Assembly (NCBI GenBank): GCA_022340665.1
Contig: JAJDNM010000141.1
Location: 1-64,000, forward strand
Reading direction: 5' to 3'
DNA from: Acidobacteriota bacterium
GTDB lineage: Bacteria; Acidobacteriota; Thermoanaerobaculia; Thermoanaerobaculales; Sulfomarinibacteraceae
Length of the DNA: 64,000 bases
The position numbers and the translations under genes are program-made. Shown here piece after piece: positions 1 through 64,000 of the stretch (positions are counted from its first letter, which is position 1; every line of letters starts with the position of its first letter). The notes beneath the pieces were generated by a model that worked only from the letters and a program-made list of their open reading frames with translations, was not told the origin of the DNA and made no database searches.

Positions 1-60
1 GCAGCCGAGCCCGACCGCTGACACTTCGAGGCCATCCCGGCCCAGGGTGCGTGATTGCAT
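1..60 (-). CDS. Aldo/keto reductase, N-terminal 20 codons (cut by window edge)
   Basis: The complement opens with an ATG at position 60 and reads MQSRTLGRDGLEVSAVGLGC, the standard N-terminus of the aldo/keto reductase superfamily (first beta strand, then the nucleotide-binding LGLGC-type turn). A GAGGAGG ribosome-binding site lies six bases upstream of the ATG. The family reduces carbonyls with NADPH in the cytoplasm. Only the start is present, so the substrate cannot be guessed. It is tandem with, but separated by a terminator from, the ppdK gene. Confidence 0.72.
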   Translation of the reverse strand, partial: MQSRTLGRDGLEVSAVGLGC

Positions 61-213
61 ATCTGCCTCCTCATGGAGAATTTGGTGTCTATTCTGCAAC
101 AGTGCGGATGGGGCAGGTATTCTGACTGGATCACCACCGGCGTTTTCGGAAACGGGAACCCGAAGGGGAACGCATCCGCCTTTCGGCTCCGCCGGGACCA
201 ATAGGCGGGACGA

Positions 214-242
214 GAAAAACCCGCGCTCCGGAGAGCGCGGGT
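214..242 (-). terminator. Rho-independent terminator after ppdK
   Basis: Ten perfect base pairs (219-228 with 233-242) close a CGGA tetraloop. On the minus strand the hairpin is followed by a run of T (complement of A215-A219). It lies 24 bases past the ppdK stop and ends the glyQ-glyS-ppdK transcript. Confidence 0.9.
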
Positions 243-265
243 GATGGATTGAGGGGAAATAACGG

Positions 266-2989
266 TTACTTTCGCGGGTGATTGATCTGCGCCTGGGCGG
301 CGGCGAGGCGAGCGATCGGCACCCGGAAGGGCGAGCAGCTCACGTAGTCCATGCCAACGAGATGGCAAAACTCCACACTGTTCGGTTCGCCGCCGTGCTC
401 ACCGCAGATCCCGACCTTGAGGTTGGGACGGGTCTCGCGACCCCTGTCGATGCCGGTCTTGACCAGCTCACCCACCGAATCACGATCGAGGACCTGGAAG
501 GGATCGACAGCGAGGATCTTCTTGTCCAGGTATTCGGGCAGGAAGCCACCGATGTCGTCACGCGAGAAGCCGAAGGTCATCTGCGTCAAGTCGTTGGTGC
601 CGAAGCTGAAGAACTCGCAGGTCTTCGCGATCTCGTTTGCGGTCAGGGCCGCGCGCGGGATCTCGATCATCGTGCCGTAGAGATGCTCCACCTCGTCGAC
701 GCCATACTTTTCGCAGACCTCGGCGTGGATCTTCTTGGCCGATGCGAGTTGTTCGTCGAGCTCCTCCTTGGCGCAGGTCACGGGGACCATGATCTCGGGG
801 AAGCAGGTTCTTCCGTCCTGACGGATCTCGGCCGCCGACTCGAGGATGGCACGGAACTGCATCTCCGAGATCTCGGGGAATGTGATGCCGAGACGCACGC
901 CGCGGTGACCCATCATCGGGTTGAGCTCGTGCAGCTCGTCGGCCCTGCGGTCGAGCACCTCCGCCGTGATGTCGAGGGCCTCGGCGAGCTCCTTGCGCTC
1001 CGCCTCGTTCTGGGGCACGAATTCGTGCAGCGGCGGGTCGAGCAGGCGGAAGGTCACCGGCCGCTCACCCATGACCTCGAGAGTGCGCTTCATATCGCGC
1101 TTGACGTAGGGGTAGAGCTCATCGAGGATCTCGCGCCGCTCCGCCTCGGAGCCGGACATGATCATTTTGCGCAGGATGAAGAGCGGCTCCTCGGAGCCCT
1201 TGCCATAGAACATGTGCTCGGTACGGAAGAGGCCGATGCCCTCGGCGCCAAATTCGATCGCAAGACCGGCGTCTTCAGGGGTTTCGGCGTTGGTTCGGAC
1301 CTTCATTACGCGAATCTTGTCCGCGAGCTTCATGAAATCCACGAAGCGCGGGTTCTCGGTGGCGTCGATCATCGGCATCTCACCAGCGTAGACCAGGCCT
1401 CTGGTGCCGTTCAGAGTGAATACATCACCTTCGTTGAAGACCCGGCCGTCGGCCTTGATTGTCTTGCCGACGACGTCGATGTCGAGGGTGCCGGCGCCGA
1501 CGATGCAGCACTTGCCCCAACCTCGTGCGACCAGCGCCGCGTGCGACGTCATGCCGCCGCGACCGGTCAGGATGCCGACCGCAGCACGCATGCCCTCGAC
1601 GTCCTCGGGGTTGGTTTCCTCCCGAACCAGAAGCACAGTCTTGCCCTGCTTCACCCACTCCACCGCATCGTCCGCGGAAAACACGATCTGACCGTAGGCA
1701 CCGCCGGGACCGGCGGGCAGGCCCTTGGCGATCGGGTCGGCGTCCCGCTCGGCGGATGGGTCAACGATCGGGTGAAGAAGCTCGTCGAGCTGGTCGGGCC
1801 GGACCCGCAGCACAGCTGTCTTCTCGTCGATGAGACCCTCAGAGAGCATGTCCATGGCCATGTTGAGGGCTGCGGTTCCGGTTCGCTTGCCGACCCGCGT
1901 CTGGAGCATCCACAGCCGTCCATCCTGGATCGTGAACTCGATGTCCTGCATGTCGCGGTAATGCTGCTCGAGCTGGTTGCGGATAGCGAAGAGCTGCTCG
2001 TAGACTTCGGGCATCGCCACCTGCAGGGATGGCAGATGCTCGTTCTGCTCGTTCTTGGTGTCCTCGTTGAGTGGGTTGGGGGTACGAGTCCCCGCCACCA
2101 CATCCTCGCCCTGGGCGTTGACCAGCCACTCGCCGTAGAACTTGTTCTCGCCGGTCGCCGGGTTGCGGGTGAAAGCAACGCCGGTCGCCGAGTCATCGCC
2201 CATATTTCCGAAGACCATCGCCTGCACGTTGACCGCGGTGCCCCAGTCGTCCGGGATGCCCTCGATGCGTCGGTAGGAGACGGCGCGCTTGCCATTCCAC
2301 GACGAGAAGACGGCGCCGATGCCGCCCCACAGCTGTTCCATGGGATCGTCCGGGAAGTCCTCGCCGAGAACTTCCTTGACCTTCGCCTTGAAGCGCTCGC
2401 AGAGCTCCTCGAGATCCTCGGCCGAGATGTCGGCGTCGGTCTTGTAGCCGCCCTTTTCTTTGACCTCTTCGAGCATGCGGTCGAGCTGCTGGCGGATGCC
2501 CTGGCCCTCCTCGGGCTCGATGCCGGCCGCCTTCTCCATCACCACGTCCGAGTACATCATGATGAGACGCCGGTAGGCGTCATATACGAATCGCGGATTA
2601 CCGGTCTTCTCGATGAGCCCGGGAATTGTCGCCGAACAGAGACCGCAGTTGAGCACGGTCTCCATCATCCCGGGCATCGAGGAACGGGCGCCCGAACGCA
2701 CCGAGACCAGAAGAGGATCCTTCGGATCGCCGAACTTCGTACCCATGATCTCCTCGACCTTGGCCATTGCCGCGTCAACCTCGGCCTCGATCGTCGACGG
2801 GTAGGTCTGGTCGTGGTCGTAGTAATACGTACAGACGTCGGTCGTTAGGGTGAAGCCAGCCGGGACCGGGATTCCGAGATTGGCCATTTCGGCCAGGTTG
2901 GCACCCTTGCCGCCGAGGAGATTCTTCATTTCGGCCGTCCCGTCAGCGGTCCCACCGCCGAACGAGTACACGTACTTCGTTTCGCTCAC
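266..2989 (-). CDS. ppdK: Pyruvate, phosphate dikinase
   Basis: This cytoplasmic enzyme interconverts pyruvate + ATP + Pi and PEP + AMP + PPi, and can serve glycolysis or gluconeogenesis in anaerobes. At 907 residues it is full length. The N-terminal part is the ATP-grasp domain. The phosphohistidine is in GGMTSHAA (His about 483), and the C-terminal TIM barrel carries CGEHGGEP (Cys about 862). It starts with GTG, and the G is shared with the TAG stop of glyS (1-nt overlap), so translation is probably coupled. Co-transcription with glycyl-tRNA synthetase genes is presumably order conservation rather than a shared function. Confidence 0.97.
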   Translation of the reverse strand: MSETKYVYSFGGGTADGTAEMKNLLGGKGANLAEMANLGIPVPAGFTLTTDVCTYYYDHDQTYPSTIEAEVDAAMAKVEEIMGTKFGDPKDPLLVSVRSGARSSMPGMMETVLNCGLCSATIPGLIEKTGNPRFVYDAYRRLIMMYSDVVMEKAAGIEPEEGQGIRQQLDRMLEEVKEKGGYKTDADISAEDLEELCERFKAKVKEVLGEDFPDDPMEQLWGGIGAVFSSWNGKRAVSYRRIEGIPDDWGTAVNVQAMVFGNMGDDSATGVAFTRNPATGENKFYGEWLVNAQGEDVVAGTRTPNPLNEDTKNEQNEHLPSLQVAMPEVYEQLFAIRNQLEQHYRDMQDIEFTIQDGRLWMLQTRVGKRTGTAALNMAMDMLSEGLIDEKTAVLRVRPDQLDELLHPIVDPSAERDADPIAKGLPAGPGGAYGQIVFSADDAVEWVKQGKTVLLVREETNPEDVEGMRAAVGILTGRGGMTSHAALVARGWGKCCIVGAGTLDIDVVGKTIKADGRVFNEGDVFTLNGTRGLVYAGEMPMIDATENPRFVDFMKLADKIRVMKVRTNAETPEDAGLAIEFGAEGIGLFRTEHMFYGKGSEEPLFILRKMIMSGSEAERREILDELYPYVKRDMKRTLEVMGERPVTFRLLDPPLHEFVPQNEAERKELAEALDITAEVLDRRADELHELNPMMGHRGVRLGITFPEISEMQFRAILESAAEIRQDGRTCFPEIMVPVTCAKEELDEQLASAKKIHAEVCEKYGVDEVEHLYGTMIEIPRAALTANEIAKTCEFFSFGTNDLTQMTFGFSRDDIGGFLPEYLDKKILAVDPFQVLDRDSVGELVKTGIDRGRETRPNLKVGICGEHGGEPNSVEFCHLVGMDYVSCSPFRVPIARLAAAQAQINHPRK

Positions 2990-5073
2990 TATTCGCCTCC
3001 TTCGACTTGCAGCTTCGATAGGTCAGCAAGTTTCATGAAATGTCGTCCAAGTTCCATCAAGAGCGCGATCCGGTTGTCCCGAACGCGCTCGTCCTCACAC
3101 ATGACGAGTACCTCGACGAAGAAACGCTCGAGGATATCTGTTATCGGTTCCATCGCGGCGAAGGCCTGCTCAACTTCCCCCTTTGGTACGTACCGCTGCA
3201 GGGTGTTCGCAAACTCGACGGCTGCGTCGTACAGCTCGCGCTCCTCATCCATTTCGAAGAGCCCCGGATCGACACCCCGATCAGGCTGCTCCTCGGTGAT
3301 GTTGCGCACCCGCTTGAAGGCGAGCGCAAGCTGGCGGAAGTTCTCCGAGGTGCGCACCTTTTCGAGGGCTTGCGCACGGACGATCGCCGCTGGCAGGTTC
3401 GACCAGTCGGCCGCCATCACCGCATCCGCGGTATCAAAAGAGACGCCGACAGTGTCGATCAGCCATCTCCGCACCCGATCCTCCAGGAAAGCCGTTACCG
3501 CCGCGGAGACCGCCTCGGTCCCTTCCTCCGAATAATTCGCAACGTTATCGACGGCATTGCCGATCACCGTATCGAGATCGATCTCCCAGCCGGCCTCGGC
3601 AACGATCTTGATCGCGCCCTGGGCGGCACGCCGGAGCCCGAACGGGTCCTTCGAGCCGGTCGGGTTTTCACCCACCGCAAAGAGTCCGGCCACGGTGTCG
3701 AGCCGATCCGCAACCGCGAGCAACTTCCCGGCGACCGATTCCGGCACTTTGCCCTCGAAACCGACCGGCAGGTAGTGATCGCGAACCGCGGTCCAGAGAT
3801 CCTCGTCGGCACCCTCGAGGCGCAGGTAGTGTCCGCCCATGATGCCCTGCAACGAGGGAAACTCGGCCACCATATGGGACAGCAGGTCTGCCTTGGCCAG
3901 GCCGGCAGACGCCCGAAGCCGGTCGGGATCGATCTCCGATTGCAGCAGGTTCGCGATGTTTACGGCCAAGTCGCCCACCCTGAGTGCTTTGTCGCCCAAC
4001 GAACCCAGGACACGGTGGAACTCGAGCCGTCCGAGGTTCGGAACAAGGTCGTGCAGCGACCTCTTGCGGTCCTCGGAGAAGAAGAACCGGGCATCGGCCA
4101 GTCTGGCTCCGATCACCCACTCGTTGCCCTGGCGAATCAGCCCTTCAGGATCGTCCTTGCGGTCGATGACCCCGATGAAGGCATTTTGCAGACCGCCATT
4201 GTCGGTGTTTTCGAGAATCAGGCATTTCTGGTGGTGACGGAGGGTGGTGACGACCACCTCCGGCGGCAGCTCGAGGAACCGCTCTTCGAAGCTGCCGGAG
4301 ATCAGCCCGGGCCATTCAACCAGCTCGACATGCTCGGCCATCAATTGCGGATCCGGATGCACCCGAGCGCCGGCCTCGGAGGCGAGCCGTGCAGAGAGCT
4401 CTGCGAGCCGTTTCTGGCGCGCCGCGGAGTCCACCACGACGCTACGTTCCATCAGTGCATCGACGTAGCCATCGGCGGTTTCGAGCTCGAAGGACTCCGG
4501 CGAATGGACGCGGTGGCCGACGGTGGATCTCCCCGCCGTAACACCGAAGATCTCGCACGCCACCACATCGCAATCCAGGAGTGCGACGATCCCGTGGACC
4601 GGACGCACGAACACGTTCGTACCGTCGCCCCATCGCATCATCTTCGGAAAACGAAGAGCGCCGACCACGGCTGGCACGATTTCGGCGAGGATCTCGGCAG
4701 TCGGCCGGCCCTCGTGGACCACGGTCGCAGTGAGGTACTCACCCTTCGCGGTTTCGATCCGCCCGACCTCGTCGAACGGCAATCCCACCTTGCGGGCGAA
4801 TCCCTCGCCCGCCGGAGTCGGCTTGCCTTCGGCATCGACCGCTACCTTCGCAGGCGGTCCGGTCACTTCCTCCGTTCGCTCAGCCTGGCGACCGGGTAGG
4901 TTCTCGACCACAACCGCAAGTCGACGAGAGGTGGAAAGCGCCGCAATTTCGAAATCTGAGTATCCGGCTTCGGTGAGCTGGGCGGCAAACAGCTCATCGA
5001 GCTGTCGCCGCGCGCCGGGAAGAGCGGCCGCAGGGATCTCTTCAGTTCGGATTTCGAGCAGGAACGTCGCCAT
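2989..5073 (-). CDS. glyS: Glycyl-tRNA synthetase beta subunit
   Basis: This is the 694-residue beta chain of the bacterial alpha2beta2 glycyl-tRNA synthetase, involved in tRNA recognition. It begins with the characteristic FLLEIRTEEIPA segment and ends in the DALR-type anticodon-binding region (CEDERVRDNRIALL). Length is normal for the family. The ATG shares one base with the glyQ stop (TGATG), and the stop shares one base with the ppdK start. The split glyQ/glyS form, rather than the single-chain enzyme, is typical of most Gram-negative phyla. Confidence 0.97.
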   Translation of the reverse strand: MATFLLEIRTEEIPAAALPGARRQLDELFAAQLTEAGYSDFEIAALSTSRRLAVVVENLPGRQAERTEEVTGPPAKVAVDAEGKPTPAGEGFARKVGLPFDEVGRIETAKGEYLTATVVHEGRPTAEILAEIVPAVVGALRFPKMMRWGDGTNVFVRPVHGIVALLDCDVVACEIFGVTAGRSTVGHRVHSPESFELETADGYVDALMERSVVVDSAARQKRLAELSARLASEAGARVHPDPQLMAEHVELVEWPGLISGSFEERFLELPPEVVVTTLRHHQKCLILENTDNGGLQNAFIGVIDRKDDPEGLIRQGNEWVIGARLADARFFFSEDRKRSLHDLVPNLGRLEFHRVLGSLGDKALRVGDLAVNIANLLQSEIDPDRLRASAGLAKADLLSHMVAEFPSLQGIMGGHYLRLEGADEDLWTAVRDHYLPVGFEGKVPESVAGKLLAVADRLDTVAGLFAVGENPTGSKDPFGLRRAAQGAIKIVAEAGWEIDLDTVIGNAVDNVANYSEEGTEAVSAAVTAFLEDRVRRWLIDTVGVSFDTADAVMAADWSNLPAAIVRAQALEKVRTSENFRQLALAFKRVRNITEEQPDRGVDPGLFEMDEERELYDAAVEFANTLQRYVPKGEVEQAFAAMEPITDILERFFVEVLVMCEDERVRDNRIALLMELGRHFMKLADLSKLQVEGGE

Positions 5074-5978
5074 CAGTCGACCTCCCGCGCGAGTGGAAAG
5101 CCGAGGGCTTCGCGCTGCTCGAGATGAGCGCGCGCCGCCGCCACCGAGTTCCGTCGCACACGGGCGATGAGCCCCACCCGCTCGGTGACGGAGATCGCAC
5201 CTCGTGCGTCGAGAAGATTGAACAGGTGGGAGGTTTTGAGGGCCGCCTCGACGGCCGGAATGACGAGCGGAGGATCATGCTCGAGGCAGCGTTGCGCTTC
5301 CGCCTCCCAGTCTTCGAAGTGACGCCGGAGCATCTCGACGTTGGCGAGCTCGAAGCCGTAGACCGAGGCCTCACGCTCGTCTTCCAGCCGAACGGCGCCG
5401 TAGGTAATGCCTCCACCCCACTCGATGTCGTATATCGAGTCCTTGCGCTGGAGAAACATCGCAATGCGTTCGAGCCCGTAGGTGAGCTCGGCCGAGATCG
5501 GCGCCAAATCGATGCCTCCGGACTGCTGGAAGTAGGTGAACTGTGTGATCTCCATCCCGTCGAGCAGCACCTGCCATCCGACACCCCACGCGCCGAGGGT
5601 CGGCGACTCCCAGTTGTCCTCCTCGAAGCGGATGTCGTGCACCGCCGGATCGATGCCGAGCGCACTGAGGGATTTCAGATAGAGCTCCTGAACGTCGTCC
5701 GGCGATGGTTTGAGGACCACCTGCAGTTGGAGGTGACGCCCGAGACGGAAGGGATTCTCGCCGTAACGGGCGTCCGCAGGACGCCGTGACGGCTGCACGT
5801 AGGCGACCCGGTAAGGCTCCGGCCCCAATACCCTCAAAAAGGTCTCCGGATGCATCGTCCCCGCGCCAATTTCGACATCGTACGGCTGCTGAATGATGCA
5901 TCCGCAGTCGGCCCAGTAGCGTTGGAGATCAAGGATCAGGGTTTGCAGGTCCAGGAGCGCCTCCGAGGCGTGTCGCAC
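5073..5978 (-). CDS. glyQ: Glycyl-tRNA synthetase alpha subunit
   Basis: The catalytic class II alpha chain charges tRNA-Gly. Family signatures [32 protein letters not shown] and GLERIAMF are all present. The open frame extends 22 codons further upstream to an ATG at 6044, but a GTG at 5978 gives 301 residues and places the start about 15 residues before the conserved LILDLQRYW segment, as in other GlyQ proteins. No strong Shine-Dalgarno sequence supports either choice, so the start is uncertain. Confidence 0.95.
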
Positions 5979-6118
5979 GAGCCGGAAATATACCACGACG
6001 GCGGGATTGAGGGGTGATTTTCTGAAAACGGCAGATATAAACACACCCTATGAAAAGGATACTCGTTTTCTGACACCGCAAAAATCAGGCGATCAAACCA
6101 ATGGTTCAAACGAAGGGA

Positions 6119-7744
6119 TCATCGTTGCGTCGGTTGGTCGTCAGTGTTCGCCGGAAATCGCATCCAGACTCCGCTGGTGCCGTCTTCAAAATCCTCGATG
6201 GTGATCGGCACCTGATCGGAAGCGGGTATCTGTGAATTTTCGCCTGAATTCAGACTTCGAGAAGACCAGAGCACAAAACCTCGCACCGGACAGCCATCAG
6301 TCGCCGGCTGATAATTCAGGCGAATCCACGCGTTGATCCTGCTATCCACCTTTCGCAAGTCGTTCGTTCGAACCAGGACCATCCCGGGTGGGTTTTCCGT
6401 CAGCTCGGCAATCACTCGTCCCGCAAGCCGATTTCGTACCGGCGATCTCGGAAGCAACGGGTAGTCATAAATCACTCCACTGGCTGGCACGGTTTCGGTG
6501 AGCAGGTAAATCCCCGGCTGCGGCCCGAGCTGCCAGAAGCAATCTCCCGGCTTGACGTACGCACTCACGCAACCGGCCAGTCGCCGTTCGTCGAGGAACT
6601 CGTCGCCGTACTTTCGTCGCGACCACTCGTCTGGTGGCAACCGCAGATAATGAACATGAATGAGGCCAAGAGCCGCCAACACAGTGATTGCTGCAAAGCG
6701 AAGAACGCCGGGACGGATCAGGAATTTTTGGAAACCGACCGCTGACGCGAGAACCAATGGCGGAAGGAACAGCTGGTAGTAGTGAGGGTGAAATCTGCCC
6801 GGGGCTGCAACAGCGACGGCCGAACCCAGGATCACAGCGAGAATCCGTCGACGTCCCGGTGAGTCCAGTCGCGTCAGACCCGCAACGCCGGCGAGCGATA
6901 GAAGCCCTATGACTGCGATGGAGCTCGTTGGGAGGTGGTTGCCAACCCGAAGGAACTCCTGGAGGCTCGAAAGCATGGTGCTCTGTCTGTAAGCCAGATT
7001 GTAGCGAACAAGCGCATCCCAGACCGCCTCGCCCCCGGCACTGAAAACACACCACGCCATGACTGGAACCACGCCGCACATCACGGCGAAGCCCCACCGT
7101 ACGAGGAATGCGGCGGTATTTCTTGGTCCTTTTCGCCTCCAAATTTCAGCCACGTCGACCGCGGCCAGGAAACCGAGCGGCGCGGCCACGACCATTTTGA
7201 GGAGAAGTCCGCCGGCGGTCAGCCCACCTGTCGTCAACGCAATTGTTCCGGCCAGCCGCGAGCGCCAGCTGAGAGAGGCCGCCATCGCCCAGGCCACGCA
7301 CGCGTTCATCGGGAGTTCGACATTCGGCTGGTTTGCCTGGAGGCCAAGATCTGCGCCGACAAAAACCCAAAGAGAACCGGCGAGGATTGCCCCGGATTTG
7401 CCGGCTACCCGGTGTCCGGCAACCATCAGCCCCACCAATGTCAATACGGAAAAAGCCACGTTGACCAGCAACACGGCTGGCACACCAGGACCAACCAGGA
7501 CCGTCGCACCAGCAAAGATCAGGTGGATTCCCGGAGGCTTGTGGTCCCAAAGGTCCGAGTAGAGCGGTCGGTCATTCAAGATTTCCCGGCCAACGACGGC
7601 GTAGGCCGAGATATCTCGATCTAGAGGTTCGTTTCGCAACATCCAGCGAGTCCCGACGATCCATACAACCAGCACGACCACCGCAACCCACAGGGCATGA
7701 CTCCGTAAGAAATGCTTCAACGCGGATGCCGGGACCGAATCCAT
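6119..7744 (-). CDS. Polytopic membrane glycosyltransferase, GT39/ArnT-like
   Basis: A 541-residue protein with about ten hydrophobic segments. After the first membrane helix there is an acidic DRDISAYAVVGRE motif, then YSDLWDHKPPG. This pattern is typical of the first periplasmic loop of GT-C enzymes of the PMT/ArnT/DUF2029 type, which transfer sugars from polyprenyl-phosphate donors. The start was set at the ATG at 7744 (MDSVPAS), which has GGAG upstream; the 42 codons before it lack hydrophobic or family-like sequence. The acceptor is unknown and the gene stands alone. Confidence 0.7.
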   Translation of the reverse strand: MDSVPASALKHFLRSHALWVAVVVLVVWIVGTRWMLRNEPLDRDISAYAVVGREILNDRPLYSDLWDHKPPGIHLIFAGATVLVGPGVPAVLLVNVAFSVLTLVGLMVAGHRVAGKSGAILAGSLWVFVGADLGLQANQPNVELPMNACVAWAMAASLSWRSRLAGTIALTTGGLTAGGLLLKMVVAAPLGFLAAVDVAEIWRRKGPRNTAAFLVRWGFAVMCGVVPVMAWCVFSAGGEAVWDALVRYNLAYRQSTMLSSLQEFLRVGNHLPTSSIAVIGLLSLAGVAGLTRLDSPGRRRILAVILGSAVAVAAPGRFHPHYYQLFLPPLVLASAVGFQKFLIRPGVLRFAAITVLAALGLIHVHYLRLPPDEWSRRKYGDEFLDERRLAGCVSAYVKPGDCFWQLGPQPGIYLLTETVPASGVIYDYPLLPRSPVRNRLAGRVIAELTENPPGMVLVRTNDLRKVDSRINAWIRLNYQPATDGCPVRGFVLWSSRSLNSGENSQIPASDQVPITIEDFEDGTSGVWMRFPANTDDQPTQR

Positions 7745-7963
7745 TCGTTCGCTATCTCCTGTCCAGCATTCCTTTCGAGAGGTCGGGGGCGGCTTGTCGT
7801 TTCCGCAACCGGGGGCCAAATCCATTTTAGGTCCGAACCAGGCACGCGAGTAACACTGAAAACCGGGCACATGGGTAAATTGTTGTGCAGCGGTATGGAT
7901 GGACCATGATGTGAGCCGACGGGCCCTTGCGGGCGGATCTTCAAAAGAAGACGCGTACTCGGA

Positions 7964-7991
7964 TAAACAACAGGCGGGCCAATGGCCCGCC
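7964..7991 (-). terminator. Terminator after etfA
   Basis: GGCGGGCC (7973-7980) and GGCCCGCC (7984-7991) form an 8-bp stem with a 3-base loop. On the minus strand the stem is followed by TGTTGTTTAT. It lies 26 bases past the etfA stop. Confidence 0.8.
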
Positions 7992-8017
7992 TTAAGATCG
8001 ATGTCGATTTCTATCAG

Positions 8018-8971
8018 CTAGAGCGCCTTGATCGCCTCCACCATCGGCGGAATGACCTCGAAGAGATCACCGACGACGCCGTAGTCGGCGACCTTGAAGA
8101 TCGGCGCGTCGGGGTCCTTGTTGATGGCCACGATGACCTTCGACGACGACATGCCGGCAAGGTGCTGGATTGCACCGGAGATGCCCGCCGCGATGTACAG
8201 CGATGGGCTCACCACCTTGCCGGTCTGGCCGACCTGGTGCGAGTGCTCGATCCAGCCCGCATCGACCGCCGCGCGGGAGGCGCCGACCGCGCCACCCAGA
8301 GCGTCGGCCAGCTCCTTTATGAGAGCGAAGTTCTCGGGATCCTTGATGCCGCGCCCGCCGGAGACGATGACGTCCGCTTCGGCCACGTCCAGCTCGCCGC
8401 CTGCGGTCTCGACCAGCTCCTTGACGATGGCGCGAATAGAGAGTGCGAGACCGTCGAGCGGCACCACCTCACCGGCTCCAGCCGATTCCTCGGCCGCGAA
8501 GACGTTAGGCCGCAGGCTGATGACCTGGGGCGAGTTTCCGGAGGTATCAGCGGTCGCGAAGGCCTTGCCCGAGTAGACCGGCCGCCGGACCTTGAAGGTC
8601 TCGCCGTCGAGGGTCAGACCGACCGCGTCAGGAATCGCGCCGACGCCAAGGCGTGCGGCGACCCGGGGCGCGAGATCACGCCCCATGGCGGTGCCGGCAA
8701 AGAAAATGGCGCCGGGTTGGGCCTGTTCGACCGCTTTGACCACGGCCTCGGCATAGCCTTCGGCCGAATAAAGATCGAGATTCGCGTCGTCCGCGACGTA
8801 GATCTTGTCCGCACCCCAGGCGCCGAGGCCGGAAGCCGCATCACCGATTCCGGAACCGGCAATGACAGCACTGACGTCTCCGCCCTGCCTCTTGGCTTCG
8901 GACAATGCCTGTAGGGATGCCTTCCGGATCTCTCCGCCGCGTTGCTCCACAAAAACGAGAATTCCAGCCAT
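8018..8971 (-). CDS. etfA: Electron transfer flavoprotein alpha subunit
   Basis: ETF carries electrons from acyl-CoA and other flavin dehydrogenases in the cytoplasm. This 317-residue alpha chain has the N-terminal [12 protein letters not shown] strand and the C-terminal FAD-binding block ([33 protein letters not shown]). The reading frame is open much further upstream, but that extension is Arg/Ser-rich shadow sequence; the ATG at 8971 has GGGAGG five bases ahead. It follows etfB by 10 bases and is read in the same transcript. It is an ordinary ETF, without the extra domains of bifurcating fusions. Confidence 0.95.
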
Positions 8972-8981
8972 CATCGCCTCC

Positions 8982-9761
8982 CTAGATCGCCTTCGCTTCT
9001 TCGCGAAGGAGTTTGACGAGCTCGGCCGCGGCAGCCGCCGGGTCGTCCTCGCCCTGGATGATGGTTCCCGCAGCCTTTGCGGGCGGCAGCTCGAACTGCT
9101 CGACCCGGTAGAAGCCGCCGGCGCTCTCATCGACCCCGAGGCTCGCGACCTCGACCTTTTCAACCGGCTTCTTCTTGGCCGCCATGATCCCCTTGAGAGC
9201 TGCATAGCGGGGCTCGTTGAGGCCCTTCTGACAGGTCACCAGGGCCGGCAGCGGGCTCTCGACCTTCTCCTTGCCGCCTTCGACGTCGCGCCCCGCGGTC
9301 AGCGATCCGTCGGCCACCTCGAGCTCGGTAATGCTGGCAACGTGCGGCAAATCGAGCAGCTCGGCGAGCATCTGGCCAACCTGGGCACAGTCGGTGCCGA
9401 CACCCTTGATGCCGCAGAGCACGAGGTCATACTCGCGGTCCTTGATGGCCGCCGCCAAGACCTTGGCAATCGTGAGGCTGTCCCCGAGAGTCGCCTCGCC
9501 GCCGAGAACATGCACCGCCTGGTGCGCGCCCCGGGCGAGACAGTCTCGCAGGGCCGCCTCTGCGTGATCCGGACCGTAGGTCATGACCGTGACCTCGCCA
9601 CCTTTCGCCTCGGTGATCTGAAGCGCCTCTTCGAGGGCGTATTCGTCGTAGGGAGAGACGATCCACTTGATGGCGGATTCGTCGATACCCTTGCCGTCTC
9701 CTCCGATCTTGATGACCGACGCCGTATCCGGCACGCTGGCCATGCACACAATACAGTTCAC
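8982..9761 (-). CDS. etfB: Electron transfer flavoprotein beta subunit
   Basis: A 259-residue beta subunit with an NCIVCMASVPDT start and the DEYALEEALQI nucleotide-binding segment. It begins with GTG, six bases after AAGGAGG. With etfA it forms a two-gene operon. Directly upstream lies a palindrome resembling the TetR-family FadR operator of fatty-acid degradation genes, which suggests control by acyl-CoA. No acyl-CoA dehydrogenase is adjacent, so the partner enzymes must be elsewhere. Confidence 0.95.
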   Translation of the reverse strand: MNCIVCMASVPDTASVIKIGGDGKGIDESAIKWIVSPYDEYALEEALQITEAKGGEVTVMTYGPDHAEAALRDCLARGAHQAVHVLGGEATLGDSLTIAKVLAAAIKDREYDLVLCGIKGVGTDCAQVGQMLAELLDLPHVASITELEVADGSLTAGRDVEGGKEKVESPLPALVTCQKGLNEPRYAALKGIMAAKKKPVEKVEVASLGVDESAGGFYRVEQFELPPAKAAGTIIQGEDDPAAAAAELVKLLREEAKAI

Positions 9762-9793
9762 AACTTGCCTCCTTCGCTGAATTGTTGGAAAAA

Positions 9794-9807
9794 TGAATGG
9801 TCATTCA
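9794..9807 (-). promoter_or_regulatory. FadR-like (TetR family) operator upstream of etfBA
   Basis: TGAATG (9794-9799) and CATTCA (9802-9807) form a perfect 6-bp dyad with a 2-base spacer, 33 bases ahead of etfB. The sequence matches the core of operators bound by Bacillus-type FadR (TGAATGA...TCATTCA), which regulates etf and fad genes in that group. A possible extended -10 (TG-T-TAAACT, complement of 9816-9821) lies just upstream, so a bound repressor would cover the transcription start. Confidence 0.6.
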
Positions 9808-9966
9808 CAGCCGGTAGTTTAACACCACCTCCTCCCCTCGCGTTTCTCTCATCGACGGCTCTTGTGAGGTGCGCATGCCGCGTCGCCCCGGTGAGAAGCG
9901 CTGCTCACAGGAGTTGTTGATGCGGCACGCCCGTCTCACGGGAGTATTCCGCGAGGCAAGGGCTTC

Positions 9967-11787
9967 TCAGTCCGCGTGCTCTTCGCGCAGGCGCCGGATC
10001 TCGTTGTCGTAGGCTTCCATGACTTGATGGTGGCGGAGGAGCCCGATCACAGGCGACGGCGGAGCACCATCGAGGACCGGCAGGATTTCACGCTGGAGGG
10101 CCGTGAATCGCTGGACCGCGGTGTGGAGATCGTCGTCCGGCACCAGGTAGGCCATGCCCCTGGCTGTCACCCCGAGGTCAGAAGCGACCAGAAGCGGCCA
10201 CACTTCGGGCGTTGCCATGACGCGGCGCACGTCATTGATGCTGAACATCCCCTCCACCTCGCCGTCGGCATCGACCACCGGGAACGCGTACTGGTCGGTA
10301 TCGGCGACCATCTCGAGCACGGTCTCGAATCGGGTGCCCGTCGGAACGGAAATCACCGCTTGGTCCGGATCCATAACCTCGGCGACCGTCAGGCGCTCGA
10401 GAACATCGATCTGGAATTCGCCGAGGTGGGCCGGCGAATCGATTCGGCCCGGCACCTGCGCCTCGTAGATGCTCGTCCCACGCGTCAGCAAATAGGCAAC
10501 AGAGGACACCAGCATCATCGGGACCAGCAGTCCGTACGACCCGCTCATCTCCGCTACCATGATCAGGGAGGCTATCGGGACCTTGGCGACACCGGCGAAG
10601 AACCCGCCCATCCCGACCAGCACGCAGGCCGCCGTCGGCGGAGCGAGCTGGGGGGCGACCCGCGACACGAGGTCGGCAAAAATTGCGCCGGTTACGCCAC
10701 CGATCACCAGCGATGGCGCGAAGACTCCACCCGACCCTCCGGACGAGATGGTGAACGAGGTAGCGAGGATCTTGGCCGGCAGCAAGAGGATCAGGATCTT
10801 GAGCGGCAGATGGTGGTCCATGGTGAGCTGCAGCCACCCGTAACCGCCACCCAACACCTGAGGCACCGCAATCGCCAACACGGCAAGCAAAAGACCGCCC
10901 ACCGCCGGTTTGGTCCACTTCGGGATCGGCATCGGAGCGAAGACCTTGTCTCGCATCCCGTAGAAAACCTTGACATAGATATAGCCAACCATGGCCACGA
11001 TCATGCCGAGGACGAGGTAGGCCAGGAGTTCGTGGGGCCGCACGAAGCGTATGTCGGCGGTGCGAAAGATGGCGTCCCACCCGGTCAGCGAGGCCACCAC
11101 CACGTAGGATACGATCGACGAGATGATGGCCGGAATGAGGGCTTCGGACTCGAAGTCCGGGTCGGAGTAGAGCACCTCGACCGCGAAGAGAGCGGCGCCC
11201 AGCGGTGCCCTGAACATGCCGCCGATACCTGCGGCCATGCCTGACACCACCAGAACTCTGCGATCGTGATAACCGAGGCGCAGCACATCTGCGAGGTACG
11301 AGCCGAAGCCGGCGCCGACCTGTGCCACCGGACCCTCTCGACCGGCCGAGCCTCCCGAACCAATGGTCAACAGCGAGGCTAGGAGCTTCACCGGTACGAT
11401 CCGCTTACGGAGTACGGCTCTTTCACGGTGGTAGGCGTTGATCACCGCATCGGTGCCGTGTCCCTCTGCCTCAGGCGCGAAGGTTTGCACCAGCCATCCG
11501 ACCACCAGCCCGGCCAGCGGAAGCACGACCAACAGGAGCCACGGCCGATCGGGCATGCTCCATGTGACGGTGGCCGACTCCCCATGGCCGGGGACATGGA
11601 AACCGACGACGTTACCGAGCAGGAGCGAGCCTAGCCCGTCGATGCCCCAGGTCAACAGAGCACCGCCGAGTCCCGCGACCACTCCGACCATTATCGCCAG
11701 AACCAGCCAACGACCGAAATTGTAGAGATCGACGCGGCTCGCAAAACGTGCGATCTCTCTGATCCAGGTCTGTCCCAGCCGGGTCAT
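9967..11787 (-). CDS. ClC-family chloride channel/antiporter with C-terminal CBS pair
   Basis: An inner-membrane protein of 606 residues. The chloride selectivity motif is GSGGSAGREGP (about residue 145) and the second one is SSGGSGGVFAPSL (about 350). Some ten membrane helices are followed by two CBS domains (from about residue 465), which usually bind adenine nucleotides and gate transport. The glutamate in GREGP is kept, as in proton-coupled exchangers. The start is taken as the ATG at 11787; an in-frame TTG at 11799 is an alternative. The gene is in the same direction as fabF, 65 bases downstream. Confidence 0.92.
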   Translation of the reverse strand: MTRLGQTWIREIARFASRVDLYNFGRWLVLAIMVGVVAGLGGALLTWGIDGLGSLLLGNVVGFHVPGHGESATVTWSMPDRPWLLLVVLPLAGLVVGWLVQTFAPEAEGHGTDAVINAYHRERAVLRKRIVPVKLLASLLTIGSGGSAGREGPVAQVGAGFGSYLADVLRLGYHDRRVLVVSGMAAGIGGMFRAPLGAALFAVEVLYSDPDFESEALIPAIISSIVSYVVVASLTGWDAIFRTADIRFVRPHELLAYLVLGMIVAMVGYIYVKVFYGMRDKVFAPMPIPKWTKPAVGGLLLAVLAIAVPQVLGGGYGWLQLTMDHHLPLKILILLLPAKILATSFTISSGGSGGVFAPSLVIGGVTGAIFADLVSRVAPQLAPPTAACVLVGMGGFFAGVAKVPIASLIMVAEMSGSYGLLVPMMLVSSVAYLLTRGTSIYEAQVPGRIDSPAHLGEFQIDVLERLTVAEVMDPDQAVISVPTGTRFETVLEMVADTDQYAFPVVDADGEVEGMFSINDVRRVMATPEVWPLLVASDLGVTARGMAYLVPDDDLHTAVQRFTALQREILPVLDGAPPSPVIGLLRHHQVMEAYDNEIRRLREEHAD

Positions 11788-11852
11788 CTCTCCGTCCAAT
11801 CAGTCGATCGATTGACTTCTGCACCCGGTAGGACGATCCGCTGTGGTCATCG

Positions 11853-13091
11853 TCACTCGAAGAGACCCACGGCCAGGCACGCGTTGGTGCCACCAAAGCC
11901 GAAGGAGTTTGTCAGGGCGATTTTGATGTCGGCATCGCGAGCGGTGTGCGCAACGTAGTCGAGGTCATTTTCGGGATCCGGATTGTCGAGGTTGATGGTC
12001 GGCGGCACGACACCGTTGATCAACGACAGCACCGATATCCCGAACTCGAGACCGCCCGCGGCACCCAGAAGATGTCCGGTCATCGACTTGGTCGACGAGA
12101 CCATCAGCTTGTGCGCATGGTCCCCGAAGACACCCTTGACCGCGATTGTTTCGACGATGTCGCCGGCCGGTGTCGAGGTCCCGTGAGCGTTGATGTAGTC
12201 GACGTCCTCGGGGTTGAGGGATGCATCGTCGAGGGCCGCCTGTATCGCCCTGATGGCTCCGTCCCCATCCTCGGACGGGGCCGATATATGGAAGGCGTCA
12301 GAACTCATACCGAAACCGAGCACTTCACACAGGATCGACGCGCCCCGCCGCTTTGCATGTTCGAGCTCTTCGAGGATAACGATTCCCGAACCCTCGCCCA
12401 TGACGAAACCGTCGCGGTCCCTGTCCCACGGCCGAGACGCCTTTTCCGGCTCGTCGTTGCGGGTCGAAAGAGCCCTCATTGACGAGAACCCGGCAAGAGG
12501 CATCTTCGAGGTCACCGCCTCGGATCCACCAGCGATGATCGCGTCAGCGTAACCATGGCGAATGTAAAGCAGAGCGTCACCGATGGCGTGGGCCGAGGTC
12601 GAACACGCTGTGCAGGTCGCCATGTTCGGACCCTTGGCGCCGGTACGGATGCTCACCAAACCAGAACACATGTTGATGATCGCGCCGGGGATGAAGAATG
12701 GGCTTACCCTCTTCGGACCCCGCTCGAGAAGAATCTCGTGCTGTCGCTCGATGAGGGGGAACCCGCCGATACCGGATCCGATGACGACACCAACGCGGTT
12801 CGCATTTTCTTCGGTGATCTCGAGACCTGCGTCCTCGAGCGCCATCTGGGTCGCAGCGAGGGCAAAGTGGACAAAGAGGTCGAATCTCCTGGCCTCCTTC
12901 GGCTCGATCCACCTCTCGGACTCGAAACCCCGCACCTCGGCGCCGATGTGAACCGGGTAATCTGATGTGTCGATTCGCGTGATGGTCGACACACCGCTTG
13001 TGCCGGACATCAGGCCGGCCCACGTCGGCTCGGTCCCGATCCCGAGGGGCGAGACGAGCCCGACCCCGGTGACCACCACGCGACGTGGCAT
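11853..13091 (-). CDS. fabF: 3-oxoacyl-[acyl-carrier-protein] synthase II
   Basis: A condensing enzyme of type II fatty-acid synthesis in the cytoplasm, 412 residues, usual length. The catalytic triad is visible: Cys in TACSTSAHA (about 167), His in NAHGTSTPAGD (about 305) and His in KSMTGHLLGAAGG (about 341). Its ATG shares one base with the acpP stop (TGATG), the common acpP-fabF arrangement. Unusually, the remaining fab genes are not adjacent on this side. Confidence 0.96.
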   Translation of the reverse strand: MPRRVVVTGVGLVSPLGIGTEPTWAGLMSGTSGVSTITRIDTSDYPVHIGAEVRGFESERWIEPKEARRFDLFVHFALAATQMALEDAGLEITEENANRVGVVIGSGIGGFPLIERQHEILLERGPKRVSPFFIPGAIINMCSGLVSIRTGAKGPNMATCTACSTSAHAIGDALLYIRHGYADAIIAGGSEAVTSKMPLAGFSSMRALSTRNDEPEKASRPWDRDRDGFVMGEGSGIVILEELEHAKRRGASILCEVLGFGMSSDAFHISAPSEDGDGAIRAIQAALDDASLNPEDVDYINAHGTSTPAGDIVETIAVKGVFGDHAHKLMVSSTKSMTGHLLGAAGGLEFGISVLSLINGVVPPTINLDNPDPENDLDYVAHTARDADIKIALTNSFGFGGTNACLAVGLFE

Positions 13092-13324
13092 CAGCCAGCC
13101 TGGCTCTTCAGGAACTCGTTTGCATCCTTGACGGTCGCGATCTTTTCGGCGGCTTCGTCCGGGATCTCGACCCCGAACTCCTCCTCGAACGCCATCACCA
13201 GCTCCACCACGTCGAGCGAGTCCGCACCGAGGTCATCCACGAACGACGCCTCGGGCGTGACCTTCTCCCCATCCACTCCGAGCTGTTGCACGATGATTTC
13301 TTTGACTTTCGCTTCTACGTCCAT
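13091..13324 (-). CDS. acpP: Acyl carrier protein
   Basis: A 77-residue acidic helical carrier. The phosphopantetheine serine is in [11 protein letters not shown]. The open frame extends 49 codons further, but the ATG at 13324 has GGGAGGGG three bases ahead and gives the family length. It is translationally coupled to fabF. The 289 bases upstream to the divergent gene at 13614 hold its promoter, which I could not place with confidence. Confidence 0.96.
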
Positions 13325-13545
13325 ATTCCCCTCCCGAGGGTTGTCTTTCGGCTCGGCCGGACTCTTCCCCGTACCGTGCCGCGAAATACTCCAGCCGACC
13401 GCGCCGGACATAACCGGTAACGAGCCCGCTACGCCCATCGCAGATTCAATCACGGTCGCGACTGAGACCAATCGAGCCCTCGTCGCGATTCGAACGCGTT
13501 ACGTGATAGCACACAGCCATTCCCCACGCAAGGGCCCAAATTCAC

Positions 13546-13574
13546 TTGACATTGTTTTGAAAAAGGAGTATTCA
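13546..13574 (+). promoter_or_regulatory. Candidate sigma-70 promoter for the HTH-EIIA gene
   Basis: A perfect -35 TTGACA (13546-13551) is followed, 17 bases on, by TATTCA (13569-13574), a weak -10. The start codon of the gene lies 40 bases further. The -35 is convincing and the -10 is not. Confidence 0.45.
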
Positions 13575-13613
13575 GCCATTTGATGCCGCATTCAGTCGGC
13601 AGGGGGAGGTCCC

Positions 13614-14327
13614 ATGGAGTCGTATCTGACCGCCAAGGAAGCCGCAGAGTATCTCAAACTGGCAGAACGGACACTTGTGCGGTTGGCCCACGAGGGCAAG
13701 ATCCCAGGGGTCAAGATAGGCGGACAGTGGCGATTTCGACGTGCGCTCCTTGACGAGTACCTCGACACGCTCGCTTCGGAATCAGTCACGACTTCCGGGG
13801 CGTCGCCGAACCAGGTCATCGATGCTCCGATGGAGGAGATCTTCACCGTCGACCAGATCATCCCCGACCTCGAGGCCGCAAACCGGCCGGAGGTGATTCA
13901 CGCCATGGCTGAGCACGTCACCGGTCTCGGTTTGGTGGAGGATCAGGCGTGGCTGGAGGCAGCCCTCGCGGCACGTGAACGCCTGGTTCCAACAGCTGTT
14001 CCGGAAGGAGTCGCCTTCCTCCATGCTCGCCGGCGAGCCGCGGACAAGTTCCCGAAGCAATTCATCGCCATGGGCCGTTCTCCCGACGGAGTGGTTTTCG
14101 GCTCTCCCGACATGGGAAAAACGAATATCTTCTTCCTCCTCGCGCTCAGAAACGACGCCTTGCACCTGAGGTGGCTCTCGCGCCTCGCATGGATCGTCCG
14201 CAGCCCCTCCCGCCTGGCGCGGCTGTTGGACGCCGATTCAGCGGAGACGATCCATGCGGCGATGCTCGAAGCTGCCGGCAGCCTCCCGGGCGCGTTGCGC
14301 CCGACCGGTGCACCGGCCGGTCGCTGA
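13614..14327 (+). CDS. Excisionase-type helix-turn-helix domain fused to PTS EIIA-2 (PtsN-like) domain
   Basis: Residues 1-55 form a MerR/excisionase-like winged helix (LTAKEAAEYLKLAERTLVRL, IPGVKIGGQWRF). Residues about 75-225 form a fructose/nitrogen-type PTS EIIA domain, whose phosphoryl-accepting histidine is in VAFLHARR (about 142). EIIA-Ntr proteins usually act as phosphorylation-controlled regulators rather than sugar carriers, and here the domain is tied directly to a DNA-binding module. A strong GGGGGAGG site lies four bases before the ATG. No PTS permease, EI or HPr is nearby, so the phosphate donor is unknown. DNA binding and target are inferred from the domain only. Confidence 0.8.
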   Translation: MESYLTAKEAAEYLKLAERTLVRLAHEGKIPGVKIGGQWRFRRALLDEYLDTLASESVTTSGASPNQVIDAPMEEIFTVDQIIPDLEAANRPEVIHAMAEHVTGLGLVEDQAWLEAALAARERLVPTAVPEGVAFLHARRRAADKFPKQFIAMGRSPDGVVFGSPDMGKTNIFFLLALRNDALHLRWLSRLAWIVRSPSRLARLLDADSAETIHAAMLEAAGSLPGALRPTGAPAGR

Positions 14328-14524
14328 GACCAAGACAAACCGCCCCGACGGGTTGTACCAACCATCCTGCTTCGCCTTCAACCACGCCGGGACAAACCCA
14401 CCCACAGCTGAGCGGCGTATAGTGACAACATGGCCAATCCCGGTTTTCAAGGCTCAGTCCTAGAGCCGTGAGGCCGATTCGCCGTATGGCCCCCCAGACG
14501 AATCCCGTCTAGAATATTTCGGAT

Positions 14525-15091
14525 ATGAAAATCGCACTCATCGGCAGCCACGGGGTCGGCAAGACCACCCTGTGCTTCGAGTTGGCCGCACGTCTCAAGC
14601 GGCGTAACGCCGATGTCGAAATGGTGCGCGAGGTGGCGCGTCGGTGCCCGCTGCCCATTAATCAAGAAACAACGGTGGCAGCTCAGGAATGGATTCTCCA
14701 CACCCAGATCGCGTGGGAAATCGAGGCAGCAGTCGACAACGAGGTCGTGCTCTGTGATCGGTCGGTGCTCGACAACTATTGCTACCTGGTGCATGCCGCA
14801 GGGTCCGTGCGAGCCTGGGAGACTTTCATCGATTACTGGATGCCGACCTACGACGTGCTCGTCCATGTGCCGATTTCCGAGAGCCCGGCGTACGATGGCG
14901 TTCGCGCGGTGGATCCAGCGTTTCAACAGCTCATCGACGTGCTCCTCGAGGGTATGATCGCCGCCCGCGGGCTGACTCCGCTGCGCCTGACCCCCCCGGA
15001 CAGAGCGACGTGGTGTGACACGATCATCGACTCCCTCCTGCCGAAACTGGAACCGACTCTTCCGCTCTTCGACGGAGAACCGAAGCCTTGA
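14525..15091 (+). CDS. P-loop AAA-type ATPase/kinase, NadR/AAA_28-like
   Basis: The 188-residue protein opens with a perfect Walker A motif (GSHGVGKTT, residues 7-15). It carries LCDRSVLDNYCYL (about 79), a DR-S segment resembling the lid/substrate region of nucleoside and nicotinamide riboside kinases. This matches the AAA_28 family, of unknown or kinase function. It is the first of four plus-strand genes that overlap by 4 bases each (15088, 15825, 17180), so they are certainly one translational unit ending in def. Confidence 0.7.
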   Translation: MKIALIGSHGVGKTTLCFELAARLKRRNADVEMVREVARRCPLPINQETTVAAQEWILHTQIAWEIEAAVDNEVVLCDRSVLDNYCYLVHAAGSVRAWETFIDYWMPTYDVLVHVPISESPAYDGVRAVDPAFQQLIDVLLEGMIAARGLTPLRLTPPDRATWCDTIIDSLLPKLEPTLPLFDGEPKP

Positions 15092-15828
15092 CCGAGCAGC
15101 GGAAAACCCGGTTGGGAACCACCCATGGTGCTGTCGACGAAGCCGCAGCGGACCTGGTTCAGGTGATTGACGGATCTGTGGAGCAGCTCTGGGAAACCAT
15201 CGAATCACTTGAGAGATTGCAGCCTCGGAATCTCGAGCGCTTCCGAGTTTCAATCTTCGGGTCGGCTAGAATCGAAGCCTCTGACCCGCTCTACGCGGAG
15301 GCACGAGGACTCGCCCAGCGGCTCACGGAAGCCGGTTGCGACATCGTCACCGGCGGCGGTGGCGGATTGATGCAGGCGGTCGATCAGGGTGCCTCACGCG
15401 GCAAATTGAATGAACCCGCAGTGGGTGACCTGCCCGTTCGGCTCGTAGCCGACCTCGAAAACACGCCGTTTGTGGAGCGGGTCTATCGACACCGCACGTT
15501 CTTCTCCCGCCTCCATCATTTTGTGCGGCTGTCCTCCGCGTTCATCGTCTTTCCAGGTGGCATCGGATCCACTCTTGAAGCGATGATGGTGTGGCAGCTT
15601 CTGCAGGCGAAACACCTTCCGCCAACGCCATTCCTACTCTTCGGGGAGCATTGGCGCGGGCTCCTGAATTGGATCGAGGATGAAGCGCTCGCCCATGGGT
15701 ATGTCGACGAAGGTGATGTGCATCTTCCGGTCCAGGTGCGCACAGTCGACGAGGCAACAGAGATCATTCTGCACACGCTTCACGAGTTCCACGCGCGAGC
15801 CAACGAGCTCCACCGGGCGGATCCGTGA
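15088..15828 (+). CDS. LOG-family protein (lysine decarboxylase-like fold; nucleoside 5'-monophosphate phosphoribohydrolase type)
   Basis: A 246-residue Rossmann-type protein with VTGGGGGLMQAV (nucleotide loop) and PGGIGSTLE, the LOG signature (usually PGGxGTxxE; here Thr is shifted by a Ser). Family members hydrolyse AMP-like nucleotides to base and ribose 5-phosphate. The start is TTG within TTGA, overlapping the previous stop. About 45 extra N-terminal residues precede the core. Next to a deaminase-like amidohydrolase it may act in purine salvage or nucleotide clean-up. Confidence 0.82.
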   Translation: MTEQRKTRLGTTHGAVDEAAADLVQVIDGSVEQLWETIESLERLQPRNLERFRVSIFGSARIEASDPLYAEARGLAQRLTEAGCDIVTGGGGGLMQAVDQGASRGKLNEPAVGDLPVRLVADLENTPFVERVYRHRTFFSRLHHFVRLSSAFIVFPGGIGSTLEAMMVWQLLQAKHLPPTPFLLFGEHWRGLLNWIEDEALAHGYVDEGDVHLPVQVRTVDEATEIILHTLHEFHARANELHRADP

Positions 15829-17183
15829 CCAACGGATCTGGCACGCGAGAGCTGATCGTCAGCGGTGGAATGCTCGTGCCGATGGCCTCTGACGGAGAGT
15901 ATTTCGAGGGTGACCTCGCTACCAAAAACGGTCTCATCACGAAAGTGGCCCGCATTTCGATTGACACCAGAGATGACGAACTGATTCTCGACGCCCGTGG
16001 CGCCGCGGTGCTGCCGGGATTCATCCAGGGCCACGTACATGTGGTGCAATCGCTTCTACGACACCAGGCTGACGGGCTTTCACTCCTCGACTGGCTGCGG
16101 TTCCGGACCTGGCCATACGAGGCGGCACTGGACGGCGACGGTGTCGAGGTGGCGGCCGAGCTCGGAATTGCGGAGCTCCTGTGCGGCGGAACGACAACGG
16201 CTCTTGATTTCGGCACCACGCACGACCACGGCCGCGTGTTTCAGGCCGCCAAACGGCTCGGGATCCGGCTCGTATCGGGCAAGACGCACATGGATATCGG
16301 AAACGCAGCACCTGCGAGCCTGCTCGAAGATCGAGAAAAGTCGATTGCGGATGCAGCAGCGCTCGGAGAGCAATGGCACGGATCGGAGAACGGCAGGCTG
16401 CGGTACGCGGTGGCGCCTCGCTTTGCTCTTTCGTGCTCGCCAACACTTTTGCGGGGGTGCGCGGAGCTTGCTCGCGACAACGGCTGGCTCCTGCAAAGTC
16501 ATGCTGCCGAGAATCGTGACGAGGTCGAACAGGTTCGGTCCCTGAGCGGTCGCGGCAACGTCGACTACCTCGACGACCACGGCCTCCTCGGAGGTGATGT
16601 GGTGTTAGCTCACGGCGTCCACCTCGCGGCGGACGAGATCCGGCGCCTCGCGGAGACCCGGACCACGATCTGCCATTGCCCGGGTGCGAACTTGAAGCTC
16701 GGCTCCGGCATCGCCGATGTGCCCGGCCTTCTGGCAGCAGGAGTCCCTGTCGTGCTGGGATCGGACGGGCCGCCATGCAACAACCGGCTATCGATCTTCC
16801 ACGAGATGAGTCTTGCTGCCACTCTCCACAATCTGCACTACGGACCGGCTGCTCTCGACCCGTGGCGAGTTCTGGCAATGGCGACGCGGGACGGTGCGGC
16901 AGCACTTCATCTGGAACGGGAAATCGGGACTCTCGAACAGGGTAAAGCCGGAGACGTGGTGGTGATCGATCTCGAGGATTGGTCGACCCTGCCGGGAGGA
17001 GATCCCGCATCGCGGATCGTTTTCGGCGCCGGAACACATGCCGTGCGGCATGTCGTGGTCGCCGGACAGCCGGTTGTGATTGACGGGAGACTGGTGACCA
17101 CGGACACCGATGATTTACGCAATCGCATCAATACGGCATGGACGGCGACTCGTAGAAGGATGGAGGAGATGCAATTCGAATGA
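15825..17183 (+). CDS. Amidohydrolase-family metal-dependent deaminase (SsnA / 5'-deoxyadenosine deaminase-like)
   Basis: A 452-residue TIM-barrel amidohydrolase. Metal ligands are visible: HVHVVQ (about residue 67), HAAENRDE (His about 226), HGVH (about 264) and GSDGPPCNN (Asp about 313). The DGPPCNN turn and ADGLSLLDWL segment resemble cytosine/adenosine-type deaminases (SsnA, MTA/SAH deaminase). A GTG start overlaps the LOG gene stop (GTGA). Together with the LOG protein it could process purine nucleoside by-products; the substrate is not proven. Confidence 0.82.
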   Translation: MTNGSGTRELIVSGGMLVPMASDGEYFEGDLATKNGLITKVARISIDTRDDELILDARGAAVLPGFIQGHVHVVQSLLRHQADGLSLLDWLRFRTWPYEAALDGDGVEVAAELGIAELLCGGTTTALDFGTTHDHGRVFQAAKRLGIRLVSGKTHMDIGNAAPASLLEDREKSIADAAALGEQWHGSENGRLRYAVAPRFALSCSPTLLRGCAELARDNGWLLQSHAAENRDEVEQVRSLSGRGNVDYLDDHGLLGGDVVLAHGVHLAADEIRRLAETRTTICHCPGANLKLGSGIADVPGLLAAGVPVVLGSDGPPCNNRLSIFHEMSLAATLHNLHYGPAALDPWRVLAMATRDGAAALHLEREIGTLEQGKAGDVVVIDLEDWSTLPGGDPASRIVFGAGTHAVRHVVVAGQPVVIDGRLVTTDTDDLRNRINTAWTATRRRMEEMQFE

Positions 17184-17707
17184 GCGTTCGCCCGATTCTC
17201 GTCTACGGTGACCCGCGGCTCGAGATTCCGAGCGAGCCGGTCACGACGTTCGATGCAGAGCTGCATTCGCTGGTGGAAGATCTTTTCGAAAGCGGGTGGA
17301 AGGCGCCCGGCCTGGGCCTCGCCGCACCACAGATCGGAGTCAATTTACGGCTCGCTACGATCGACCTTTCAGTGGGCAAAGACCCTGACGCCAAGATCGT
17401 CTTAGCGAACCCGACGATTGTCCGCCGCGAGGGCAAAGCCAGCCTCGAAGAGGGCTGCCTGTCGTTTCCGGGCCTTTTCACGGTCCTCGAACGGCCCACC
17501 GCCCTGACTGTCCGCACCCAGGACGAGCACGGTGAATGGCGGGAAATCGAGGCGGATGGTCTGCTTGCTCAGGCCGTTTGCCACGAGATCGACCACCTCG
17601 ACGGAATCCTCCTGGTGCACCATCTGCGGGGGATGAAGAAGCGGCTATTCATGCGTCGAGTGGAGAAGATGAGACGCCTTGGGGTGTGGACGCAATCCAC
17701 CGCGTGA
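17180..17707 (+). CDS. def: Peptide deformylase
   Basis: Removes the formyl group from the N-terminal Met of new proteins. Its 175 residues carry all three motifs: GLGLAAPQIG (I), EEGCLSFPG (II, metal Cys) and CHEIDHLDG (III, two metal His and catalytic Glu). The ATG overlaps the amidohydrolase stop by four bases. The reading frame ends three bases before a heptanucleotide repeat array. Confidence 0.96.
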   Translation: MSVRPILVYGDPRLEIPSEPVTTFDAELHSLVEDLFESGWKAPGLGLAAPQIGVNLRLATIDLSVGKDPDAKIVLANPTIVRREGKASLEEGCLSFPGLFTVLERPTALTVRTQDEHGEWREIEADGLLAQAVCHEIDHLDGILLVHHLRGMKKRLFMRRVEKMRRLGVWTQSTA

Positions 17708-17710
17708 CAA

Positions 17711-17818
17711 ATTCTGAATTCGGAGTTCGGAATTCGGAATGGCCCAGACCCACCCATTTCGTGGTCAAACTAGTGCCAAGCAGGAGTTCAGAATTGCGAC
17801 TTCAGAATTCCGAACTCT
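17711..17818. repeat. Inverted pair of heptanucleotide tandem arrays between def and dnaJ-like gene
   Basis: Left arm 17711-17738 has four 7-base units (ATTCTGA, ATTCGGA, GTTCGGA, ATTCGGA). Right arm 17784-17818 has five units (GAGTTCA, GAATTGC, GACTTCA, GAATTCC, GAACTCT). GAGTTCGGAATTC (17723-17735) and its exact complement (17805-17817) form a 13-bp stem across a 69-base loop. The right arm touches the stop codon of the convergent dnaJ-like gene. The pair may act as a bidirectional terminator or be a mobile repeat; no other terminator is visible here. Confidence 0.85.
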
Positions 17819-18845
17819 AAAGGCCGGTTGGCAGGCCCTGGCGCGGGTTTGACTGGTAAAGCTCGGAGACGCTGCGCGCCATATCTTCACCAGCCGGGGA
17901 CACGACCTTCGGCACGACAATCTGAATCGTGTACAGGTGGTCACCGTAGGCCCGCGTTTTGGTGTTTTTGACGCCCTTGCCTCGAAGCCGGAATGTGCGA
18001 CCCGAGTCCGTACCAGGTGGCACCTTGGCACGTACCGGTCCGTGAACGGTTCCGATTTCGATCTCGCCACCCTTGTAGGCCTCTGAGAAGGTCACCGGAA
18101 CTGTGGTGTGAATGTTGTCGCCGTCGCGCTCGAAGAACGCGTGAGGAGTGACCCGAACTCGCACGAAGAGATCTCCCGGTTTCCCGTCCAAGCGTCCCTC
18201 GGCCCCCTTACCCGCCACCCGTACGCGCTGGCCCGGCGCAACCCCTTCCGGGATCTTCACGCGGAGTCGTTCGGTCGAAATCAATACGCCCGATCCGTGA
18301 CAACTCGGACACGGCCGACCTTCTGCCGCACCGCTTCCGTTACAACTCGAACACGTCACCTGACGCTGGACTGGAATGGTGACCGTCGTGCCGCGCACTG
18401 CATCGGCAAAAGAGATTTCGATTTCGATTTCCTGATCTGCACCTCGCTGGGGCTGTCTTCGCGCTCTCGAGGTTCTCCCGCGACCAAAAAGCTCGCCAAA
18501 AATGTCGCCGAGATCTTGAAAACCACCGCCGGCCCGTTCGAAATCGCCATACTCCACTCGCACGCCCCCCGCATCACGCCACGTTGAACTGGCTCTGCGG
18601 AACGGATCGAAACCCATGTCAGGAATGCCATCGACCTGTCCATAGGTGTCGTACTGCTTTCGTTTGTCCTTATCCGACAAGACTGCGTATGCTTCCTGAA
18701 TCTCCTTGAACTTCTGCTCGGCTTCTGCGTTGTCGGGATTGACATCAGGATGGTATTTCCTTGCCAGCTTGCGATACGCCTTCTTGATCTCGGACGCGCT
18801 CGCGGAGCGATCAACACCGAGCACTTTGTAATAGTCTGCAGCCAC
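17817..18845 (-). CDS. DnaJ-like co-chaperone with a half-size zinc finger region
   Basis: The J-domain (residues 3-68, with YHPDVNPDN) stimulates DnaK ATPase. A Gly/Phe-rich region follows, then only two CxxCxGxG repeats (CSSCNGSG and CPSCHGSG) where classical DnaJ has four. The C-terminal substrate-binding domains are complete ([30 protein letters not shown]). The start is GTG at 18845, four bases after GGGAGGA; 342 residues. It resembles a DnaJ/CbpA intermediate. No dnaK or grpE is adjacent. Confidence 0.9.
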
Positions 18846-18944
18846 GATTCCTCCCGACGCCTTGCGCTCAGTGAAATATGAGCGAGTTCCCATAAAATAT
18901 CAACTGAACCCAAGCTTCGCGCGCCGGTGCCGTAAAATAAATGG

Positions 18945-21491
18945 GTGGAAGCGTTCGTTGCCTTACCGTTGCTTCTGGTCGCCGGCCCGAGAACGCGTGC
19001 CCGCCGAGCGGTCGTCGCGCTCTTCGTCGCTCTCTCGACCGCGGCCGTCATCAACCTGCCGTGGCTGGCCGAACAATTGAATATCTCCTTCGAATCAGAA
19101 AGCTCGATCCTGCACGTGCTTTCGAACCCGGGCGTGATGATGGCCACGAATCTCGTGTGCAGCGCTCTCATAGTCTGGGCTCTGGTCCAGCTTCTGCTTG
19201 GCGGCGGTCCGCAGCAGCGTTTGGAGCGAACCCTGATGAGCCGCGGGGATTTCGTCGGCGCGGCGCAGATGAGGGCCCAGAAAGGCGACAAGAGAGGCGC
19301 TTTCGAGCTCTATCGCAAGGGCAAGGAATGGAACGAGGCGGCCCGGATTGCGCTCGAGCTCGGGCGTGAATCCGACGCCGCCGAGATGTTGAAAAGGGCG
19401 GGTGGCCATCATCTGGCGGAAGCGGCACGTCTCTTCCGGCGCGCGGGTGATATCGCCGCAGCCCAACGCTGCGATCGAGGCCTCGCAGAATGGCTCACCA
19501 GTCGCGGGAGATTCGATGAAGCGGTAGAGGCGTGGACCCGGGCGGGAGAACCGAAACGCGCCGCGACTGCAGCCGTTCTCGCTCTCGACGAGGGGCGATT
19601 TTCTTCGTCCCACACGGCCCTCCCGGCAGCGCGGAGGGCGGTCGAGCAGGTCGGGGATCAACGCACCCTGGCGCGCCTGCACGAGCTGGAAGGGAACTGG
19701 CAGGCTGCCGCCCATGCATGGCGGTCGGCGGGCGAGCACGGCTTGGCAGCCGAGATATTCCGCAAGGCCGGCCTGATGCACGAGGCAGCGGTTTGCGAGG
19801 CTGCGGCGGGGCACCATCGCGAGGCGGCCGAACTTCGGCTTCGACAGCTCGACAAGCTGCGTGAAAAGCTCGCGGTCGCCGAGGCACATGGGAGGCTCGA
19901 AAAGGAACAGGTCGAGAATCTTCGTGACCAGATCAAACATGAGGAAGACCTGCTTGTCCCGTTGCTGACTGAGCTCGGTATGCGTCGGGAGATGCTTGAT
20001 TTGATCAGCGCCTCCGGCGGCGTGGAAGAAGCGGTCAAGACGATGCTCGAACAGGGAGAGGAGACCGAGGCCGCGGAGTTTGCTGCCAATTCCCAACGGT
20101 GGGATATCGCTGCACCGCTGATGGAGAAGCTGAATCGCTGGAGTGAGGCGAGCGACCTCTATGAACTCGCAGAGGATGTCGAGGCAGCAGCCCGGTGCGC
20201 CGAAAAGGCTGGAGAGGATGAGCGAGCGCTGCATCTCTACCGGGGACTCGGCGTTCCGGTCGGCATCGCCAACTGCATGGCGCGACTCGGCTACCTCCAG
20301 GATGCTCTGGTCGAGCTCCACCGTGGAAATTTCTTGCCCGAGGCCTGTCAGGTGCTGCAAGACCATCCTGGGCCGGTACCGGACATACCTCACGTCATAC
20401 TCGATATGGCGAAATGGGCCCGCGAGCACCTCTCAGCCGAGGCGTCGATCGCCTGTCTCCAACGGGCAGTTATCGGCGTTGCGCTGCAGCCGGGCAGGCT
20501 CGGACCGGCGGTGGCTCTCGCCCACGAGCTCTATCAGGCCGGCGAAAGGGCTCCGGCTCTCGCCCAACTCGAGCGCGTGCTCGCCTTCGACTACTCCTGC
20601 GAACCGGCGCGAAAGCTCCGCGCTCTGATCGAGGCCGACGGCCGACCGGCAGCATCAGGAACCGATCAAGCGAAGGCGGCGGCTCGAGATGCAAAGAAGG
20701 CGGAGCTCGACGTACAACAACGATACGAAATTCTGAACAAGCTCGGCCGGGGTGGAATGGGCGTCGTGTACAAGGCCCGCGACACTCGCCTCGAGCGCGA
20801 CGTCGCGATCAAGGTCTTGCGAACGACCTCTGCCGAGGAGGCGGCTCGGCTCGGCCAGGAAGCGAAAGCGGCGGCGACCCTCAACCATCCCGGAATCGTG
20901 ACGATCCACGATTTCGAGGCCGGGTTCGACGGGTATTTCATCGCCATGGAGTTCGTCCCTGGGGAAATCATGGAGGATCTCTTAAAGTCCGCACCCGAAA
21001 TGATCAGAAGCCAGCTGGAGCGTTTGCTTCTGTTGGTTGCGCAAGCCGTCGAGTACGCCCATAGCCAGCACGTCATTCATCGCGATCTCAAGCCCGGGAA
21101 TATTCTCGTCACCCCAGATCACGAGGTGAAGATCCTCGATTTCGGAATTGCCGCCCGTCTCGATCGGGGAGACGGCGAAAATGTCTCCATTTCGGGCACT
21201 CCCTTCTATATGGCGCCCGAGCAAATCCAAGGGCAACCGCCGACACCGGCGACCGATATTTACGCCTTCGGGGCGACCGCGTTCCATCTTGCCACCGGCC
21301 GGCCGCCGTTTCACACCGGGAACGTGATCGACGCCCACCTGAACACACCGCCGCCAGATCCCCTGGACCTCGAACCGGATCTCAATCCCGATCTCGCGCG
21401 CATCATCCTGCGATGCCTCGAGAAAAGCCCCGAAGACAGATATGCAAACACCGCCGAGCTCTGTGCTGACCTGCAGGCGTTGATTGTGTGA
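18945..21491 (+). CDS. Membrane-anchored TPR/solenoid protein with C-terminal Ser/Thr protein kinase
   Basis: This 848-residue protein begins with two hydrophobic segments (about 1-40 and 60-85). Then come about 450 residues of alpha-helical, TPR-like repeats (Ala-rich pairs such as GAFELYRKGKEWNEAARIAL) and a PknB-type kinase from about 591. Kinase motifs are all intact: GRGGMG (P-loop), VAIKVL (Lys), HRDLKPGN (about 712), DFG (about 732) and GTPFYMAPEQ. Domain order is the reverse of usual bacterial PknB proteins, whose kinase is N-terminal. The protein faces, tail to tail, an FHA-domain regulator, a natural reader of phosphothreonine. An upstream ATG alternative was not considered necessary. 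Confidence 0.85.
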   Translation: MEAFVALPLLLVAGPRTRARRAVVALFVALSTAAVINLPWLAEQLNISFESESSILHVLSNPGVMMATNLVCSALIVWALVQLLLGGGPQQRLERTLMSRGDFVGAAQMRAQKGDKRGAFELYRKGKEWNEAARIALELGRESDAAEMLKRAGGHHLAEAARLFRRAGDIAAAQRCDRGLAEWLTSRGRFDEAVEAWTRAGEPKRAATAAVLALDEGRFSSSHTALPAARRAVEQVGDQRTLARLHELEGNWQAAAHAWRSAGEHGLAAEIFRKAGLMHEAAVCEAAAGHHREAAELRLRQLDKLREKLAVAEAHGRLEKEQVENLRDQIKHEEDLLVPLLTELGMRREMLDLISASGGVEEAVKTMLEQGEETEAAEFAANSQRWDIAAPLMEKLNRWSEASDLYELAEDVEAAARCAEKAGEDERALHLYRGLGVPVGIANCMARLGYLQDALVELHRGNFLPEACQVLQDHPGPVPDIPHVILDMAKWAREHLSAEASIACLQRAVIGVALQPGRLGPAVALAHELYQAGERAPALAQLERVLAFDYSCEPARKLRALIEADGRPAASGTDQAKAAARDAKKAELDVQQRYEILNKLGRGGMGVVYKARDTRLERDVAIKVLRTTSAEEAARLGQEAKAAATLNHPGIVTIHDFEAGFDGYFIAMEFVPGEIMEDLLKSAPEMIRSQLERLLLLVAQAVEYAHSQHVIHRDLKPGNILVTPDHEVKILDFGIAARLDRGDGENVSISGTPFYMAPEQIQGQPPTPATDIYAFGATAFHLATGRPPFHTGNVIDAHLNTPPPDPLDLEPDLNPDLARIILRCLEKSPEDRYANTAELCADLQALIV

Positions 21492-21518
21492 GATCCTCTG
21501 CCCTTCAGGAGGATCTCC
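21491..21518 (+). terminator. Weak terminator-like hairpin after the kinase gene
   Basis: GAGATCCTC (21491-21499) pairs with GAGGATCTC (21510-21518) around a 10-base loop, starting at the last base of the stop codon. No T-run follows, so it may be a Rho-type or processing hairpin. Confidence 0.45.
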
Positions 21519-21819
21519 CCGCGAGTTCCAATACCTAGACACGTTCTACAGGCAGCCGAATTCAGCGCACGCTGCTGTCATACCAGCCCTTCTCTCGCAA
21601 CCTCGAGGACGCACCCACGACGGATTCTGTTGATATGGAAATGTCCGGGTGCGCCTGTGTCGACCCAATTTCCTCAAGCGATTCGTCCGACACACCGCAT
21701 TCATGCGGACCAGAGGCTCAGCTGACCACCTCTGATCACTCGATGCGGAAGCTCGCCATAGATGGTCGTGCACACCCTCATCCCGACTCACTTTTCATTG
21801 GCTGTGCAGAAAGACGGGA
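21519..21819. other. Gene-free spacer between convergent kinase and FHA genes
   Basis: About 300 bases without a credible gene; short open frames here have no family features or Shine-Dalgarno support. A CCGCAT-TC-ATGCGG hairpin (21695-21708) and an imperfect AGAGG...CCTCT stem just after it are the only structures seen. I could not assign a regulatory RNA. Confidence 0.5.
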
Positions 21820-23649
21820 TCAGCGTTTGCTCCGCCGCAGCGACCGATAATCGGGAATCCTGTATTCCTTGATCTTCGCTATCAACGCGCCACGAGAGAG
21901 GTTGAGCTCCCGGGCCGCCTTGCTCTGATTCCCGAGGGATCGTCGCAGAACACGGTCGATCAACAGTCTTTCGACCGCCGGGATCACCACCTTGAGGTCG
22001 TCCTCGCCGAGAACCGTTGCGGTGTCGATGCCTGTGCCCGGATCTCCCGCCGATCCGTCCGCCTGCATCACCCTCCGCTGTATCGAACCGCTTACCAGCT
22101 CGCCCTCGGGGGTGGCCGATACGAGTCGGCGGATCTCGGTGAGAAGTTCGGCTGTCTGCCCGTCAAAGGTGGTGCCGAGCAGAGAGTCGAGCGTCTCGAG
22201 GGCGATACCCCGGATTTCTTTCCCTTGCTCTTCTCCGACCGTCTCCAGCATGCGCACGATCACCAGGGGAAGATCCTCTCGGCGCTCAGCCAGCGTCGGC
22301 ACGCGAATCACGTTGCTCGCCACCTGGCGAGAGAGCTCGTCAGCGATCATTCCCTGGTCTGCGAGCACCGCAAAATCTTCAGCCGCTGTGAGAATCCACC
22401 GGACCTTGGACCCATAGCCAGAGCCCAGGTCCTTGGCGATGACTGCAGCAAGCTCGCCTTGGATTTCTCTCGAAAGTTGTTCGATTGAACGGACCACGAC
22501 GACCCCGCCACCCGCACGAGCTGCAAGCTCCCGCGCACCGATCGCCCTGCCTGAACCGAAGAGTTCGTTTCGGAAAGACGACTCGTCCCCACCACGGGCT
22601 TGCAGGACGCGGATCCACGGCCTTCCGGTTGGTCGCAGGGAGGCGATCAACGAAGCGAGATAGGTTCGGCCCGAGCCGGCGAGCCCAGCGATGAGTACCG
22701 GATCCGCAGACCGAGAGGCAGCCAGCACCTGTTCACGGAGCTTCTGAACTGCCTGCGACGTGCCCGGGAGCTTTTTCGCGAGCGTTTTCCTCGAATTCGC
22801 TTCCCACTCTCCCAGGAGCTCGCTGGCCCCGGCGACCCTGCGCCAGTGTACGGAAATCATTGCTGCGAGCTCGGCGAGCAGCGTCCGATCCTCATCGCAG
22901 TGTTCGTCACTGGTTTCCGCGAGTAGAAAGACCCGAGATACCGCTTCTCCAACAACCAACGGGTAGATCAACACCTCGCCGCCGCCGCTACGAAGCACCG
23001 CTACGCGATCGCCGTTGTCCAGCTCGGCAAAGGTCCTGGGCGGAAGCTGTGGTAGGGCTCCCGACCAGTTCGAGACGATCGGCTGCAATTCACCCTGCTG
23101 GTCGAGCCATGCCAACACGGCGCGACGCTTTTTGAACACCGTCTCGAAAAACACCTGAAGGGCGGCTACAAGATCCGAGTGGAGGCCATTTCGAAAGACA
23201 TCCAACAGCTGACGGCGCGCCAGGGCCAATCGCGGTGGTTCGTTGTACAGCACCACCTCTGATCGTGATCTGGGTTCCTCCTCAGTCGCGGCCCGCGAGT
23301 CGGCGGCCTCTTCTGTCTTCGGCTCTTCTGCGGTACCGACCTCCACAGATTCGAATGGACTCACATCGGCCGCCAGGATCAGGAGAGTGGCCGTACCGAT
23401 TCGAAGCCTGTCCCCTTCGTTCAGTACCCCTCGCGAACGTCGTGTTCCGTTCAGCAGCACGATCTGGCGGGGCTGTCCAAAAAAGGTGTAGGAATCTCCG
23501 CTTCGGCGGATCACGATGTGGACTGGGGCAACTCCCGGGCTCCTCAAAACCACGTCATTGCTGCTCGAGGCGCCAATCGACACGACTTCCTTGGCAAGGT
23601 CGTAACGGAGATCGGAACCGTCTCCCGAGTCGATCGCCATCGTCAACAT
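21820..23649 (-). CDS. FHA - GAF-like - degenerate NtrC AAA+ - Fis-type HTH protein
   Basis: The 609-residue protein starts at an ATG after GGAGGG. Residues about 18-95 form an FHA domain (VSIGASSSNDVVL, HIVIRR), which binds phosphothreonine. A GAF-like region spans about 150-280. A domain clearly derived from sigma-54 activators follows, but Walker A reads GLAGSGRT (Lys to Arg), the GAFTGA loop is missing (RNELFGSGRAIGAREL) and Walker B lacks its Asp-Glu (GGVVVVRSIEQL). ERREDLPLV and a Fis helix-turn-helix (NQSKAARELNLSRGAL) are kept. It is therefore probably an ATPase-dead DNA-binding protein that does not activate sigma-54, read out through phosphorylation by the convergent kinase. That link is inference. 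Confidence 0.82.
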   Translation of the reverse strand: MLTMAIDSGDGSDLRYDLAKEVVSIGASSSNDVVLRSPGVAPVHIVIRRSGDSYTFFGQPRQIVLLNGTRRSRGVLNEGDRLRIGTATLLILAADVSPFESVEVGTAEEPKTEEAADSRAATEEEPRSRSEVVLYNEPPRLALARRQLLDVFRNGLHSDLVAALQVFFETVFKKRRAVLAWLDQQGELQPIVSNWSGALPQLPPRTFAELDNGDRVAVLRSGGGEVLIYPLVVGEAVSRVFLLAETSDEHCDEDRTLLAELAAMISVHWRRVAGASELLGEWEANSRKTLAKKLPGTSQAVQKLREQVLAASRSADPVLIAGLAGSGRTYLASLIASLRPTGRPWIRVLQARGGDESSFRNELFGSGRAIGARELAARAGGGVVVVRSIEQLSREIQGELAAVIAKDLGSGYGSKVRWILTAAEDFAVLADQGMIADELSRQVASNVIRVPTLAERREDLPLVIVRMLETVGEEQGKEIRGIALETLDSLLGTTFDGQTAELLTEIRRLVSATPEGELVSGSIQRRVMQADGSAGDPGTGIDTATVLGEDDLKVVIPAVERLLIDRVLRRSLGNQSKAARELNLSRGALIAKIKEYRIPDYRSLRRSKR

Positions 23650-23905
23650 GAGCCCTCCGGTCTCATCAGAGCCACGCTCTTGCCAGCTCCCAGAGATTTC
23701 CGTGAAAGCTGAACTCGCACATTCGCCCGCACAACTCTCTATCCGGCTAGCCGACAATGAGACTCACGGAAAGCTTAAGCTGCGGACCCGAATGTGTCAA
23801 TCGAAAGCACAGTTTTTGTGCCATTACGAAATCTGGACACCCATCCGTTGTCCCGGTCAGACTGAACGTGCCGGATGGCCTGGACACACTCGTCTTGTGA
23901 GAGGA

Positions 23906-25225
23906 TCAGTCTCCAACCATCATCCCGAACCATTGGACCAACCGGATTAGGTCTGTCAGATCGGGAAGTTCATCTCCACTGCAGTCCGCCACCAGGACAC
24001 CCGCGACGGCTCCTTCTCTTCCAAGGGGAATGATGGCCGTTTTGGGGGATAGCTCAGGGACACCGAGAGCACTGGCGAGCTGACCTGCTCCAATGCCGCC
24101 GGGCTCGATTTCGGTCAGAGCCTTGCCTGACCGGATCACGCCCTCGACCAAACTGATCCCGCGTGGAAGGTCGGTTTTCGATTTCCTCAACCGATAACCG
24201 AACCCCGCGCGTCTGCGAATCGATTGCTCCTCGGCGACCAATATCGCAACCCGCGAAAAATACGCGGCGGCAAGCTGTAGCAAGGCGCTGACGCCGTGTT
24301 CAGGGCCACCATCAGAGAGCAGAGTTTCGACCAGCTCCGAGACACCCGGTGGCAGCCCGGGGTCTCGTTCCTGCTGGCGTAACCGAAGTTGCCGGTCCAC
24401 GACCGATGACAGTGATTCGGCAATATTCGAGGCGGCGACGTTGATGTCGCCGGTTGGCGCTGGTAGGAGAAAGGAGGTCCCTGCATCAATCAACTCCTGA
24501 ACCCATGCCGGATCTTCGAGCGGCCCTACGTACACGAGAGGCACCGGCGGATCGACCTTGGACACGCGACGCACGAGAGAAAGCAACTGTTGCTCCGACC
24601 CGATCTCCGTACCGGTCCGCTGGTGGTGCACGACGACGAGATCCAAGCCGTCGAGGTCCTCGTCATCCGACCCCGTCAACGGCTGCAAACGCCACCCCTG
24701 CCGGCGCCAATCCAGTTCGAGATTTCCCCACCACCATCTCGGATTCGGCGTCAGTACACCGATTTCGGTGAATAACATGTCCTCTGGAGCATCTGCCTCC
24801 AAATCCAGCACCAGATCGTCGAGCGGATTCTGGGGAGCTTGATCCGGAAGATCGTTGACGGGCGATGTCTGTGATACCGCCATCGCATCGGAGGGCTCTT
24901 CCTCCAGCAGCAACTCCACCTCGAAATCCGTTGAAGCGGCGCCTGCCGCTTCGACGTATGTCGTCAGATTCACCATATCGCCGACCAGTCTTTCAACCCG
25001 CCTCGGCGTGAATCGAAAATCCCCGTAACGGGATCCGAGGATCTTGCCCGCCCTTTCCAGATCGCTCCTGGTCGGCGCCCTGACCCGCCCTTTCTCCATC
25101 TCGAGACGAAGGGACCCCTCAGGTGTGTCGATCTCGAGCACTCCGTTCGGCGAGGTGGCCGACACCAGCCGAAGTAAATCGGTTGCTGCCAGGTGCTCAA
25201 GGCTTCCCGACAGAGGCCGTCTCAT
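23906..25225 (-). CDS. DUF4388 (PATAN-like) domain protein with C-terminal GAF-like domain
   Basis: Residues 1-90 match the DUF4388 pattern (GSLEHLAATDLLRLV, NGVLEIDTPEGSLRLEMEKGRV), common in delta-proteobacterial and acidobacterial signalling proteins. A middle region (about 155-275) looks like a receiver-type fold without a clear phospho-aspartate. Residues 290-439 resemble a GAF domain. Its start overlaps the transglutaminase stop (ATGA). A role in the same phospho-signalling group as the FHA protein is likely from context, but no ligand can be named. Confidence 0.65.
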   Translation of the reverse strand: MRRPLSGSLEHLAATDLLRLVSATSPNGVLEIDTPEGSLRLEMEKGRVRAPTRSDLERAGKILGSRYGDFRFTPRRVERLVGDMVNLTTYVEAAGAASTDFEVELLLEEEPSDAMAVSQTSPVNDLPDQAPQNPLDDLVLDLEADAPEDMLFTEIGVLTPNPRWWWGNLELDWRRQGWRLQPLTGSDDEDLDGLDLVVVHHQRTGTEIGSEQQLLSLVRRVSKVDPPVPLVYVGPLEDPAWVQELIDAGTSFLLPAPTGDINVAASNIAESLSSVVDRQLRLRQQERDPGLPPGVSELVETLLSDGGPEHGVSALLQLAAAYFSRVAILVAEEQSIRRRAGFGYRLRKSKTDLPRGISLVEGVIRSGKALTEIEPGGIGAGQLASALGVPELSPKTAIIPLGREGAVAGVLVADCSGDELPDLTDLIRLVQWFGMMVGD

Positions 25226-26196
25226 CGTTCCACCTCCCGAGGTGGATCTTCAACTTCGGAATTTGCTACGTAGCTCATGAAGTCACCAGATTTTAACTCG
25301 AACCGCCGCCTGTGAACGACATGCTCACCCGAAACCACCTCGAGCTGCCACACTCCCGGGAGCAGATTGGAGAATCGGGCCAGCGGGTCGAACCGTGCGC
25401 GTCGAATATCGCTGCCGCTCCGGAGAATGGCAATCGTGTCGGAGTGATTCGTAGGCGGCACCAACCGGCAAACGAGGTTCGCACCATGGTTTGGCCGCAC
25501 GATCCGGCCGCCAAACCTGGGTAATCGGTCGAGACCATCATCGGAAACAGCGAGGACCTGCACCTCCGGACTTCTCGTCACGGTGTCAGGAAAGACCAGG
25601 TGTCGGGGGGTGACCGTCCAGAGACCGAGTGTCGGGTCACTGGCAACCCAACCGGCGCCAGGCAAGCGGCATTCGATCCAGCGATGGGGAATCGGCTGTC
25701 GATCACCGACCAACAATCCGCTCACAGTGCGAGCCTCGTATCCTGCCGCCCGCAGCAGCGCGACAACGGCGTTGGCGAGCCCGGAGCAACGTCCTCTGCC
25801 ACGCTCGAGGACAGATGTAGCATCCTGCGAACCGAGATCTTCGATGTCGACAACTACTCTGTCCGCCGCCCAGTCAAGAATCAGAGTTGCGCCCTCCCAG
25901 GCATCAAGGTCCGGACTCAGCTTCTCTTGCAGGTCACCTGGTAGAGAGAAGCCATCTGGCACCTCGGGCCGATTGCCGGCGATCACATCTTCGTAGGTGC
26001 CCGTGGAACCTATCGGTGAAAGGCTCGTTGCGACCCGGACCTCTGCTCGCCCATCTTCCCCCGGATAGACGACCTGTGAATAGCCGTTACTGGCGGTTGT
26101 GACCGGGAGGTCGTCACCGCTGACCAGATAGCGTGCCTCTTCTCCTACCGCTAGTGAAGCTACGAATATGACGACTGTCGCGAGCCTGCCAAACAT
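25222..26196 (-). CDS. Exported transglutaminase-like cysteine protease fold protein
   Basis: A hydrophobic N-terminus (LATVVIFVASLAVGEEA) suggests a signal peptide. The transglutaminase core shows the Cys-His-Asp triad: Cys in GRGRCSGLANAV (about 136), His in IPHRWIEC (about 170) and Asp in ASDPTLG (about 187). About 120 C-terminal residues form a beta-rich domain, perhaps carboxypeptidase-regulatory-like. Such proteins can be peptidases or cross-linkers in the envelope; the substrate is unknown. It lies 3 bases after nusB and overlaps the DUF4388 gene. Confidence 0.75.
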   Translation of the reverse strand: MFGRLATVVIFVASLAVGEEARYLVSGDDLPVTTASNGYSQVVYPGEDGRAEVRVATSLSPIGSTGTYEDVIAGNRPEVPDGFSLPGDLQEKLSPDLDAWEGATLILDWAADRVVVDIEDLGSQDATSVLERGRGRCSGLANAVVALLRAAGYEARTVSGLLVGDRQPIPHRWIECRLPGAGWVASDPTLGLWTVTPRHLVFPDTVTRSPEVQVLAVSDDGLDRLPRFGGRIVRPNHGANLVCRLVPPTNHSDTIAILRSGSDIRRARFDPLARFSNLLPGVWQLEVVSGEHVVHRRRFELKSGDFMSYVANSEVEDPPREVER

Positions 26197-26199
26197 TCT

Positions 26200-26613
26200 T
26201 CAGCCGGCGGCAGACCGTCTCTTTACAAAGCCGTCGAGAACACCATTGACGAACCGACCCGAATCCTTGGTGCCGTATTTCTTGGCGATCTCGATTGCCT
26301 CATCGATGACCACCGCATGAGGTGTACCGGTCTCGCAAATGAGCTCGTACATCGCCAGTCTAAGAATGTTCCGATCGACCGCGGCCAGCCGTTCGAGTCG
26401 CCAGTGGGTCGTCTGCCGGCTGAGCTCTTCATCGAGCTCGTCAATCCGGGAAAGCGTTCCGCGGAGAAGCGTGTCGGCAAATTCCCGGACTTCATCGCTC
26501 GCGTTGCGCCACTCTTCGAATCCCGCCTGCATCTCTTCAGGTGAGGCATTGGTGAGTTCGAACTGATACAGAAGCTGCAGGGCGAGCTCTCGGGCGCGCC
26601 GACGGGTACCCAT
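26200..26613 (-). CDS. nusB: Transcription antitermination factor NusB
   Basis: A 137-residue helical protein that joins NusE (S10) on boxA RNA in rRNA antitermination. It starts with the diagnostic RRRARELALQLLYQFEL and has VDRNILRLAMYEL and VIDEAIEIAKKYG. It follows ribH by 39 bases, the widespread ribH-nusB order. Confidence 0.96.
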   Translation of the reverse strand: MGTRRRARELALQLLYQFELTNASPEEMQAGFEEWRNASDEVREFADTLLRGTLSRIDELDEELSRQTTHWRLERLAAVDRNILRLAMYELICETGTPHAVVIDEAIEIAKKYGTKDSGRFVNGVLDGFVKRRSAAG

Positions 26614-26652
26614 CTATGTCGCCTTCCGATCAATCGTTGCGAGACGACTCAC

Positions 26653-27126
26653 TCATCCCCTCCGGTCGAGCCTTTCACTCAGCCGTGCCATCTCGATGGC
26701 CGCCAGGGCAGCCTCCCACCCCTTGTTGCCCATCTTCGTGCCGGCCCGTTCGACCGCCTGCTCCAGGGTATCTGCAGTGATGACACCAAAGGTCATCGGA
26801 ACGCCAGAGTTCATCGCAGCCTGCGCAACCCCCTTGGCGACCTCCGCGGCAAGAAGATCGAAATGAGCGGTTCCACCGCGTACGAGTGCGCCGATGCTGA
26901 TGACCGCGTCGAATTCTGTGCTCGCCGCAAGCTTGGCCGCCACCAACGGAATTTCCCAGGCTCCAGGCACGCGAACGATGGTGATGTGGTCGTTCTCCGC
27001 TCCGTGGCGCTGGAGGCAATCCACCGCACCCGATTCAAGTCGTGTCGTCAACGCCTCGTTGAAGCGACTCACCACAATCGCGAATCGCAGTCCCTGTGCA
27101 TCAAGATGTCCTTCGAGTACCTTCAT
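26653..27126 (-). CDS. ribH: 6,7-dimethyl-8-ribityllumazine synthase
   Basis: The penultimate enzyme of riboflavin synthesis. It has 157 residues with VVSRFN (N-terminal ligand site), [19 protein letters not shown] and [12 protein letters not shown]. The start is the ATG at 27126, four bases after GGGAGGG; the longer open frame is not supported. The rest of the rib pathway is not in the window, and no FMN riboswitch was recognised in the 118 bases upstream. Confidence 0.95.
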
Positions 27127-27193
27127 GGACCCTCCCGACCCGGTTGGTAAACCGGCCCGTTCGTCATTGTAGCGCGTTTGCACGCAACCGCTC

Positions 27194-27260
27194 ACCCAGT
27201 AATCAGTTATCAGTAGTGAGTTTGGAGATTCCGCTGATGACTCATCACTGATGACTGGTC
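27194..27260. repeat. Inverted pair of heptanucleotide arrays between ribH and the ABC permease
   Basis: Left arm: AGTAATC, AGTTATC, AGTAGTG (27198-27218). Right arm: CTGATGA, CTCATCA, CTGATGA (27234-27254) then CTGGTC. Read on opposite strands the arms agree at 17 of 22 positions. The right arm encodes the last residues and the stop of the permease gene (TSHQ-stop). It belongs to the same family as the array at 33005. Confidence 0.8.
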
Positions 27261-28384
27261 TTTCGCTCCACTGCAGGCTCGCCGATCACCGCAACCTCAG
27301 CCAGGGTTTTCCCTTCCGCAGTGGCATGCAATATTTCACCGGCCCGGGTGACGAGCTCTCTGGCTTCAGCCTCGCGCACGACCTGTCGGATTCGAGACTC
27401 ACTCCATTGCAGGTGGCGATGCAGGCTCGGTACACGGCATTCCTCGGCTTCGGAGGCGGTCGACTGGTGGTGAAGCAGGTGGACCAGAAGCATGCGAACA
27501 CCGAGATCGAGCTTCTGAGAGCTGCGCCGTCTGGCCTGGGCCACCAAACCCCGTCGCGGCGCGAGCAGAAGGGCCGCGGCAAACAGTGTCCCGCAGATCG
27601 ACGCCATCGATCCGGCGATCGATACGTCGAGTGCGAATGCGACCGCGCAACCGAGGCCCGCACATACCGCGGCCACAGCGGCGCCAACGCACAGCATCGG
27701 GCAAAACCGGTCGACCAGAAGATACGCTGTGGCCGGTGGTGCAATCATCAGCGCCACGACGAGAATCGAGCCCACGGCATCGAAGGCACCGACCGCTGTG
27801 ATCGACACCAAAGCCATTAGCGAATAGTGGAGTGCGACCGGGGAAAAGCCGAGGAGCGCCGCCAGTTCTGGATCGACGGTCGCGAGCTTGAGTTCTTTCC
27901 ACGCGAGGCCAATTGCCACCAGGTTGAGGGCCAGAATCCCACCCATGGTCCACAGGGCTCGTGGCCCCAACTCCATGCCTCCAACGATCATTTGGTCGAA
28001 CGGCACCCAGGCTATTTCACCCAGCAGCACGGAGTCGGTGTCGAGATGAATATCGCCCGCAAAGCGGGAGATCAGAATCACACCCACAGAGAAAAGTGCC
28101 GGGAAGACCAGGCCGATCGCCGCGTCCTCGGGGACGAGGTGCGAACGAAGCAGGGTCTCGATAAGGAAGACTGTCAGAACGCCGGTGGACGCCGCGGCAA
28201 TCAGTAACAGAGGCGAATTGAGGTCACGCGTCAGAAAAAAGGCGATCACGATGCCTGGCAGGATTGCGTGGGATATGGCGTCCGATACCAGCGCCGTCCG
28301 GCGCAACACGAGATAGGTCCCCGGCAGGGCCGCAGCGACGGCGGTGACGACGGCGGTCAGGAGGATTTGCAACTCCGGGCTCAT
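27245..28384 (-). CDS. Metal ABC transporter permease (ABC-3, Mn/Zn/Fe) with C-terminal winged-helix extension
   Basis: A 379-residue inner-membrane permease. The ABC-3 signature is present ([39 protein letters not shown]), with eight or nine helices. After residue about 290 comes a cytoplasmic tail (LLVHLLHHQ...[18 protein letters not shown]...[13 protein letters not shown]) with the look of an N-terminal MntR/DtxR winged helix. The start is the ATG at 28384 overlapping the preceding stop (ATGA). The final codons come from a heptad repeat. Confidence 0.88.
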
Positions 28385-29508
28385 CGGCCATCTTCCCTCG
28401 TCTCGCGGTCGAGGATTCGCTGTGCCTCGCGGCGGCCAACGGCGGTTGGTGCCCATCCACCATCTACCGTTCGTTGCGCCAGGCCGCGATCGGCAAGACG
28501 CTCGAGCGCCGCATCCACCTTCGCATCCGGAGGGCTCATGGTTCGAATTACCGCCACCGAGTGCCCGTGTTCCGGGTCACCCGGGTGTTGGTGTGACAGT
28601 GCGAAGAGGTGCATCAGCACGGGATCGAGATCGGGCGCAGCGCGCAGGTTGCCGATCCGAAAATAGCGCCACAAGAGCCCGCGGCGAGGAGCCATGAAGA
28701 GGGACACCACAACGATCAGGCTGAGAATGAGAACAATCGTCGGCCCGGTCGGCATGCGCGGCATCGATGAACTGATGACGGAACCGGAGACGCCCGATAC
28801 GACCCCGATAGCGGCGGCGATCAGGACCATAGGAGCCAGCCGCCTGCTCCACTGACGAGCGGCGGCTCCGGGCGCCACGATCATGGCGCTCATTAACACC
28901 ACACCCACGGTCTGCAGTCCGATGATGATCGCCACCACCAACAGGAAGGTGAGGAGTCCGTCCAGTCGGCGAACCGGCAACCCGAGACTGGCACCGAAAT
29001 CGGAATCGAAACTCAGAAGTTTGAACTCTTTCCACAGCAGAATCAAAAGCACCAGCGCAACCGCACCGAGCACTGCCATTGCGACGACATCACGCTTCAG
29101 CAACGAGGCCGCCTGGCCGAAAAGAAAGGACTCGAGTCCTGCCTGAGCCGTGTCCGCACGTCGTTGGACAAGGGTCATAAGCACGAGGCCGAAGCCGAAA
29201 AACACCGCAAGCACGATCCCGAGAGCGCTGTCGTAGGGCACCCGCGATCGCCTCACGATCACCTGGACCCCCAGAGTGGCAATCCACCCGGCCACGCCTG
29301 CGCCCAACATCAGAACCAGTGGCACCTTGGATCCCGTCAACATGAAGGCCAACACGATCCCGGGCAGGGCTGCGTGGCTCACGGCATCGCCGAGCAGACT
29401 CTGACGGCGAAGATAGGCAAATGAGCCAAGAGCCCCGCTGGTTGCGCCCAGCACCGCTGATCCAGCAGCGACCAGACGCAGCGTGTAGTCGCCGAAGAAT
29501 TCCATCAC
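28381..29508 (-). CDS. Second metal ABC transporter permease (ABC-3) with C-terminal winged-helix-like tail
   Basis: A 375-residue homologue of the following permease, with [23 protein letters not shown] and the late ABC-3 helix [21 protein letters not shown]. Residues from about 300 again form a soluble tail ([10 protein letters not shown]...[21 protein letters not shown]...GRREAQRIL), winged-helix-like. Two different permeases in one operon imply a heterodimeric channel, as in MntABCD/SitABCD systems. It overlaps the ATPase gene by 4 bases. Confidence 0.88.
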
Positions 29509-30266
29509 ACCTTGTCCACTCCGGTGGCGGCGAGCACACCGACTCGTCCGCCGAATGTGAGACGGAGGTTCTCCTCGGTAAACACCTCCGTCACCGGCCC
29601 GGAGTCGATCGCTCGGACGTTGAGTAGAAGAACATGGTCGAAGTACTCGGGAACCGTCTGGAGGTCATGATGGACGACGATAATGGTCTTGCCGATACGC
29701 GCGAGGTCGTCCAGCACATCGATGATTGCACGTTCAGTCGGTGCGTCCACACCCTGAAACGGTTCATCGAGGATGTAGATGGGAGCATCCTGGACGAGAG
29801 CCCGGGCCAGGAGGACCCGCTGCTGCTGGCCTCCTGACAGTTCAGCGATCGGGCGACGGGCGAACTCGGTCATACCGACTTGCTCGAGGGCCGCTTCCGC
29901 GTCATCCCTTTCCTTTGTTCCAACCCGACGCAACCAGCCCACCCGGCCATAGGTGCCCATGGTTACGACGTCGATCACATCGGTCGGGAAGTCCCAGGAC
30001 AAAGTGGCCCGTTGAGGAACATAAGCGATGGTGCCTTCGGCCCGATCGCGGGCACGCCCGAATATCCGCACCTCTCCGGCCACCGGTTTGACCAGGCCCA
30101 TCGCAGCTTTGACCAGAGTGCTCTTGCCGGCTCCGTTGGGGCCTATGATCGCCATCTTCACGCCCTGAGTGACCTGCAGGTCGATATCCCACAGAACCGG
30201 CTGGTCCGCATAGGCAACGGTCAGATCTTCGACCTCGAGCGCCCAATCGTGTTTGGCGTTTTCCAT
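29505..30266 (-). CDS. Metal ABC transporter ATP-binding protein
   Basis: A 253-residue ABC ATPase: Walker [11 protein letters not shown]-loop [13 protein letters not shown] (the FP form is usual in manganese/zinc uptake systems), signature LSGGQQQRV, Walker [11 protein letters not shown] and H-loop VHHD. The open frame runs 76 codons further upstream, but the ATG at 30266 sits right after the stop of the small preceding gene and matches family length. Confidence 0.94.
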
Positions 30267-30268
30267 TC

Positions 30269-30529
30269 TCACCTTCCCAGGCGCCACGAGATGCCGGCGC
30301 CCACAAGGAAATCGACCCCCCGATCCGTCAGGCGGCGCAATACCCGCATATCGGCCTGAAGATCGGGGTTCAATAGATGCGTGAGACCGGTGTAGAACGT
30401 GACCGTGCTCATGCTTTCGGAGAAATCGGGGCGGTCGGTCGCCAGCAGTGCTTCGGCCCAAGTCGACGAGCTCGGCGTCATGGCCGCCAGGCAAGCGCCA
30501 GACTTCAACGGGTTGGTGGTCCTACGCAC
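30269..30529 (-). CDS. 86-residue ORF resembling the last strands of an outer-membrane channel (Phenol_MetA_deg/transporter type), probably a remnant
   Basis: A GTG start lies six bases after GGAGG (which overlaps the upstream stop), and the TGA is two bases before the ATPase ATG, so it fits the operon exactly. The C-terminal half ([21 protein letters not shown] and [14 protein letters not shown]) resembles the final beta-hairpins of outer-membrane proteins of the MetA-pathway/transporter family, which usually end GAGxSxRF. It is far shorter than that family (about 250 residues) and has no signal peptide. It is probably a deletion relic that still carries good translation signals, or a small protein of unknown role. 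Confidence 0.5.
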
Positions 30530-30539
30530 CTTCGACCTC

Positions 30540-31487
30540 CTATTGGATGGTCCCGGGAGGACTCATGAGCGCGTTCACGATCGTGTTGACGTTGGCGCGC
30601 ACCGTACCTTCGTAGCTGCCCTCTAGAGTGCCCGGATTCCCGAGCGAGTCAGAGTAGAGGCTACCCCCGATCTCAACCGCGAATCCACGAGCGCGAACCG
30701 CTTCACGGAGGGCCTGCACGTACCGCGGCGGCACCGAGGTCTCGACGAAGATGGCGGGAATCCTCCGTTCCGCGATGAACGCGGCGAGCTCCTGGACGTC
30801 AGAGGTGCCGGCCTCTGAAGCGGTGCTGACCCCCAGCAGGCCGCGGACCTCGAAACCGTACGCACGACCAAAGTAGCCGAAAGCGTCATGTGCGGTCACC
30901 AGAACCCGCTGCTCGGGTCTCAGAACACCGACCCGCTCGCGAACCCAGCTATCGAGCGCCCCGAGCTCTGCAACCGCGTCAGCCGCCCGCTGTCGAAACA
31001 CCGCCTCGCGCTCAGGATCGACCTCGGCCAGCGACTCGGCCACACAGTCCGCCGAGCGAGACCACAGCGCGACGTCGAACCACACGTGCGGGTCGTGCAG
31101 GCCGGAGAATCCGGCCGACTCGATGAGTCCGTCCTCTGGCAAGCACTCCGCCACCGCCACCGTTCGCACTCCGCGTTCACCCAGTCGCTCCAGCACCTCG
31201 CTCATCTTCCCTTCGAGGTGTAATCCACTGAAGAAGATGACCTCTGCCGAACTCATGCGCCGCACGTCACCGGCCGATGCCTTGTAGAGGTGCGGGTCAA
31301 TGCCGGCGCCCATCAGAGCTTCAACTTCGATTTCTTCACCACCGATGCCCTGTACGAGATCAGCGACGATGTTGGTCGTCGCTACCACCCGAATTTTGCC
31401 ACCCTCGGCAGGGGTCTCACTCCCGCCCCCACAGGCGGCCACAGCGATCAACGCGGCACTCGTCGCGAGCCGCAGCATTATCTTCAT
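30540..31487 (-). CDS. Metal-binding lipoprotein of an ABC uptake system (ZnuA/MntA/TroA family)
   Basis: 315 residues. It has a lipobox (IAVAAC, Cys about 19) and the cluster A-I fold with metal ligands: His in GIDPHLYK (about 66), His in GLHDPHVWFD (about 130), His in TAHDAFGYF (about 196) and the late Glu/Asp (FVETS). It lacks the long His-rich loop of zinc-specific ZnuA, so Mn or Fe(II) is at least as likely as Zn. The ATG overlaps the regulator stop (ATGA). Confidence 0.92.
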   Translation of the reverse strand: MKIMLRLATSAALIAVAACGGGSETPAEGGKIRVVATTNIVADLVQGIGGEEIEVEALMGAGIDPHLYKASAGDVRRMSSAEVIFFSGLHLEGKMSEVLERLGERGVRTVAVAECLPEDGLIESAGFSGLHDPHVWFDVALWSRSADCVAESLAEVDPEREAVFRQRAADAVAELGALDSWVRERVGVLRPEQRVLVTAHDAFGYFGRAYGFEVRGLLGVSTASEAGTSDVQELAAFIAERRIPAIFVETSVPPRYVQALREAVRARGFAVEIGGSLYSDSLGNPGTLEGSYEGTVRANVNTIVNALMSPPGTIQ

Positions 31488-32185
31488 GACTCCGCTCCTT
31501 CCATCCACAACAGCTCTGCGAGGTGAGCCGGCACCAACACACCGTCGCCTCCTACCCGAATGCGAACACCTCTCTTGTGACCCGAAATCACCTCGACGAC
31601 GCTGCCCGGTGACAGACCGAGACCTTCGAGGAGCTCCAGGCTTTCCGGGTCTTGCACAACGACCCTGACAACGGTACCCGTTGACCCGGCGGGCAGCTCC
31701 TGAAGCGGAACCGACGTATCCTCAGGGGGAACACTCAGGTCGGGCGTCGGTATGGGATCACCGTGCGGATCGCGGGTCGGATGCCCCATCACCTCGGCGA
31801 TTCGAGCTTCGAAACGCTCCGAGATGACGTGTTCGAGACGTTCCGCCTCGTCGTGCACCTCATCCCACGTGTAGCCGAGGTGCTCCACCAAATACGTTTC
31901 GAGCAATCTGTGATGGCGGACCATTTCGAGTGCCACCCGTTTCCCACCCTCGGTGAGGCGCACGCCACGGTACGGTGCATGCTCAACGAGGCCGAGTTGG
32001 GCGAGTCGGCTGACCATCTCGGTCACTGACGCAGGCTTGACCCTCAGGCGTCGAGCGAGGGCCTGGGTACTCACGCGACCCCCCTCTTCGCCAAGCAGGA
32101 ATATCTGTTTGAGATAGTCCTCCTGCGACTCCGAAAGCCCGGGCCTGGAGGTCCTATCGAGAGGCGAGTGCACTGCCTTTTTCAC
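31484..32185 (-). CDS. DtxR/MntR-family metal-dependent repressor
   Basis: 233 residues: a winged helix (SESQEDYLKQIFLL, VKPASVTEMVSRLAQLGLV), a dimerisation/metal domain (VRHHRLLETYLVEHLGYTWDEVHDEAERLEH) and a C-terminal FeoA/SH3 domain. The HHRLLE...E..H ligands are those of the family. The start is GTG at 32185, the first possible start after an in-frame stop; no Shine-Dalgarno sequence precedes it. The operator palindrome abuts the GTG, so it is almost certainly autoregulated together with the four downstream transport genes. Confidence 0.93.
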   Translation of the reverse strand: MKKAVHSPLDRTSRPGLSESQEDYLKQIFLLGEEGGRVSTQALARRLRVKPASVTEMVSRLAQLGLVEHAPYRGVRLTEGGKRVALEMVRHHRLLETYLVEHLGYTWDEVHDEAERLEHVISERFEARIAEVMGHPTRDPHGDPIPTPDLSVPPEDTSVPLQELPAGSTGTVVRVVVQDPESLELLEGLGLSPGSVVEVISGHKRGVRIRVGGDGVLVPAHLAELLWMEGAES

Positions 32186-32207
32186 AAATTTAGGTTAACC
32201 TAAATTT
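32186..32207. promoter_or_regulatory. 22-bp palindromic DtxR/MntR operator
   Basis: A perfect palindrome: AAATTTAGGTT followed by its exact complement. The TTAGGTTAACCTAA core is the DtxR/IdeR/MntR-type operator. It directly touches the GTG of the regulator gene and also lies 53 bases ahead of the divergent pterin dehydratase gene. Confidence 0.88.
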
Positions 32208-32220
32208 CATCCGTGTTCAA
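32192..32220 (-). promoter_or_regulatory. Candidate promoter of the metal-uptake operon (leaderless)
   Basis: TTGAAC (complement of 32215-32220), a 17-base spacer and TAACCT (complement of 32192-32197) would put the transcript start at or next to the G of the GTG codon. The -10 lies inside the operator, so repressor binding and RNA polymerase would exclude each other. Confidence 0.45.
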
Positions 32221-32259
32221 GAGGCGGCACTTCGGTATCATGGCCTCGGAGGTTCTACC

Positions 32260-32595
32260 ATGTGTGACAACGAGCTGCTCATGATGACCTGCCGGCCTCT
32301 CGAATCAGGTACCCCGCCCCTTTCGGGCCACGACCTCGAGCACCGGCTGGGCCACGCCGAAGGCTGGGAGATCGAGGATGGGTCACTGACCAAGACCTTT
32401 CAGTTCGAGGACCACTACCAGACGATGGCGTTCGTCAATGCCGTCGCCTGGATATCCCATCGCGAAGATCACCACCCTGAGATGACCGTCGGTTACAACA
32501 CCTGTGCTCTGCGTTACGTCACCCATTCGATCGGAGGCATCTCTGAAAACGACTTCATTTGTTCAGCCAAGGTGGATCATCTCGTCGGAGACTGA
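32260..32595 (+). CDS. phhB: 4a-hydroxytetrahydrobiopterin dehydratase (pterin-4a-carbinolamine dehydratase)
   Basis: 111 residues. The family motif HREDHHPEMTVGYN (catalytic His pair) and the C-terminal THSIGGISENDF are intact. It recycles the hydroxylated pterin of aromatic amino acid hydroxylases and is also found with molybdopterin metabolism. No hydroxylase gene is adjacent. GGAGG lies eight bases before the ATG. It is divergent from the metal repressor gene across the operator. Confidence 0.9.
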   Translation: MCDNELLMMTCRPLESGTPPLSGHDLEHRLGHAEGWEIEDGSLTKTFQFEDHYQTMAFVNAVAWISHREDHHPEMTVGYNTCALRYVTHSIGGISENDFICSAKVDHLVGD

Positions 32596-32623
32596 GTTCA
32601 TCCGTTCACCGAAGGAGGCATCA

Positions 32624-32986
32624 ATGAACAGCACTCGTCTCGCGTACGCAGTCTTTGCCGTCGGCACCATTGCCATTGTTCTCGCCGCCTGCGGCGCAGC
32701 CGGGCCGAAACCGGGAACTGCGGAAGCGCTCTACATCGATCTCGGCTGCGCGAAATGTCACGGTCCAGATCGCCAGGGACAACGTTCGGGGCCGCCGCTC
32801 ATCAAGATCATCGATCACTGGAACGAGGAATCGCTCCTCCAGTACCTCAGGGACCCGAAAACCTTCGTCGAGTCCAATCCAAGACTCTCGTACCTCGACG
32901 AGCAGTACCCGATTGCGATGCCAGCCTATGCCGACACCAACGACGAGGATCTGCGAAAGCTGGCGCAATTCATTCTCAACAGTTGA
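32624..32986 (+). CDS. Lipoprotein monohaem cytochrome c
   Basis: 120 residues: signal peptide with lipobox (VLAAC, Cys about 22), one haem motif CAKCH (about 44-48) and a distal Met in IAMPAYADT (about 99). It resembles small class I cytochromes that ferry electrons at the outer face of the inner membrane or in the periplasm. A GGAGG site sits six bases ahead of the ATG at 32624. It follows phhB by 28 bases; a functional link is not evident. Confidence 0.88.
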   Translation: MNSTRLAYAVFAVGTIAIVLAACGAAGPKPGTAEALYIDLGCAKCHGPDRQGQRSGPPLIKIIDHWNEESLLQYLRDPKTFVESNPRLSYLDEQYPIAMPAYADTNDEDLRKLAQFILNS

Positions 32987-33004
32987 TGGCCTCTATCGAG
33001 CAAC

Positions 33005-33087
33005 CAGTCATCAGTATCCAGTGACAAGTTCGCAGAATTCCACCCCCACTGGTCACTGGTCACCGGATCCTGATTGTTGGCTACTGG
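33005..33087. repeat. Inverted pair of heptanucleotide arrays between cytochrome c and small membrane protein genes
   Basis: Left arm 33005-33025 (CAGTCAT, CAGTATC, CAGTGAC). Right arm 33046-33087 has six units (CCACTGG, TCACTGG, TCACCGG, ATCCTGA, TTGTTGG, CTACTGG). CAGTATCCAGTGAC in the left arm matches the complement of the right arm at 12 of 14 positions. The last unit supplies the stop codon of the convergent gene. It is the same family as the pair at 27194. Confidence 0.82.
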
Positions 33088-33290
33088 GCGGGCGTGGGGC
33101 CACGCAGCACGCGTGAGGGCAGCAGCAGGATCGAATGCAGGAACTTGAACACCGCGTCGACGGTGATGCCAATGAAACGGAACGGCAAAAGTATCAGCCA
33201 CACGATCGGGTACAGCACCAACGCGAGCAAAGCCAAAGGCCAACAGACCACCAATAGGATTAACCACAGGAAAAAGGTCCACATTTTCAT
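33081..33290 (-). CDS. Small two-helix membrane protein of unknown function
   Basis: About 69 residues, strongly hydrophobic: one long segment (WTFFLWLILLVVCWPLALLALVLYPIVW in outline, about 4-30) and a second (LLPFRFIGITVDAVF, about 36-50), with a short basic tail. Either the ATG at 33290 or the GTG at 33296 could be used; GGAG precedes both. The composition and conserved WPLALLALVLYP pattern argue for a real gene. No function is known to me. Confidence 0.7.
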   Translation of the reverse strand: MKMWTFFLWLILLVVCWPLALLALVLYPIVWLILLPFRFIGITVDAVFKFLHSILLLPSRVLRGPTPAQ

Positions 33291-33607
33291 CTCCACACTC
33301 CAATACGCAGTTCAGCCGAGCTTTGTTCCATTTTTCGGGAAAGCCGCGGGTAGCTGAAAATCCGTCTCCTCGCCGACTCAGATCTTAGATACTCGATGCT
33401 CGATGCTCGATGCTCGATCCGCCCATCCGCCCATCCGCCCGCGAATCTCACAGATGACACAGGTGAAAAACACGCTCTCATGGAAGAACCCACCTACGTG
33501 TTCTGTGGGCCGATTGGCTGGCCTCTAGAATCGAGTATCGAGAAACGAGTATCGAGCGGATGGGCGGAGGCCCTTCGTGTTATCGTGTCGCAGATGGAGA
33601 TGTTCGC
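33291..33607. repeat. Intergenic region with inverted 7/8-bp repeat arrays upstream of rfbA
   Basis: Left array 33392-33419: four CTCGATG/C units, then three ATCCGCCC units (33417-33440). Right array 33530-33557: ATCGAGT, ATCGAGA, AACGAGT, ATCGAGC, then GGATGGGCGGAGG, the approximate inverse of the left one. Between them is a CACAGATGA-CACAGGTGA stretch (about 33450-33468, 9-base period). Unlike the other arrays this pair lies between divergent genes. No clear promoter was placed. Confidence 0.75.
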
Positions 33608-34498
33608 ATGAAAGGCATCGTTCTCGCAGGGGGTTCCGGCACCCGTCTTCACCCTGTCACCCAGGTCATCAGCAAACAGCTTCTACCCGTGTACGACAAG
33701 CCGATGATCTTCTATCCGCTGAGCCTGCTGATGCGGGCCACCATCCGCGAGGTCCTGATCATCTCGACGCCCCGTGACCTGCCATCGTTCCGAGACCTCC
33801 TAGGTGACGGCAGTCGCTTCGGGATGGATTTCACGTATCTCGAGCAGCCCAGGCCCGAGGGACTCGCACAGGCTTTTCTCATCGGACGAGACTTCCTCGA
33901 CGGCTCGCCGGCCTGTCTCGTGCTCGGTGACAACATCTTGCACGGAACCGGCTTGTCCGACAGCCTGACGAATTGTGCAGCCCTAGAAGACGGGGCGCAC
34001 ATCTTTGGCTACCGGGTGCGCGACCCCGAGCGCTACGGCGTGGTTGAAATCGACGACAACGGACGCGCCCTTTCGATCGAGGAGAAACCAGATCGCCCGC
34101 GCAGCCGGCTCGCGGTACCCGGCCTGTACTTCTACGGGCCAGATGTCTGTGATCTGGCCGACGGGCTTGAACCGAGCGCGCGTGGCGAGCTGGAAATCAC
34201 CGACCTCAACAAGTGTTACCTCGAACAGAATCGTCTCAGAGTAACGGTCCTGGATCGCGGATACGCCTGGTTGGACGCCGGCACCCACCGAAGCCTCAGC
34301 GAGGCGTCAAACTACATAGAAGCAATTGAAGAACGTCAGGGCCTCAAAATAGGCTGTCTTCAGGAAATCGCCTGGAGGAACGGCTGGATCGACCGCGAAG
34401 ACTTTCGGCGCGAAGCAGAGGCAGCCGCTGGATCGAGCTATGGCGACTACCTAGCCGAGGTGTTGGAGAGGGCGGAGAACGAAGTTGCGTTTAGTTGA
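33608..34498 (+). CDS. rfbA: Glucose-1-phosphate thymidylyltransferase
   Basis: Makes dTDP-glucose, first step of dTDP-L-rhamnose synthesis for surface polysaccharide. 296 residues, with the nucleotide-binding GIVLAGGSGTRLHPVT and the LLPVYDKPMIFYP motif, VLGDNI and EEKP. The start is the ATG at 33608; the open frame begins 16 codons earlier inside a repeat. It overlaps rfbC by 14 bases. Confidence 0.96.
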   Translation: MKGIVLAGGSGTRLHPVTQVISKQLLPVYDKPMIFYPLSLLMRATIREVLIISTPRDLPSFRDLLGDGSRFGMDFTYLEQPRPEGLAQAFLIGRDFLDGSPACLVLGDNILHGTGLSDSLTNCAALEDGAHIFGYRVRDPERYGVVEIDDNGRALSIEEKPDRPRSRLAVPGLYFYGPDVCDLADGLEPSARGELEITDLNKCYLEQNRLRVTVLDRGYAWLDAGTHRSLSEASNYIEAIEERQGLKIGCLQEIAWRNGWIDREDFRREAEAAAGSSYGDYLAEVLERAENEVAFS

Positions 34499-35048
34499 CG
34501 AACCCATGACTGGCGTCAAGCTCCTCGCGCCGAAAGTCATCAGAGACGATCGCGGCTTCTTCATGGAAGCTTACAACCGCCGAGACCTCGCTCGTCTCGA
34601 TATCTCGCACGTTTTCGTGCAGGACAACCACTCACATTCGACCCGCGGCGTCCTACGAGGGCTCCACTACCAACTCGCCTGCGCCCAGGCCAAGCTGGTG
34701 CGCGTCACCCGTGGCCGCGTTTTCGATGTAGTCGTCGACATCCGCCGGGGCAGCCCGAACTTTGGCAGGTGGTTTGGCGCCGAGCTGAGTGAAGAAAATC
34801 ATCTGTGCCTCTTTGCCCCCGAGGGATTCGCACACGGCTTCCTCGTTCTGTCCGAGGTTGCTGACTTTCAGTACAAGTGTTCCGATTTCTTCAGCGCCGA
34901 CGATGAGCGGGGCCTACCGTGGAATGATCCCGAGATCGCGATAGATTGGCCTCTGGATGGAAGAGAGCCCCTTTTGTCGGAACGCGACCGCGGATGGACA
35001 TCGCTGGCTGATTCATCTGCTGAAGATCTCCCGGCGCACATGCCATGA
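34485..35048 (+). CDS. rfbC: dTDP-4-dehydrorhamnose 3,5-epimerase
   Basis: A cupin-fold epimerase, 187 residues. Family blocks [29 protein letters not shown] (catalytic His) and [14 protein letters not shown] are present. It begins with TTG, preceded by GGAGAACGAAG inside the rfbA end, so expression is coupled. It ends overlapping rfbB (ATGA). Confidence 0.95.
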
Positions 35049-36118
35049 GTGAAGCAGAACATCACCCACGCTCGATGCTCGTCACAGGCGGCGCCGGGTT
35101 CATCGGCAGCAACTTTGTGCGCTTTGCCCTCGCGGCCGAGCCGCGGCTGCGTATTGTCAACGTCGACGCCCTCACGTATGCCGGGCACCTGGCCAATCTC
35201 AAAGGAGTCGAGGAAGCGAACCGCTCGCGCTATACCTTTGTCGAGGCTGACATTCGAAACGTCGACTCGACTCGTCGCCTCATCGCCGAGCATCAGATCG
35301 ACACGGTGGTCCACCTCGCGGCCGAAAGTCATGTCGACCGCTCAATCGACGGACCGATGGACTTCATCGACACCAACATCCGCGGCACCGCAAATCTTCT
35401 GGAAGCGGCACGTTCGGCGTGGCGGCAGCGCGAGGACGTTCGCTTTCACCACGTCAGCACCGACGAGGTCTTCGGTTCTCTAGGCACTACTGGGTTGTTC
35501 TCCGAGTCGACGCCGTACGATCCGTCGAGCCCCTACTCGGCCTCCAAGGCCGCCGCCGATCATCTGGTTCGCGCCTGGCACCGGACGTTCGGCCTCCCGG
35601 TGACACTCTCCAACTGCTCCAACAACTACGGCCCTTACCAGTTTCCCGAAAAGCTCATCCCGTTGATGATTCGCAACGCCATCGCCCGCAAGCCGCTCCC
35701 GGTGTACGGCGACGGTGCCAACGTTCGCGACTGGCTTCATGTCGAGGACCATTGTCGAGCGCTCGATCTCGTCGTGCGAACGGGCCAGCCGGGCCGCACC
35801 TACAACGTCGGCGGCCACGGCGAACGAACGAACCTCGAGGTGGTGAACAGTCTGTGCGACATCCTAGACGAGCTACGGCCACGCGCCGATGGAGGAAGCC
35901 ACAAAGACCTCATCGAGTTCGTGGCCGATCGCCCGGGCCATGACCTTCGGTATGCGATCGACGCCGATCGCATCACGGACGAGCTCGGCTGGGCGCCGAC
36001 CTACGACTTCGACTCAGGCCTGCGGGCGACCGTCGAGTGGTACCTCGATCACCTGGACTGGTGCGACGAGGTCACTCGCGATCAGTACGACGGTGAAAGG
36101 TTGGGGCTCGACACGTGA
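35045..36118 (+). CDS. rfbB: dTDP-glucose 4,6-dehydratase
   Basis: A short-chain dehydrogenase-type enzyme, 357 residues: NAD motif [12 protein letters not shown], catalytic YSASKAAAD (Tyr, Lys) and HVSTDEVFG (Thr-Asp-Glu). It is the last of the rfbA-rfbC-rfbB operon. rfbD (final reductase) is not present, so either it lies elsewhere or the cell makes another dTDP-deoxysugar. A heptad array begins at the base after its stop. Confidence 0.96.
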
Positions 36119-36198
36119 AATTCGGATTTCGGCATTCCCGCCCCAACCCCCGAAGCGAATCTCCATTCCGAATTCCGACTTCAGAATTCAGAATTCAA
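36119..36198. repeat. Inverted pair of heptanucleotide arrays between rfbB and porin gene
   Basis: Left arm 36119-36139: AATTCGG, ATTTCGG, CATTCCC. Right arm 36164-36198: CATTCCG, AATTCCG, ACTTCAG, AATTCAG, AATTCAA. The left arm matches the complement of the right at 12 of 14 bases. The right arm contains the porin stop codon, and the left arm starts directly after the rfbB stop. It is the same family as 17711-17818 and 59668-59691. Confidence 0.85.
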
Positions 36199-37553
36199 AA
36201 GACGAGCTGCACCATTGTGCGAACGCGGTAGTCGACCTGGGCAGGAGCCTTCGCGATCGGCGTCGGAACACCGTTGACCACAGCGTCCGGGTCAGCCGCA
36301 AAAGTCCGAACAAGGCGCGAGACATCAAGCGCTACTTTGTTGCGCCAGCCGAACAGTCGGTAACTCACCGCCGCCGAGGTCTCCGAGATCTCGGCTTCGA
36401 TCGCGGGTACCCACTCTACTCCGTCGGTCACCTGCGGGGTGCCGAGACCCGACTCATTCGCCGCGCGGTAGGTCGGATCCTTCAGGCGAGTGATTGCAGC
36501 TCGCCGGATCCGTACCTCGAGCTTGTTCGGCACAACATACCAACCGGCGGCGACCCGCCAGCCTTCGCGTTCGAAGTCGTCCGCGAAAGCGGCGAAATCG
36601 TAGATTTCGGTCCCCCACTCTGCGTCGATCGACCATCCCCGGAAACGGGCGACAGCGGCGAGGTTGTAGCCACGCTCGTCGAACTCGGTAACCGTCTCGC
36701 TGGTGTTCGTGTACATCGACCCAATCACACCGAGCTTGAAATCGGGAGTCTCGGACACGTCTCCGACAACGCGCCAATCAACGAATCCCCAGGGGTGATA
36801 ACCAACGCGGAGCGCGAGCAAGTGTCCACCACCTCCGTTTGAGAGGCTGGTCGTGCTCCGACCTTGCCACAGCCCGATCTGGTACTCGAAGGTGGGGGTG
36901 GAGTCAGATCCCCTGTGCCCCCTGAGCTGCACTCCCTGCGAGCGGTACAGGGTCATTCCTCCAGTTGCGAATCCGGTGTGTGCATATGAGCTGAGGGCAA
37001 AGCGGTCGGTACCTCCGCCCGGGTAGCGGGGCCCTTCCTTGGAAACCGAACCGAGATCGATATCGGTCTCGCCGTACATCAGCGACCGCTCGACCATGCC
37101 GAGAGCGGAGCCGGAGTTCATGAACTCGAGCCCGTAACTGATCTTCATGCGACCGCCGCCCAACTGGACGAGATCCGAGAACTTGTACTCGACCCAGAGG
37201 TCGTTGGCATTGATGCCCTGGGTGGGTTCGAGCTGAATGTGGATGAAATAGGTGAAGCGCGGGCTTCCGGCTTGGCCGCTGAAGTAGAGCCTTGCACGCC
37301 GTACAAAAAAGTTGGAGTAGTCCTCGTGGTTGAATCGGACCTTCGGATCGTAGTCGACGAACGAGTAGCGCATTTGGAGCAGACCGTTGAGGCGGAGCGA
37401 GAAGGCACCGTCCGTGGAGGCGAGACGAAATCCCTGATCGTAAAATACGCGGAGTGGCTTCTGCGTGTTTTCGGCGGCTTCATTTGCCGCGACCGGCGAG
37501 CTGAGAGAACCCAGCACCACCATCAGTACGACCGCCGTCCGCAGGACCCTCAT
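36195..37553 (-). CDS. Outer-membrane porin, phosphate-selective porin O/P (OprO/OprP) type
   Basis: 452 residues with a signal peptide (VVLMVVLGSLSSPVAANEA) and alternating beta-strand patterns throughout. LRLNGLLQMRYSFVDYD and NFFVRRARLYFSGQ are hallmarks of the OprO/P family, and the C-terminus ends in the outer-membrane terminal Phe (MVQLVF). It presumably forms an anion-permeable trimeric channel; the substrate is not certain. It lies downstream of a sigma-54 two-component system on the same strand and is a plausible target, though I could not find a good sigma-54 promoter. Confidence 0.85.
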   Translation of the reverse strand: MRVLRTAVVLMVVLGSLSSPVAANEAAENTQKPLRVFYDQGFRLASTDGAFSLRLNGLLQMRYSFVDYDPKVRFNHEDYSNFFVRRARLYFSGQAGSPRFTYFIHIQLEPTQGINANDLWVEYKFSDLVQLGGGRMKISYGLEFMNSGSALGMVERSLMYGETDIDLGSVSKEGPRYPGGGTDRFALSSYAHTGFATGGMTLYRSQGVQLRGHRGSDSTPTFEYQIGLWQGRSTTSLSNGGGGHLLALRVGYHPWGFVDWRVVGDVSETPDFKLGVIGSMYTNTSETVTEFDERGYNLAAVARFRGWSIDAEWGTEIYDFAAFADDFEREGWRVAAGWYVVPNKLEVRIRRAAITRLKDPTYRAANESGLGTPQVTDGVEWVPAIEAEISETSAAVSYRLFGWRNKVALDVSRLVRTFAADPDAVVNGVPTPIAKAPAQVDYRVRTMVQLVF

Positions 37554-37588
37554 CCGCCTTCCCCCGTCACCAAAACAGGCACAGTATA

Positions 37589-37739
37589 GCCCCTATATGT
37601 GGGGCTTTTCACAAGCAGAAAAGCTCTGCTGGATTTGATCTGTCCTCTTTTCCAATTCTCGGGTCCGTCTTCACGTCCCACGCTTATTTCTGTCGCGGAT
37701 CTGGCCATTCAGTCGTGCAGCCGGGCCCGAGAATTGGGA
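37589..37739. repeat. Intergenic inverted repeats between the response regulator and the porin
   Basis: Three dyads occur in 150 bases. AGCCCC and GGGGCT close a 7-base loop near 37590-37608. AGCAGA and TCTGCT close a 5-base loop near 37615-37631. The third is a 12-bp perfect arm pair, CCAATTCTCGGG (37652-37663) with CCCGAGAATTGG (37726-37737), 62 bases apart. They may terminate the upstream operon or bind the regulator. Confidence 0.55.
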
Positions 37740-37751
37740 ATATGGATCGAC

Positions 37752-39128
37752 TCAATCTACTGAGATCTCGAGGTGTTTAATCTTCTCCCAAAGCGTCTTC
37801 CGACTGATGCCTAGCAGCTCGGCCGCGTCCGCGCGCCGCCCCTGGGTCGCGCTGAGGGCCGCTCGAATGGCCTCGGCCTCGGCCCTCTCGACGGCCGTTT
37901 GCATTGGCACCACCAGCGGCGTTTCCCCGGCCACTGCAGCGGGCACACCGCCACTGATGTTTGGCGGAAGCTCGTCGACGGTGATCGTCGTGTCCCGGCA
38001 AAAGAGCACGGCGCGCTCGATCACATTTCGCAGTTCACGCACGTTGCCGGGCCAGGGGTACATTTCGAGGTGATCGATGACCTCGTCGCTGAACCCCTCG
38101 ATATCGCGCCGCCGATCAGCGGCAAACTCCCGCAGAAACGACTCTGCAAGTAGGGGGATGTCTTCGCGGCGCTCCCGCAGCGGCGGCAAATCGATTGCCA
38201 CCGTGTTGACTCTGAAATACAGATCTTCGCGGAACCTCCCCTGGCGGATCTCTTCCTCGAGGGATCGGACCGACGCCGACACGATTCGCACATCGACATC
38301 GATCGGACGGTTGGATCCGAGCCGCTCGATCTGGCGTTCTTGGAGCACTCGCAAAAGTTTGACCTGGAAGGTCAAAGGGAGTTCGCCAATCTCGTCGAGA
38401 AAAAGCGTTCCTCCACTGGCCGCCTCGAAGCGGCCGATGCGGCGCTCGCTGGCACCGGTGAACGCTCCTTTCTCGTAACCGAAAAGCTCGGACTCGATCA
38501 GCGATTCGGGAAGCGAGGCACAGCTGACCCGAACGTAAGGCCTTGCGCGGCGGGCCGAGTTGAAGTGGATGGCCGAAGCCACCATCTCCTTCCCGGTACC
38601 ACTCTCGCCGTGAACAATCACCGAAGCGTCGGAATCGGCGACCAAACGGATGAGCTCGAAGACCTCCTGCATCACCTCAGACTTGCCGATGATGTTGGAG
38701 AATGAATGGCGCTGCTCGAGTTGGGCCTGAAGGCGCACGTTCTGTTCTCGCAAGACACGAACCGAACACACATTGCTCAGGCGGACGACGAGCTGTGCCA
38801 TCGAAAACGGCTTGGCGATGAAATCAGCGGCACCCTCACGCATCGCCTCGACCGCACGATCGACGGTTCCGTGCGCGGTGATGATGACGACCGTCGTGTC
38901 TGGATTCAGCGCCTTGATGCGTTTGAGGAGCTCAATGCCACCGAGGCGCGGCATAACCAGGTCGGACAGAACCAGGTCGTGCTGATGCTGTTCGAAGAGT
39001 GCTGCACCCTTGACGCCGTCTTCGGCAACATCCACCGCCCAGCCTTCTTTCCGCAGAGCATCTGCCATGGTGATTCGAAGCAGCGGTTCGTCCTCGACGA
39101 TCAGCAACCGGTGTCCGCAGATCTTCAT
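37752..39128 (-). CDS. NtrC/AtoC-type sigma-54-dependent response regulator
   Basis: 458 residues. The receiver (residues 8-120) has DE, the phospho-Asp in LSDLVMPRLGG (about 56), ITAHG and Lys in AKPFS. The AAA+ domain has Walker A GESGTGKE, the sigma-54 loop GAFTGA, Walker B GGTLFLDEIGELP and arginine fingers (FREDLYFRVN). The C-terminal Fis helix-turn-helix is RRADAAELLGISRKTLWEK. All activator features are intact. It overlaps the kinase gene (ATGA) and is its cognate partner. Confidence 0.95.
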   Translation of the reverse strand: MKICGHRLLIVEDEPLLRITMADALRKEGWAVDVAEDGVKGAALFEQHQHDLVLSDLVMPRLGGIELLKRIKALNPDTTVVIITAHGTVDRAVEAMREGAADFIAKPFSMAQLVVRLSNVCSVRVLREQNVRLQAQLEQRHSFSNIIGKSEVMQEVFELIRLVADSDASVIVHGESGTGKEMVASAIHFNSARRARPYVRVSCASLPESLIESELFGYEKGAFTGASERRIGRFEAASGGTLFLDEIGELPLTFQVKLLRVLQERQIERLGSNRPIDVDVRIVSASVRSLEEEIRQGRFREDLYFRVNTVAIDLPPLRERREDIPLLAESFLREFAADRRRDIEGFSDEVIDHLEMYPWPGNVRELRNVIERAVLFCRDTTITVDELPPNISGGVPAAVAGETPLVVPMQTAVERAEAEAIRAALSATQGRRADAAELLGISRKTLWEKIKHLEISVD

Positions 39129-40597
39129 CCAGAATCTCCCTCGCCGCTCTCTTCAGCCGAGGCCGTCATGATGATACGGAAGGTCGTGCCCCGGCCCACC
39201 GAGGTCTCGAGCTCGATACGACCGCCGTGGGCGGCGACGATGCTGCCGCTCACCGCCAACCCGAGGCCGGTCCCCTCTCCAACTTCACGGGTGGTAAAAA
39301 ATGGATCGAAGATCCGGTTGCGGACCTCTGGTGGAATCCCGTGCCCAGTGTCCCGGACCTCAGCAATTACCTTGCCGCCACGAACCCGCGTGCGGAGAGT
39401 CAGTCTACCGCCATCGCGCATCGCATCGAGGGCGTTGAGCATCAGGTTGAGAAAAAGCTGTTCCATCTGGAAGTGATCCGCCTCGACCATCGCCGGATCC
39501 GAGTCGAGGTCGAGCTCGACCTCGACCCCAGCGGCGCGGAATTGATACCCGACCAGCTCTACCACATGGCGGATATTGTGGTTGATCGACGTGCGCTCGA
39601 GCTTGATCTCACGCGGACGCGCGAAGTTGAGCAGGTTCGCCACGGTGCGCTCGATGCGTTTCAATCCGTCGGCGATCAGATTGAGGTAGCGCTCCCGCAT
39701 CTCCTCGTCTTCCGGGTTGTCGCGCATGTTTTCGATACTCGCCAGAACGCCCGAGAGCGGATTGTTCACCTCGTGCGCAACGCCCGCGGCAAGGGTTCCG
39801 ACCGCCGCCATCTTTTCGGTATGTGCGAGCTGTGCCCGTTGCAGTTTCTCCCTCTCACGGGACCTCTCGAGCTCGGCCATCATCCTGTTGAAGACGTCTG
39901 CCAGCTCGGCAACCTCATCCCCGTGGCGGGTGGCCGCTCGAACAGTCAAATCACCCTCTCCAGCCTTTTTCATCGTCTGGTTGAGGTTGATGATGGGCCG
40001 GATCAGCGTCTCGACGTATAAAGCCGTCATGATGGAATTGCCGAGCATCAGAATGAGCGCCACCAATGCCACCTTCCCCGCCATATCGCGCACCTGCCGC
40101 TCGATCGGTTCAAGCGAGAACCCCACCGCGAGGGTGCCGAGAAAATCTCCCTCATCGACCAGGGCGGAACGGACTTCGAGCACTTCCTGGCCGCTCAAAT
40201 CCAACTGTTCGTCTGCCCGCGATCCGCCGTCATCCTCGCTGGGCGGCAGGGCACGCGCGAAGAGGTCTCCGATATTCTCGGGATGGCTCGAATGGGTCAC
40301 CGTGCCTGAGGCATCAGTCACCACCACGTAACGAATCACGTCCTTGTTTCTCGCCATCACCTCGGCTACATAGCTCTCGATCAGTCCGCGATCACCGTCG
40401 CCGACCTCTCTGCGACCCTCGACATAGGTGATCGGAACCACCATCGACTCGACGATGCCGCGGCCGCGACCGATGATGGCGTCGAAGAGAATTCGGCGTT
40501 GATACATAGCTCCGAGCACCGCCACGAGGATCATCGTCACCACAATCAACGTGTTGGAGTAAAGGAAGAAGCGGATGCGAAGACCGAGCTTGATCAC
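39125..40597 (-). CDS. Membrane sensor histidine kinase (partner of the sigma-54 response regulator)
   Basis: 490 residues: TM1 (about 12-32), a periplasmic sensor of about 140 residues of double-CACHE type (IRYVVVTDASGTVTHSSHPENIG), TM2 (about 178-200), HAMP (RPIINLNQTMKKAGEGDL), HisKA with GVAHEVNNPLSG (His about 278) and HATPase (NLMLNALDAM, DTGHGIPPE, GTGLGLAVS). It starts with GTG overlapping the siroheme synthase stop. Its placement behind the siroheme synthase suggests a sulfur- or redox-related signal, which is inference. Confidence 0.93.
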   Translation of the reverse strand: MIKLGLRIRFFLYSNTLIVVTMILVAVLGAMYQRRILFDAIIGRGRGIVESMVVPITYVEGRREVGDGDRGLIESYVAEVMARNKDVIRYVVVTDASGTVTHSSHPENIGDLFARALPPSEDDGGSRADEQLDLSGQEVLEVRSALVDEGDFLGTLAVGFSLEPIERQVRDMAGKVALVALILMLGNSIMTALYVETLIRPIINLNQTMKKAGEGDLTVRAATRHGDEVAELADVFNRMMAELERSREREKLQRAQLAHTEKMAAVGTLAAGVAHEVNNPLSGVLASIENMRDNPEDEEMRERYLNLIADGLKRIERTVANLLNFARPREIKLERTSINHNIRHVVELVGYQFRAAGVEVELDLDSDPAMVEADHFQMEQLFLNLMLNALDAMRDGGRLTLRTRVRGGKVIAEVRDTGHGIPPEVRNRIFDPFFTTREVGEGTGLGLAVSGSIVAAHGGRIELETSVGRGTTFRIIMTASAEESGEGDSG

Positions 40598-42384
40598 CGG
40601 TTGGGGTTCCTCGGCAAATCAATCCGAAGCTGTTCCATCAACCCGATGTCGTCGACGTCTTCAGCAAGCGGGCGCAAGTCCGGCCAGTTCAGTTCCTGCG
40701 CCCGATTCGCCGCTTCCGGACCAACGCACCAGGCGACGACAGTGTCGCCCCAACCCTGCTCCCGCCGTTCGGTGTCGAGCAAATCGACGTCTGCCGCGGT
40801 ACCCACCACGCAGCCGGTCAACGGCAGGGCACCAACGGCGACTCGTGCCGCCGGCGTCAACGGCAGTGGTGTCAACAAGACTTCGGCTCCATACTCCTCG
40901 AGGAATTTGCCGAGACGCAACTGCGCAATCGGAACAAGCAGTCGATGACCGGCGAGAGGCAAATTCGAGATCCAGTCGAGCGTCTCGGCGTGTTCCACCG
41001 TAGGCCCGATTGCAAACAGCGCCGGTGGCTCGAGTCCGGCTGCTTCGATTGCCGACGGCAACCCGGAGAGGGTCGAGAGGACACGCCGCTGAGCTGAGGT
41101 CGTCCCCTGCTCTACCATGACTGCCGGGGTCTCAGGATCCATCCCGTGCCGGAGGAGATTTTCGACCACATAGGGCAGCGAACTCACTCCCATGTACCCG
41201 ATCAAGGTCGCGTGAGAGTCTTGCGCGAGCAGGTCCCAACGAACCTGTGGGCCGTCAGCCTTGGCCGTCTCGTGTGCCGTAAAGAACGTCACCCGAACCG
41301 CTTCCCTTCGATGGGTCGCCGGCACCCCGGCCCACGCCAACGCTGCGATGCCTGAGGTCACGCCCGGAACGACCTCGAACCGGATGCCTTTCAATGCGAG
41401 AACTTCTGCCTCTTCGCCGCCTCGGCCGAAGACGTACGGGTCTCCTCCCTTGAGGCGCACCACCCGTTTACCTTCGCGCGCCAGCCGCACAAGGAGTTCG
41501 TTGATCTCATGCTGCGGCACGGGATGATGACCGGCCACCTTTCCCACCGGATAGAGATCGACGTCGGCTTGGAGATCGGGTGGAAATGCCGCTTCCGCCA
41601 GCCGATCGAAGACCACCGCGTCCGCCTCGAGCAGGCGGCGTCGGCCACGAACCGTGAGAAGTCCGGGGCAGCCCGGACCGGCGCCGACCAGACTTACCAG
41701 TCCCTCTCGCTCGTCGCGCGAGTCCCCTTGCATCGGTGCGTCGTCGGGGGCCGTATCGTTATCCGCCATTCCAAACCACTCCGCTTGCTCGGCTGCGCTC
41801 GGCGCGAAAGCAGTCAAGTGATCGGGATCGACCGTTGCCTCGAAGAATCTATCGAAGAGCGCCTCTTCCCGATCCCGCGCGACCCCCAACTCCCGAACAG
41901 CCAGTCGAAAACGGGCCGCCGCGGCGACCCACTCTTCCCAGGTCGGCCCGAGCTTCTGGTCGAAGAGCTGGCGCAGACGTCTCACGACGAACGGGGCGTC
42001 ACCGGCCGATCCGATGGCGATCTGGAGGCTGCCTCGGCGCACACGAGCCGGTAGATGGAAGGAGCACAGCTCCGGGTCGTCCGCCACGTTACACCACACG
42101 CCGGCCTCTTCCGCATCGCGAAAGACCCGAGCGTTGGTTTCACGATCATCGGTCGCCGCGAAGACCAGGCTCCAGCTCTGGTCCGCATCGCCGCGATACT
42201 CCCGTGTCCACAGCTCGACTTCCCCACGCTCCGCCATCTCGGACAGCTCGTCGACGACCTCGGGTGCCACCACTGTGACCCGTGCTCCTTCGTCGACCAG
42301 GCCCTGAACCTTGCGCAGCGCAACACCGCCGCCTCCGACGACCAGGCAGTAGCGATTCTTGACGTCCAGCGTCACTGGATACAT
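40594..42384 (-). CDS. Siroheme synthase fusion: SirC/CysG-N dehydrogenase - uroporphyrinogen-III methyltransferase - HemD-like domain
   Basis: 596 residues. Residues 1-200 are precorrin-2 dehydrogenase (YPVTLDVKNRYCLVVGGGGVALRK). About 225-465 is SUMT/CobA (SLVGAGPGCPGLLTVRG, RLKGGDPYVFGRGGEE, PGVTSGIAALAWAGVPATHR). The last about 125 residues look like a poorly conserved uroporphyrinogen-III synthase. It supplies siroheme for DsrAB. The start is the ATG at 42384 with AAGG upstream; the open frame extends further but without family sequence. It is the first gene of an operon with the kinase and response regulator. Confidence 0.9.
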   Translation of the reverse strand: MYPVTLDVKNRYCLVVGGGGVALRKVQGLVDEGARVTVVAPEVVDELSEMAERGEVELWTREYRGDADQSWSLVFAATDDRETNARVFRDAEEAGVWCNVADDPELCSFHLPARVRRGSLQIAIGSAGDAPFVVRRLRQLFDQKLGPTWEEWVAAAARFRLAVRELGVARDREEALFDRFFEATVDPDHLTAFAPSAAEQAEWFGMADNDTAPDDAPMQGDSRDEREGLVSLVGAGPGCPGLLTVRGRRRLLEADAVVFDRLAEAAFPPDLQADVDLYPVGKVAGHHPVPQHEINELLVRLAREGKRVVRLKGGDPYVFGRGGEEAEVLALKGIRFEVVPGVTSGIAALAWAGVPATHRREAVRVTFFTAHETAKADGPQVRWDLLAQDSHATLIGYMGVSSLPYVVENLLRHGMDPETPAVMVEQGTTSAQRRVLSTLSGLPSAIEAAGLEPPALFAIGPTVEHAETLDWISNLPLAGHRLLVPIAQLRLGKFLEEYGAEVLLTPLPLTPAARVAVGALPLTGCVVGTAADVDLLDTERREQGWGDTVVAWCVGPEAANRAQELNWPDLRPLAEDVDDIGLMEQLRIDLPRNPNR

Positions 42385-42518
42385 GCAAATACCTTGAAAA
42401 TCGCAGCTGTCACGGCAATTTCGACCACAGTTCCGGGATTGTAACACTGAATATCCGTTCAACTCCAGCGTTACGCCCATGAAACAGAGACTGCACTGGA
42501 AGACCATGGCCTCGATGC

Positions 42519-42571
42519 GGAGAAACCGCAGATCACGCAGATGAAAGCAGATATGTTTCTCCTATCTGCGG
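42519..42571. repeat. CGCAGAT short-period repeat with competing hairpins
   Basis: CGCAGAT-type units at 42527, 42536 and 42546 (9-10 base period) are followed by ATCTGCGG (42564-42571). Two exclusive stems are possible: GGAGAAAC (42519-42526) with GTTTCTCC (42555-42562), or CCGCAGAT (42526-42533) with ATCTGCGG. It lies just downstream of the CoA-disulfide reductase-like gene and may end that transcript. Confidence 0.6.
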
Positions 42572-42595
42572 TCTGCAGCGATTGGCGCGGGCAGA

Positions 42596-44263
42596 TTACT
42601 CCGTTCGCTCGGCTCTGACCCGCCACGAGACCCCGCCACCGAGGTAACGAGCAGGGATGCCACGGTAGTTCAGCCACCGTACGACTTCGGCCGAGCGCGT
42701 GCCGTGGGCGCAAGCGACCAGCAGCGGTCCAGCCGGGATCTCATCGGCACGATCGCGGAGTTCGCTCACCTCGATCTCGTGCAGATCGCCGGCCGCCAGC
42801 GGCCTCTCATCACGCTCCTCCGGCACCCTCACGTCAAGCACCGTCTCCTGCGAGAGATCGGTTACAGGTGCGACAGATTCGATGCCCTCGATCTGATTGG
42901 CTGCGGCCATCGCCAGCACCGCCAGAGGATCCAGCGCCGGCGCGTAGGGAGGAGCGTAGCCGTGTTCCAGCTTCGTGAACTCGTCGACTCCGGCGTGACG
43001 GAGCATGAGTTGAGCGGCGACGTCAATCCTCTTGGCTACCTCTCCCTCTTCTCCGGCGCCCTGAATTCCGAGAACACGCCTCGTCGCAGGGTCGTAGACC
43101 ATGCCGAGTAGGATGAGCTTTGCCTCCGGCCAGTAGTGGGCGCGGTCCTCGGTACTCACCCAAACCTGGCGAACACCCAGTCCGTCGCCGCCGAGGCGAG
43201 AGGCCGTGCAGCCGACAGCCGCCACGTTGAGGTCGAAGACCTTGACGGCGGCGGCTCCGGCGACCGGGCCGAAAGCGCCCTCCCGTCCAGCCAGAATGTC
43301 CGCCAGAACCCTGCCCTGCCGATTGGCGAGCGAGCCGAGAGGCAGGTATGCGGGTCCCCCGGTGACAACGTGCCGGCACTCAACGCAATCTCCGGCCGCC
43401 CAGACGTGGGGAGCCGTTGTCTGTAGGTGCTCGTCCACACGGATCGCTCTGGTCGGTCCGAGTTCGACCCCGGCTGACTTCGCCAGCTCGACTCTCGGGT
43501 GGACACCCACCGCAATCACCACCGCATCTGCCCGAACTGAGTCGCCGCCTGCCTGCACGGAGACCCCTTCGTCGTCCGCCGTCATCTCTGCCACCGCAGA
43601 TCGCGTCAACACCTGGACACCATTCGCCTCCAAGTGACGCGCGACGACCTCGCCGAGCTCGGGATCTAGAATCTCCGGCAACGGCGTCGCGGCACCTTCG
43701 ATGAGCGTCACATCTGCACCCCACAGGCTATGGAATGCTTCCGCGACCTCGACCCCGACGAGCCCGGCACCAACCACCGCCACATGGTCGATTTCGCCCC
43801 GCATGAGACCGATCTTGAGCGGCTTGACATCGTCCCACACGTGGAAGGTGTGAACGCGCGGGTGTTCGGGTTGGCCGGGGAGTCTGCGCGGCGAGGCGCC
43901 TGTGGCGATGACGAGTTCGTCCCACTCCAGACAGTGCTTTTCCCCCCCACTCTCGATGTCCAAGGTCCGCTGGTCGATATCGATAGCAGTCGCCCGCCAC
44001 GGTGCGAGCACGGCGACATCTTTGACGGCGCTGAAGTAATCAGCATCACGCTCAACGCCATAGACGGTCCGTCGCAGTGCCGGCAGCTCGTCGATGTCTC
44101 CAGAGAGCACGTACGGCAGCCCACATGCGGCATATGAGAATGCCTCACTGGCATCAACCACCGTAATCGACCATTCCGGCTGGAGACGCCGCAGCCGGCA
44201 TGCGCAACGCAGGCCAGCCGCCGATGCACCAACGATCACGACCTTTTTACCGGCTTCAGTCAC
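42596..44263 (-). CDS. FAD/NAD(P) CoA-disulfide or polysulfide reductase-like protein with C-terminal rhodanese domain
   Basis: 555 residues: FAD motif VVIVGASAAGLRCA, active-site cysteine in YAACGLPYV (about 47, as in CoADR/Npsr enzymes), NAD motif VAVVGAGLVGVEVAEA, AAGDCVE, then a dimerisation domain. From about 460 a rhodanese domain follows, with active-site loop CAHGTR. In Shewanella-type Npsr the same architecture reduces polysulfide or per-sulfurated CoA. GTG start after GGGAGG. It sits beyond the dsr terminator, so it is separately controlled or read-through dependent. A role in sulfane-sulfur handling is likely. Confidence 0.88.
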   Translation of the reverse strand: MTEAGKKVVIVGASAAGLRCACRLRRLQPEWSITVVDASEAFSYAACGLPYVLSGDIDELPALRRTVYGVERDADYFSAVKDVAVLAPWRATAIDIDQRTLDIESGGEKHCLEWDELVIATGASPRRLPGQPEHPRVHTFHVWDDVKPLKIGLMRGEIDHVAVVGAGLVGVEVAEAFHSLWGADVTLIEGAATPLPEILDPELGEVVARHLEANGVQVLTRSAVAEMTADDEGVSVQAGGDSVRADAVVIAVGVHPRVELAKSAGVELGPTRAIRVDEHLQTTAPHVWAAGDCVECRHVVTGGPAYLPLGSLANRQGRVLADILAGREGAFGPVAGAAAVKVFDLNVAAVGCTASRLGGDGLGVRQVWVSTEDRAHYWPEAKLILLGMVYDPATRRVLGIQGAGEEGEVAKRIDVAAQLMLRHAGVDEFTKLEHGYAPPYAPALDPLAVLAMAAANQIEGIESVAPVTDLSQETVLDVRVPEERDERPLAAGDLHEIEVSELRDRADEIPAGPLLVACAHGTRSAEVVRWLNYRGIPARYLGGGVSWRVRAERTE

Positions 44264-44325
44264 CAGGTTCCTCCCGTGTCCGTCTCCGTTCCCGATCTCC
44301 GCATTGGCCCCTCGGGGAAGGGTAT

Positions 44326-44373
44326 GGGAACGAAAGAACCCCCGCCCCCGGCACGAACCGGGCAGGCGGGGGC
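44326..44373 (-). terminator. Strong terminator at the end of the dsr operon
   Basis: A two-part stem: CCCCCGCC (44339-44346) with GGCGGGGG (44365-44372), and inside it CCCGG (44347-44351) with CCGGG (44358-44362) closing a 6-base loop. On the minus strand it is followed by TTCTTTCGTT. It lies 34 bases past the dsrP stop. Confidence 0.85.
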
Positions 44374-44408
44374 AATTCCTAATTCCTAATTCCTAATTCC
44401 TAATTCCT
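44374..44408. repeat. Five tandem AATTCCT heptamers at the dsrP stop
   Basis: Five exact AATTCCT units (44374-44380, -44387, -44394, -44401, -44408) run from the dsrP stop codon to the terminator stem. The TAG stop (44407-44409) is made partly by the last unit. It is a direct array without an inverted partner. Confidence 0.92.
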
Positions 44409-45567
44409 AATTAGCCTTCAGCTGCCCCCTCACCTCGAGTGCGATCTTGTAAAGGCCGGTCAGCACCAGGGCACCGATCGCATAGATTGCGAGACTGATC
44501 ATGAGCTCCGGTGCGGTCGGCGCGTAATGAACGACCTTGCCAAGCGGATTCGGCACGAAGCCGGCGATGACCATACCGAGACCCTTGTCGATCCACAGCG
44601 AAACTACAACCGCCACGCAGCCAATCTTCAGCCAGCCATAATTCCCGCGGGTCTTCGGATTGATGAGAATGATCAGGGAAATAATCGCCAGAATCGACGA
44701 CAGCAACATCCACGGCGCCAACATATTCTCGCCCTCGAGACCCGTATACAGGAACTGGAAGTGACTCACGTGCTCGGGAATATCACTGTACAGGGCGGTG
44801 AAGATCTCCATGAGCACGAAGAACACGTTGATCGTCATCGCATACGCTACGATCTTCGCCAAGGTGTCGATCGCCTGTTTGCCCGGGTCGAATGTCGAGA
44901 TCCTACGAACGAAGAAGGCCAACAGGAGCAGGATCGCAGGACCCGCGGCGAAGGCCGAGGCCAGAAATCGTGGCGCCAGGATCGCAGTCAACCAGAACGG
45001 CCGCCCCGCCAAGCCCGAGTACAAGAATGCGGTCACCGTGTGGATCGAGACTGCCCACGGTATCGATAGGAGAATGATCGGCTTGAGCCACTTCGGTGGC
45101 GGCTCTTCACGCCGTTCGGACGACAACGTCCAGTGGCTGATGATGATGTTGAGGACGAGGTAGCCACCCAGGGCTACGGTGTCCCAGAACATCATCGAGT
45201 GCGGCGACGGGTAGAGAAAAACGTTGAGGATGCGGTTCGGCATACCCATATCAACGAAGATGAAGGTCATGCACATGATGACTGCGGGTATGGCGAGGAA
45301 CTCGCCCAAGATGGTCATCTTGCCGAACGCCTTGTAGTCATGGAGGTAGTAGGGTAGGACCACCATGACTGCCGACGCGGCGACTCCCACCAGGAAGGTG
45401 AACTGCGCGATATAGAAGCCCCACACGACGTCGCGGCTGAGGCCGGTGATGGTCAGACCTTCGCTGAACTGCCAGAACCAGCACGCCACGCCGCCGCCGA
45501 TGACCAGCAAGAGGGCAAAGATCCAGGACCAGTAGGCCTTGGTACCAGTGAGTGCCTTCTCAAGCAT
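44407..45567 (-). CDS. dsrP: DsrP, NrfD-like integral membrane subunit of DsrMKJOP
   Basis: 386 residues with about ten membrane helices of the NrfD/PsrC type (AYWSWIFALLLVIGGGVACWFW at the first; longer stretches omitted). It exchanges electrons between quinones and the periplasmic DsrO/DsrJ. It overlaps dsrO by 8 bases and has GGAGGG ahead of the ATG. It is the last gene of the dsr train. Confidence 0.95.
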   Translation of the reverse strand: MLEKALTGTKAYWSWIFALLLVIGGGVACWFWQFSEGLTITGLSRDVVWGFYIAQFTFLVGVAASAVMVVLPYYLHDYKAFGKMTILGEFLAIPAVIMCMTFIFVDMGMPNRILNVFLYPSPHSMMFWDTVALGGYLVLNIIISHWTLSSERREEPPPKWLKPIILLSIPWAVSIHTVTAFLYSGLAGRPFWLTAILAPRFLASAFAAGPAILLLLAFFVRRISTFDPGKQAIDTLAKIVAYAMTINVFFVLMEIFTALYSDIPEHVSHFQFLYTGLEGENMLAPWMLLSSILAIISLIILINPKTRGNYGWLKIGCVAVVVSLWIDKGLGMVIAGFVPNPLGKVVHYAPTAPELMISLAIYAIGALVLTGLYKIALEVRGQLKAN

Positions 45568-46408
45568 GACCGCCCTCCTCTTCGAAGACCTCTGCCGCTG
45601 GAGCGAACTCCTGCAGGGTCCTCGGATCCTCGACGATGTAGTAGATCTCCGGCTGAGTCCCGAGGCCCGGCTTCCGCCGAATTGTCAGATGCTCGGTGAG
45701 CAATTGCCTGACCTCGGAATGCGGATCGTTGAGATCGCCAAAGACCATTTCACTGTTTTCGCAAACCTCGACACAGGCCGGCTGCTCTCCACGCGCGAGC
45801 CGCTCGTCGCAGAACGTGCACTTCTCGACCACACCTCGCATCCGCGTCGGATAGGTATTGTCGATGTGAGACAGGTTCGGCGCTTTCCGTGGGTCCTTCC
45901 AGTTGAAGCTCCGCGATCCGTATGGGCAGGCAACCACACAATATCGGCAGCCAATACAGCGGTGCCAGTCCATCATGACGACGCCGTCTGACGCGCGCTT
46001 CCACGTCGCCTCGGTCGGGCAAACGCGAGTGCAGGGCGGATTGTCACAGTGGTTGCACAGGAGCAGGGTCGGCTTCTCCTTGAGATCTTCCCGGATGTAG
46101 TGGAACTCCTGCTCATGAAAGGCGGTCTCGAAGTGCTCGGTCCAGATCCACTTGACCTCGTTCTTCGGGTCGTCCGCGAAATCGGGCACGTTGTGTGCCT
46201 CGTGGCACGCGGTAATGATCTTGTCGAGCAGTTTGTCGTCCTTGGAGAACTTGCGAAGGTCGACGACCAATGCCAGGCGCTTGCCTTCGGTCGCCGGAGG
46301 TTCATGATCCTGGAAAGCCCTCGTCTTCGTGGCCACGGCGGTGGATCCCGCGGCGCCAACCGCCGACAGGCCGGCAAATTTCAGGAATCCTCGTCTGCTG
46401 CTCTTCAT
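45560..46408 (-). CDS. dsrO: DsrO, periplasmic iron-sulfur subunit of DsrMKJOP
   Basis: 282 residues with a twin-arginine signal (SRRGFLKFAGLSAVGAAG), so it is exported folded. Ferredoxin-type clusters are carried by CNHCDNPPCTRVCPT, CIGCRYCVVACPYGS and CTFCDERL...CVEVC, like the PsrB/HybA family. It passes electrons between DsrP and DsrJ. The ATG shares a base with the dsrJ stop (TGATG); the longer frame upstream is not used. Confidence 0.95.
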   Translation of the reverse strand: MKSSRRGFLKFAGLSAVGAAGSTAVATKTRAFQDHEPPATEGKRLALVVDLRKFSKDDKLLDKIITACHEAHNVPDFADDPKNEVKWIWTEHFETAFHEQEFHYIREDLKEKPTLLLCNHCDNPPCTRVCPTEATWKRASDGVVMMDWHRCIGCRYCVVACPYGSRSFNWKDPRKAPNLSHIDNTYPTRMRGVVEKCTFCDERLARGEQPACVEVCENSEMVFGDLNDPHSEVRQLLTEHLTIRRKPGLGTQPEIYYIVEDPRTLQEFAPAAEVFEEEGGHA

Positions 46409-46794
46409 CACTGGCCCCCCCCTGGAATCACGTGGCAGTCCCAGCAGTAGGGGTCGACCGCCGAATAAGTGTGGCAGGCATCGCAAAACTGTTCCTTGTT
46501 GGAGTGGCAGTCGAGGCAGGTATCAGTCAGACTCATCGTGTAGTCCTTGCCCGCCTCCGAGGTGTAGGTGCGGACATCCTCACGAACCACCGTATCCCGC
46601 CATTGATCCAGGAGATGCATGTGGTTCGCCCGCATGTAGTCGGTGGCTTCGACGCACTCGGTTGAGCCGTTGGTCGGTTGCTGGAGTTCGGGCCTGTCCG
46701 GCTGGGCTGCGCTCAGGGCGTTGTACCACAGGGGTGAGGTCGCGAGAATCACGAAGATCGCGAGGCCCGCGACGATCTTGCCGGCGTCATACAT
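46408..46794 (-). CDS. dsrJ: DsrJ, triheme cytochrome c
   Basis: 128 residues with an uncleaved N-terminal anchor (IVAGLAIFVILATSPLW) and three haem motifs: CLDCH (93-97), CDACH (104-108) and CWDCH (117-121). Cys47 corresponds in position to the cysteine proposed as an unusual distal haem ligand in characterised DsrJ. It acts in the periplasm. It overlaps dsrK by 8 bases. Confidence 0.95.
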   Translation of the reverse strand: MYDAGKIVAGLAIFVILATSPLWYNALSAAQPDRPELQQPTNGSTECVEATDYMRANHMHLLDQWRDTVVREDVRTYTSEAGKDYTMSLTDTCLDCHSNKEQFCDACHTYSAVDPYCWDCHVIPGGGQ

Positions 46795-48409
46795 CGTCCT
46801 GCTCCTCCCTCTCCGGATTCAGCGGTTCACCCCGGAGATTATTCTTGCGCTCGCCTTCGCCTTCCATGATCAGAGCGTTGCCTACCAGCTCGTGGATGCC
46901 ACTCACGTCAACGCCCGGAGCCCAGTACTCGCAGAGCGGCGGGAGTGTGGCGCGGTCGATGGCGCATATGCAGGCGAGGCGATTGACGTCGTAGTGATCT
47001 CGTGTCCAGGCCACGGCGTTGCCCCGTGGTAATCCACCACGCATCCGCATCTCCATGTTCTCGTCATTGCCGAGGCCTGCACCGCCAGCACAACAGAAGG
47101 TGTGCTCACGGATCGTGTTTTCCGGCATTTCGAAGAAGTTGTTGCAGACGTTCTTGATCACGTAACGCGGCTCTTCGAAGAGACCCATAGCGCGCGCCGG
47201 ATTGCACGAATCGTGGAACGTCACCCGGACGGCGTCATTGCGGTTCGGGTCGAGCTTGAGCTTGTTGTGGCGAATCAGATCGGCGGTGAACTCGCAGATA
47301 TGGACCATCTTGGTGGACGCCCCGTTTTCGAAAACCGTACCGGTGAACGGAGATTTCGGTACCTCGAGGAAGTCGGCCGGGCCATTCATGGTGCTCATGT
47401 ACTGGTGCATAACCCGCCACATGTGGCCGCACTCACCGCCAAGGATCCACTTCACGCCCAGTCTCTTGGCCTCGTGGTAAATTTTCCAATTGAGCTTCTT
47501 CAGATTCTCTGCCGTGTTGAAGAGTCCGAAGTTCCCGCCGTCCGAGGCGTACGAGCTCAAGGTGTAGTCGAGCCCGATGTGCTTGAAGAGCATGAGGTAC
47601 CCGACGAAGGTGTAGGTCCCGGGGTCGGCGAAATAATCCGCCGAGGGGATCACGAAGAGGACCTCAGCTCCCTTGCGGTTAATCGGCGGATCGAGGGAAA
47701 CCCCGATCGCATCTTCGAGCTCCTCGCACAGAAAGTCGACGTTGTCCTTGTACGTGTGGGGCTGGATGCCGAGATGGTTGCCGGTGCGTTGGCAATTGGC
47801 AACCGGCTCCATGATCCAGTTGATGTTGAGCCCGACGAGGTTCATCAGCTCGCGGGCCATCATCGTGACCTCGGCGGTGTCGATGCCGTACGGGCAGTAG
47901 ACGCTGCAGCGCCGGCACTCGGTGCACTGGAAGAAGTAGTAGTACCACTCCTTCAGCACCTCTTCGGTGAGTTCTCTGCCTCCGGCCAGTGATCCGAGGA
48001 GCTTGCCGGCGGTCGTAAAATCCTGCCGGTAGATGGAGCGCAGGAGCTCCGCACGCAACACCGGCATGTTCTTCGGATCGCCCGAACCGATGAAGAAGTG
48101 ACACTTGTCAGCACAGGCGCCACAGCGAACGCAGACATCCATGAAGATCTTGAGCGAGCGGTACTTCTTCAACAGGTCCTTGAAGCCCTCGTGGATGATC
48201 TGCTTCCAGTTTTCGGGCAGCTTCCAGTCTGCATCCGTCGGCGACCACTCGCGGGGATTCGGCATGCCGAGATACTTGAGGTTCTTCACCGCGGCCGGAT
48301 AGGACCAGGTGCCGCGCCGTGCCTCGAAGTCGACGGCCGGATTCATCCATCTCTTCGGCGGCGGAGTGAGATCGATCTGGATCAGTTCCTGGGGTGCTTT
48401 CTCCGCCAT
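46787..48409 (-). CDS. dsrK: DsrK, HdrD-like iron-sulfur catalytic subunit
   Basis: 540 residues. Two [4Fe-4S] ferredoxin motifs (CVRCGACADKCHFF and CTECRRCSVYCPYGID) are followed by two CCG-type domains (CGHMWR; HDSCNPAR and FCCAGGAGLG) that bind the noncubane cluster used in heterodisulfide-like chemistry. It is thought to reduce the DsrC trisulfide at the cytoplasmic face. AAGGAG precedes the ATG. It follows dsrM by 3 bases. Confidence 0.97.
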   Translation of the reverse strand: MAEKAPQELIQIDLTPPPKRWMNPAVDFEARRGTWSYPAAVKNLKYLGMPNPREWSPTDADWKLPENWKQIIHEGFKDLLKKYRSLKIFMDVCVRCGACADKCHFFIGSGDPKNMPVLRAELLRSIYRQDFTTAGKLLGSLAGGRELTEEVLKEWYYYFFQCTECRRCSVYCPYGIDTAEVTMMARELMNLVGLNINWIMEPVANCQRTGNHLGIQPHTYKDNVDFLCEELEDAIGVSLDPPINRKGAEVLFVIPSADYFADPGTYTFVGYLMLFKHIGLDYTLSSYASDGGNFGLFNTAENLKKLNWKIYHEAKRLGVKWILGGECGHMWRVMHQYMSTMNGPADFLEVPKSPFTGTVFENGASTKMVHICEFTADLIRHNKLKLDPNRNDAVRVTFHDSCNPARAMGLFEEPRYVIKNVCNNFFEMPENTIREHTFCCAGGAGLGNDENMEMRMRGGLPRGNAVAWTRDHYDVNRLACICAIDRATLPPLCEYWAPGVDVSGIHELVGNALIMEGEGERKNNLRGEPLNPEREEQDDV

Positions 48410-48412
48410 GGC

Positions 48413-49411
48413 TCACTCCTTCTCCAACGCATAACCGGACGCCTTCAACTTGTCGCGGAACTCGTCCTCCCACTCGGCATAGGAGTGGCCTTGAACATCC
48501 GGGTTCCACGGATTGATGTGGCGAGCGGTACGGTTGGTGTTGGCGAGGTTGCGGGTCGGGCTTAGGAACACACCCGGTGCGTGCATCAGCTTCGAAAACG
48601 GGAAGTAGATGAGCAACACGCTGACCAGCGCGACGTGCACGAAGTACCACGGGCCGACTCCGACCGGTGAAACCGGCTGGAAGGAGGCCCACCCGGCGAT
48701 AGCCGCCTTGACCTGAACGACATCGATCTTCTCCACATGCCGCATGAGGATTCCGGTCAGAGCGATTCCGATCAGAAGGTAGAGAGCGAAATAGTCGCTC
48801 GGCAGCGAGATGTAGCGAACCTTGTCGTCGTAGATCCTCCGCGCCAGCAGGTAGGCCAGGCCAGCTACCATCAGGAAGGTCGTGATGTAGTACACGGGCA
48901 AGCCGACCTGAAAGAAGCCGTCCACACTCTGCAGCATCTCGACCCACGCCGGCACCGGTTCGATGAAGAACCGGAAATGTCGGAGGACGACGATGAACAT
49001 CGCCCAGTGGAAGGCGAGGGCCGCGGCCCACAGCGCCTTGTCGGCGATGTAGTTCACCTTTTCCTTTTCGGGCAAGATTTCGACCCGGGTATTCCTGAAC
49101 AGCGAACGGAATGCGAGCACCTCCAGGGCCATGCGACCGATCACGCCGGGCAGCCCGCTCGGATTCTCGAGCTCACTGTTTTTGATCCACGGCAGGGATT
49201 TTTCCTGGCCCGTTGTGGTCGGGATCCTGAATGGCACTGGAGATTTCGCCCAGTGCACCACCCGGTAGATGATTCCGACCAGAAACACCGCAAAGGCAAT
49301 TCCCGGGATGATCACCCCGAGCACGAATCGCAGGCCGTCGCCGGCACTCGCACCCACGGCGGCGAGCACACCCACACCGACGACCGCGACAAGAGATATC
49401 AACGCTCCCAT
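48413..49411 (-). CDS. dsrM: DsrM, NarI-like cytochrome b membrane subunit
   Basis: 332 residues, with six or so membrane helices and paired histidines for two b haems (HWAMFIVVLRHFRFF; FVHVALVSVLLIYFPFSKLMH). It links the quinone pool with DsrK. GGAGGG lies upstream of the ATG. The short soluble C-terminus (NPWNPDVQGHSYAEWEDEF) is typical of DsrM. Confidence 0.96.
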   Translation of the reverse strand: MGALISLVAVVGVGVLAAVGASAGDGLRFVLGVIIPGIAFAVFLVGIIYRVVHWAKSPVPFRIPTTTGQEKSLPWIKNSELENPSGLPGVIGRMALEVLAFRSLFRNTRVEILPEKEKVNYIADKALWAAALAFHWAMFIVVLRHFRFFIEPVPAWVEMLQSVDGFFQVGLPVYYITTFLMVAGLAYLLARRIYDDKVRYISLPSDYFALYLLIGIALTGILMRHVEKIDVVQVKAAIAGWASFQPVSPVGVGPWYFVHVALVSVLLIYFPFSKLMHAPGVFLSPTRNLANTNRTARHINPWNPDVQGHSYAEWEDEFRDKLKASGYALEKE

Positions 49412-49463
49412 GCGTCCGATCCCTCCTTCCTCTCAGCCCCGCAGGGCTGGGAGATGCACCGCC

Positions 49464-49994
49464 TCAGTCCTGCGGCGCCTTCTCCGAATTCTCCTCGCGA
49501 CGCTCTCGCCATTCCGCGACACGCTCCATGATTCCGACCGATTGGTTGCGGATCTCCCGCGCTCGAATTGCCCACATCTGCTCGCGACACGTCATATAGA
49601 CGTCGAACGCGTGCATGCCCAGCCGCTCGATTCGCGCATCGAGAACGGCCAGAGACCTCGCGCCTTCAACCCCCGTCTCTCCGATGACATCCCTGGCGAG
49701 TTGCTTGAGAGCGAAAACAAAGCCGAGCGAAGCTGACGGTGAATACTCTTGGACCGCCCGTACCCTGATCACTCGATCCAGAGCCGGAGTGAGTTCCGAG
49801 GGCTCCACGCCCTCGAAGAGGCCGTCCAGCAACTCCGCCAGGCTTTCACGAATGCGGGCGCCAACCGGGTTGGCGAATGGATCCGCCTTCGACCGAAGGA
49901 ACTTTGCCGTCTCCTCCGGATAGGCGTCGATGACAATCGCGATCCAACGCTCAAGAATCTTGTCCCGGTGATCTACGAGCACACGGTCGAGCAT
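49464..49994 (-). CDS. RsbRD N-terminal domain (RsbT co-antagonist-like) protein in the dsr operon
   Basis: 176 residues, all-helical, matching the RsbRD-N family (LERWIAIVIDAYPEETAKF, DPFANPVGARIRESLAELL). It lacks the STAS domain found in stress-signalling RsbR. Genes of this family often sit just before dsrM in sulfate reducers, but their role is unknown. The ATG follows a G-run. It lies between the hairpin downstream of dsrC and dsrM, so it is the first gene of the membrane-complex half. Confidence 0.85.
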   Translation of the reverse strand: MLDRVLVDHRDKILERWIAIVIDAYPEETAKFLRSKADPFANPVGARIRESLAELLDGLFEGVEPSELTPALDRVIRVRAVQEYSPSASLGFVFALKQLARDVIGETGVEGARSLAVLDARIERLGMHAFDVYMTCREQMWAIRAREIRNQSVGIMERVAEWRERREENSEKAPQD

Positions 49995-50025
49995 TCCCCC
50001 CCCTCAGCGTGTCGAGGCCGCCAGA

Positions 50026-50050
50026 CCGCCCCCGTCGATGACGGGGGCGG
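50026..50050 (-). terminator. Intercistronic hairpin downstream of dsrC
   Basis: CCGCCCCCGTC (50026-50036) pairs perfectly with GACGGGGGCGG (50040-50050) around a 3-base loop, 18 bases beyond the dsrC stop. No T-run follows, so it is more likely a partial terminator or an RNA-stabilising 3' end that lets dsrC be made in excess. Confidence 0.7.
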
Positions 50051-50068
50051 CGACGGATTCAGGTTGAA

Positions 50069-50386
50069 TTACACGCAGCCCGTGGGTTTCGGCAGGCCAG
50101 CAACCTTACAGGCGCCCTTGGCGGGGCCGGACGGAAAGAGCTCGTAGATCTCCTTGAGCTGGAAGCCCGTCTGCTTACAGAGCTTGCGGATCATCGGCGC
50201 CACGCCGAACTGCAGATAGTAGTCCCGCAGGTAGTTGACAACCTTCCAGTGGTCATCGGTGAGATTGTCCACACCCTCGGTGGAACCGAGGGCGGCAGCG
50301 ACGTCCTCGTTCCACTTTTCCGGCTCCTGCATGAAACCGTCCTCGTCCACCTCGATGGAAACATCTCCATGCTCGAATATGGCCAT
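50069..50386 (-). CDS. dsrC: DsrC, sulfur-carrier protein
   Basis: 105 residues. Both redox cysteines of true DsrC are present: Cys93 (KGACK) and Cys104, penultimate (TGCV), 11 residues apart, as needed to form the DsrC trisulfide. The core has LTDDHWKVVNYLRDYYLQFGVAPMIR in outline. AAAGGAGG lies six bases before the ATG at 50386, an ideal site for high expression. It follows the TPR gene by one base. Confidence 0.98.
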   Translation of the reverse strand: MAIFEHGDVSIEVDEDGFMQEPEKWNEDVAAALGSTEGVDNLTDDHWKVVNYLRDYYLQFGVAPMIRKLCKQTGFQLKEIYELFPSGPAKGACKVAGLPKPTGCV

Positions 50387-50387
50387 T

Positions 50388-50981
50388 TCAGTCCTCCTTT
50401 GTTTTTTCCGGGGCCTCGGCCCCGCTGATTTCAATCAGTGAAATCCGTTGGGATCGTTGTTTCTTGAGGTTTGCCTTTTCCATAGCTTTCATGAAGTCTT
50501 GCGTTGGCCGATGGCCGAGCTCAAGGGCCCGTCCCAGGTGACGCTCGGCAGCCCCGAGGTTGTTCATCGCCAAATGGCCCACCGCCGCGTAGTAGTGAGC
50601 GGCTGCGTGATCGCGCTCGAGCGCGATCACCCTCTCGTTGCACCGAACCAGATTTTCTGGATCGTTGAGATACAAATACGCCTGGCCCATGTTGTAGTGC
50701 ACGATCGGGAGATCATCGCGAAGCTTTGCCGCGGCCTGGTTGGCTTCGAGGCAGCCCTGGAACTCCCAACGCATCAGACGTACTCCACCGAGGTTGACCC
50801 ACGCCTGGACCATCGTCGGGTCGATGTCGAGAGCCTTCAGATACGCTTCCTCGGCCTGCTTGACGCGACCCGACACCGTGTAGGCGAGCCCGAGATTGTA
50901 ATGCGAGGACGCCCTGTCCGGGTGATCCTCCACGTCTTGCTGGCAACGCTCCAGACGGTGGCGTTGACTCTCATTCTCCAT
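50388..50981 (-). CDS. TPR-repeat protein in the dsr operon
   Basis: 197 residues with four or five tetratricopeptide repeats (SSHYNLGLAYTVSGRVKQAEE; AWVNLGGVRL; VHYNMGQAYLYL; AHYYAAVGHLAMNNLGAAE) and a basic/acidic tail. It has no signal peptide, so it is cytoplasmic. The ATG at 50981 or GTG at 50987 overlaps the HEAT-repeat gene end. It probably scaffolds assembly of or contacts between Dsr proteins; this is inferred from position only. Confidence 0.88.
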   Translation of the reverse strand: MENESQRHRLERCQQDVEDHPDRASSHYNLGLAYTVSGRVKQAEEAYLKALDIDPTMVQAWVNLGGVRLMRWEFQGCLEANQAAAKLRDDLPIVHYNMGQAYLYLNDPENLVRCNERVIALERDHAAAHYYAAVGHLAMNNLGAAERHLGRALELGHRPTQDFMKAMEKANLKKQRSQRISLIEISGAEAPEKTKED

Positions 50982-51483
50982 CCACACACTCCCTGTTCAC
51001 GGTGAGCAGGTAGTCGAGACATTCCTGCTCTCCGGTATCGTCAGCTTTGATCGCCAACAGGCGGTCACGGACCTCTTCGATCAGCTCGGGGGCGGCCTCG
51101 GCAATCCTGCACAGCGCGTTCAGAATTCCGGACTTGAGACCCTCGTCCCACAAGTAGGCGGTCATGGGGCCAACAAACGGCTCCACCAGATCCGGCGATC
51201 GCCGTCCGATTTCACCGACTGCCGCCAACATGGGACCGCCGTTGGTCGCCGATTCGTCGTTGATCGCCCACAGAGCCCGCCGCAGCACCTCACGACCGAG
51301 ATCGGGATGAACGGCAGCAGCGGCGCCAAGAGCGACCGCCGCACGTTGTTGAATCTCGGGATCGGAGTCCCACAGCCGGCCCTGGAGGAAACGAGCAGCC
51401 GAGGGGTTCTCGCCCACCAGCTCTTCAAGCCCTCGAGAGTTGCCGTGGCGTAACAGCTCCATCACCCGCTCCTTCAACCGCAT
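50971..51483 (-). CDS. HEAT-repeat protein in the dsr operon
   Basis: 170 residues of paired helices (SDPEIQQRAAVALGAAAAVHP; NGGPMLAAVGEIGRRSPDL; GILNALCRIAEAAPELIE). The start is the ATG at 51483, overlapping the dsrN end by 10 bases; the longer frame is a dsrN shadow. HEAT or PBS-lyase-like repeat proteins recur in dsr loci of sulfate reducers. Function is unknown; with the TPR protein it forms a solenoid pair ahead of dsrC. Confidence 0.82.
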   Translation of the reverse strand: MRLKERVMELLRHGNSRGLEELVGENPSAARFLQGRLWDSDPEIQQRAAVALGAAAAVHPDLGREVLRRALWAINDESATNGGPMLAAVGEIGRRSPDLVEPFVGPMTAYLWDEGLKSGILNALCRIAEAAPELIEEVRDRLLAIKADDTGEQECLDYLLTVNRECVDGE

Positions 51484-52904
51484 ACGGCCGTCGACCCGCC
51501 CCGCTCCGCCGCAAACCGAGCGGCCAGGGCGAGAAAGCCGTCTGCCCACCCGGGGGTGGCCCCGGCGTGGAGATGAAGATACGAGGCGAATACCCGTCCC
51601 TTCGAAATGCCGTCGCGATCGTCTCCGATCCCGGTGCCGCGCTCGAGCCGGAGCACACCGTTCTGGCGATCCGATCCTCCCGTCAGACGCGAGTAGTGAA
51701 ACTCGTGACCTACGAGCCGGGTACCGGCCGGGAAGAACGGATTGTCACGATCGACGACCGCCACCTCGTAACCGTGGCCTTGAGGAGTCGCACATTGCTC
51801 GACAGCCAGGTCAAGAACCCCGGCCATCGGATGCGGCACACCGTCCACCACGAGCTCGCGAGCCAGATACATCAGTCCCGCGCACTCGGCGAAAACCGGC
51901 ATCCCAACGTCTACACGGGCCCGGATGCTGGCCGTGAAATCTGTGTTGGATCCCAGGCGTGCCGCGTGCACTTCCGGGAAACCGCCACCGATATACAGGC
52001 CGTCGACTTCCGGGAGCTCGCTGGCGCTTTCCGGATCGACCGGCACGAGCTGTACGCCGGCCAATCTCATTCGCTCCAGGTTCTCCGCGTAGTAGAAGCT
52101 GAAGGCCTTCCCTTCGAGGTAGCCGATGGTCACCGGCACCTGCTCGACCACGGACTCAGCTGGCATCAGCTCCAGCTCGGGCGCCCACTGGGCGACCGCC
52201 AGCAGACGGTCAATGTCCACGCCGTCAGCCACTGCCTTGGTGGCGCGTTGGATGGACTCCTCGGGCGCTGGGTGCTCGGCTGCCGTCACCAAACCGAGGT
52301 GTCGGCCGGGAAGTGGATCATCGCCCTTGATCCGGCGGATCGCACCGAGTACCGGGGTCCCGGCGATGCCGGCTACCGCTTCTCGGACGATGTTCTCGTG
52401 GCGTCCACAGCCAACCCGGTTGAGTATCACCCCTGCCAGATCGACCTCGGGATCGAGGGCCCGACAGCCCATGACCATCGCCGCCGCCGTGCGAGTCATT
52501 TTGGTGCAATCGAGCACCAGAACGACAGGCGCCGCCAGCCGTCGGGCCAACATGGCTGTCGAATGGCTCCCCTCGACGTCGACGCCGTCGAAAAGGCCAC
52601 GGTTGCCTTCCACCAGGATGAGGTCTGCGTCGTTTGCGGCGGTGGCAAGCGAACGGGCCATGGCCTCGTCTTTCATGAGAAAGGTGTCGAGGTTGCGGCA
52701 GGTCGAGCGGGCGGCGACACCGAGCCACGCAGTGTCGATGTAGTCCGGCCCCTTTTTGAACGGCCGCACTTTCACGCCCCGGTCGGCCAGCGCACGCGCA
52801 ATCCCCAGGCTCACCAGGGTCTTGCCGCTGTCACCGGAAAGACCGGCGACCACCAGCCGTGGGACATTAACCCTCATCGCGATACCGCCCGACCCAGCCC
52901 TCAC
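51474..52904 (-). CDS. dsrN: DsrN, cobyrinic acid a,c-diamide synthase-like amidase
   Basis: 476 residues. The N-terminal CobB/CbiA ATPase has VAGLSGDSGKT (P-loop) and FKKGPDYIDT. The C-terminal glutamine amidotransferase-like domain has GGGFPEVHA, the catalytic Cys in FAECAGLMYL and His in SYLHLH. DsrN is thought to amidate siroheme to the form bound by DsrAB. The GTG at 52904 overlaps the dsrL stop (GTGA); an ATG at 52877 is possible. Confidence 0.95.
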   Translation of the reverse strand: MRAGSGGIAMRVNVPRLVVAGLSGDSGKTLVSLGIARALADRGVKVRPFKKGPDYIDTAWLGVAARSTCRNLDTFLMKDEAMARSLATAANDADLILVEGNRGLFDGVDVEGSHSTAMLARRLAAPVVLVLDCTKMTRTAAAMVMGCRALDPEVDLAGVILNRVGCGRHENIVREAVAGIAGTPVLGAIRRIKGDDPLPGRHLGLVTAAEHPAPEESIQRATKAVADGVDIDRLLAVAQWAPELELMPAESVVEQVPVTIGYLEGKAFSFYYAENLERMRLAGVQLVPVDPESASELPEVDGLYIGGGFPEVHAARLGSNTDFTASIRARVDVGMPVFAECAGLMYLARELVVDGVPHPMAGVLDLAVEQCATPQGHGYEVAVVDRDNPFFPAGTRLVGHEFHYSRLTGGSDRQNGVLRLERGTGIGDDRDGISKGRVFASYLHLHAGATPGWADGFLALAARFAAERGGSTAVCG

Positions 52905-54640
52905 TCACCCACGATGTAACCGCAAGGGCATTCTTCCCAGCACTTCTTGCAGCCGTCGCATTTCTCAATGTTCTTGATAATGAAAAAGTGTCCAGGGGAC
53001 ACCTGCGGTTCCTTGCCAAAGACGTTGTTCTGGCAGTACATCCAGCAGTTCTCGCAGCCGAAGCATTTGCCGCAACTGAAGCAGCGGGAAAGCTCCACCA
53101 GAGCATCTTCCGCGGTCAAACCGAGATCGACCTCATCGAACGGGTTCGCGAGACGATCTTCGGGTGCCTTGACCTGACGTTTCGTGCGATCGATCGGTTC
53201 GTACCAGTCGATCTTGAGCTTGTCGGCTCGGATCATCTCACCGTTCGATTCTTTCGGCAGCTCGGTGCCTTGAAGGTGGGAGTGGATGGCCAGGGCTGCC
53301 TTGCGCGCCTGTCCGATCGAGGTCGTGGCGATGCCGAGGTTGATGTTGTCGCCCCCGGTCCACACTCCGTCGACGCCAGTGAAGCCCCAATCGTCACCGT
53401 TGAGCCAGCCGTCTCCGAGTTCGTCGGAGTTCATCGCGCCGAGGTCCGGTTTCTGGCTGACGGCGGTGATCATGGTCTCCAGCGGCAGCTCGTAGGTGTC
53501 GCCTTCGATAGGCACCGGGCGTCGGCGGCCCGAATCGTCGGGCTCGCCGAGCTCCATGCGTTGCACGATCATCGCCTTGAGAGCGCCTTCTTCGTCGCGC
53601 ATGATCTCGATCGGCGCCGCGAGATATTCGATCTTGATGTCTTCCTCGAGGGCCTCCTCGATCTCGCGCTCGATGGCCGGCATTTCGGCGCGGGTGCGAC
53701 GATAGAGGATCGTCACCTCGGCGCCCAGCTTCGACGCCATTGCCGCCGAATCGGCGATCAGACGCTTCGAGACACGAGCCGCGTCAATGGCTGTGTCGCC
53801 GCCGCCAATCACCACCACGTTGGTGCCGATGTCGACCTTCTTGCCGGAATTGGCATGGTTGAGGAACTCGGTGCCGGTCCAAATGCCGGGTCCGTCTTCA
53901 CCGGGGATCCCCATGTTCTTACCCTGGTGGGCGCCAATGGCGACGTAGACCGCTGAGTACTCCTTGCGGATCTCTTCCCAGGTCACGTCCTTGCCGATCT
54001 TGGTGTCGCACTTGAGTTCCACCCCGAGGTCGACGATGCGTTGAATCTCGGCGTCGAGCACCTCGCGCGGCAACCGGTAGACCGGGATTCCGTAGCGGAG
54101 CATGCCGCCAGCTTTGGGCAGGCTCTCGAAGACCGTCACGTTGTAGCCCCGACGGGCGAGCTGATAGGCACAGGACAGACCCGATGGGCCGGCCCCGACG
54201 ACCGCGATCTTCTGGTCCTTGGGACCCTCGCCTTCGATCGGCTCCATCTTGAGCCCTTTGTCGAGGGCGTAATCGCCGATGTACCGCTCGACCGAGTTGA
54301 TGCCGACTGGCCCGTCTTTCTGGCCTCGGTTGCACCCCGTTTCGCAGGGATGGGGACACACTCTCCCCATCACCGATGGGAAGGGATTGGTCTCCATCTC
54401 GATGCGCCAAGCCTGTTCACAGGCCTCGTCGAGGCTCAGACCGAGCTTTTCGCGCAAACTGATAACCGTCAGCCAGCCGCGGATGTCGTTGCCGCTCGGG
54501 CAGTTGCCGGTACACGGCGGCAGGCTCTCGACGTAGCGCGGGCGCAAGGACGAAATCTGCGATCCGGCCCCACCCCCGCTGGAAAGCCGGGCCTTCATCT
54601 TGCTCGACTTGTCCTTGTCCTTCTTCTTTAATAGACCCAT
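52901..54640 (-). CDS. dsrL: DsrL-like NAD(P)H-dependent iron-sulfur flavoprotein
   Basis: 579 residues, homologous to the glutamate synthase small subunit. Cys43, 47, 95, 99 and 103 (CTGNC; CPHPCETGC) form the N-terminal cluster region. FAD binds at VVGAGPSG (148-154) and NAD(P)H at IGGGDTAIDAAR (about 287). The C-terminal 65 residues carry two ferredoxin-like cysteine sets (CFSCGKCFGCENC; CDGCKKCWEECPCG). In sulfur oxidisers DsrL is the NAD(P)H-linked partner of DsrAB. Here it lies among reductive-type genes including dsrD, so it may feed electrons to DsrAB or run in reverse. A generic GltD paralogue is less likely given the position and ferredoxin tail. Confidence 0.88.
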   Translation of the reverse strand: MGLLKKKDKDKSSKMKARLSSGGGAGSQISSLRPRYVESLPPCTGNCPSGNDIRGWLTVISLREKLGLSLDEACEQAWRIEMETNPFPSVMGRVCPHPCETGCNRGQKDGPVGINSVERYIGDYALDKGLKMEPIEGEGPKDQKIAVVGAGPSGLSCAYQLARRGYNVTVFESLPKAGGMLRYGIPVYRLPREVLDAEIQRIVDLGVELKCDTKIGKDVTWEEIRKEYSAVYVAIGAHQGKNMGIPGEDGPGIWTGTEFLNHANSGKKVDIGTNVVVIGGGDTAIDAARVSKRLIADSAAMASKLGAEVTILYRRTRAEMPAIEREIEEALEEDIKIEYLAAPIEIMRDEEGALKAMIVQRMELGEPDDSGRRRPVPIEGDTYELPLETMITAVSQKPDLGAMNSDELGDGWLNGDDWGFTGVDGVWTGGDNINLGIATTSIGQARKAALAIHSHLQGTELPKESNGEMIRADKLKIDWYEPIDRTKRQVKAPEDRLANPFDEVDLGLTAEDALVELSRCFSCGKCFGCENCWMYCQNNVFGKEPQVSPGHFFIIKNIEKCDGCKKCWEECPCGYIVGE

Positions 54641-54674
54641 ATCTCACGCCTCCTCACTGGCAGCCGGGCCCGTT

Positions 54675-55118
54675 TCACGCGAGCTTCGACATGTGCGCCT
54701 TGAGCTTCTCCAGCTCGCCGAGGATGCCGTCGTGCTTTTCCTCGTCGGTCAGCAGGTAGTTGAGCAGGATTTTGTGTACCGGCTCGGTGGTTTCTTCGAG
54801 GAGCTCTTTCGCCAGCTCGATGGTCTGCCGCTCGAGCTCATCGTGCGCCTCGATCTGACCCCAGACCTCGGCCAGGTCTTCGGGTGACAGCTTGACCGGC
54901 GCCCTGGTGATCATGTCGATCATGAACTGCTGCACGCGGTGGTGCTGCACCGAGTCGTTGCGGATGATCTCCATGATCTGACGGATCAGCAGGTTGTCGG
55001 TCTTTTCCATGATTTGGGCGGTCGTCTCGATCGCATCGCGCTCGATGCCCTGCCACTGGCGCAGCACATCGACGGTCTTCGCCGCCCGCTCCGGCCCAGA
55101 GAGTTTGTCTCGTGCCAT
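54675..55118 (-). CDS. Ferritin-like (rubrerythrin-type) helical protein in the dsr operon
   Basis: 147 residues, four-helix bundle. Metal-type positions are visible in GIERDAIETTAQIM, DSVQHHRVQQF, EAHDELERQT and DEEKHDGILGEL (Glu/His pairs in each helix). It is shorter than rubrerythrin and lacks the rubredoxin tail. The ATG at 55118 follows GGAGG. It may store iron for, or protect, the many Fe-S clusters of this operon; that is inference. Confidence 0.8.
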   Translation of the reverse strand: MARDKLSGPERAAKTVDVLRQWQGIERDAIETTAQIMEKTDNLLIRQIMEIIRNDSVQHHRVQQFMIDMITRAPVKLSPEDLAEVWGQIEAHDELERQTIELAKELLEETTEPVHKILLNYLLTDEEKHDGILGELEKLKAHMSKLA

Positions 55119-55140
55119 AGCGTCCTCCGTGTGTTCTCTC

Positions 55141-55190
55141 AGCGCCCAAACACCCCCCCCGGGCACACGCCCAAGGGGGAGATTGGCGCT
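55141..55190 (-). other. Intercistronic stem-loop between dsrD and the ferritin-like gene
   Basis: Nested pairing: AGCGCC (55141-55146) with GGCGCT (55185-55190), a C5/G5 stem inside, and GGGC (55161-55164) with GCCC (55169-55172) around a 4-base loop. The outer stem reaches the dsrD stop codon. It probably protects or separates the dsrABD message from the downstream genes. Confidence 0.65.
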
Positions 55191-55426
55191 CATTCTTTTG
55201 GTGGAAGCGTCACGTAGCTGCCGCCCGCGTACTTGTAGACGCAGCGGCCGGAGTCGATGAGCTGGCGCAGGGCTTTCTTGCACATGCGCTTGTCGACATT
55301 GTCCTCACCGAACTGTTCAATCATCGCCTTTGAGACGTCCATCGGCTTCAGATCTTTCTTGCCGTAGGTCGATTTCACGAGCTCGAACATGGCGTCTTCG
55401 ATCTGATCAATCGTGACTTCAGGCAT
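55190..55426 (-). CDS. dsrD: DsrD, winged-helix activator of DsrAB
   Basis: 78 residues, as in other sulfate reducers (TIDQIEDAMFELVKSTYGKK, KPMDVSKAMIEQFG, SYVTLPPK). Despite its winged-helix fold it is known as an activator of DsrAB sulfite reduction. It is widely used as a marker of the reductive direction. It follows dsrB by 8 bases. Confidence 0.95.
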   Translation of the reverse strand: MPEVTIDQIEDAMFELVKSTYGKKDLKPMDVSKAMIEQFGEDNVDKRMCKKALRQLIDSGRCVYKYAGGSYVTLPPKE

Positions 55427-55434
55427 GATGCCTC

Positions 55435-56514
55435 CTAGTGGCGCAGTTGCGCCGTCCGCTTAAAGGTCTCGCCCGCGTGGGTGAAATCGTCGATGTGATA
55501 TTTCGTGAAGTCCTGACCGATGAGCTCGAAGAACTTCGGCCAGCCGATGCGATCGATCCATTCACCCATGCGTTCGTGTTTGCGTGCGTTGGCGGCGTAG
55601 GTCTCGACGATGTTCTTGACCGCCTCGACGACCTCCGGCCAGCGCGGCGGATTGTTGGGTAGGTACGGGACCGCCAGCTTCGAGAACTTCGGAGCCACGC
55701 GCGAGTTCGATACCTTGCCGCCGACCCAGATCGAGATCCCATCGGTATCGGCGTTGTTGATGGTGCAGGCCGGGCAGACCGTATAGCAGTTGCCGCAGTA
55801 CATGCACTGCTCTTCGACGATCTCCACCGACTGCTTTCCGTCGACCGTCGTCGGACGGATGGCACCCGTCGGGCAGGATGCGATGAGGTTCGGAATCTCA
55901 CACATTTTCGGCAGGTCGTCATGGTTGATGACCGGCGCGCGGGTGTGTACACCGAGGATGGCGATATCGGAGCAGTGGACAGCACCGCACATGTTGAGGC
56001 AGCAGGCGTAGGCAATGCGCGTCTTCGCCGGCAGGCGTTTTTCGCCCGAGAAGTAAGGGAAGAGCTCGTCCATGACGCATTTCACGACACCAGAAGCGTC
56101 CGATGCCGACGAGTGGCAGTGGACCCAGCCCTGGGTGTGGACGATGTTGGAGAGCTCGGCGCCGAGGCCGCCGACCGGGAAGCCGTACTCCTCGATCTCC
56201 TTGATCAGAGGTTCGATCTTGGCCTCGTCGGTGAGCAGGAATTCGACGTTGTTGCGGCTCGTCCAACGGAGGTGGCCGTCGCAGTACTTGTCAGCGATGT
56301 CGCAGAACTTGCGAATCGATGTGATCGCGAGCAGCCGCGGCGAGGCGCAGCGGACGGTGAAAAGCTTGTCGCCCGACTCGGCCACGTGGACCATGACACC
56401 GGGTTTGATGATTTCGTGATAGTCCCACTTCCCGTAGTTCTTCTTGATGACCTCGGGCAGGAACTGCTCGTAATGTGGGGGTCCGATATCGGTTTGACGT
56501 TCGAATTCAGGCAT
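55435..56514 (-). CDS. dsrB: Dissimilatory sulfite reductase beta subunit
   Basis: 359 residues. It contains [22 protein letters not shown], split here as GWVHCH and DASGVVKC, the siroheme/[4Fe-4S] motif [17 protein letters not shown] and the ferredoxin insertion ([22 protein letters not shown]). With DsrA it reduces sulfite, passing sulfur to DsrC. It starts 14 bases after dsrA. Confidence 0.98.
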
Positions 56515-56528
56515 GAGTTCCTCCTTCC

Positions 56529-57734
56529 TCAGTCTTCGAAGATTTCGTCGTCGAAGAAGATGTACGGGTTCGTGCGCGGGTGCATCACCATCTCGGGCAC
56601 CGGGTCGAGCCCGATCTCCTCGAGGAAGTTGGAGAGGCCAACGCGCTGGATGAACTCACCCGTACGCTCGCGGTTCTTGCCGTGCTCACCCCAGAGGTCC
56701 CAGATCGCCTCGGTGAGCTCCTTGAGATCCTCGTAATCCGACTCGGGATCCATTTCGAGGAACGGCACGAAAACCGATGACAGCAGTGCGCCACCGATGA
56801 TCGGCGCCTTCGCGCCGATGAGGATCGTCGCACCACGTTCCTTGCCGGGCTTGAGCGCCTTCGGCATCAGGTTGATGCAGTGCATGCACTTGACGCAGTT
56901 GGAGTTGTCGATATCTAGAGTCTTGCCATCCCACTCCATGCACTTGGTCGGGCAGAGATCGCAGACCTCGGCCTGGACATCAGTACCGTTCTTGTCGTAC
57001 TCGGCCACCTTGGCGTTGTCGACCTGGATGTCGTCCTTCCAGACACCGATCACCGAGCAGTCCGAACGCGCGATCGAGGCCACGCAGTCGTTCGGGCAAC
57101 CGGCGAACTTGAACTTGTACTTGTAGGGGAAGAACGGCCGGTGCAGCTCGTCCTGGAAGGTCTGGGTGATGTTGTAGCAGGCATCCAGGGTGTCGTAGCA
57201 GGCCCACTCGCAGCGCGCGGGGCCGACACAGCAGCTCGGCGTACGCATGTTGGAGCCGGAGCCGCCGAGGTCGAAGCTCGGATGGTCTTCCTTTTCGGCG
57301 CTGAGCTCGGCGAAACAGGGCTCGAGGCTCTCGGTGCTGCCGCCAAGAAAGACGATGTCACCGGTCGAGCCGTGCATGTTGGTCAGGCCCGAACCGTGCT
57401 TCTCCCAGATGTCGCACAGGTGGCGCAACGCCTTGGTGGTGTAGAACCAAGCCGACGGTTGATTGACACGGTAGGTATGGAACTCCCGGACGTTGGGGAA
57501 TTCTTCCGGGAGATCGCAGTAGCGACCGATCACGCCACCGCCGTAGCTCATCACACCGACGATTCCACCGTGTTTCCAGTGGCTGATGTGCTCCTCGTAG
57601 GAGCGTTCGAGGATCCCGAGCACGTCATTCGACATCGGGTTGTGCTCGGCCTCCTTCTTGATTTCCTTGACGAAGCTCGGCCACGGCCCCTTTTCGAGCT
57701 CGTCAAGCAGCGGCGTTTTCCTCTTTTCTGTCAT
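56529..57734 (-). CDS. dsrA: Dissimilatory sulfite reductase alpha subunit
   Basis: 401 residues from the ATG at 57734, which has AAGGAG five bases upstream. Siroheme-cluster cysteines lie in [15 protein letters not shown] (about 182-196) and [15 protein letters not shown], with a ferredoxin domain ([24 protein letters not shown]). The catalytic partner is DsrB. It is the second gene of the operon, 67 bases behind the YeiH-like gene. Confidence 0.98.
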
Positions 57735-57801
57735 GGCCACTCCTTTCTCAATCACATAATTGGTTGCTGGGGCAAAACGAAATCCACTTCAAGGTTCAGC
57801 C

Positions 57802-59457
57802 TCACATCAGGGCACTGATGTTCGACCAGAACCTGGAGAACACCACAGTTGACAGGAAATATCCGAGCGGGACGTTGACCATGACACCGATGGTGAACGC
57901 CCAGAACGGCTTGAGACCAAAGGTCAGAAGATCGGCGAATCGCGTCGACAGGCCGATACACAGGAAGCACAGCACAAACGCCCATGAGCGCAAATTCTTG
58001 ATCGGAGTGATCACTTTCTTTCGAAGGTCACTTTCGAACCAGTTCGACGAAAACCGCAGCTGTTTGAACGCGCCCAATTTGTCGTTGCGATCGGGATCGC
58101 CTGGCGGGATTGCGGCCTTGAGTGATTCGTACTCCTGGAGCGTCATTGACTCGCCGCCGTTTGCGTATTCAAGACCCTCCGCAGTGATCGTCACCCGGTC
58201 GGCGAGCTCGGGCGGCACCGTGTAGTTCGAGAAGTCCGCGTCGTACACGATCTTCTCGGCCGAGCTTTTGTATGTGCCTTCGAATGAAGCAGTTCCAACC
58301 CAATCGGCAGGTGGCGTCGAGCTGACAATGGTCATGATGATCGAGGCGAGGAAGAAACCGATCACGAACTTGGGAAATCGCTCCCAGATGATGCCAGCGC
58401 CAACCGCCTGGTCAGAGGCTTCCCCCTTCTCCCAGAAAACCACCGATACCACCGCCAGGATCAGGCACCAGATGCCGATCCAGATGTCGCGGCCGATGAC
58501 CTTCATGAGGGTGAAGGTATTGATCGGATCGTCGGGGTTGAGCATCTCGCCATTCACGCCGCGGATGGCGCCCGACTCGATGACGTCGGCGAGTTCGGCC
58601 ACGACCGCAAAGCCGGCAGCATCGGCGAATTCCGATGTTCCGGTCCACGCTCCCGCTTCTCCCGGAGATATCGGAACCGGAACCATCCACTTCACAATCA
58701 TGCTGAGCGCCAGGATCATGACGATCGCCCAGACCGAGACGATGGCGATCGAGATCGCGATGTGGTCCTTCTTGGCCTTGACAGCACCGCCTACGGCAAT
58801 CGAGGCCGAGACGCCACACACCGCCCCGCCAGCGCCGAGGACGGCACCGAACTGTTTGTCGAGACCGAAGAGCCTGGTCGCCGCGAGGAAGATCGTGAGC
58901 CAGGTGCAGACCGAGACAATGGTTGCCTGCAAAAACGCGATCGGGCCAGCGTTGAAAATCAACGTCAGGGGAAGGGTCGCGCCGAGCAGGACGATGCCGG
59001 TCTTGATGTAGTACTCGGTCAGCAGGCAGGTCTGGAACCACTCGGGCAGCTGGAAGAGATTGCCGATGATCAGGCCGATGATCAGGGCCAACAACGGTGC
59101 ACCCAGATGAAGCGTCGCCTTCACGAAGGTGTTGGACGAGAGGTAGAAGATCGCGGTCGAGCCGAGGAAGAGAATCACGAATCCCGGAACGAACTGACGG
59201 ACATTGCGCCCCATCACTGCCATCGAGATGGTGAAAACCGTCCCGAAGAGGGTGAAGATGATCAGGTAGTCCGGCAGGTGTTTCGTGAAATCGGAAATCA
59301 GGCCATCAATTGTCGACCAGCTTCCCGGTTTGACCGCCCACCCGGCAATCGTTCCACCGGTGAAATAGGCTGCTAACGCGAGGAGCACGATGCCGAGGCC
59401 GAGCCATACCGCCCAGTAATCCTCGGTCTTCCAGAGTTTTTGGAGCCCCTCGTGCAC
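57802..59457 (-). CDS. Long-form YeiH/UPF0324 membrane protein (putative sulfur-anion exporter family)
   Basis: 551 residues with 11-12 membrane helices. The family signature GAGGAVCGVSASIAVGGAVKAKKDH (given in part: AVCGVSASIAVGG) lies near residue 225. The usual YeiH protein is about 340 residues; this one has two soluble insertions (about 275-330 and 400-490). The GTG at 59457 lies seven bases after GGGAGG and 34 bases from the predicted sigma-54 start site. As leader gene of the dsr train it could move sulfite, sulfonate, sulfide or another sulfur compound; direction and substrate are unproven. Confidence 0.82.
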   Translation of the reverse strand: MHEGLQKLWKTEDYWAVWLGLGIVLLALAAYFTGGTIAGWAVKPGSWSTIDGLISDFTKHLPDYLIIFTLFGTVFTISMAVMGRNVRQFVPGFVILFLGSTAIFYLSSNTFVKATLHLGAPLLALIIGLIIGNLFQLPEWFQTCLLTEYYIKTGIVLLGATLPLTLIFNAGPIAFLQATIVSVCTWLTIFLAATRLFGLDKQFGAVLGAGGAVCGVSASIAVGGAVKAKKDHIAISIAIVSVWAIVMILALSMIVKWMVPVPISPGEAGAWTGTSEFADAAGFAVVAELADVIESGAIRGVNGEMLNPDDPINTFTLMKVIGRDIWIGIWCLILAVVSVVFWEKGEASDQAVGAGIIWERFPKFVIGFFLASIIMTIVSSTPPADWVGTASFEGTYKSSAEKIVYDADFSNYTVPPELADRVTITAEGLEYANGGESMTLQEYESLKAAIPPGDPDRNDKLGAFKQLRFSSNWFESDLRKKVITPIKNLRSWAFVLCFLCIGLSTRFADLLTFGLKPFWAFTIGVMVNVPLGYFLSTVVFSRFWSNISALM

Positions 59458-59501
59458 CTGTTCGCCTCCCACACGCCGCACACCCAACCCGACGTCAACG
59501 G

Positions 59502-59517
59502 TGCAACCCCTGTGCCA
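59502..59517 (-). promoter_or_regulatory. Sigma-54 promoter of the yeiH-dsr operon
   Basis: On the minus strand TGGCAC (59517-59512), 5 bases, TTGC (59506-59503) and A: a full match to the -24/-12 consensus with exact spacing. The predicted start is near 59491, followed by GGGAGG (59470-59465) and the GTG at 59457. The adjacent upstream gene encodes a sigma-54 activator. Confidence 0.88.
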
Positions 59518-59609
59518 GAGCGAGCCCTCGTGAAGGATCCCTCAAACTGTTGACGAGAGATGACTTTGATAGAAGAGGAGTGAACCGGAAGGGCGCCCGG
59601 AGGGACCGG

Positions 59610-59627
59610 TGTTACGGAAGCGTAACA
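59610..59627. promoter_or_regulatory. Candidate enhancer (activator-binding dyad) for the dsr sigma-54 promoter
   Basis: TGTTACG (59610-59616), GAAG, CGTAACA (59621-59627): perfect 7-bp arms. Its centre is about 127 bp upstream of the predicted start, the usual place for a bacterial enhancer-binding protein site. No second copy was found. Confidence 0.6.
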
Positions 59628-59667
59628 ACGCTCGGGAGGCACCATCGACATCGCTTTCACAGCGGAC

Positions 59668-59691
59668 CCGAATTCCGAATTCGGAATTCGG
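59668..59691. repeat. 24-bp perfect palindrome of heptad units upstream of dsr operon
   Basis: CCGAATTCCGAA followed by its exact complement, with a 7-base period on each side. It is the same sequence family as the arrays at def/dnaJ and rfbB/porin. It lies about 190 bp upstream of the predicted sigma-54 start, so it could also be a protein site. Confidence 0.85.
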
Positions 59692-59883
59692 ACCCCGTCG
59701 GCGGCAGCGACGTGCGGCCGCTGGCCGAAAAGGAAGGGCGGACGGTGGTCGGCCACCCGGCCGCTCGCTGGTGACGGTGCGACGCGACGGCCGAAGGCCG
59801 TCAGCAATTCGGAATGCCACCACCCCACCCATTTCGAAACCGAAAACCCAGAGAAGCCAAGGGATTCCTAGGTATTTGGAATT

Positions 59884-59910
59884 CGGCTGCGAGACGATCA
59901 GACGCAGCCG
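59884..59910 (-). terminator. Candidate terminator of the sigma-54 activator gene
   Basis: CGGCTGCG (59884-59891) pairs with CGCAGCCG (59903-59910) around an 11-base loop, about 90 bases after the activator stop. No clear T-run follows. Confidence 0.4.
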
Positions 59911-60000
59911 CTTCTGACGGGGCAGAACCTTTCGACGAGCGAGGAAGATTCAGGAAAAACCCTGGTGTCTTGGCGGTGAAGATGACTGGTGCGGAAGCGG

Positions 60001-61362
60001 TCAGGTCTTTCGAGTACGGCCGTCCGATTGCGGTGTCTCGATGTCGAGGTCCTTGATCTTGCGGAAGAGCGTGCTCGGGTGGATCCCGAGCTCCTCTGCC
60101 GCCACCTTCCGGTTGCCGGCATTGCGGCGCAGGGCATCGGTGATGTGGACGGACTCGAGTTCACGGAGAGTCATCCCTGTTGAGGCGCTTCCCGGTGTCC
60201 TTTCCGAATCTTGTCCCAGCTCGGGCGGTAGGTGTCGGGATTCGATCATGCCCCCCCGGCAGAGCACGAAGGCGCGTTCGATGATGTTCTCGAGCTCCCG
60301 GGCATTACCCGGATAATCATGCTTCATCAGCAGAGCCAGCACCCCGTCCGAGACCCCGATCACGTCTTTCCCTTGCAGCCGATTGAAGCGGCCGATGAAA
60401 TGATCGATCAGGAGGGGAATGTCCTCACGCCGCTCTCGAAGGGTCGGCAGCTCGAGCCGTATGACGTTGATACGGTAGAAGAGATCTTCGCGAAAGGACC
60501 CATCTTCGACGAGCTTGTTGAGGTCGCGATGGGTCGCGACCACGACGCGCACGTCGGCCTCGACCGACTCGACACTACCCAACGGCTCGTACACCCTCTC
60601 CTGCAGGACTCGCAACAGACGCACCTGCATGGCCGGCGAAATATCGCCGATCTCATCGAGGAAGATCGTCCCCCCCTCGGCGAGAGCAAATCGACCGGGT
60701 TTGTCGCTCTTTGCGTCGGTGAAGGCACCGGCCTTGTGGCCGAAGAGTTCTGATTCGAGCAGAGTGTCGGGGAGGGCGCCGCAATTGATGGCCACGAATG
60801 GCTTTCCCTGGCGTGGCGAGAGATCGTGAATGGCGCGGGCGAAGAGCTCTTTTCCGGTGCCGCTGGCGCCGTGAATCACCACCGTGCTGTCGCTTTCAGC
60901 CACCGCCGGCAACAACCCGAACAACTCCCGCATGACGCGGCTGCGGCCGATGATATCGCCGAGCGAGAACCTGCCCTCGAGCTCTTTCTTGAGCTCTTCC
61001 ACCTGGCTGAGATCGCGGAAGGTCTCGACGCCGCCCACGACCCGGCCGCTCTGATCGCGCAGCACGGCGGTTGAAATCCGCACCGGCACCTTACGGCCCC
61101 TGGCGTCGAGAATCATGATCGCCCGATTGACGACCGGCTCACCCGAGCTCAATGTGTAATTCAGTACACAACCGGAGCCGCAGATACTGGCCCTGAAGAC
61201 GTCGCAACAACGGACACCGATGGCCTGGTCCCGCCGAATTCCGGTGATGCGCTCGGCCGCCCGATTGAAAGACGTGATCCGCCACTCGCGATCGACGGTG
61301 AACACACCGTCGGCGACGCTATCGAGAACGGTTTGCGCGACAATCGGCTCGTCGGTAGACAT
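60001..61362 (-). CDS. PAS-domain sigma-54-dependent activator next to the dsr operon
   Basis: 453 residues. The N-terminal PAS domain (8-120) carries Cys52, 53, 61 and 65 (RCCDVFRASICGSGC). The AAA+ domain is intact: GASGTGKE (Walker A), GAFTDA (a known variant of the GAFTGA loop), GGTIFLDEIGDI (Walker B) and FREDLFYRIN. The Fis helix-turn-helix is RKVAAEELGIHPSTLFRKI. With no receiver domain it senses directly through PAS, or is controlled by the divergent kinase by another route. It is the obvious candidate activator of the sigma-54 promoter at 59502-59517 and may control its own gene. Confidence 0.93.
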   Translation of the reverse strand: MSTDEPIVAQTVLDSVADGVFTVDREWRITSFNRAAERITGIRRDQAIGVRCCDVFRASICGSGCVLNYTLSSGEPVVNRAIMILDARGRKVPVRISTAVLRDQSGRVVGGVETFRDLSQVEELKKELEGRFSLGDIIGRSRVMRELFGLLPAVAESDSTVVIHGASGTGKELFARAIHDLSPRQGKPFVAINCGALPDTLLESELFGHKAGAFTDAKSDKPGRFALAEGGTIFLDEIGDISPAMQVRLLRVLQERVYEPLGSVESVEADVRVVVATHRDLNKLVEDGSFREDLFYRINVIRLELPTLRERREDIPLLIDHFIGRFNRLQGKDVIGVSDGVLALLMKHDYPGNARELENIIERAFVLCRGGMIESRHLPPELGQDSERTPGSASTGMTLRELESVHITDALRRNAGNRKVAAEELGIHPSTLFRKIKDLDIETPQSDGRTRKT

Positions 61363-61392
61363 CGTGCACTCTCTTCACACGGTACTACTTCG

Positions 61393-61407
61393 GCAACGCC
61401 CACGCCA
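61393..61407 (-). promoter_or_regulatory. Sigma-54-like promoter of the activator gene
   Basis: On the minus strand TGGCGT (61407-61402), 5 bases, TTGC (61396-61393): GG and GC have the right spacing, with two deviations in the -24 element. The predicted start is near 61381, 19 bases ahead of the ATG at 61362. Confidence 0.55.
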
Positions 61408-61510
61408 ACGTTCACCTTTCACAATCATCCGCTTCACACTCACTGTCTATTCGAGATATGGCATACTCTGTATCCGGGACTCCCTTCTCGAGGCGGGGGA
61501 AGACAGGCGG

Positions 61511-62839
61511 ATGACGCAGACCGGAAGGGCAAACTCACAACGGACGACCACGATCAGGCTCGGAATCTGGGTGCTGGCGTCCCTCGTCACAGCCACATCG
61601 GTCGCCCTTTTCGCCGGCCATGTCCCTCCCGTGGCACTGGGTTGCGGTCTCGCAGTCGTCCTCGTGGCCCTGGGTCTCCCGCTCCTCCGACAACCTCCCG
61701 CTGCCCCAAACTCGAACAACGTCGCCAGCTTGGAAAGAGAGCTCGATCGGACACGGCGCGGCTATGAGCGCCTCTTCACGTCGGTTCCGTGTTTCATCTG
61801 CGTCCTCGACCGGGAACATCAGATCCTGGAGGCCAATCAACTCTACCGCGAGGAATTCGGTGCCACCGACCGATCTCGATGTTACGAAATCTGCAAGGGC
61901 CGCACCTCGAAATGCCCGGACTGTCTGGTCGACCAGACCTTCGAAGACGGCGAGGTCTTCTCGAGCGAAGAGACTCTCGTGACCCGCGATGGCCGTCGGA
62001 TCAGTGCCGTCGTCTACACGCGACCGATCTACGACGACGACGGCGAGATCACGTCCGTCATGGAGGTCTTCACGGACATTACCGAGATCAAAAAACTGCA
62101 GGGCCGGCTGGCGCTCATGGGTCGCGCAGTGGCTGGCATGGCGCACCGCGTGAAGAACATCCTGATGGGCCTGGAAGGCGGTATATTCGTCGTCAACGAG
62201 GGCCTCGAATCCGGCGACCAGGAGGGAATTTCCGAAGGCTGGGAGATGGTCGAACGCAACGTCGAGCTGGTCTCGAGAATCGTCAAGGACCTCCTGTATT
62301 GTGCCAAGGAACGGACTCCGGACTTCAACCATAACGTCAGTCCGGAACGAATTGTCCTCGACGTACAGCGACTTTTTGCCGACCGACTGGCGGCCGAAAA
62401 CATCATGCTCGAGACCGATATCGAGGAACCGTTTCACACCGGTTCGTTCGACGCCGACGGCCTCCACAACCTGCTCTGCAATCTGGTCGCCAACGCGGTT
62501 GACGCGTGCCGTTTCGACCACGCCGACGACAAGGATGGTCATACCATCACGATGAGGTGTCGCACGAACGGGGACGGTTCGACCATCCTCCAGGTAGCCG
62601 ACGATGGGCCCGGAATCTCAGAAGACGTCAACGCGCGGGTTTTTGAGGACTTTTTCTCGACCAAGGGCTCCGAAGGGACCGGCATCGGCCTGCTGGTGGC
62701 ACAGAAGGTTGCCGAGGATCACGGCGGCAAGGTGACGTTTTCGTCAAAACCGGGCTCCGGCACGACCTTTACCGTGACGATTCCAGCTGCAGCCAGCCGA
62801 ACCGAGTTGCCCGTCGTCACCAGCTCAATTGAGGGCTAA
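61511..62839 (+). CDS. Membrane histidine kinase with Cys-rich PAS domain
   Basis: 442 residues from the ATG at 61511 (the upstream 97 codons are the shadow of the divergent gene). Two membrane helices (about 15-36 and 40-58) are joined by a very short loop. A PAS domain (86-195) carries Cys124, 128, 135 and 138 (RCYEICKGRTSKCPDC). The phospho-acceptor is His212 (GMAHRVKNI), and the HATPase has NLVANAVDA, DDGPGIS and GTGIGLLVA. The cysteine set could bind a metal, an Fe-S cluster or react with sulfur species. It is divergent from the dsr-linked activator, and convergent with a lone receiver 10 bases away. Confidence 0.9.
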   Translation: MTQTGRANSQRTTTIRLGIWVLASLVTATSVALFAGHVPPVALGCGLAVVLVALGLPLLRQPPAAPNSNNVASLERELDRTRRGYERLFTSVPCFICVLDREHQILEANQLYREEFGATDRSRCYEICKGRTSKCPDCLVDQTFEDGEVFSSEETLVTRDGRRISAVVYTRPIYDDDGEITSVMEVFTDITEIKKLQGRLALMGRAVAGMAHRVKNILMGLEGGIFVVNEGLESGDQEGISEGWEMVERNVELVSRIVKDLLYCAKERTPDFNHNVSPERIVLDVQRLFADRLAAENIMLETDIEEPFHTGSFDADGLHNLLCNLVANAVDACRFDHADDKDGHTITMRCRTNGDGSTILQVADDGPGISEDVNARVFEDFFSTKGSEGTGIGLLVAQKVAEDHGGKVTFSSKPGSGTTFTVTIPAAASRTELPVVTSSIEG

Positions 62840-62849
62840 TCTTGGGCTA

Positions 62850-63227
62850 TCAGGATTCTCCGACCAGGCGCTCCACTTCCTTGACAAACGCATCACGATC
62901 GATCGGCTTTTCGACCAGCGCATCGGGCTGAGGAAGCTCACCAAGGTCTCCGAAGAAATCGTCAAGGCGGGCGAGGCCGGTCAAGACGATGATCGGAATA
63001 TTCTTTGTTGCCTCTGACGACCTGAGCCCACGGTACGCCTTGATGCCTGACTTCTTTGGCATCAGAACGTCGAGTGTGATGAGGTCGGGCCGATTGGCCT
63101 CGGCGAGCCACAGGCCCTCCTCGCCGTTTTCAGCAGTCGCGGTCTCGAATCCTGCCTTGCGGAAGAGCGCCACGAGGTAGACGCGCATGTCCTTCTCGTC
63201 ATCGATGATTAACACCTTCTTGGCCAT
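62850..63227 (-). CDS. Single-domain response regulator (receiver only)
   Basis: 125 residues: acidic pair IIDDEKD, phospho-Asp in LDVLMPKKSG (about 53), Thr in VLTGL and Lys in VEKPI. It has no output domain, so it works as a phospho-relay or by protein contact. It is encoded convergent with the Cys-PAS kinase and ahead of, on the same strand as, nothing but the EBP-side genes. It could connect the kinase to the PAS activator, which has no receiver of its own. Confidence 0.94.
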   Translation of the reverse strand: MAKKVLIIDDEKDMRVYLVALFRKAGFETATAENGEEGLWLAEANRPDLITLDVLMPKKSGIKAYRGLRSSEATKNIPIIVLTGLARLDDFFGDLGELPQPDALVEKPIDRDAFVKEVERLVGES

Positions 63228-63248
63228 GGTCTGTCTCCCTGCGTCGTT

Positions 63249-64000
63249 CTAGTTGTTCGAGAAGTACTCGGACACTGCGGCCCGAGCCTCCGGCGTATCG
63301 ATATCCTGGAGTACGCGGTGGATCGGCTTACGCAGGTCCGGTTTGTCGAGCGCCCTGATGATGCAGTCGACCAGGTCCGGATCTTTCAGAGCCTGGAGCT
63401 CCTCGGTGGCGCATTCGACGAGCTTCGGGTTGGCACTGGCGAGTGCCGAACACAGGTATTCGATCGCCAACCCGCCGGTTTCGCCCCCCTTGCGGGCAAT
63501 CGTGCCGAGTGCCCGAAGCGCTTTTTCACTTCTGCGGAACCTCCCGATGGCCCGTACCCCGCGCAGACCACCACCGTACGCCTCGACAAACGCGTCGACC
63601 GCTTCCTCGGTCTTGCGCTGAGGCTTTTCCTCGGAGGCCGCAGCGGCCTCTGAAAGGTACGACTCGTCGGCGAAGTATTCGACAGCCATACGCCGCACCG
63701 TCGGGCTGTAATCCGGATCTTGGGCGATCGATTCGATGATCCGGCGATCGGTGATGCGCGAAAAACACATCCCGATAAGCTCCACATCTTCCGGCACCTT
63801 GAGCAGATCCGCGATGATCCCCTGCGAGAAGATGCGCTCGATCGCGACCAGACGAACATCCAGCGATTCCGCGTTCCGAGCAACCTTCTCCAGGTGGAGG
63901 TCGTCAGTGAGGCGAGAGACCGCAGTCAGCCGGACTCGCGGCGATTCATCGTGGCATGCCACCTCGACGACCACCTCCGGATCATCGAGCTTCTCCAAAG
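63249..64000 (-). CDS. HEAT-repeat-like protein, N-terminus beyond the window
   Basis: At least 250 residues of helical repeats (SPRVRLTAVSRLTDD; SLDVRLVAIERIF; SPTVRRMAVEYFAD; AIEYLCSALASANPKLVE) with a charged linker in the middle (EEKPQRKTEEAVDAF). The frame stays open to the window edge; the first possible in-frame start (TTG at 63998) has no support, so the gene probably begins outside. It is 21 bases upstream of the receiver gene on the same strand and likely co-transcribed. Function unknown. Confidence 0.75.
   Translation of the reverse strand, partial: LEKLDDPEVVVEVACHDESPRVRLTAVSRLTDDLHLEKVARNAESLDVRLVAIERIFSQGIIADLLKVPEDVELIGMCFSRITDRRIIESIAQDPDYSPTVRRMAVEYFADESYLSEAAAASEEKPQRKTEEAVDAFVEAYGGGLRGVRAIGRFRRSEKALRALGTIARKGGETGGLAIEYLCSALASANPKLVECATEELQALKDPDLVDCIIRALDKPDLRKPIHRVLQDIDTPEARAAVSEYFSNN

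Follow-up and report, generated by a model that had tools for sequence, protein, structure and literature searches.

A candidate sigma-54 regulon of dissimilatory sulfate reduction in Thermoanaerobaculales-type Acidobacteriota, and the kinase/regulator pair that may control it

With a probability of about 0.72, we read the promoter ahead of the dsr cluster in the 64,000-nt stretch of DNA analysed here (hereafter the window) as putatively heading a sigma-54 regulon through which dissimilatory sulfate reduction would be activated in Thermoanaerobaculales-type Acidobacteriota, by way of a sensor kinase and response regulator encoded at 37752-40597. The material for this reading, that is, the sequences, their conservation, their spacing, the co-distribution of site and regulator, the intact protein domains and the presence of rpoN, is observed. 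The sulfate-reduction regulon is judged real and apparently undescribed; the mechanism is standard, the regulon new. The window belongs to an assembly of 3.95 Mb, whose closest named relatives are MAGs of the Thermoanaerobaculales (Acidobacteriota).

The sigma-54 -24/-12 promoter, TGGCACAGGGGTTGCA (59502-59517, minus strand), includes TGGCAC-N5-TTGC at 59517-59503 of the same strand with exact spacing, and its GG and GC lie in the canonical 12-bp register. The GG at -24 and the GC at -12 that do not vary in sigma-54 promoters (TGGCAC-N5-TTGCW) are kept in relatives, as are register and spacing. Further upstream on the same strand, at 59610-59627, is a perfect dyad, TGTTACG-CTTC-CGTAACA, with the core GTTAC-N6-GTAAC, which we regard as a putative activator palindrome; its core begins 109 bp before the -24 element, and its centre is located about 127 bp before the predicted transcription start near 59491. 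Sites of NtrC-family activators are palindromes about 100-200 bp upstream of -24/-12 promoters, which depend on such activators. Downstream of the promoter there is a GGGAGG Shine-Dalgarno sequence (59470-59465), followed by a GTG start codon at 59457. The promoter, dyad, Shine-Dalgarno sequence and GTG described in a preliminary description of this DNA are thus all present in the window sequence. That description had also held that absence of rpoN would speak against sigma-54 control, and a profile search found the gene (PF04552 on contig C125 of the window genome, E = 1.2e-64). A promoter search of the intergenic gap ahead of the first gene gave no match to a sigma-70-type promoter. Strong inverted repeats, CCGAATTCCGAATTCGGAATTCGG and ACGGCCTTCGGCCGT, were also seen at 59660-59810, between the upstream PAS-domain gene and the promoter.

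The following genes downstream of the promoter are on the minus strand, in the order YeiH-like gene, dsrA, dsrB, dsrL-like gene, cobB, dsrC, RsbRD_N-domain gene, dsrMKJOP, cysG, kinase and regulator. The first, which has the GTG start, encodes a YeiH-like (PF03601) putative sulfur-anion transporter (57802-59457), and is followed by dsrA (56529-57755; TIGR02064), dsrB (55435-56514; TIGR02066), a dsrL-like NAD(P)H oxidoreductase gene (52901-54640; NF009410 and Pfam matches, the dsrL name being given by position), a dsrN-like gene for a cobyrinic acid a,c-diamide synthase (CobB; 51474-52904) and dsrC (50069-50386; PF04358, TIGR03342). Then come the RsbRD_N-domain gene at the head of dsrMKJOP (49464-49994), dsrM-dsrK-dsrJ-dsrO-dsrP themselves (44407-49411; NF038037, NF045796, NF045797, NF045798), with CxxCH motifs in DsrJ (46408-46794), and the siroheme synthase gene cysG (40594-42507). 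The "complete dsr supraoperon" of the preliminary description therefore holds as far as A, B, the L-like and N-like (CobB) genes, C, M, K, J, O and P are concerned, but the first gene encodes a YeiH-like transporter and is not a dsr gene. Two further proteins of the cluster, encoded at 54675-55283 (202 aa) and 50971-51549 (192 aa), have no Pfam match, and relatives of both occur in most related clusters. The RsbRD_N-domain gene heads dsrMKJOP in every related cluster that reaches that far, and in several relatives a separate sigma-54 box precedes it; a pattern search of the window genome found none before rsbRD-dsrMKJOP. Two near-palindromes before cysG, at 42430 and 42470, were rejected as boxes, with no -24/-12 element nearby.

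Taken by itself, a -24/-12 match occurs at chance frequency: one-mismatch matches numbered 3 per window against 3.4 expected, and genome-wide there were 160 matches versus 215 for the reversed control, i.e. no enrichment. The exact palindrome has 3 copies in the 3.95-Mb genome versus 1 in the control. We searched for a composite box, defined as GTTAC-N6-GTAAC about 110 bp before TGGCAY-N5-TTGCW, with a permitted spacing of 98-122 bp. In a search of 149 genomes from the class, this box in its exact form had 28 matches, spread over 19 genomes, and the reversed pattern gave none; the pairing of the two elements at this spacing is not due to chance. In 22 of the 28 boxes the distance from core to -24 element is 108-113 bp, although 98-122 bp was permitted, and the spacer bases, which were left free in the search pattern, are biased to R-N-G-G-G. 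Among the nearest relatives, promoter and palindrome recur behind differing upstream genes, mostly 108-112 bp apart, and the reversed-sequence control over 1.39 Mb of these relatives' sequence yielded no such pair.

The targets of the box, named by BLAST against the window proteins and by reading of the translations, are dsrA (11 boxes), YeiH-like genes (7), rsbRD-dsrMKJOP (5), DsrK-like genes (2), sat (1), a cytidylate-kinase-like gene (1) and an MFS transporter gene (1). That is, 26 of the 28 exact boxes in the 149 genomes precede sulfur-dissimilation genes, and the last two targets have no known sulfur role. In three of the genomes with a box before the YeiH-like gene, dsrA has a separate box. 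Of the 149 genomes, 19 have a detected dsrA, and an exact box is present in 18 of these, as opposed to 1 of the 130 genomes without detected dsrA, and this one is 83% complete. All 18 dsrA-containing genomes of the order have the exact box; the 19th of the class shows a perfect palindrome 114 bp before GGGCAC-N5-TTGCT, which has one mismatch. The box was absent from the other dsr-carrying Acidobacteriota examined, for example Solibacteraceae and the MAG CO124 (lineage L077). Two genomes of the genus also have the palindrome, with TGGCACGCTTCTTGCG or TGGCACGCATTTTGCT, close to a gene whose product is cytidylate-kinase-like and has a CBS domain (contig C10 of the window genome, 42767-42895, locus L082; and L099). 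Two other candidates were rejected as boxes: the palindrome at position 101332 of contig C141, before a DsrMK-like operon, which has no -24/-12 element in range, and the near-site TGACACAGGGGTTGCA on contig C20, which is unpaired with any palindrome.

The preliminary description had called for a search of relatives for the dyad and the -24/-12 motif, and both proved to be kept before dsr and apr genes and, in some genomes, before sat. The window genome has its aprBA genes on another contig; there AGGCACAGCTCTTGCT precedes aprB by 89 bp, and three near-palindromes lie further upstream. Both elements, each with at most one mismatch, precede aprB in 17 of the 17 genomes with enough sequence, whereas of 700-bp windows drawn at random from dsr loci, with true boxes left in, at most 2.7% had both in order. 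The spacing of the apr elements is unlike that at dsr, at roughly 80-400 bp. As regards sat, the box is found in three genomes of family f2, while most f1 and some f2 sat genes are without it; sat of the window genome was not found with the query used. Control is not confined to a single promoter: a sigma-54-type promoter separate from that at the dsr cluster stands before aprBA. The same two-part box on sulfate-respiration genes points to one regulator.

The leading candidate for binding the palindrome, as judged from sequence comparison, is the NtrC-type response regulator encoded at 37752-39128 (minus strand), at the distal end of the dsr cluster. It has a REC domain, a sigma-54 AAA+ domain with an intact GAFTGA loop and a Fis-type HTH. 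The gene next to it (39125-40597, minus strand) encodes a sensor histidine kinase with HAMP, HisKA and HATPase_c domains, its proposed partner, and in 20 of the 21 loci compared the kinase and regulator genes adjoin each other. Orthologs of the regulator with at least 70% identity were found in 17 of the 19 dsrA-containing and 17 of the 19 box-containing genomes, counts in which related lineages enter more than once, such that Fisher values are not probabilities of independent events. Background paralogs reach at most 47% identity, leaving a gap between orthologs and paralogs. The putative link between regulator and palindrome is drawn from their co-distribution and from a shared recognition helix, LG(I/V)SRKTLWEK, found in each of the 17 orthologs with sequence that extends this far. 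Two dsrA-containing genomes lack a detected ortholog (G118, 92% complete; G125, 74%), and four genomes have an ortholog without detected dsrA (G108, G110, G111 and G123; 65-84% complete); these mismatches may be assembly gaps.

Established knowledge of the NtrC family suggests how binding, phosphorylation, transcription and signal might be connected. Sigma-54 RNA polymerase would sit closed on TGGCAC-N5-TTGCA; a membrane kinase would sense an outside signal and phosphorylate an NtrC-type response regulator, which would bind GTTAC-N6-GTAAC about 110 bp upstream, at a near-fixed distance; and the phosphorylated regulator would oligomerise and open the promoter through its GAFTGA loop. This pair would most likely be the kinase and regulator at 37752-40597. 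The signal is likely extracytoplasmic because of the predicted sensor domain of the kinase, which is sCache_3-like and scores just below the Pfam cut-off. Because both elements precede aprBA in the order, dsrMKJOP and sat in some relatives, and YeiH-like transporter genes, a single signal could turn on the whole pathway together.

The preliminary description had given the role of dedicated activator to the product of the next gene upstream, a PAS-AAA+-HTH enhancer-binding protein (60001-61362, minus strand), which would then bind the dyad. The position of the gene suits such a role: it occupies the next gene position both in the window genome and in loci L002, L003 and L005, ends 374 bp from the palindrome in the window, and lies close before the palindrome in L003 and L005. 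The protein was said to be an intact sigma-54 activator, and PAS, Sigma54_activat (AAA+) and HTH_8 domains are indeed present, but the contact loop reads GAFTDA, not GAFTGA. Its recognition helix, IHPSTLFRK, differs from the helix that the regulator has in common with Planctomycetota (see below). Moreover, orthologs with at least 69% identity occur in only 4 of the 19 dsrA-containing genomes, whereas the palindrome is found in all of them, with unchanged spacing where the PAS gene is missing, including those without such a gene beside dsr. We consider this assignment unlikely. The same contig encodes a further PAS-AAA+-HTH activator outside the window (C141, 73487-74830; loci L131 and L184), which shares 69% identity with the 60001-61362 protein.

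About equally improbable, in our estimate, is that a third enhancer-binding protein binds the palindrome while the kinase/regulator pair of the cluster serves other genes. The genome has many sigma-54 activators (62 first-look candidates), two box-containing genomes are seemingly without the pair, and two boxes lie ahead of non-sulfur genes, all of which would suit a third activator; against it stand the strong co-distribution of box and regulator, the invariant recognition helix and the linkage of the regulator to dsr in two phyla. A further explanation takes the dyad for a hairpin in RNA or for the upstream gene's terminator, and the -24/-12 match for chance. The dyad does fold well as RNA (-12.3 kcal/mol, z = -2.95), and the chance frequency of lone -24/-12 matches noted above is in keeping with the second half of this explanation. 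However, the dyad has no T tract and is absent from terminator predictions, its conservation jointly with the promoter excludes chance, and the promoter-palindrome spacing is kept behind differing upstream genes. The arms are fixed letters while the six middle bases are free, with pairing little beyond chance (11, 9 and 5 of 28), and for this reason the dyad behaves as a DNA site; we give the hairpin explanation almost no weight.

The closest of the characterised systems are NtrC-family two-component sigma-54 regulons such as NtrBC, ZraSR and AtoSC, in which a regulator of the REC-AAA+(GAFTGA)-Fis HTH type likewise has a HAMP/HisKA kinase as its neighbour. The best named relatives of the regulator by model score are AtoC, NtrC and ZraR, all below the equivalog cut-offs (bits against curated cut-off: AtoC 476/714, ZraR 418/760, NtrC 427/559), and the closest solved chains are those of NtrC-family proteins, 4l4u and 1ny5. 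To our knowledge, neither GTTAC-N6-GTAAC nor dsr, apr, sat or YeiH-like targets are known for any of the three systems. Little is known of how sulfate respiration is turned on, above all outside Desulfovibrio. Although the organisms of the order are mostly uncultured Acidobacteriota, the question of control becomes directly testable once a site is defined, a regulator and its sensor kinase are proposed and targets are listed; in addition, the box predicts regulon members from sequence alone, such as the YeiH-like transporter.

The predicted regulon of HcpR, a CRP/FNR-type factor of Desulfovibrio, comprises sat and apsAB, explicitly without dsrAB (PMC545781). Like the box described here, it is a predicted transcription-factor regulon over sulfate-activation genes, but it differs in protein family, promoter (-35/-10 type), predicted action (repression) and site (TTGTGA-N6-TCACAA; PMC545781), a palindrome unlike the conserved GTTAC-N6-GTAAC. 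The sigma-54 regulome of Desulfovibrio vulgaris likewise concerns a sulfate reducer with sigma-54 and enhancer-binding proteins, but dsr and sulfite go unmentioned in its main text and, as far as that text goes, no comparable pathway-wide regulon is described (PMC4641369). For the acidobacterial MAG CO124, a switch between oxygen and sulfate has been reported, together with an increase in dsr genes under anoxia (PMC10564751). Sigma-54 control of dsr or apr was not found in the literature searched, in which subscription papers were thinly covered, so that novelty is provisional.

A parallel exists in Planctomycetota, where dsr-linked regulators carry LLGISRKRLWEK, near-identical to the acidobacterial recognition helix. 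GTTAC-N6-GTAAC is found before dsrA there as well, being the sole exact copy in the 4.5-Mb genome G151, with a weaker -24/-12 element, TGGCGTACGGTTTGCG, about 220 bp after the palindrome. Overall, the planctomycetotal regulators are 46-48% identical to the acidobacterial one, no closer than paralogs, and since the two sets are not joined with confidence in the tree, their descent from a common regulator is not demonstrated. It is a tentative possibility, which we hold to be somewhat less probable than its converse, that Acidobacteriota and Planctomycetota share a master switch dedicated to dissimilatory sulfate reduction, of the two-component sigma-54 type, which was carried with the dsr cluster between the phyla. 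The box geometry was also encountered at a non-sulfur gene in two planctomycetotal genomes (L222, 1501-1644; L223), in which tandem GTTAC-N6-GTAAC palindromes 19 bp apart lie 108-109 bp before TGGCAC-N5-TTGCG or TGGCAT-N5-TTGCT, ahead of a gene for a secreted protein.
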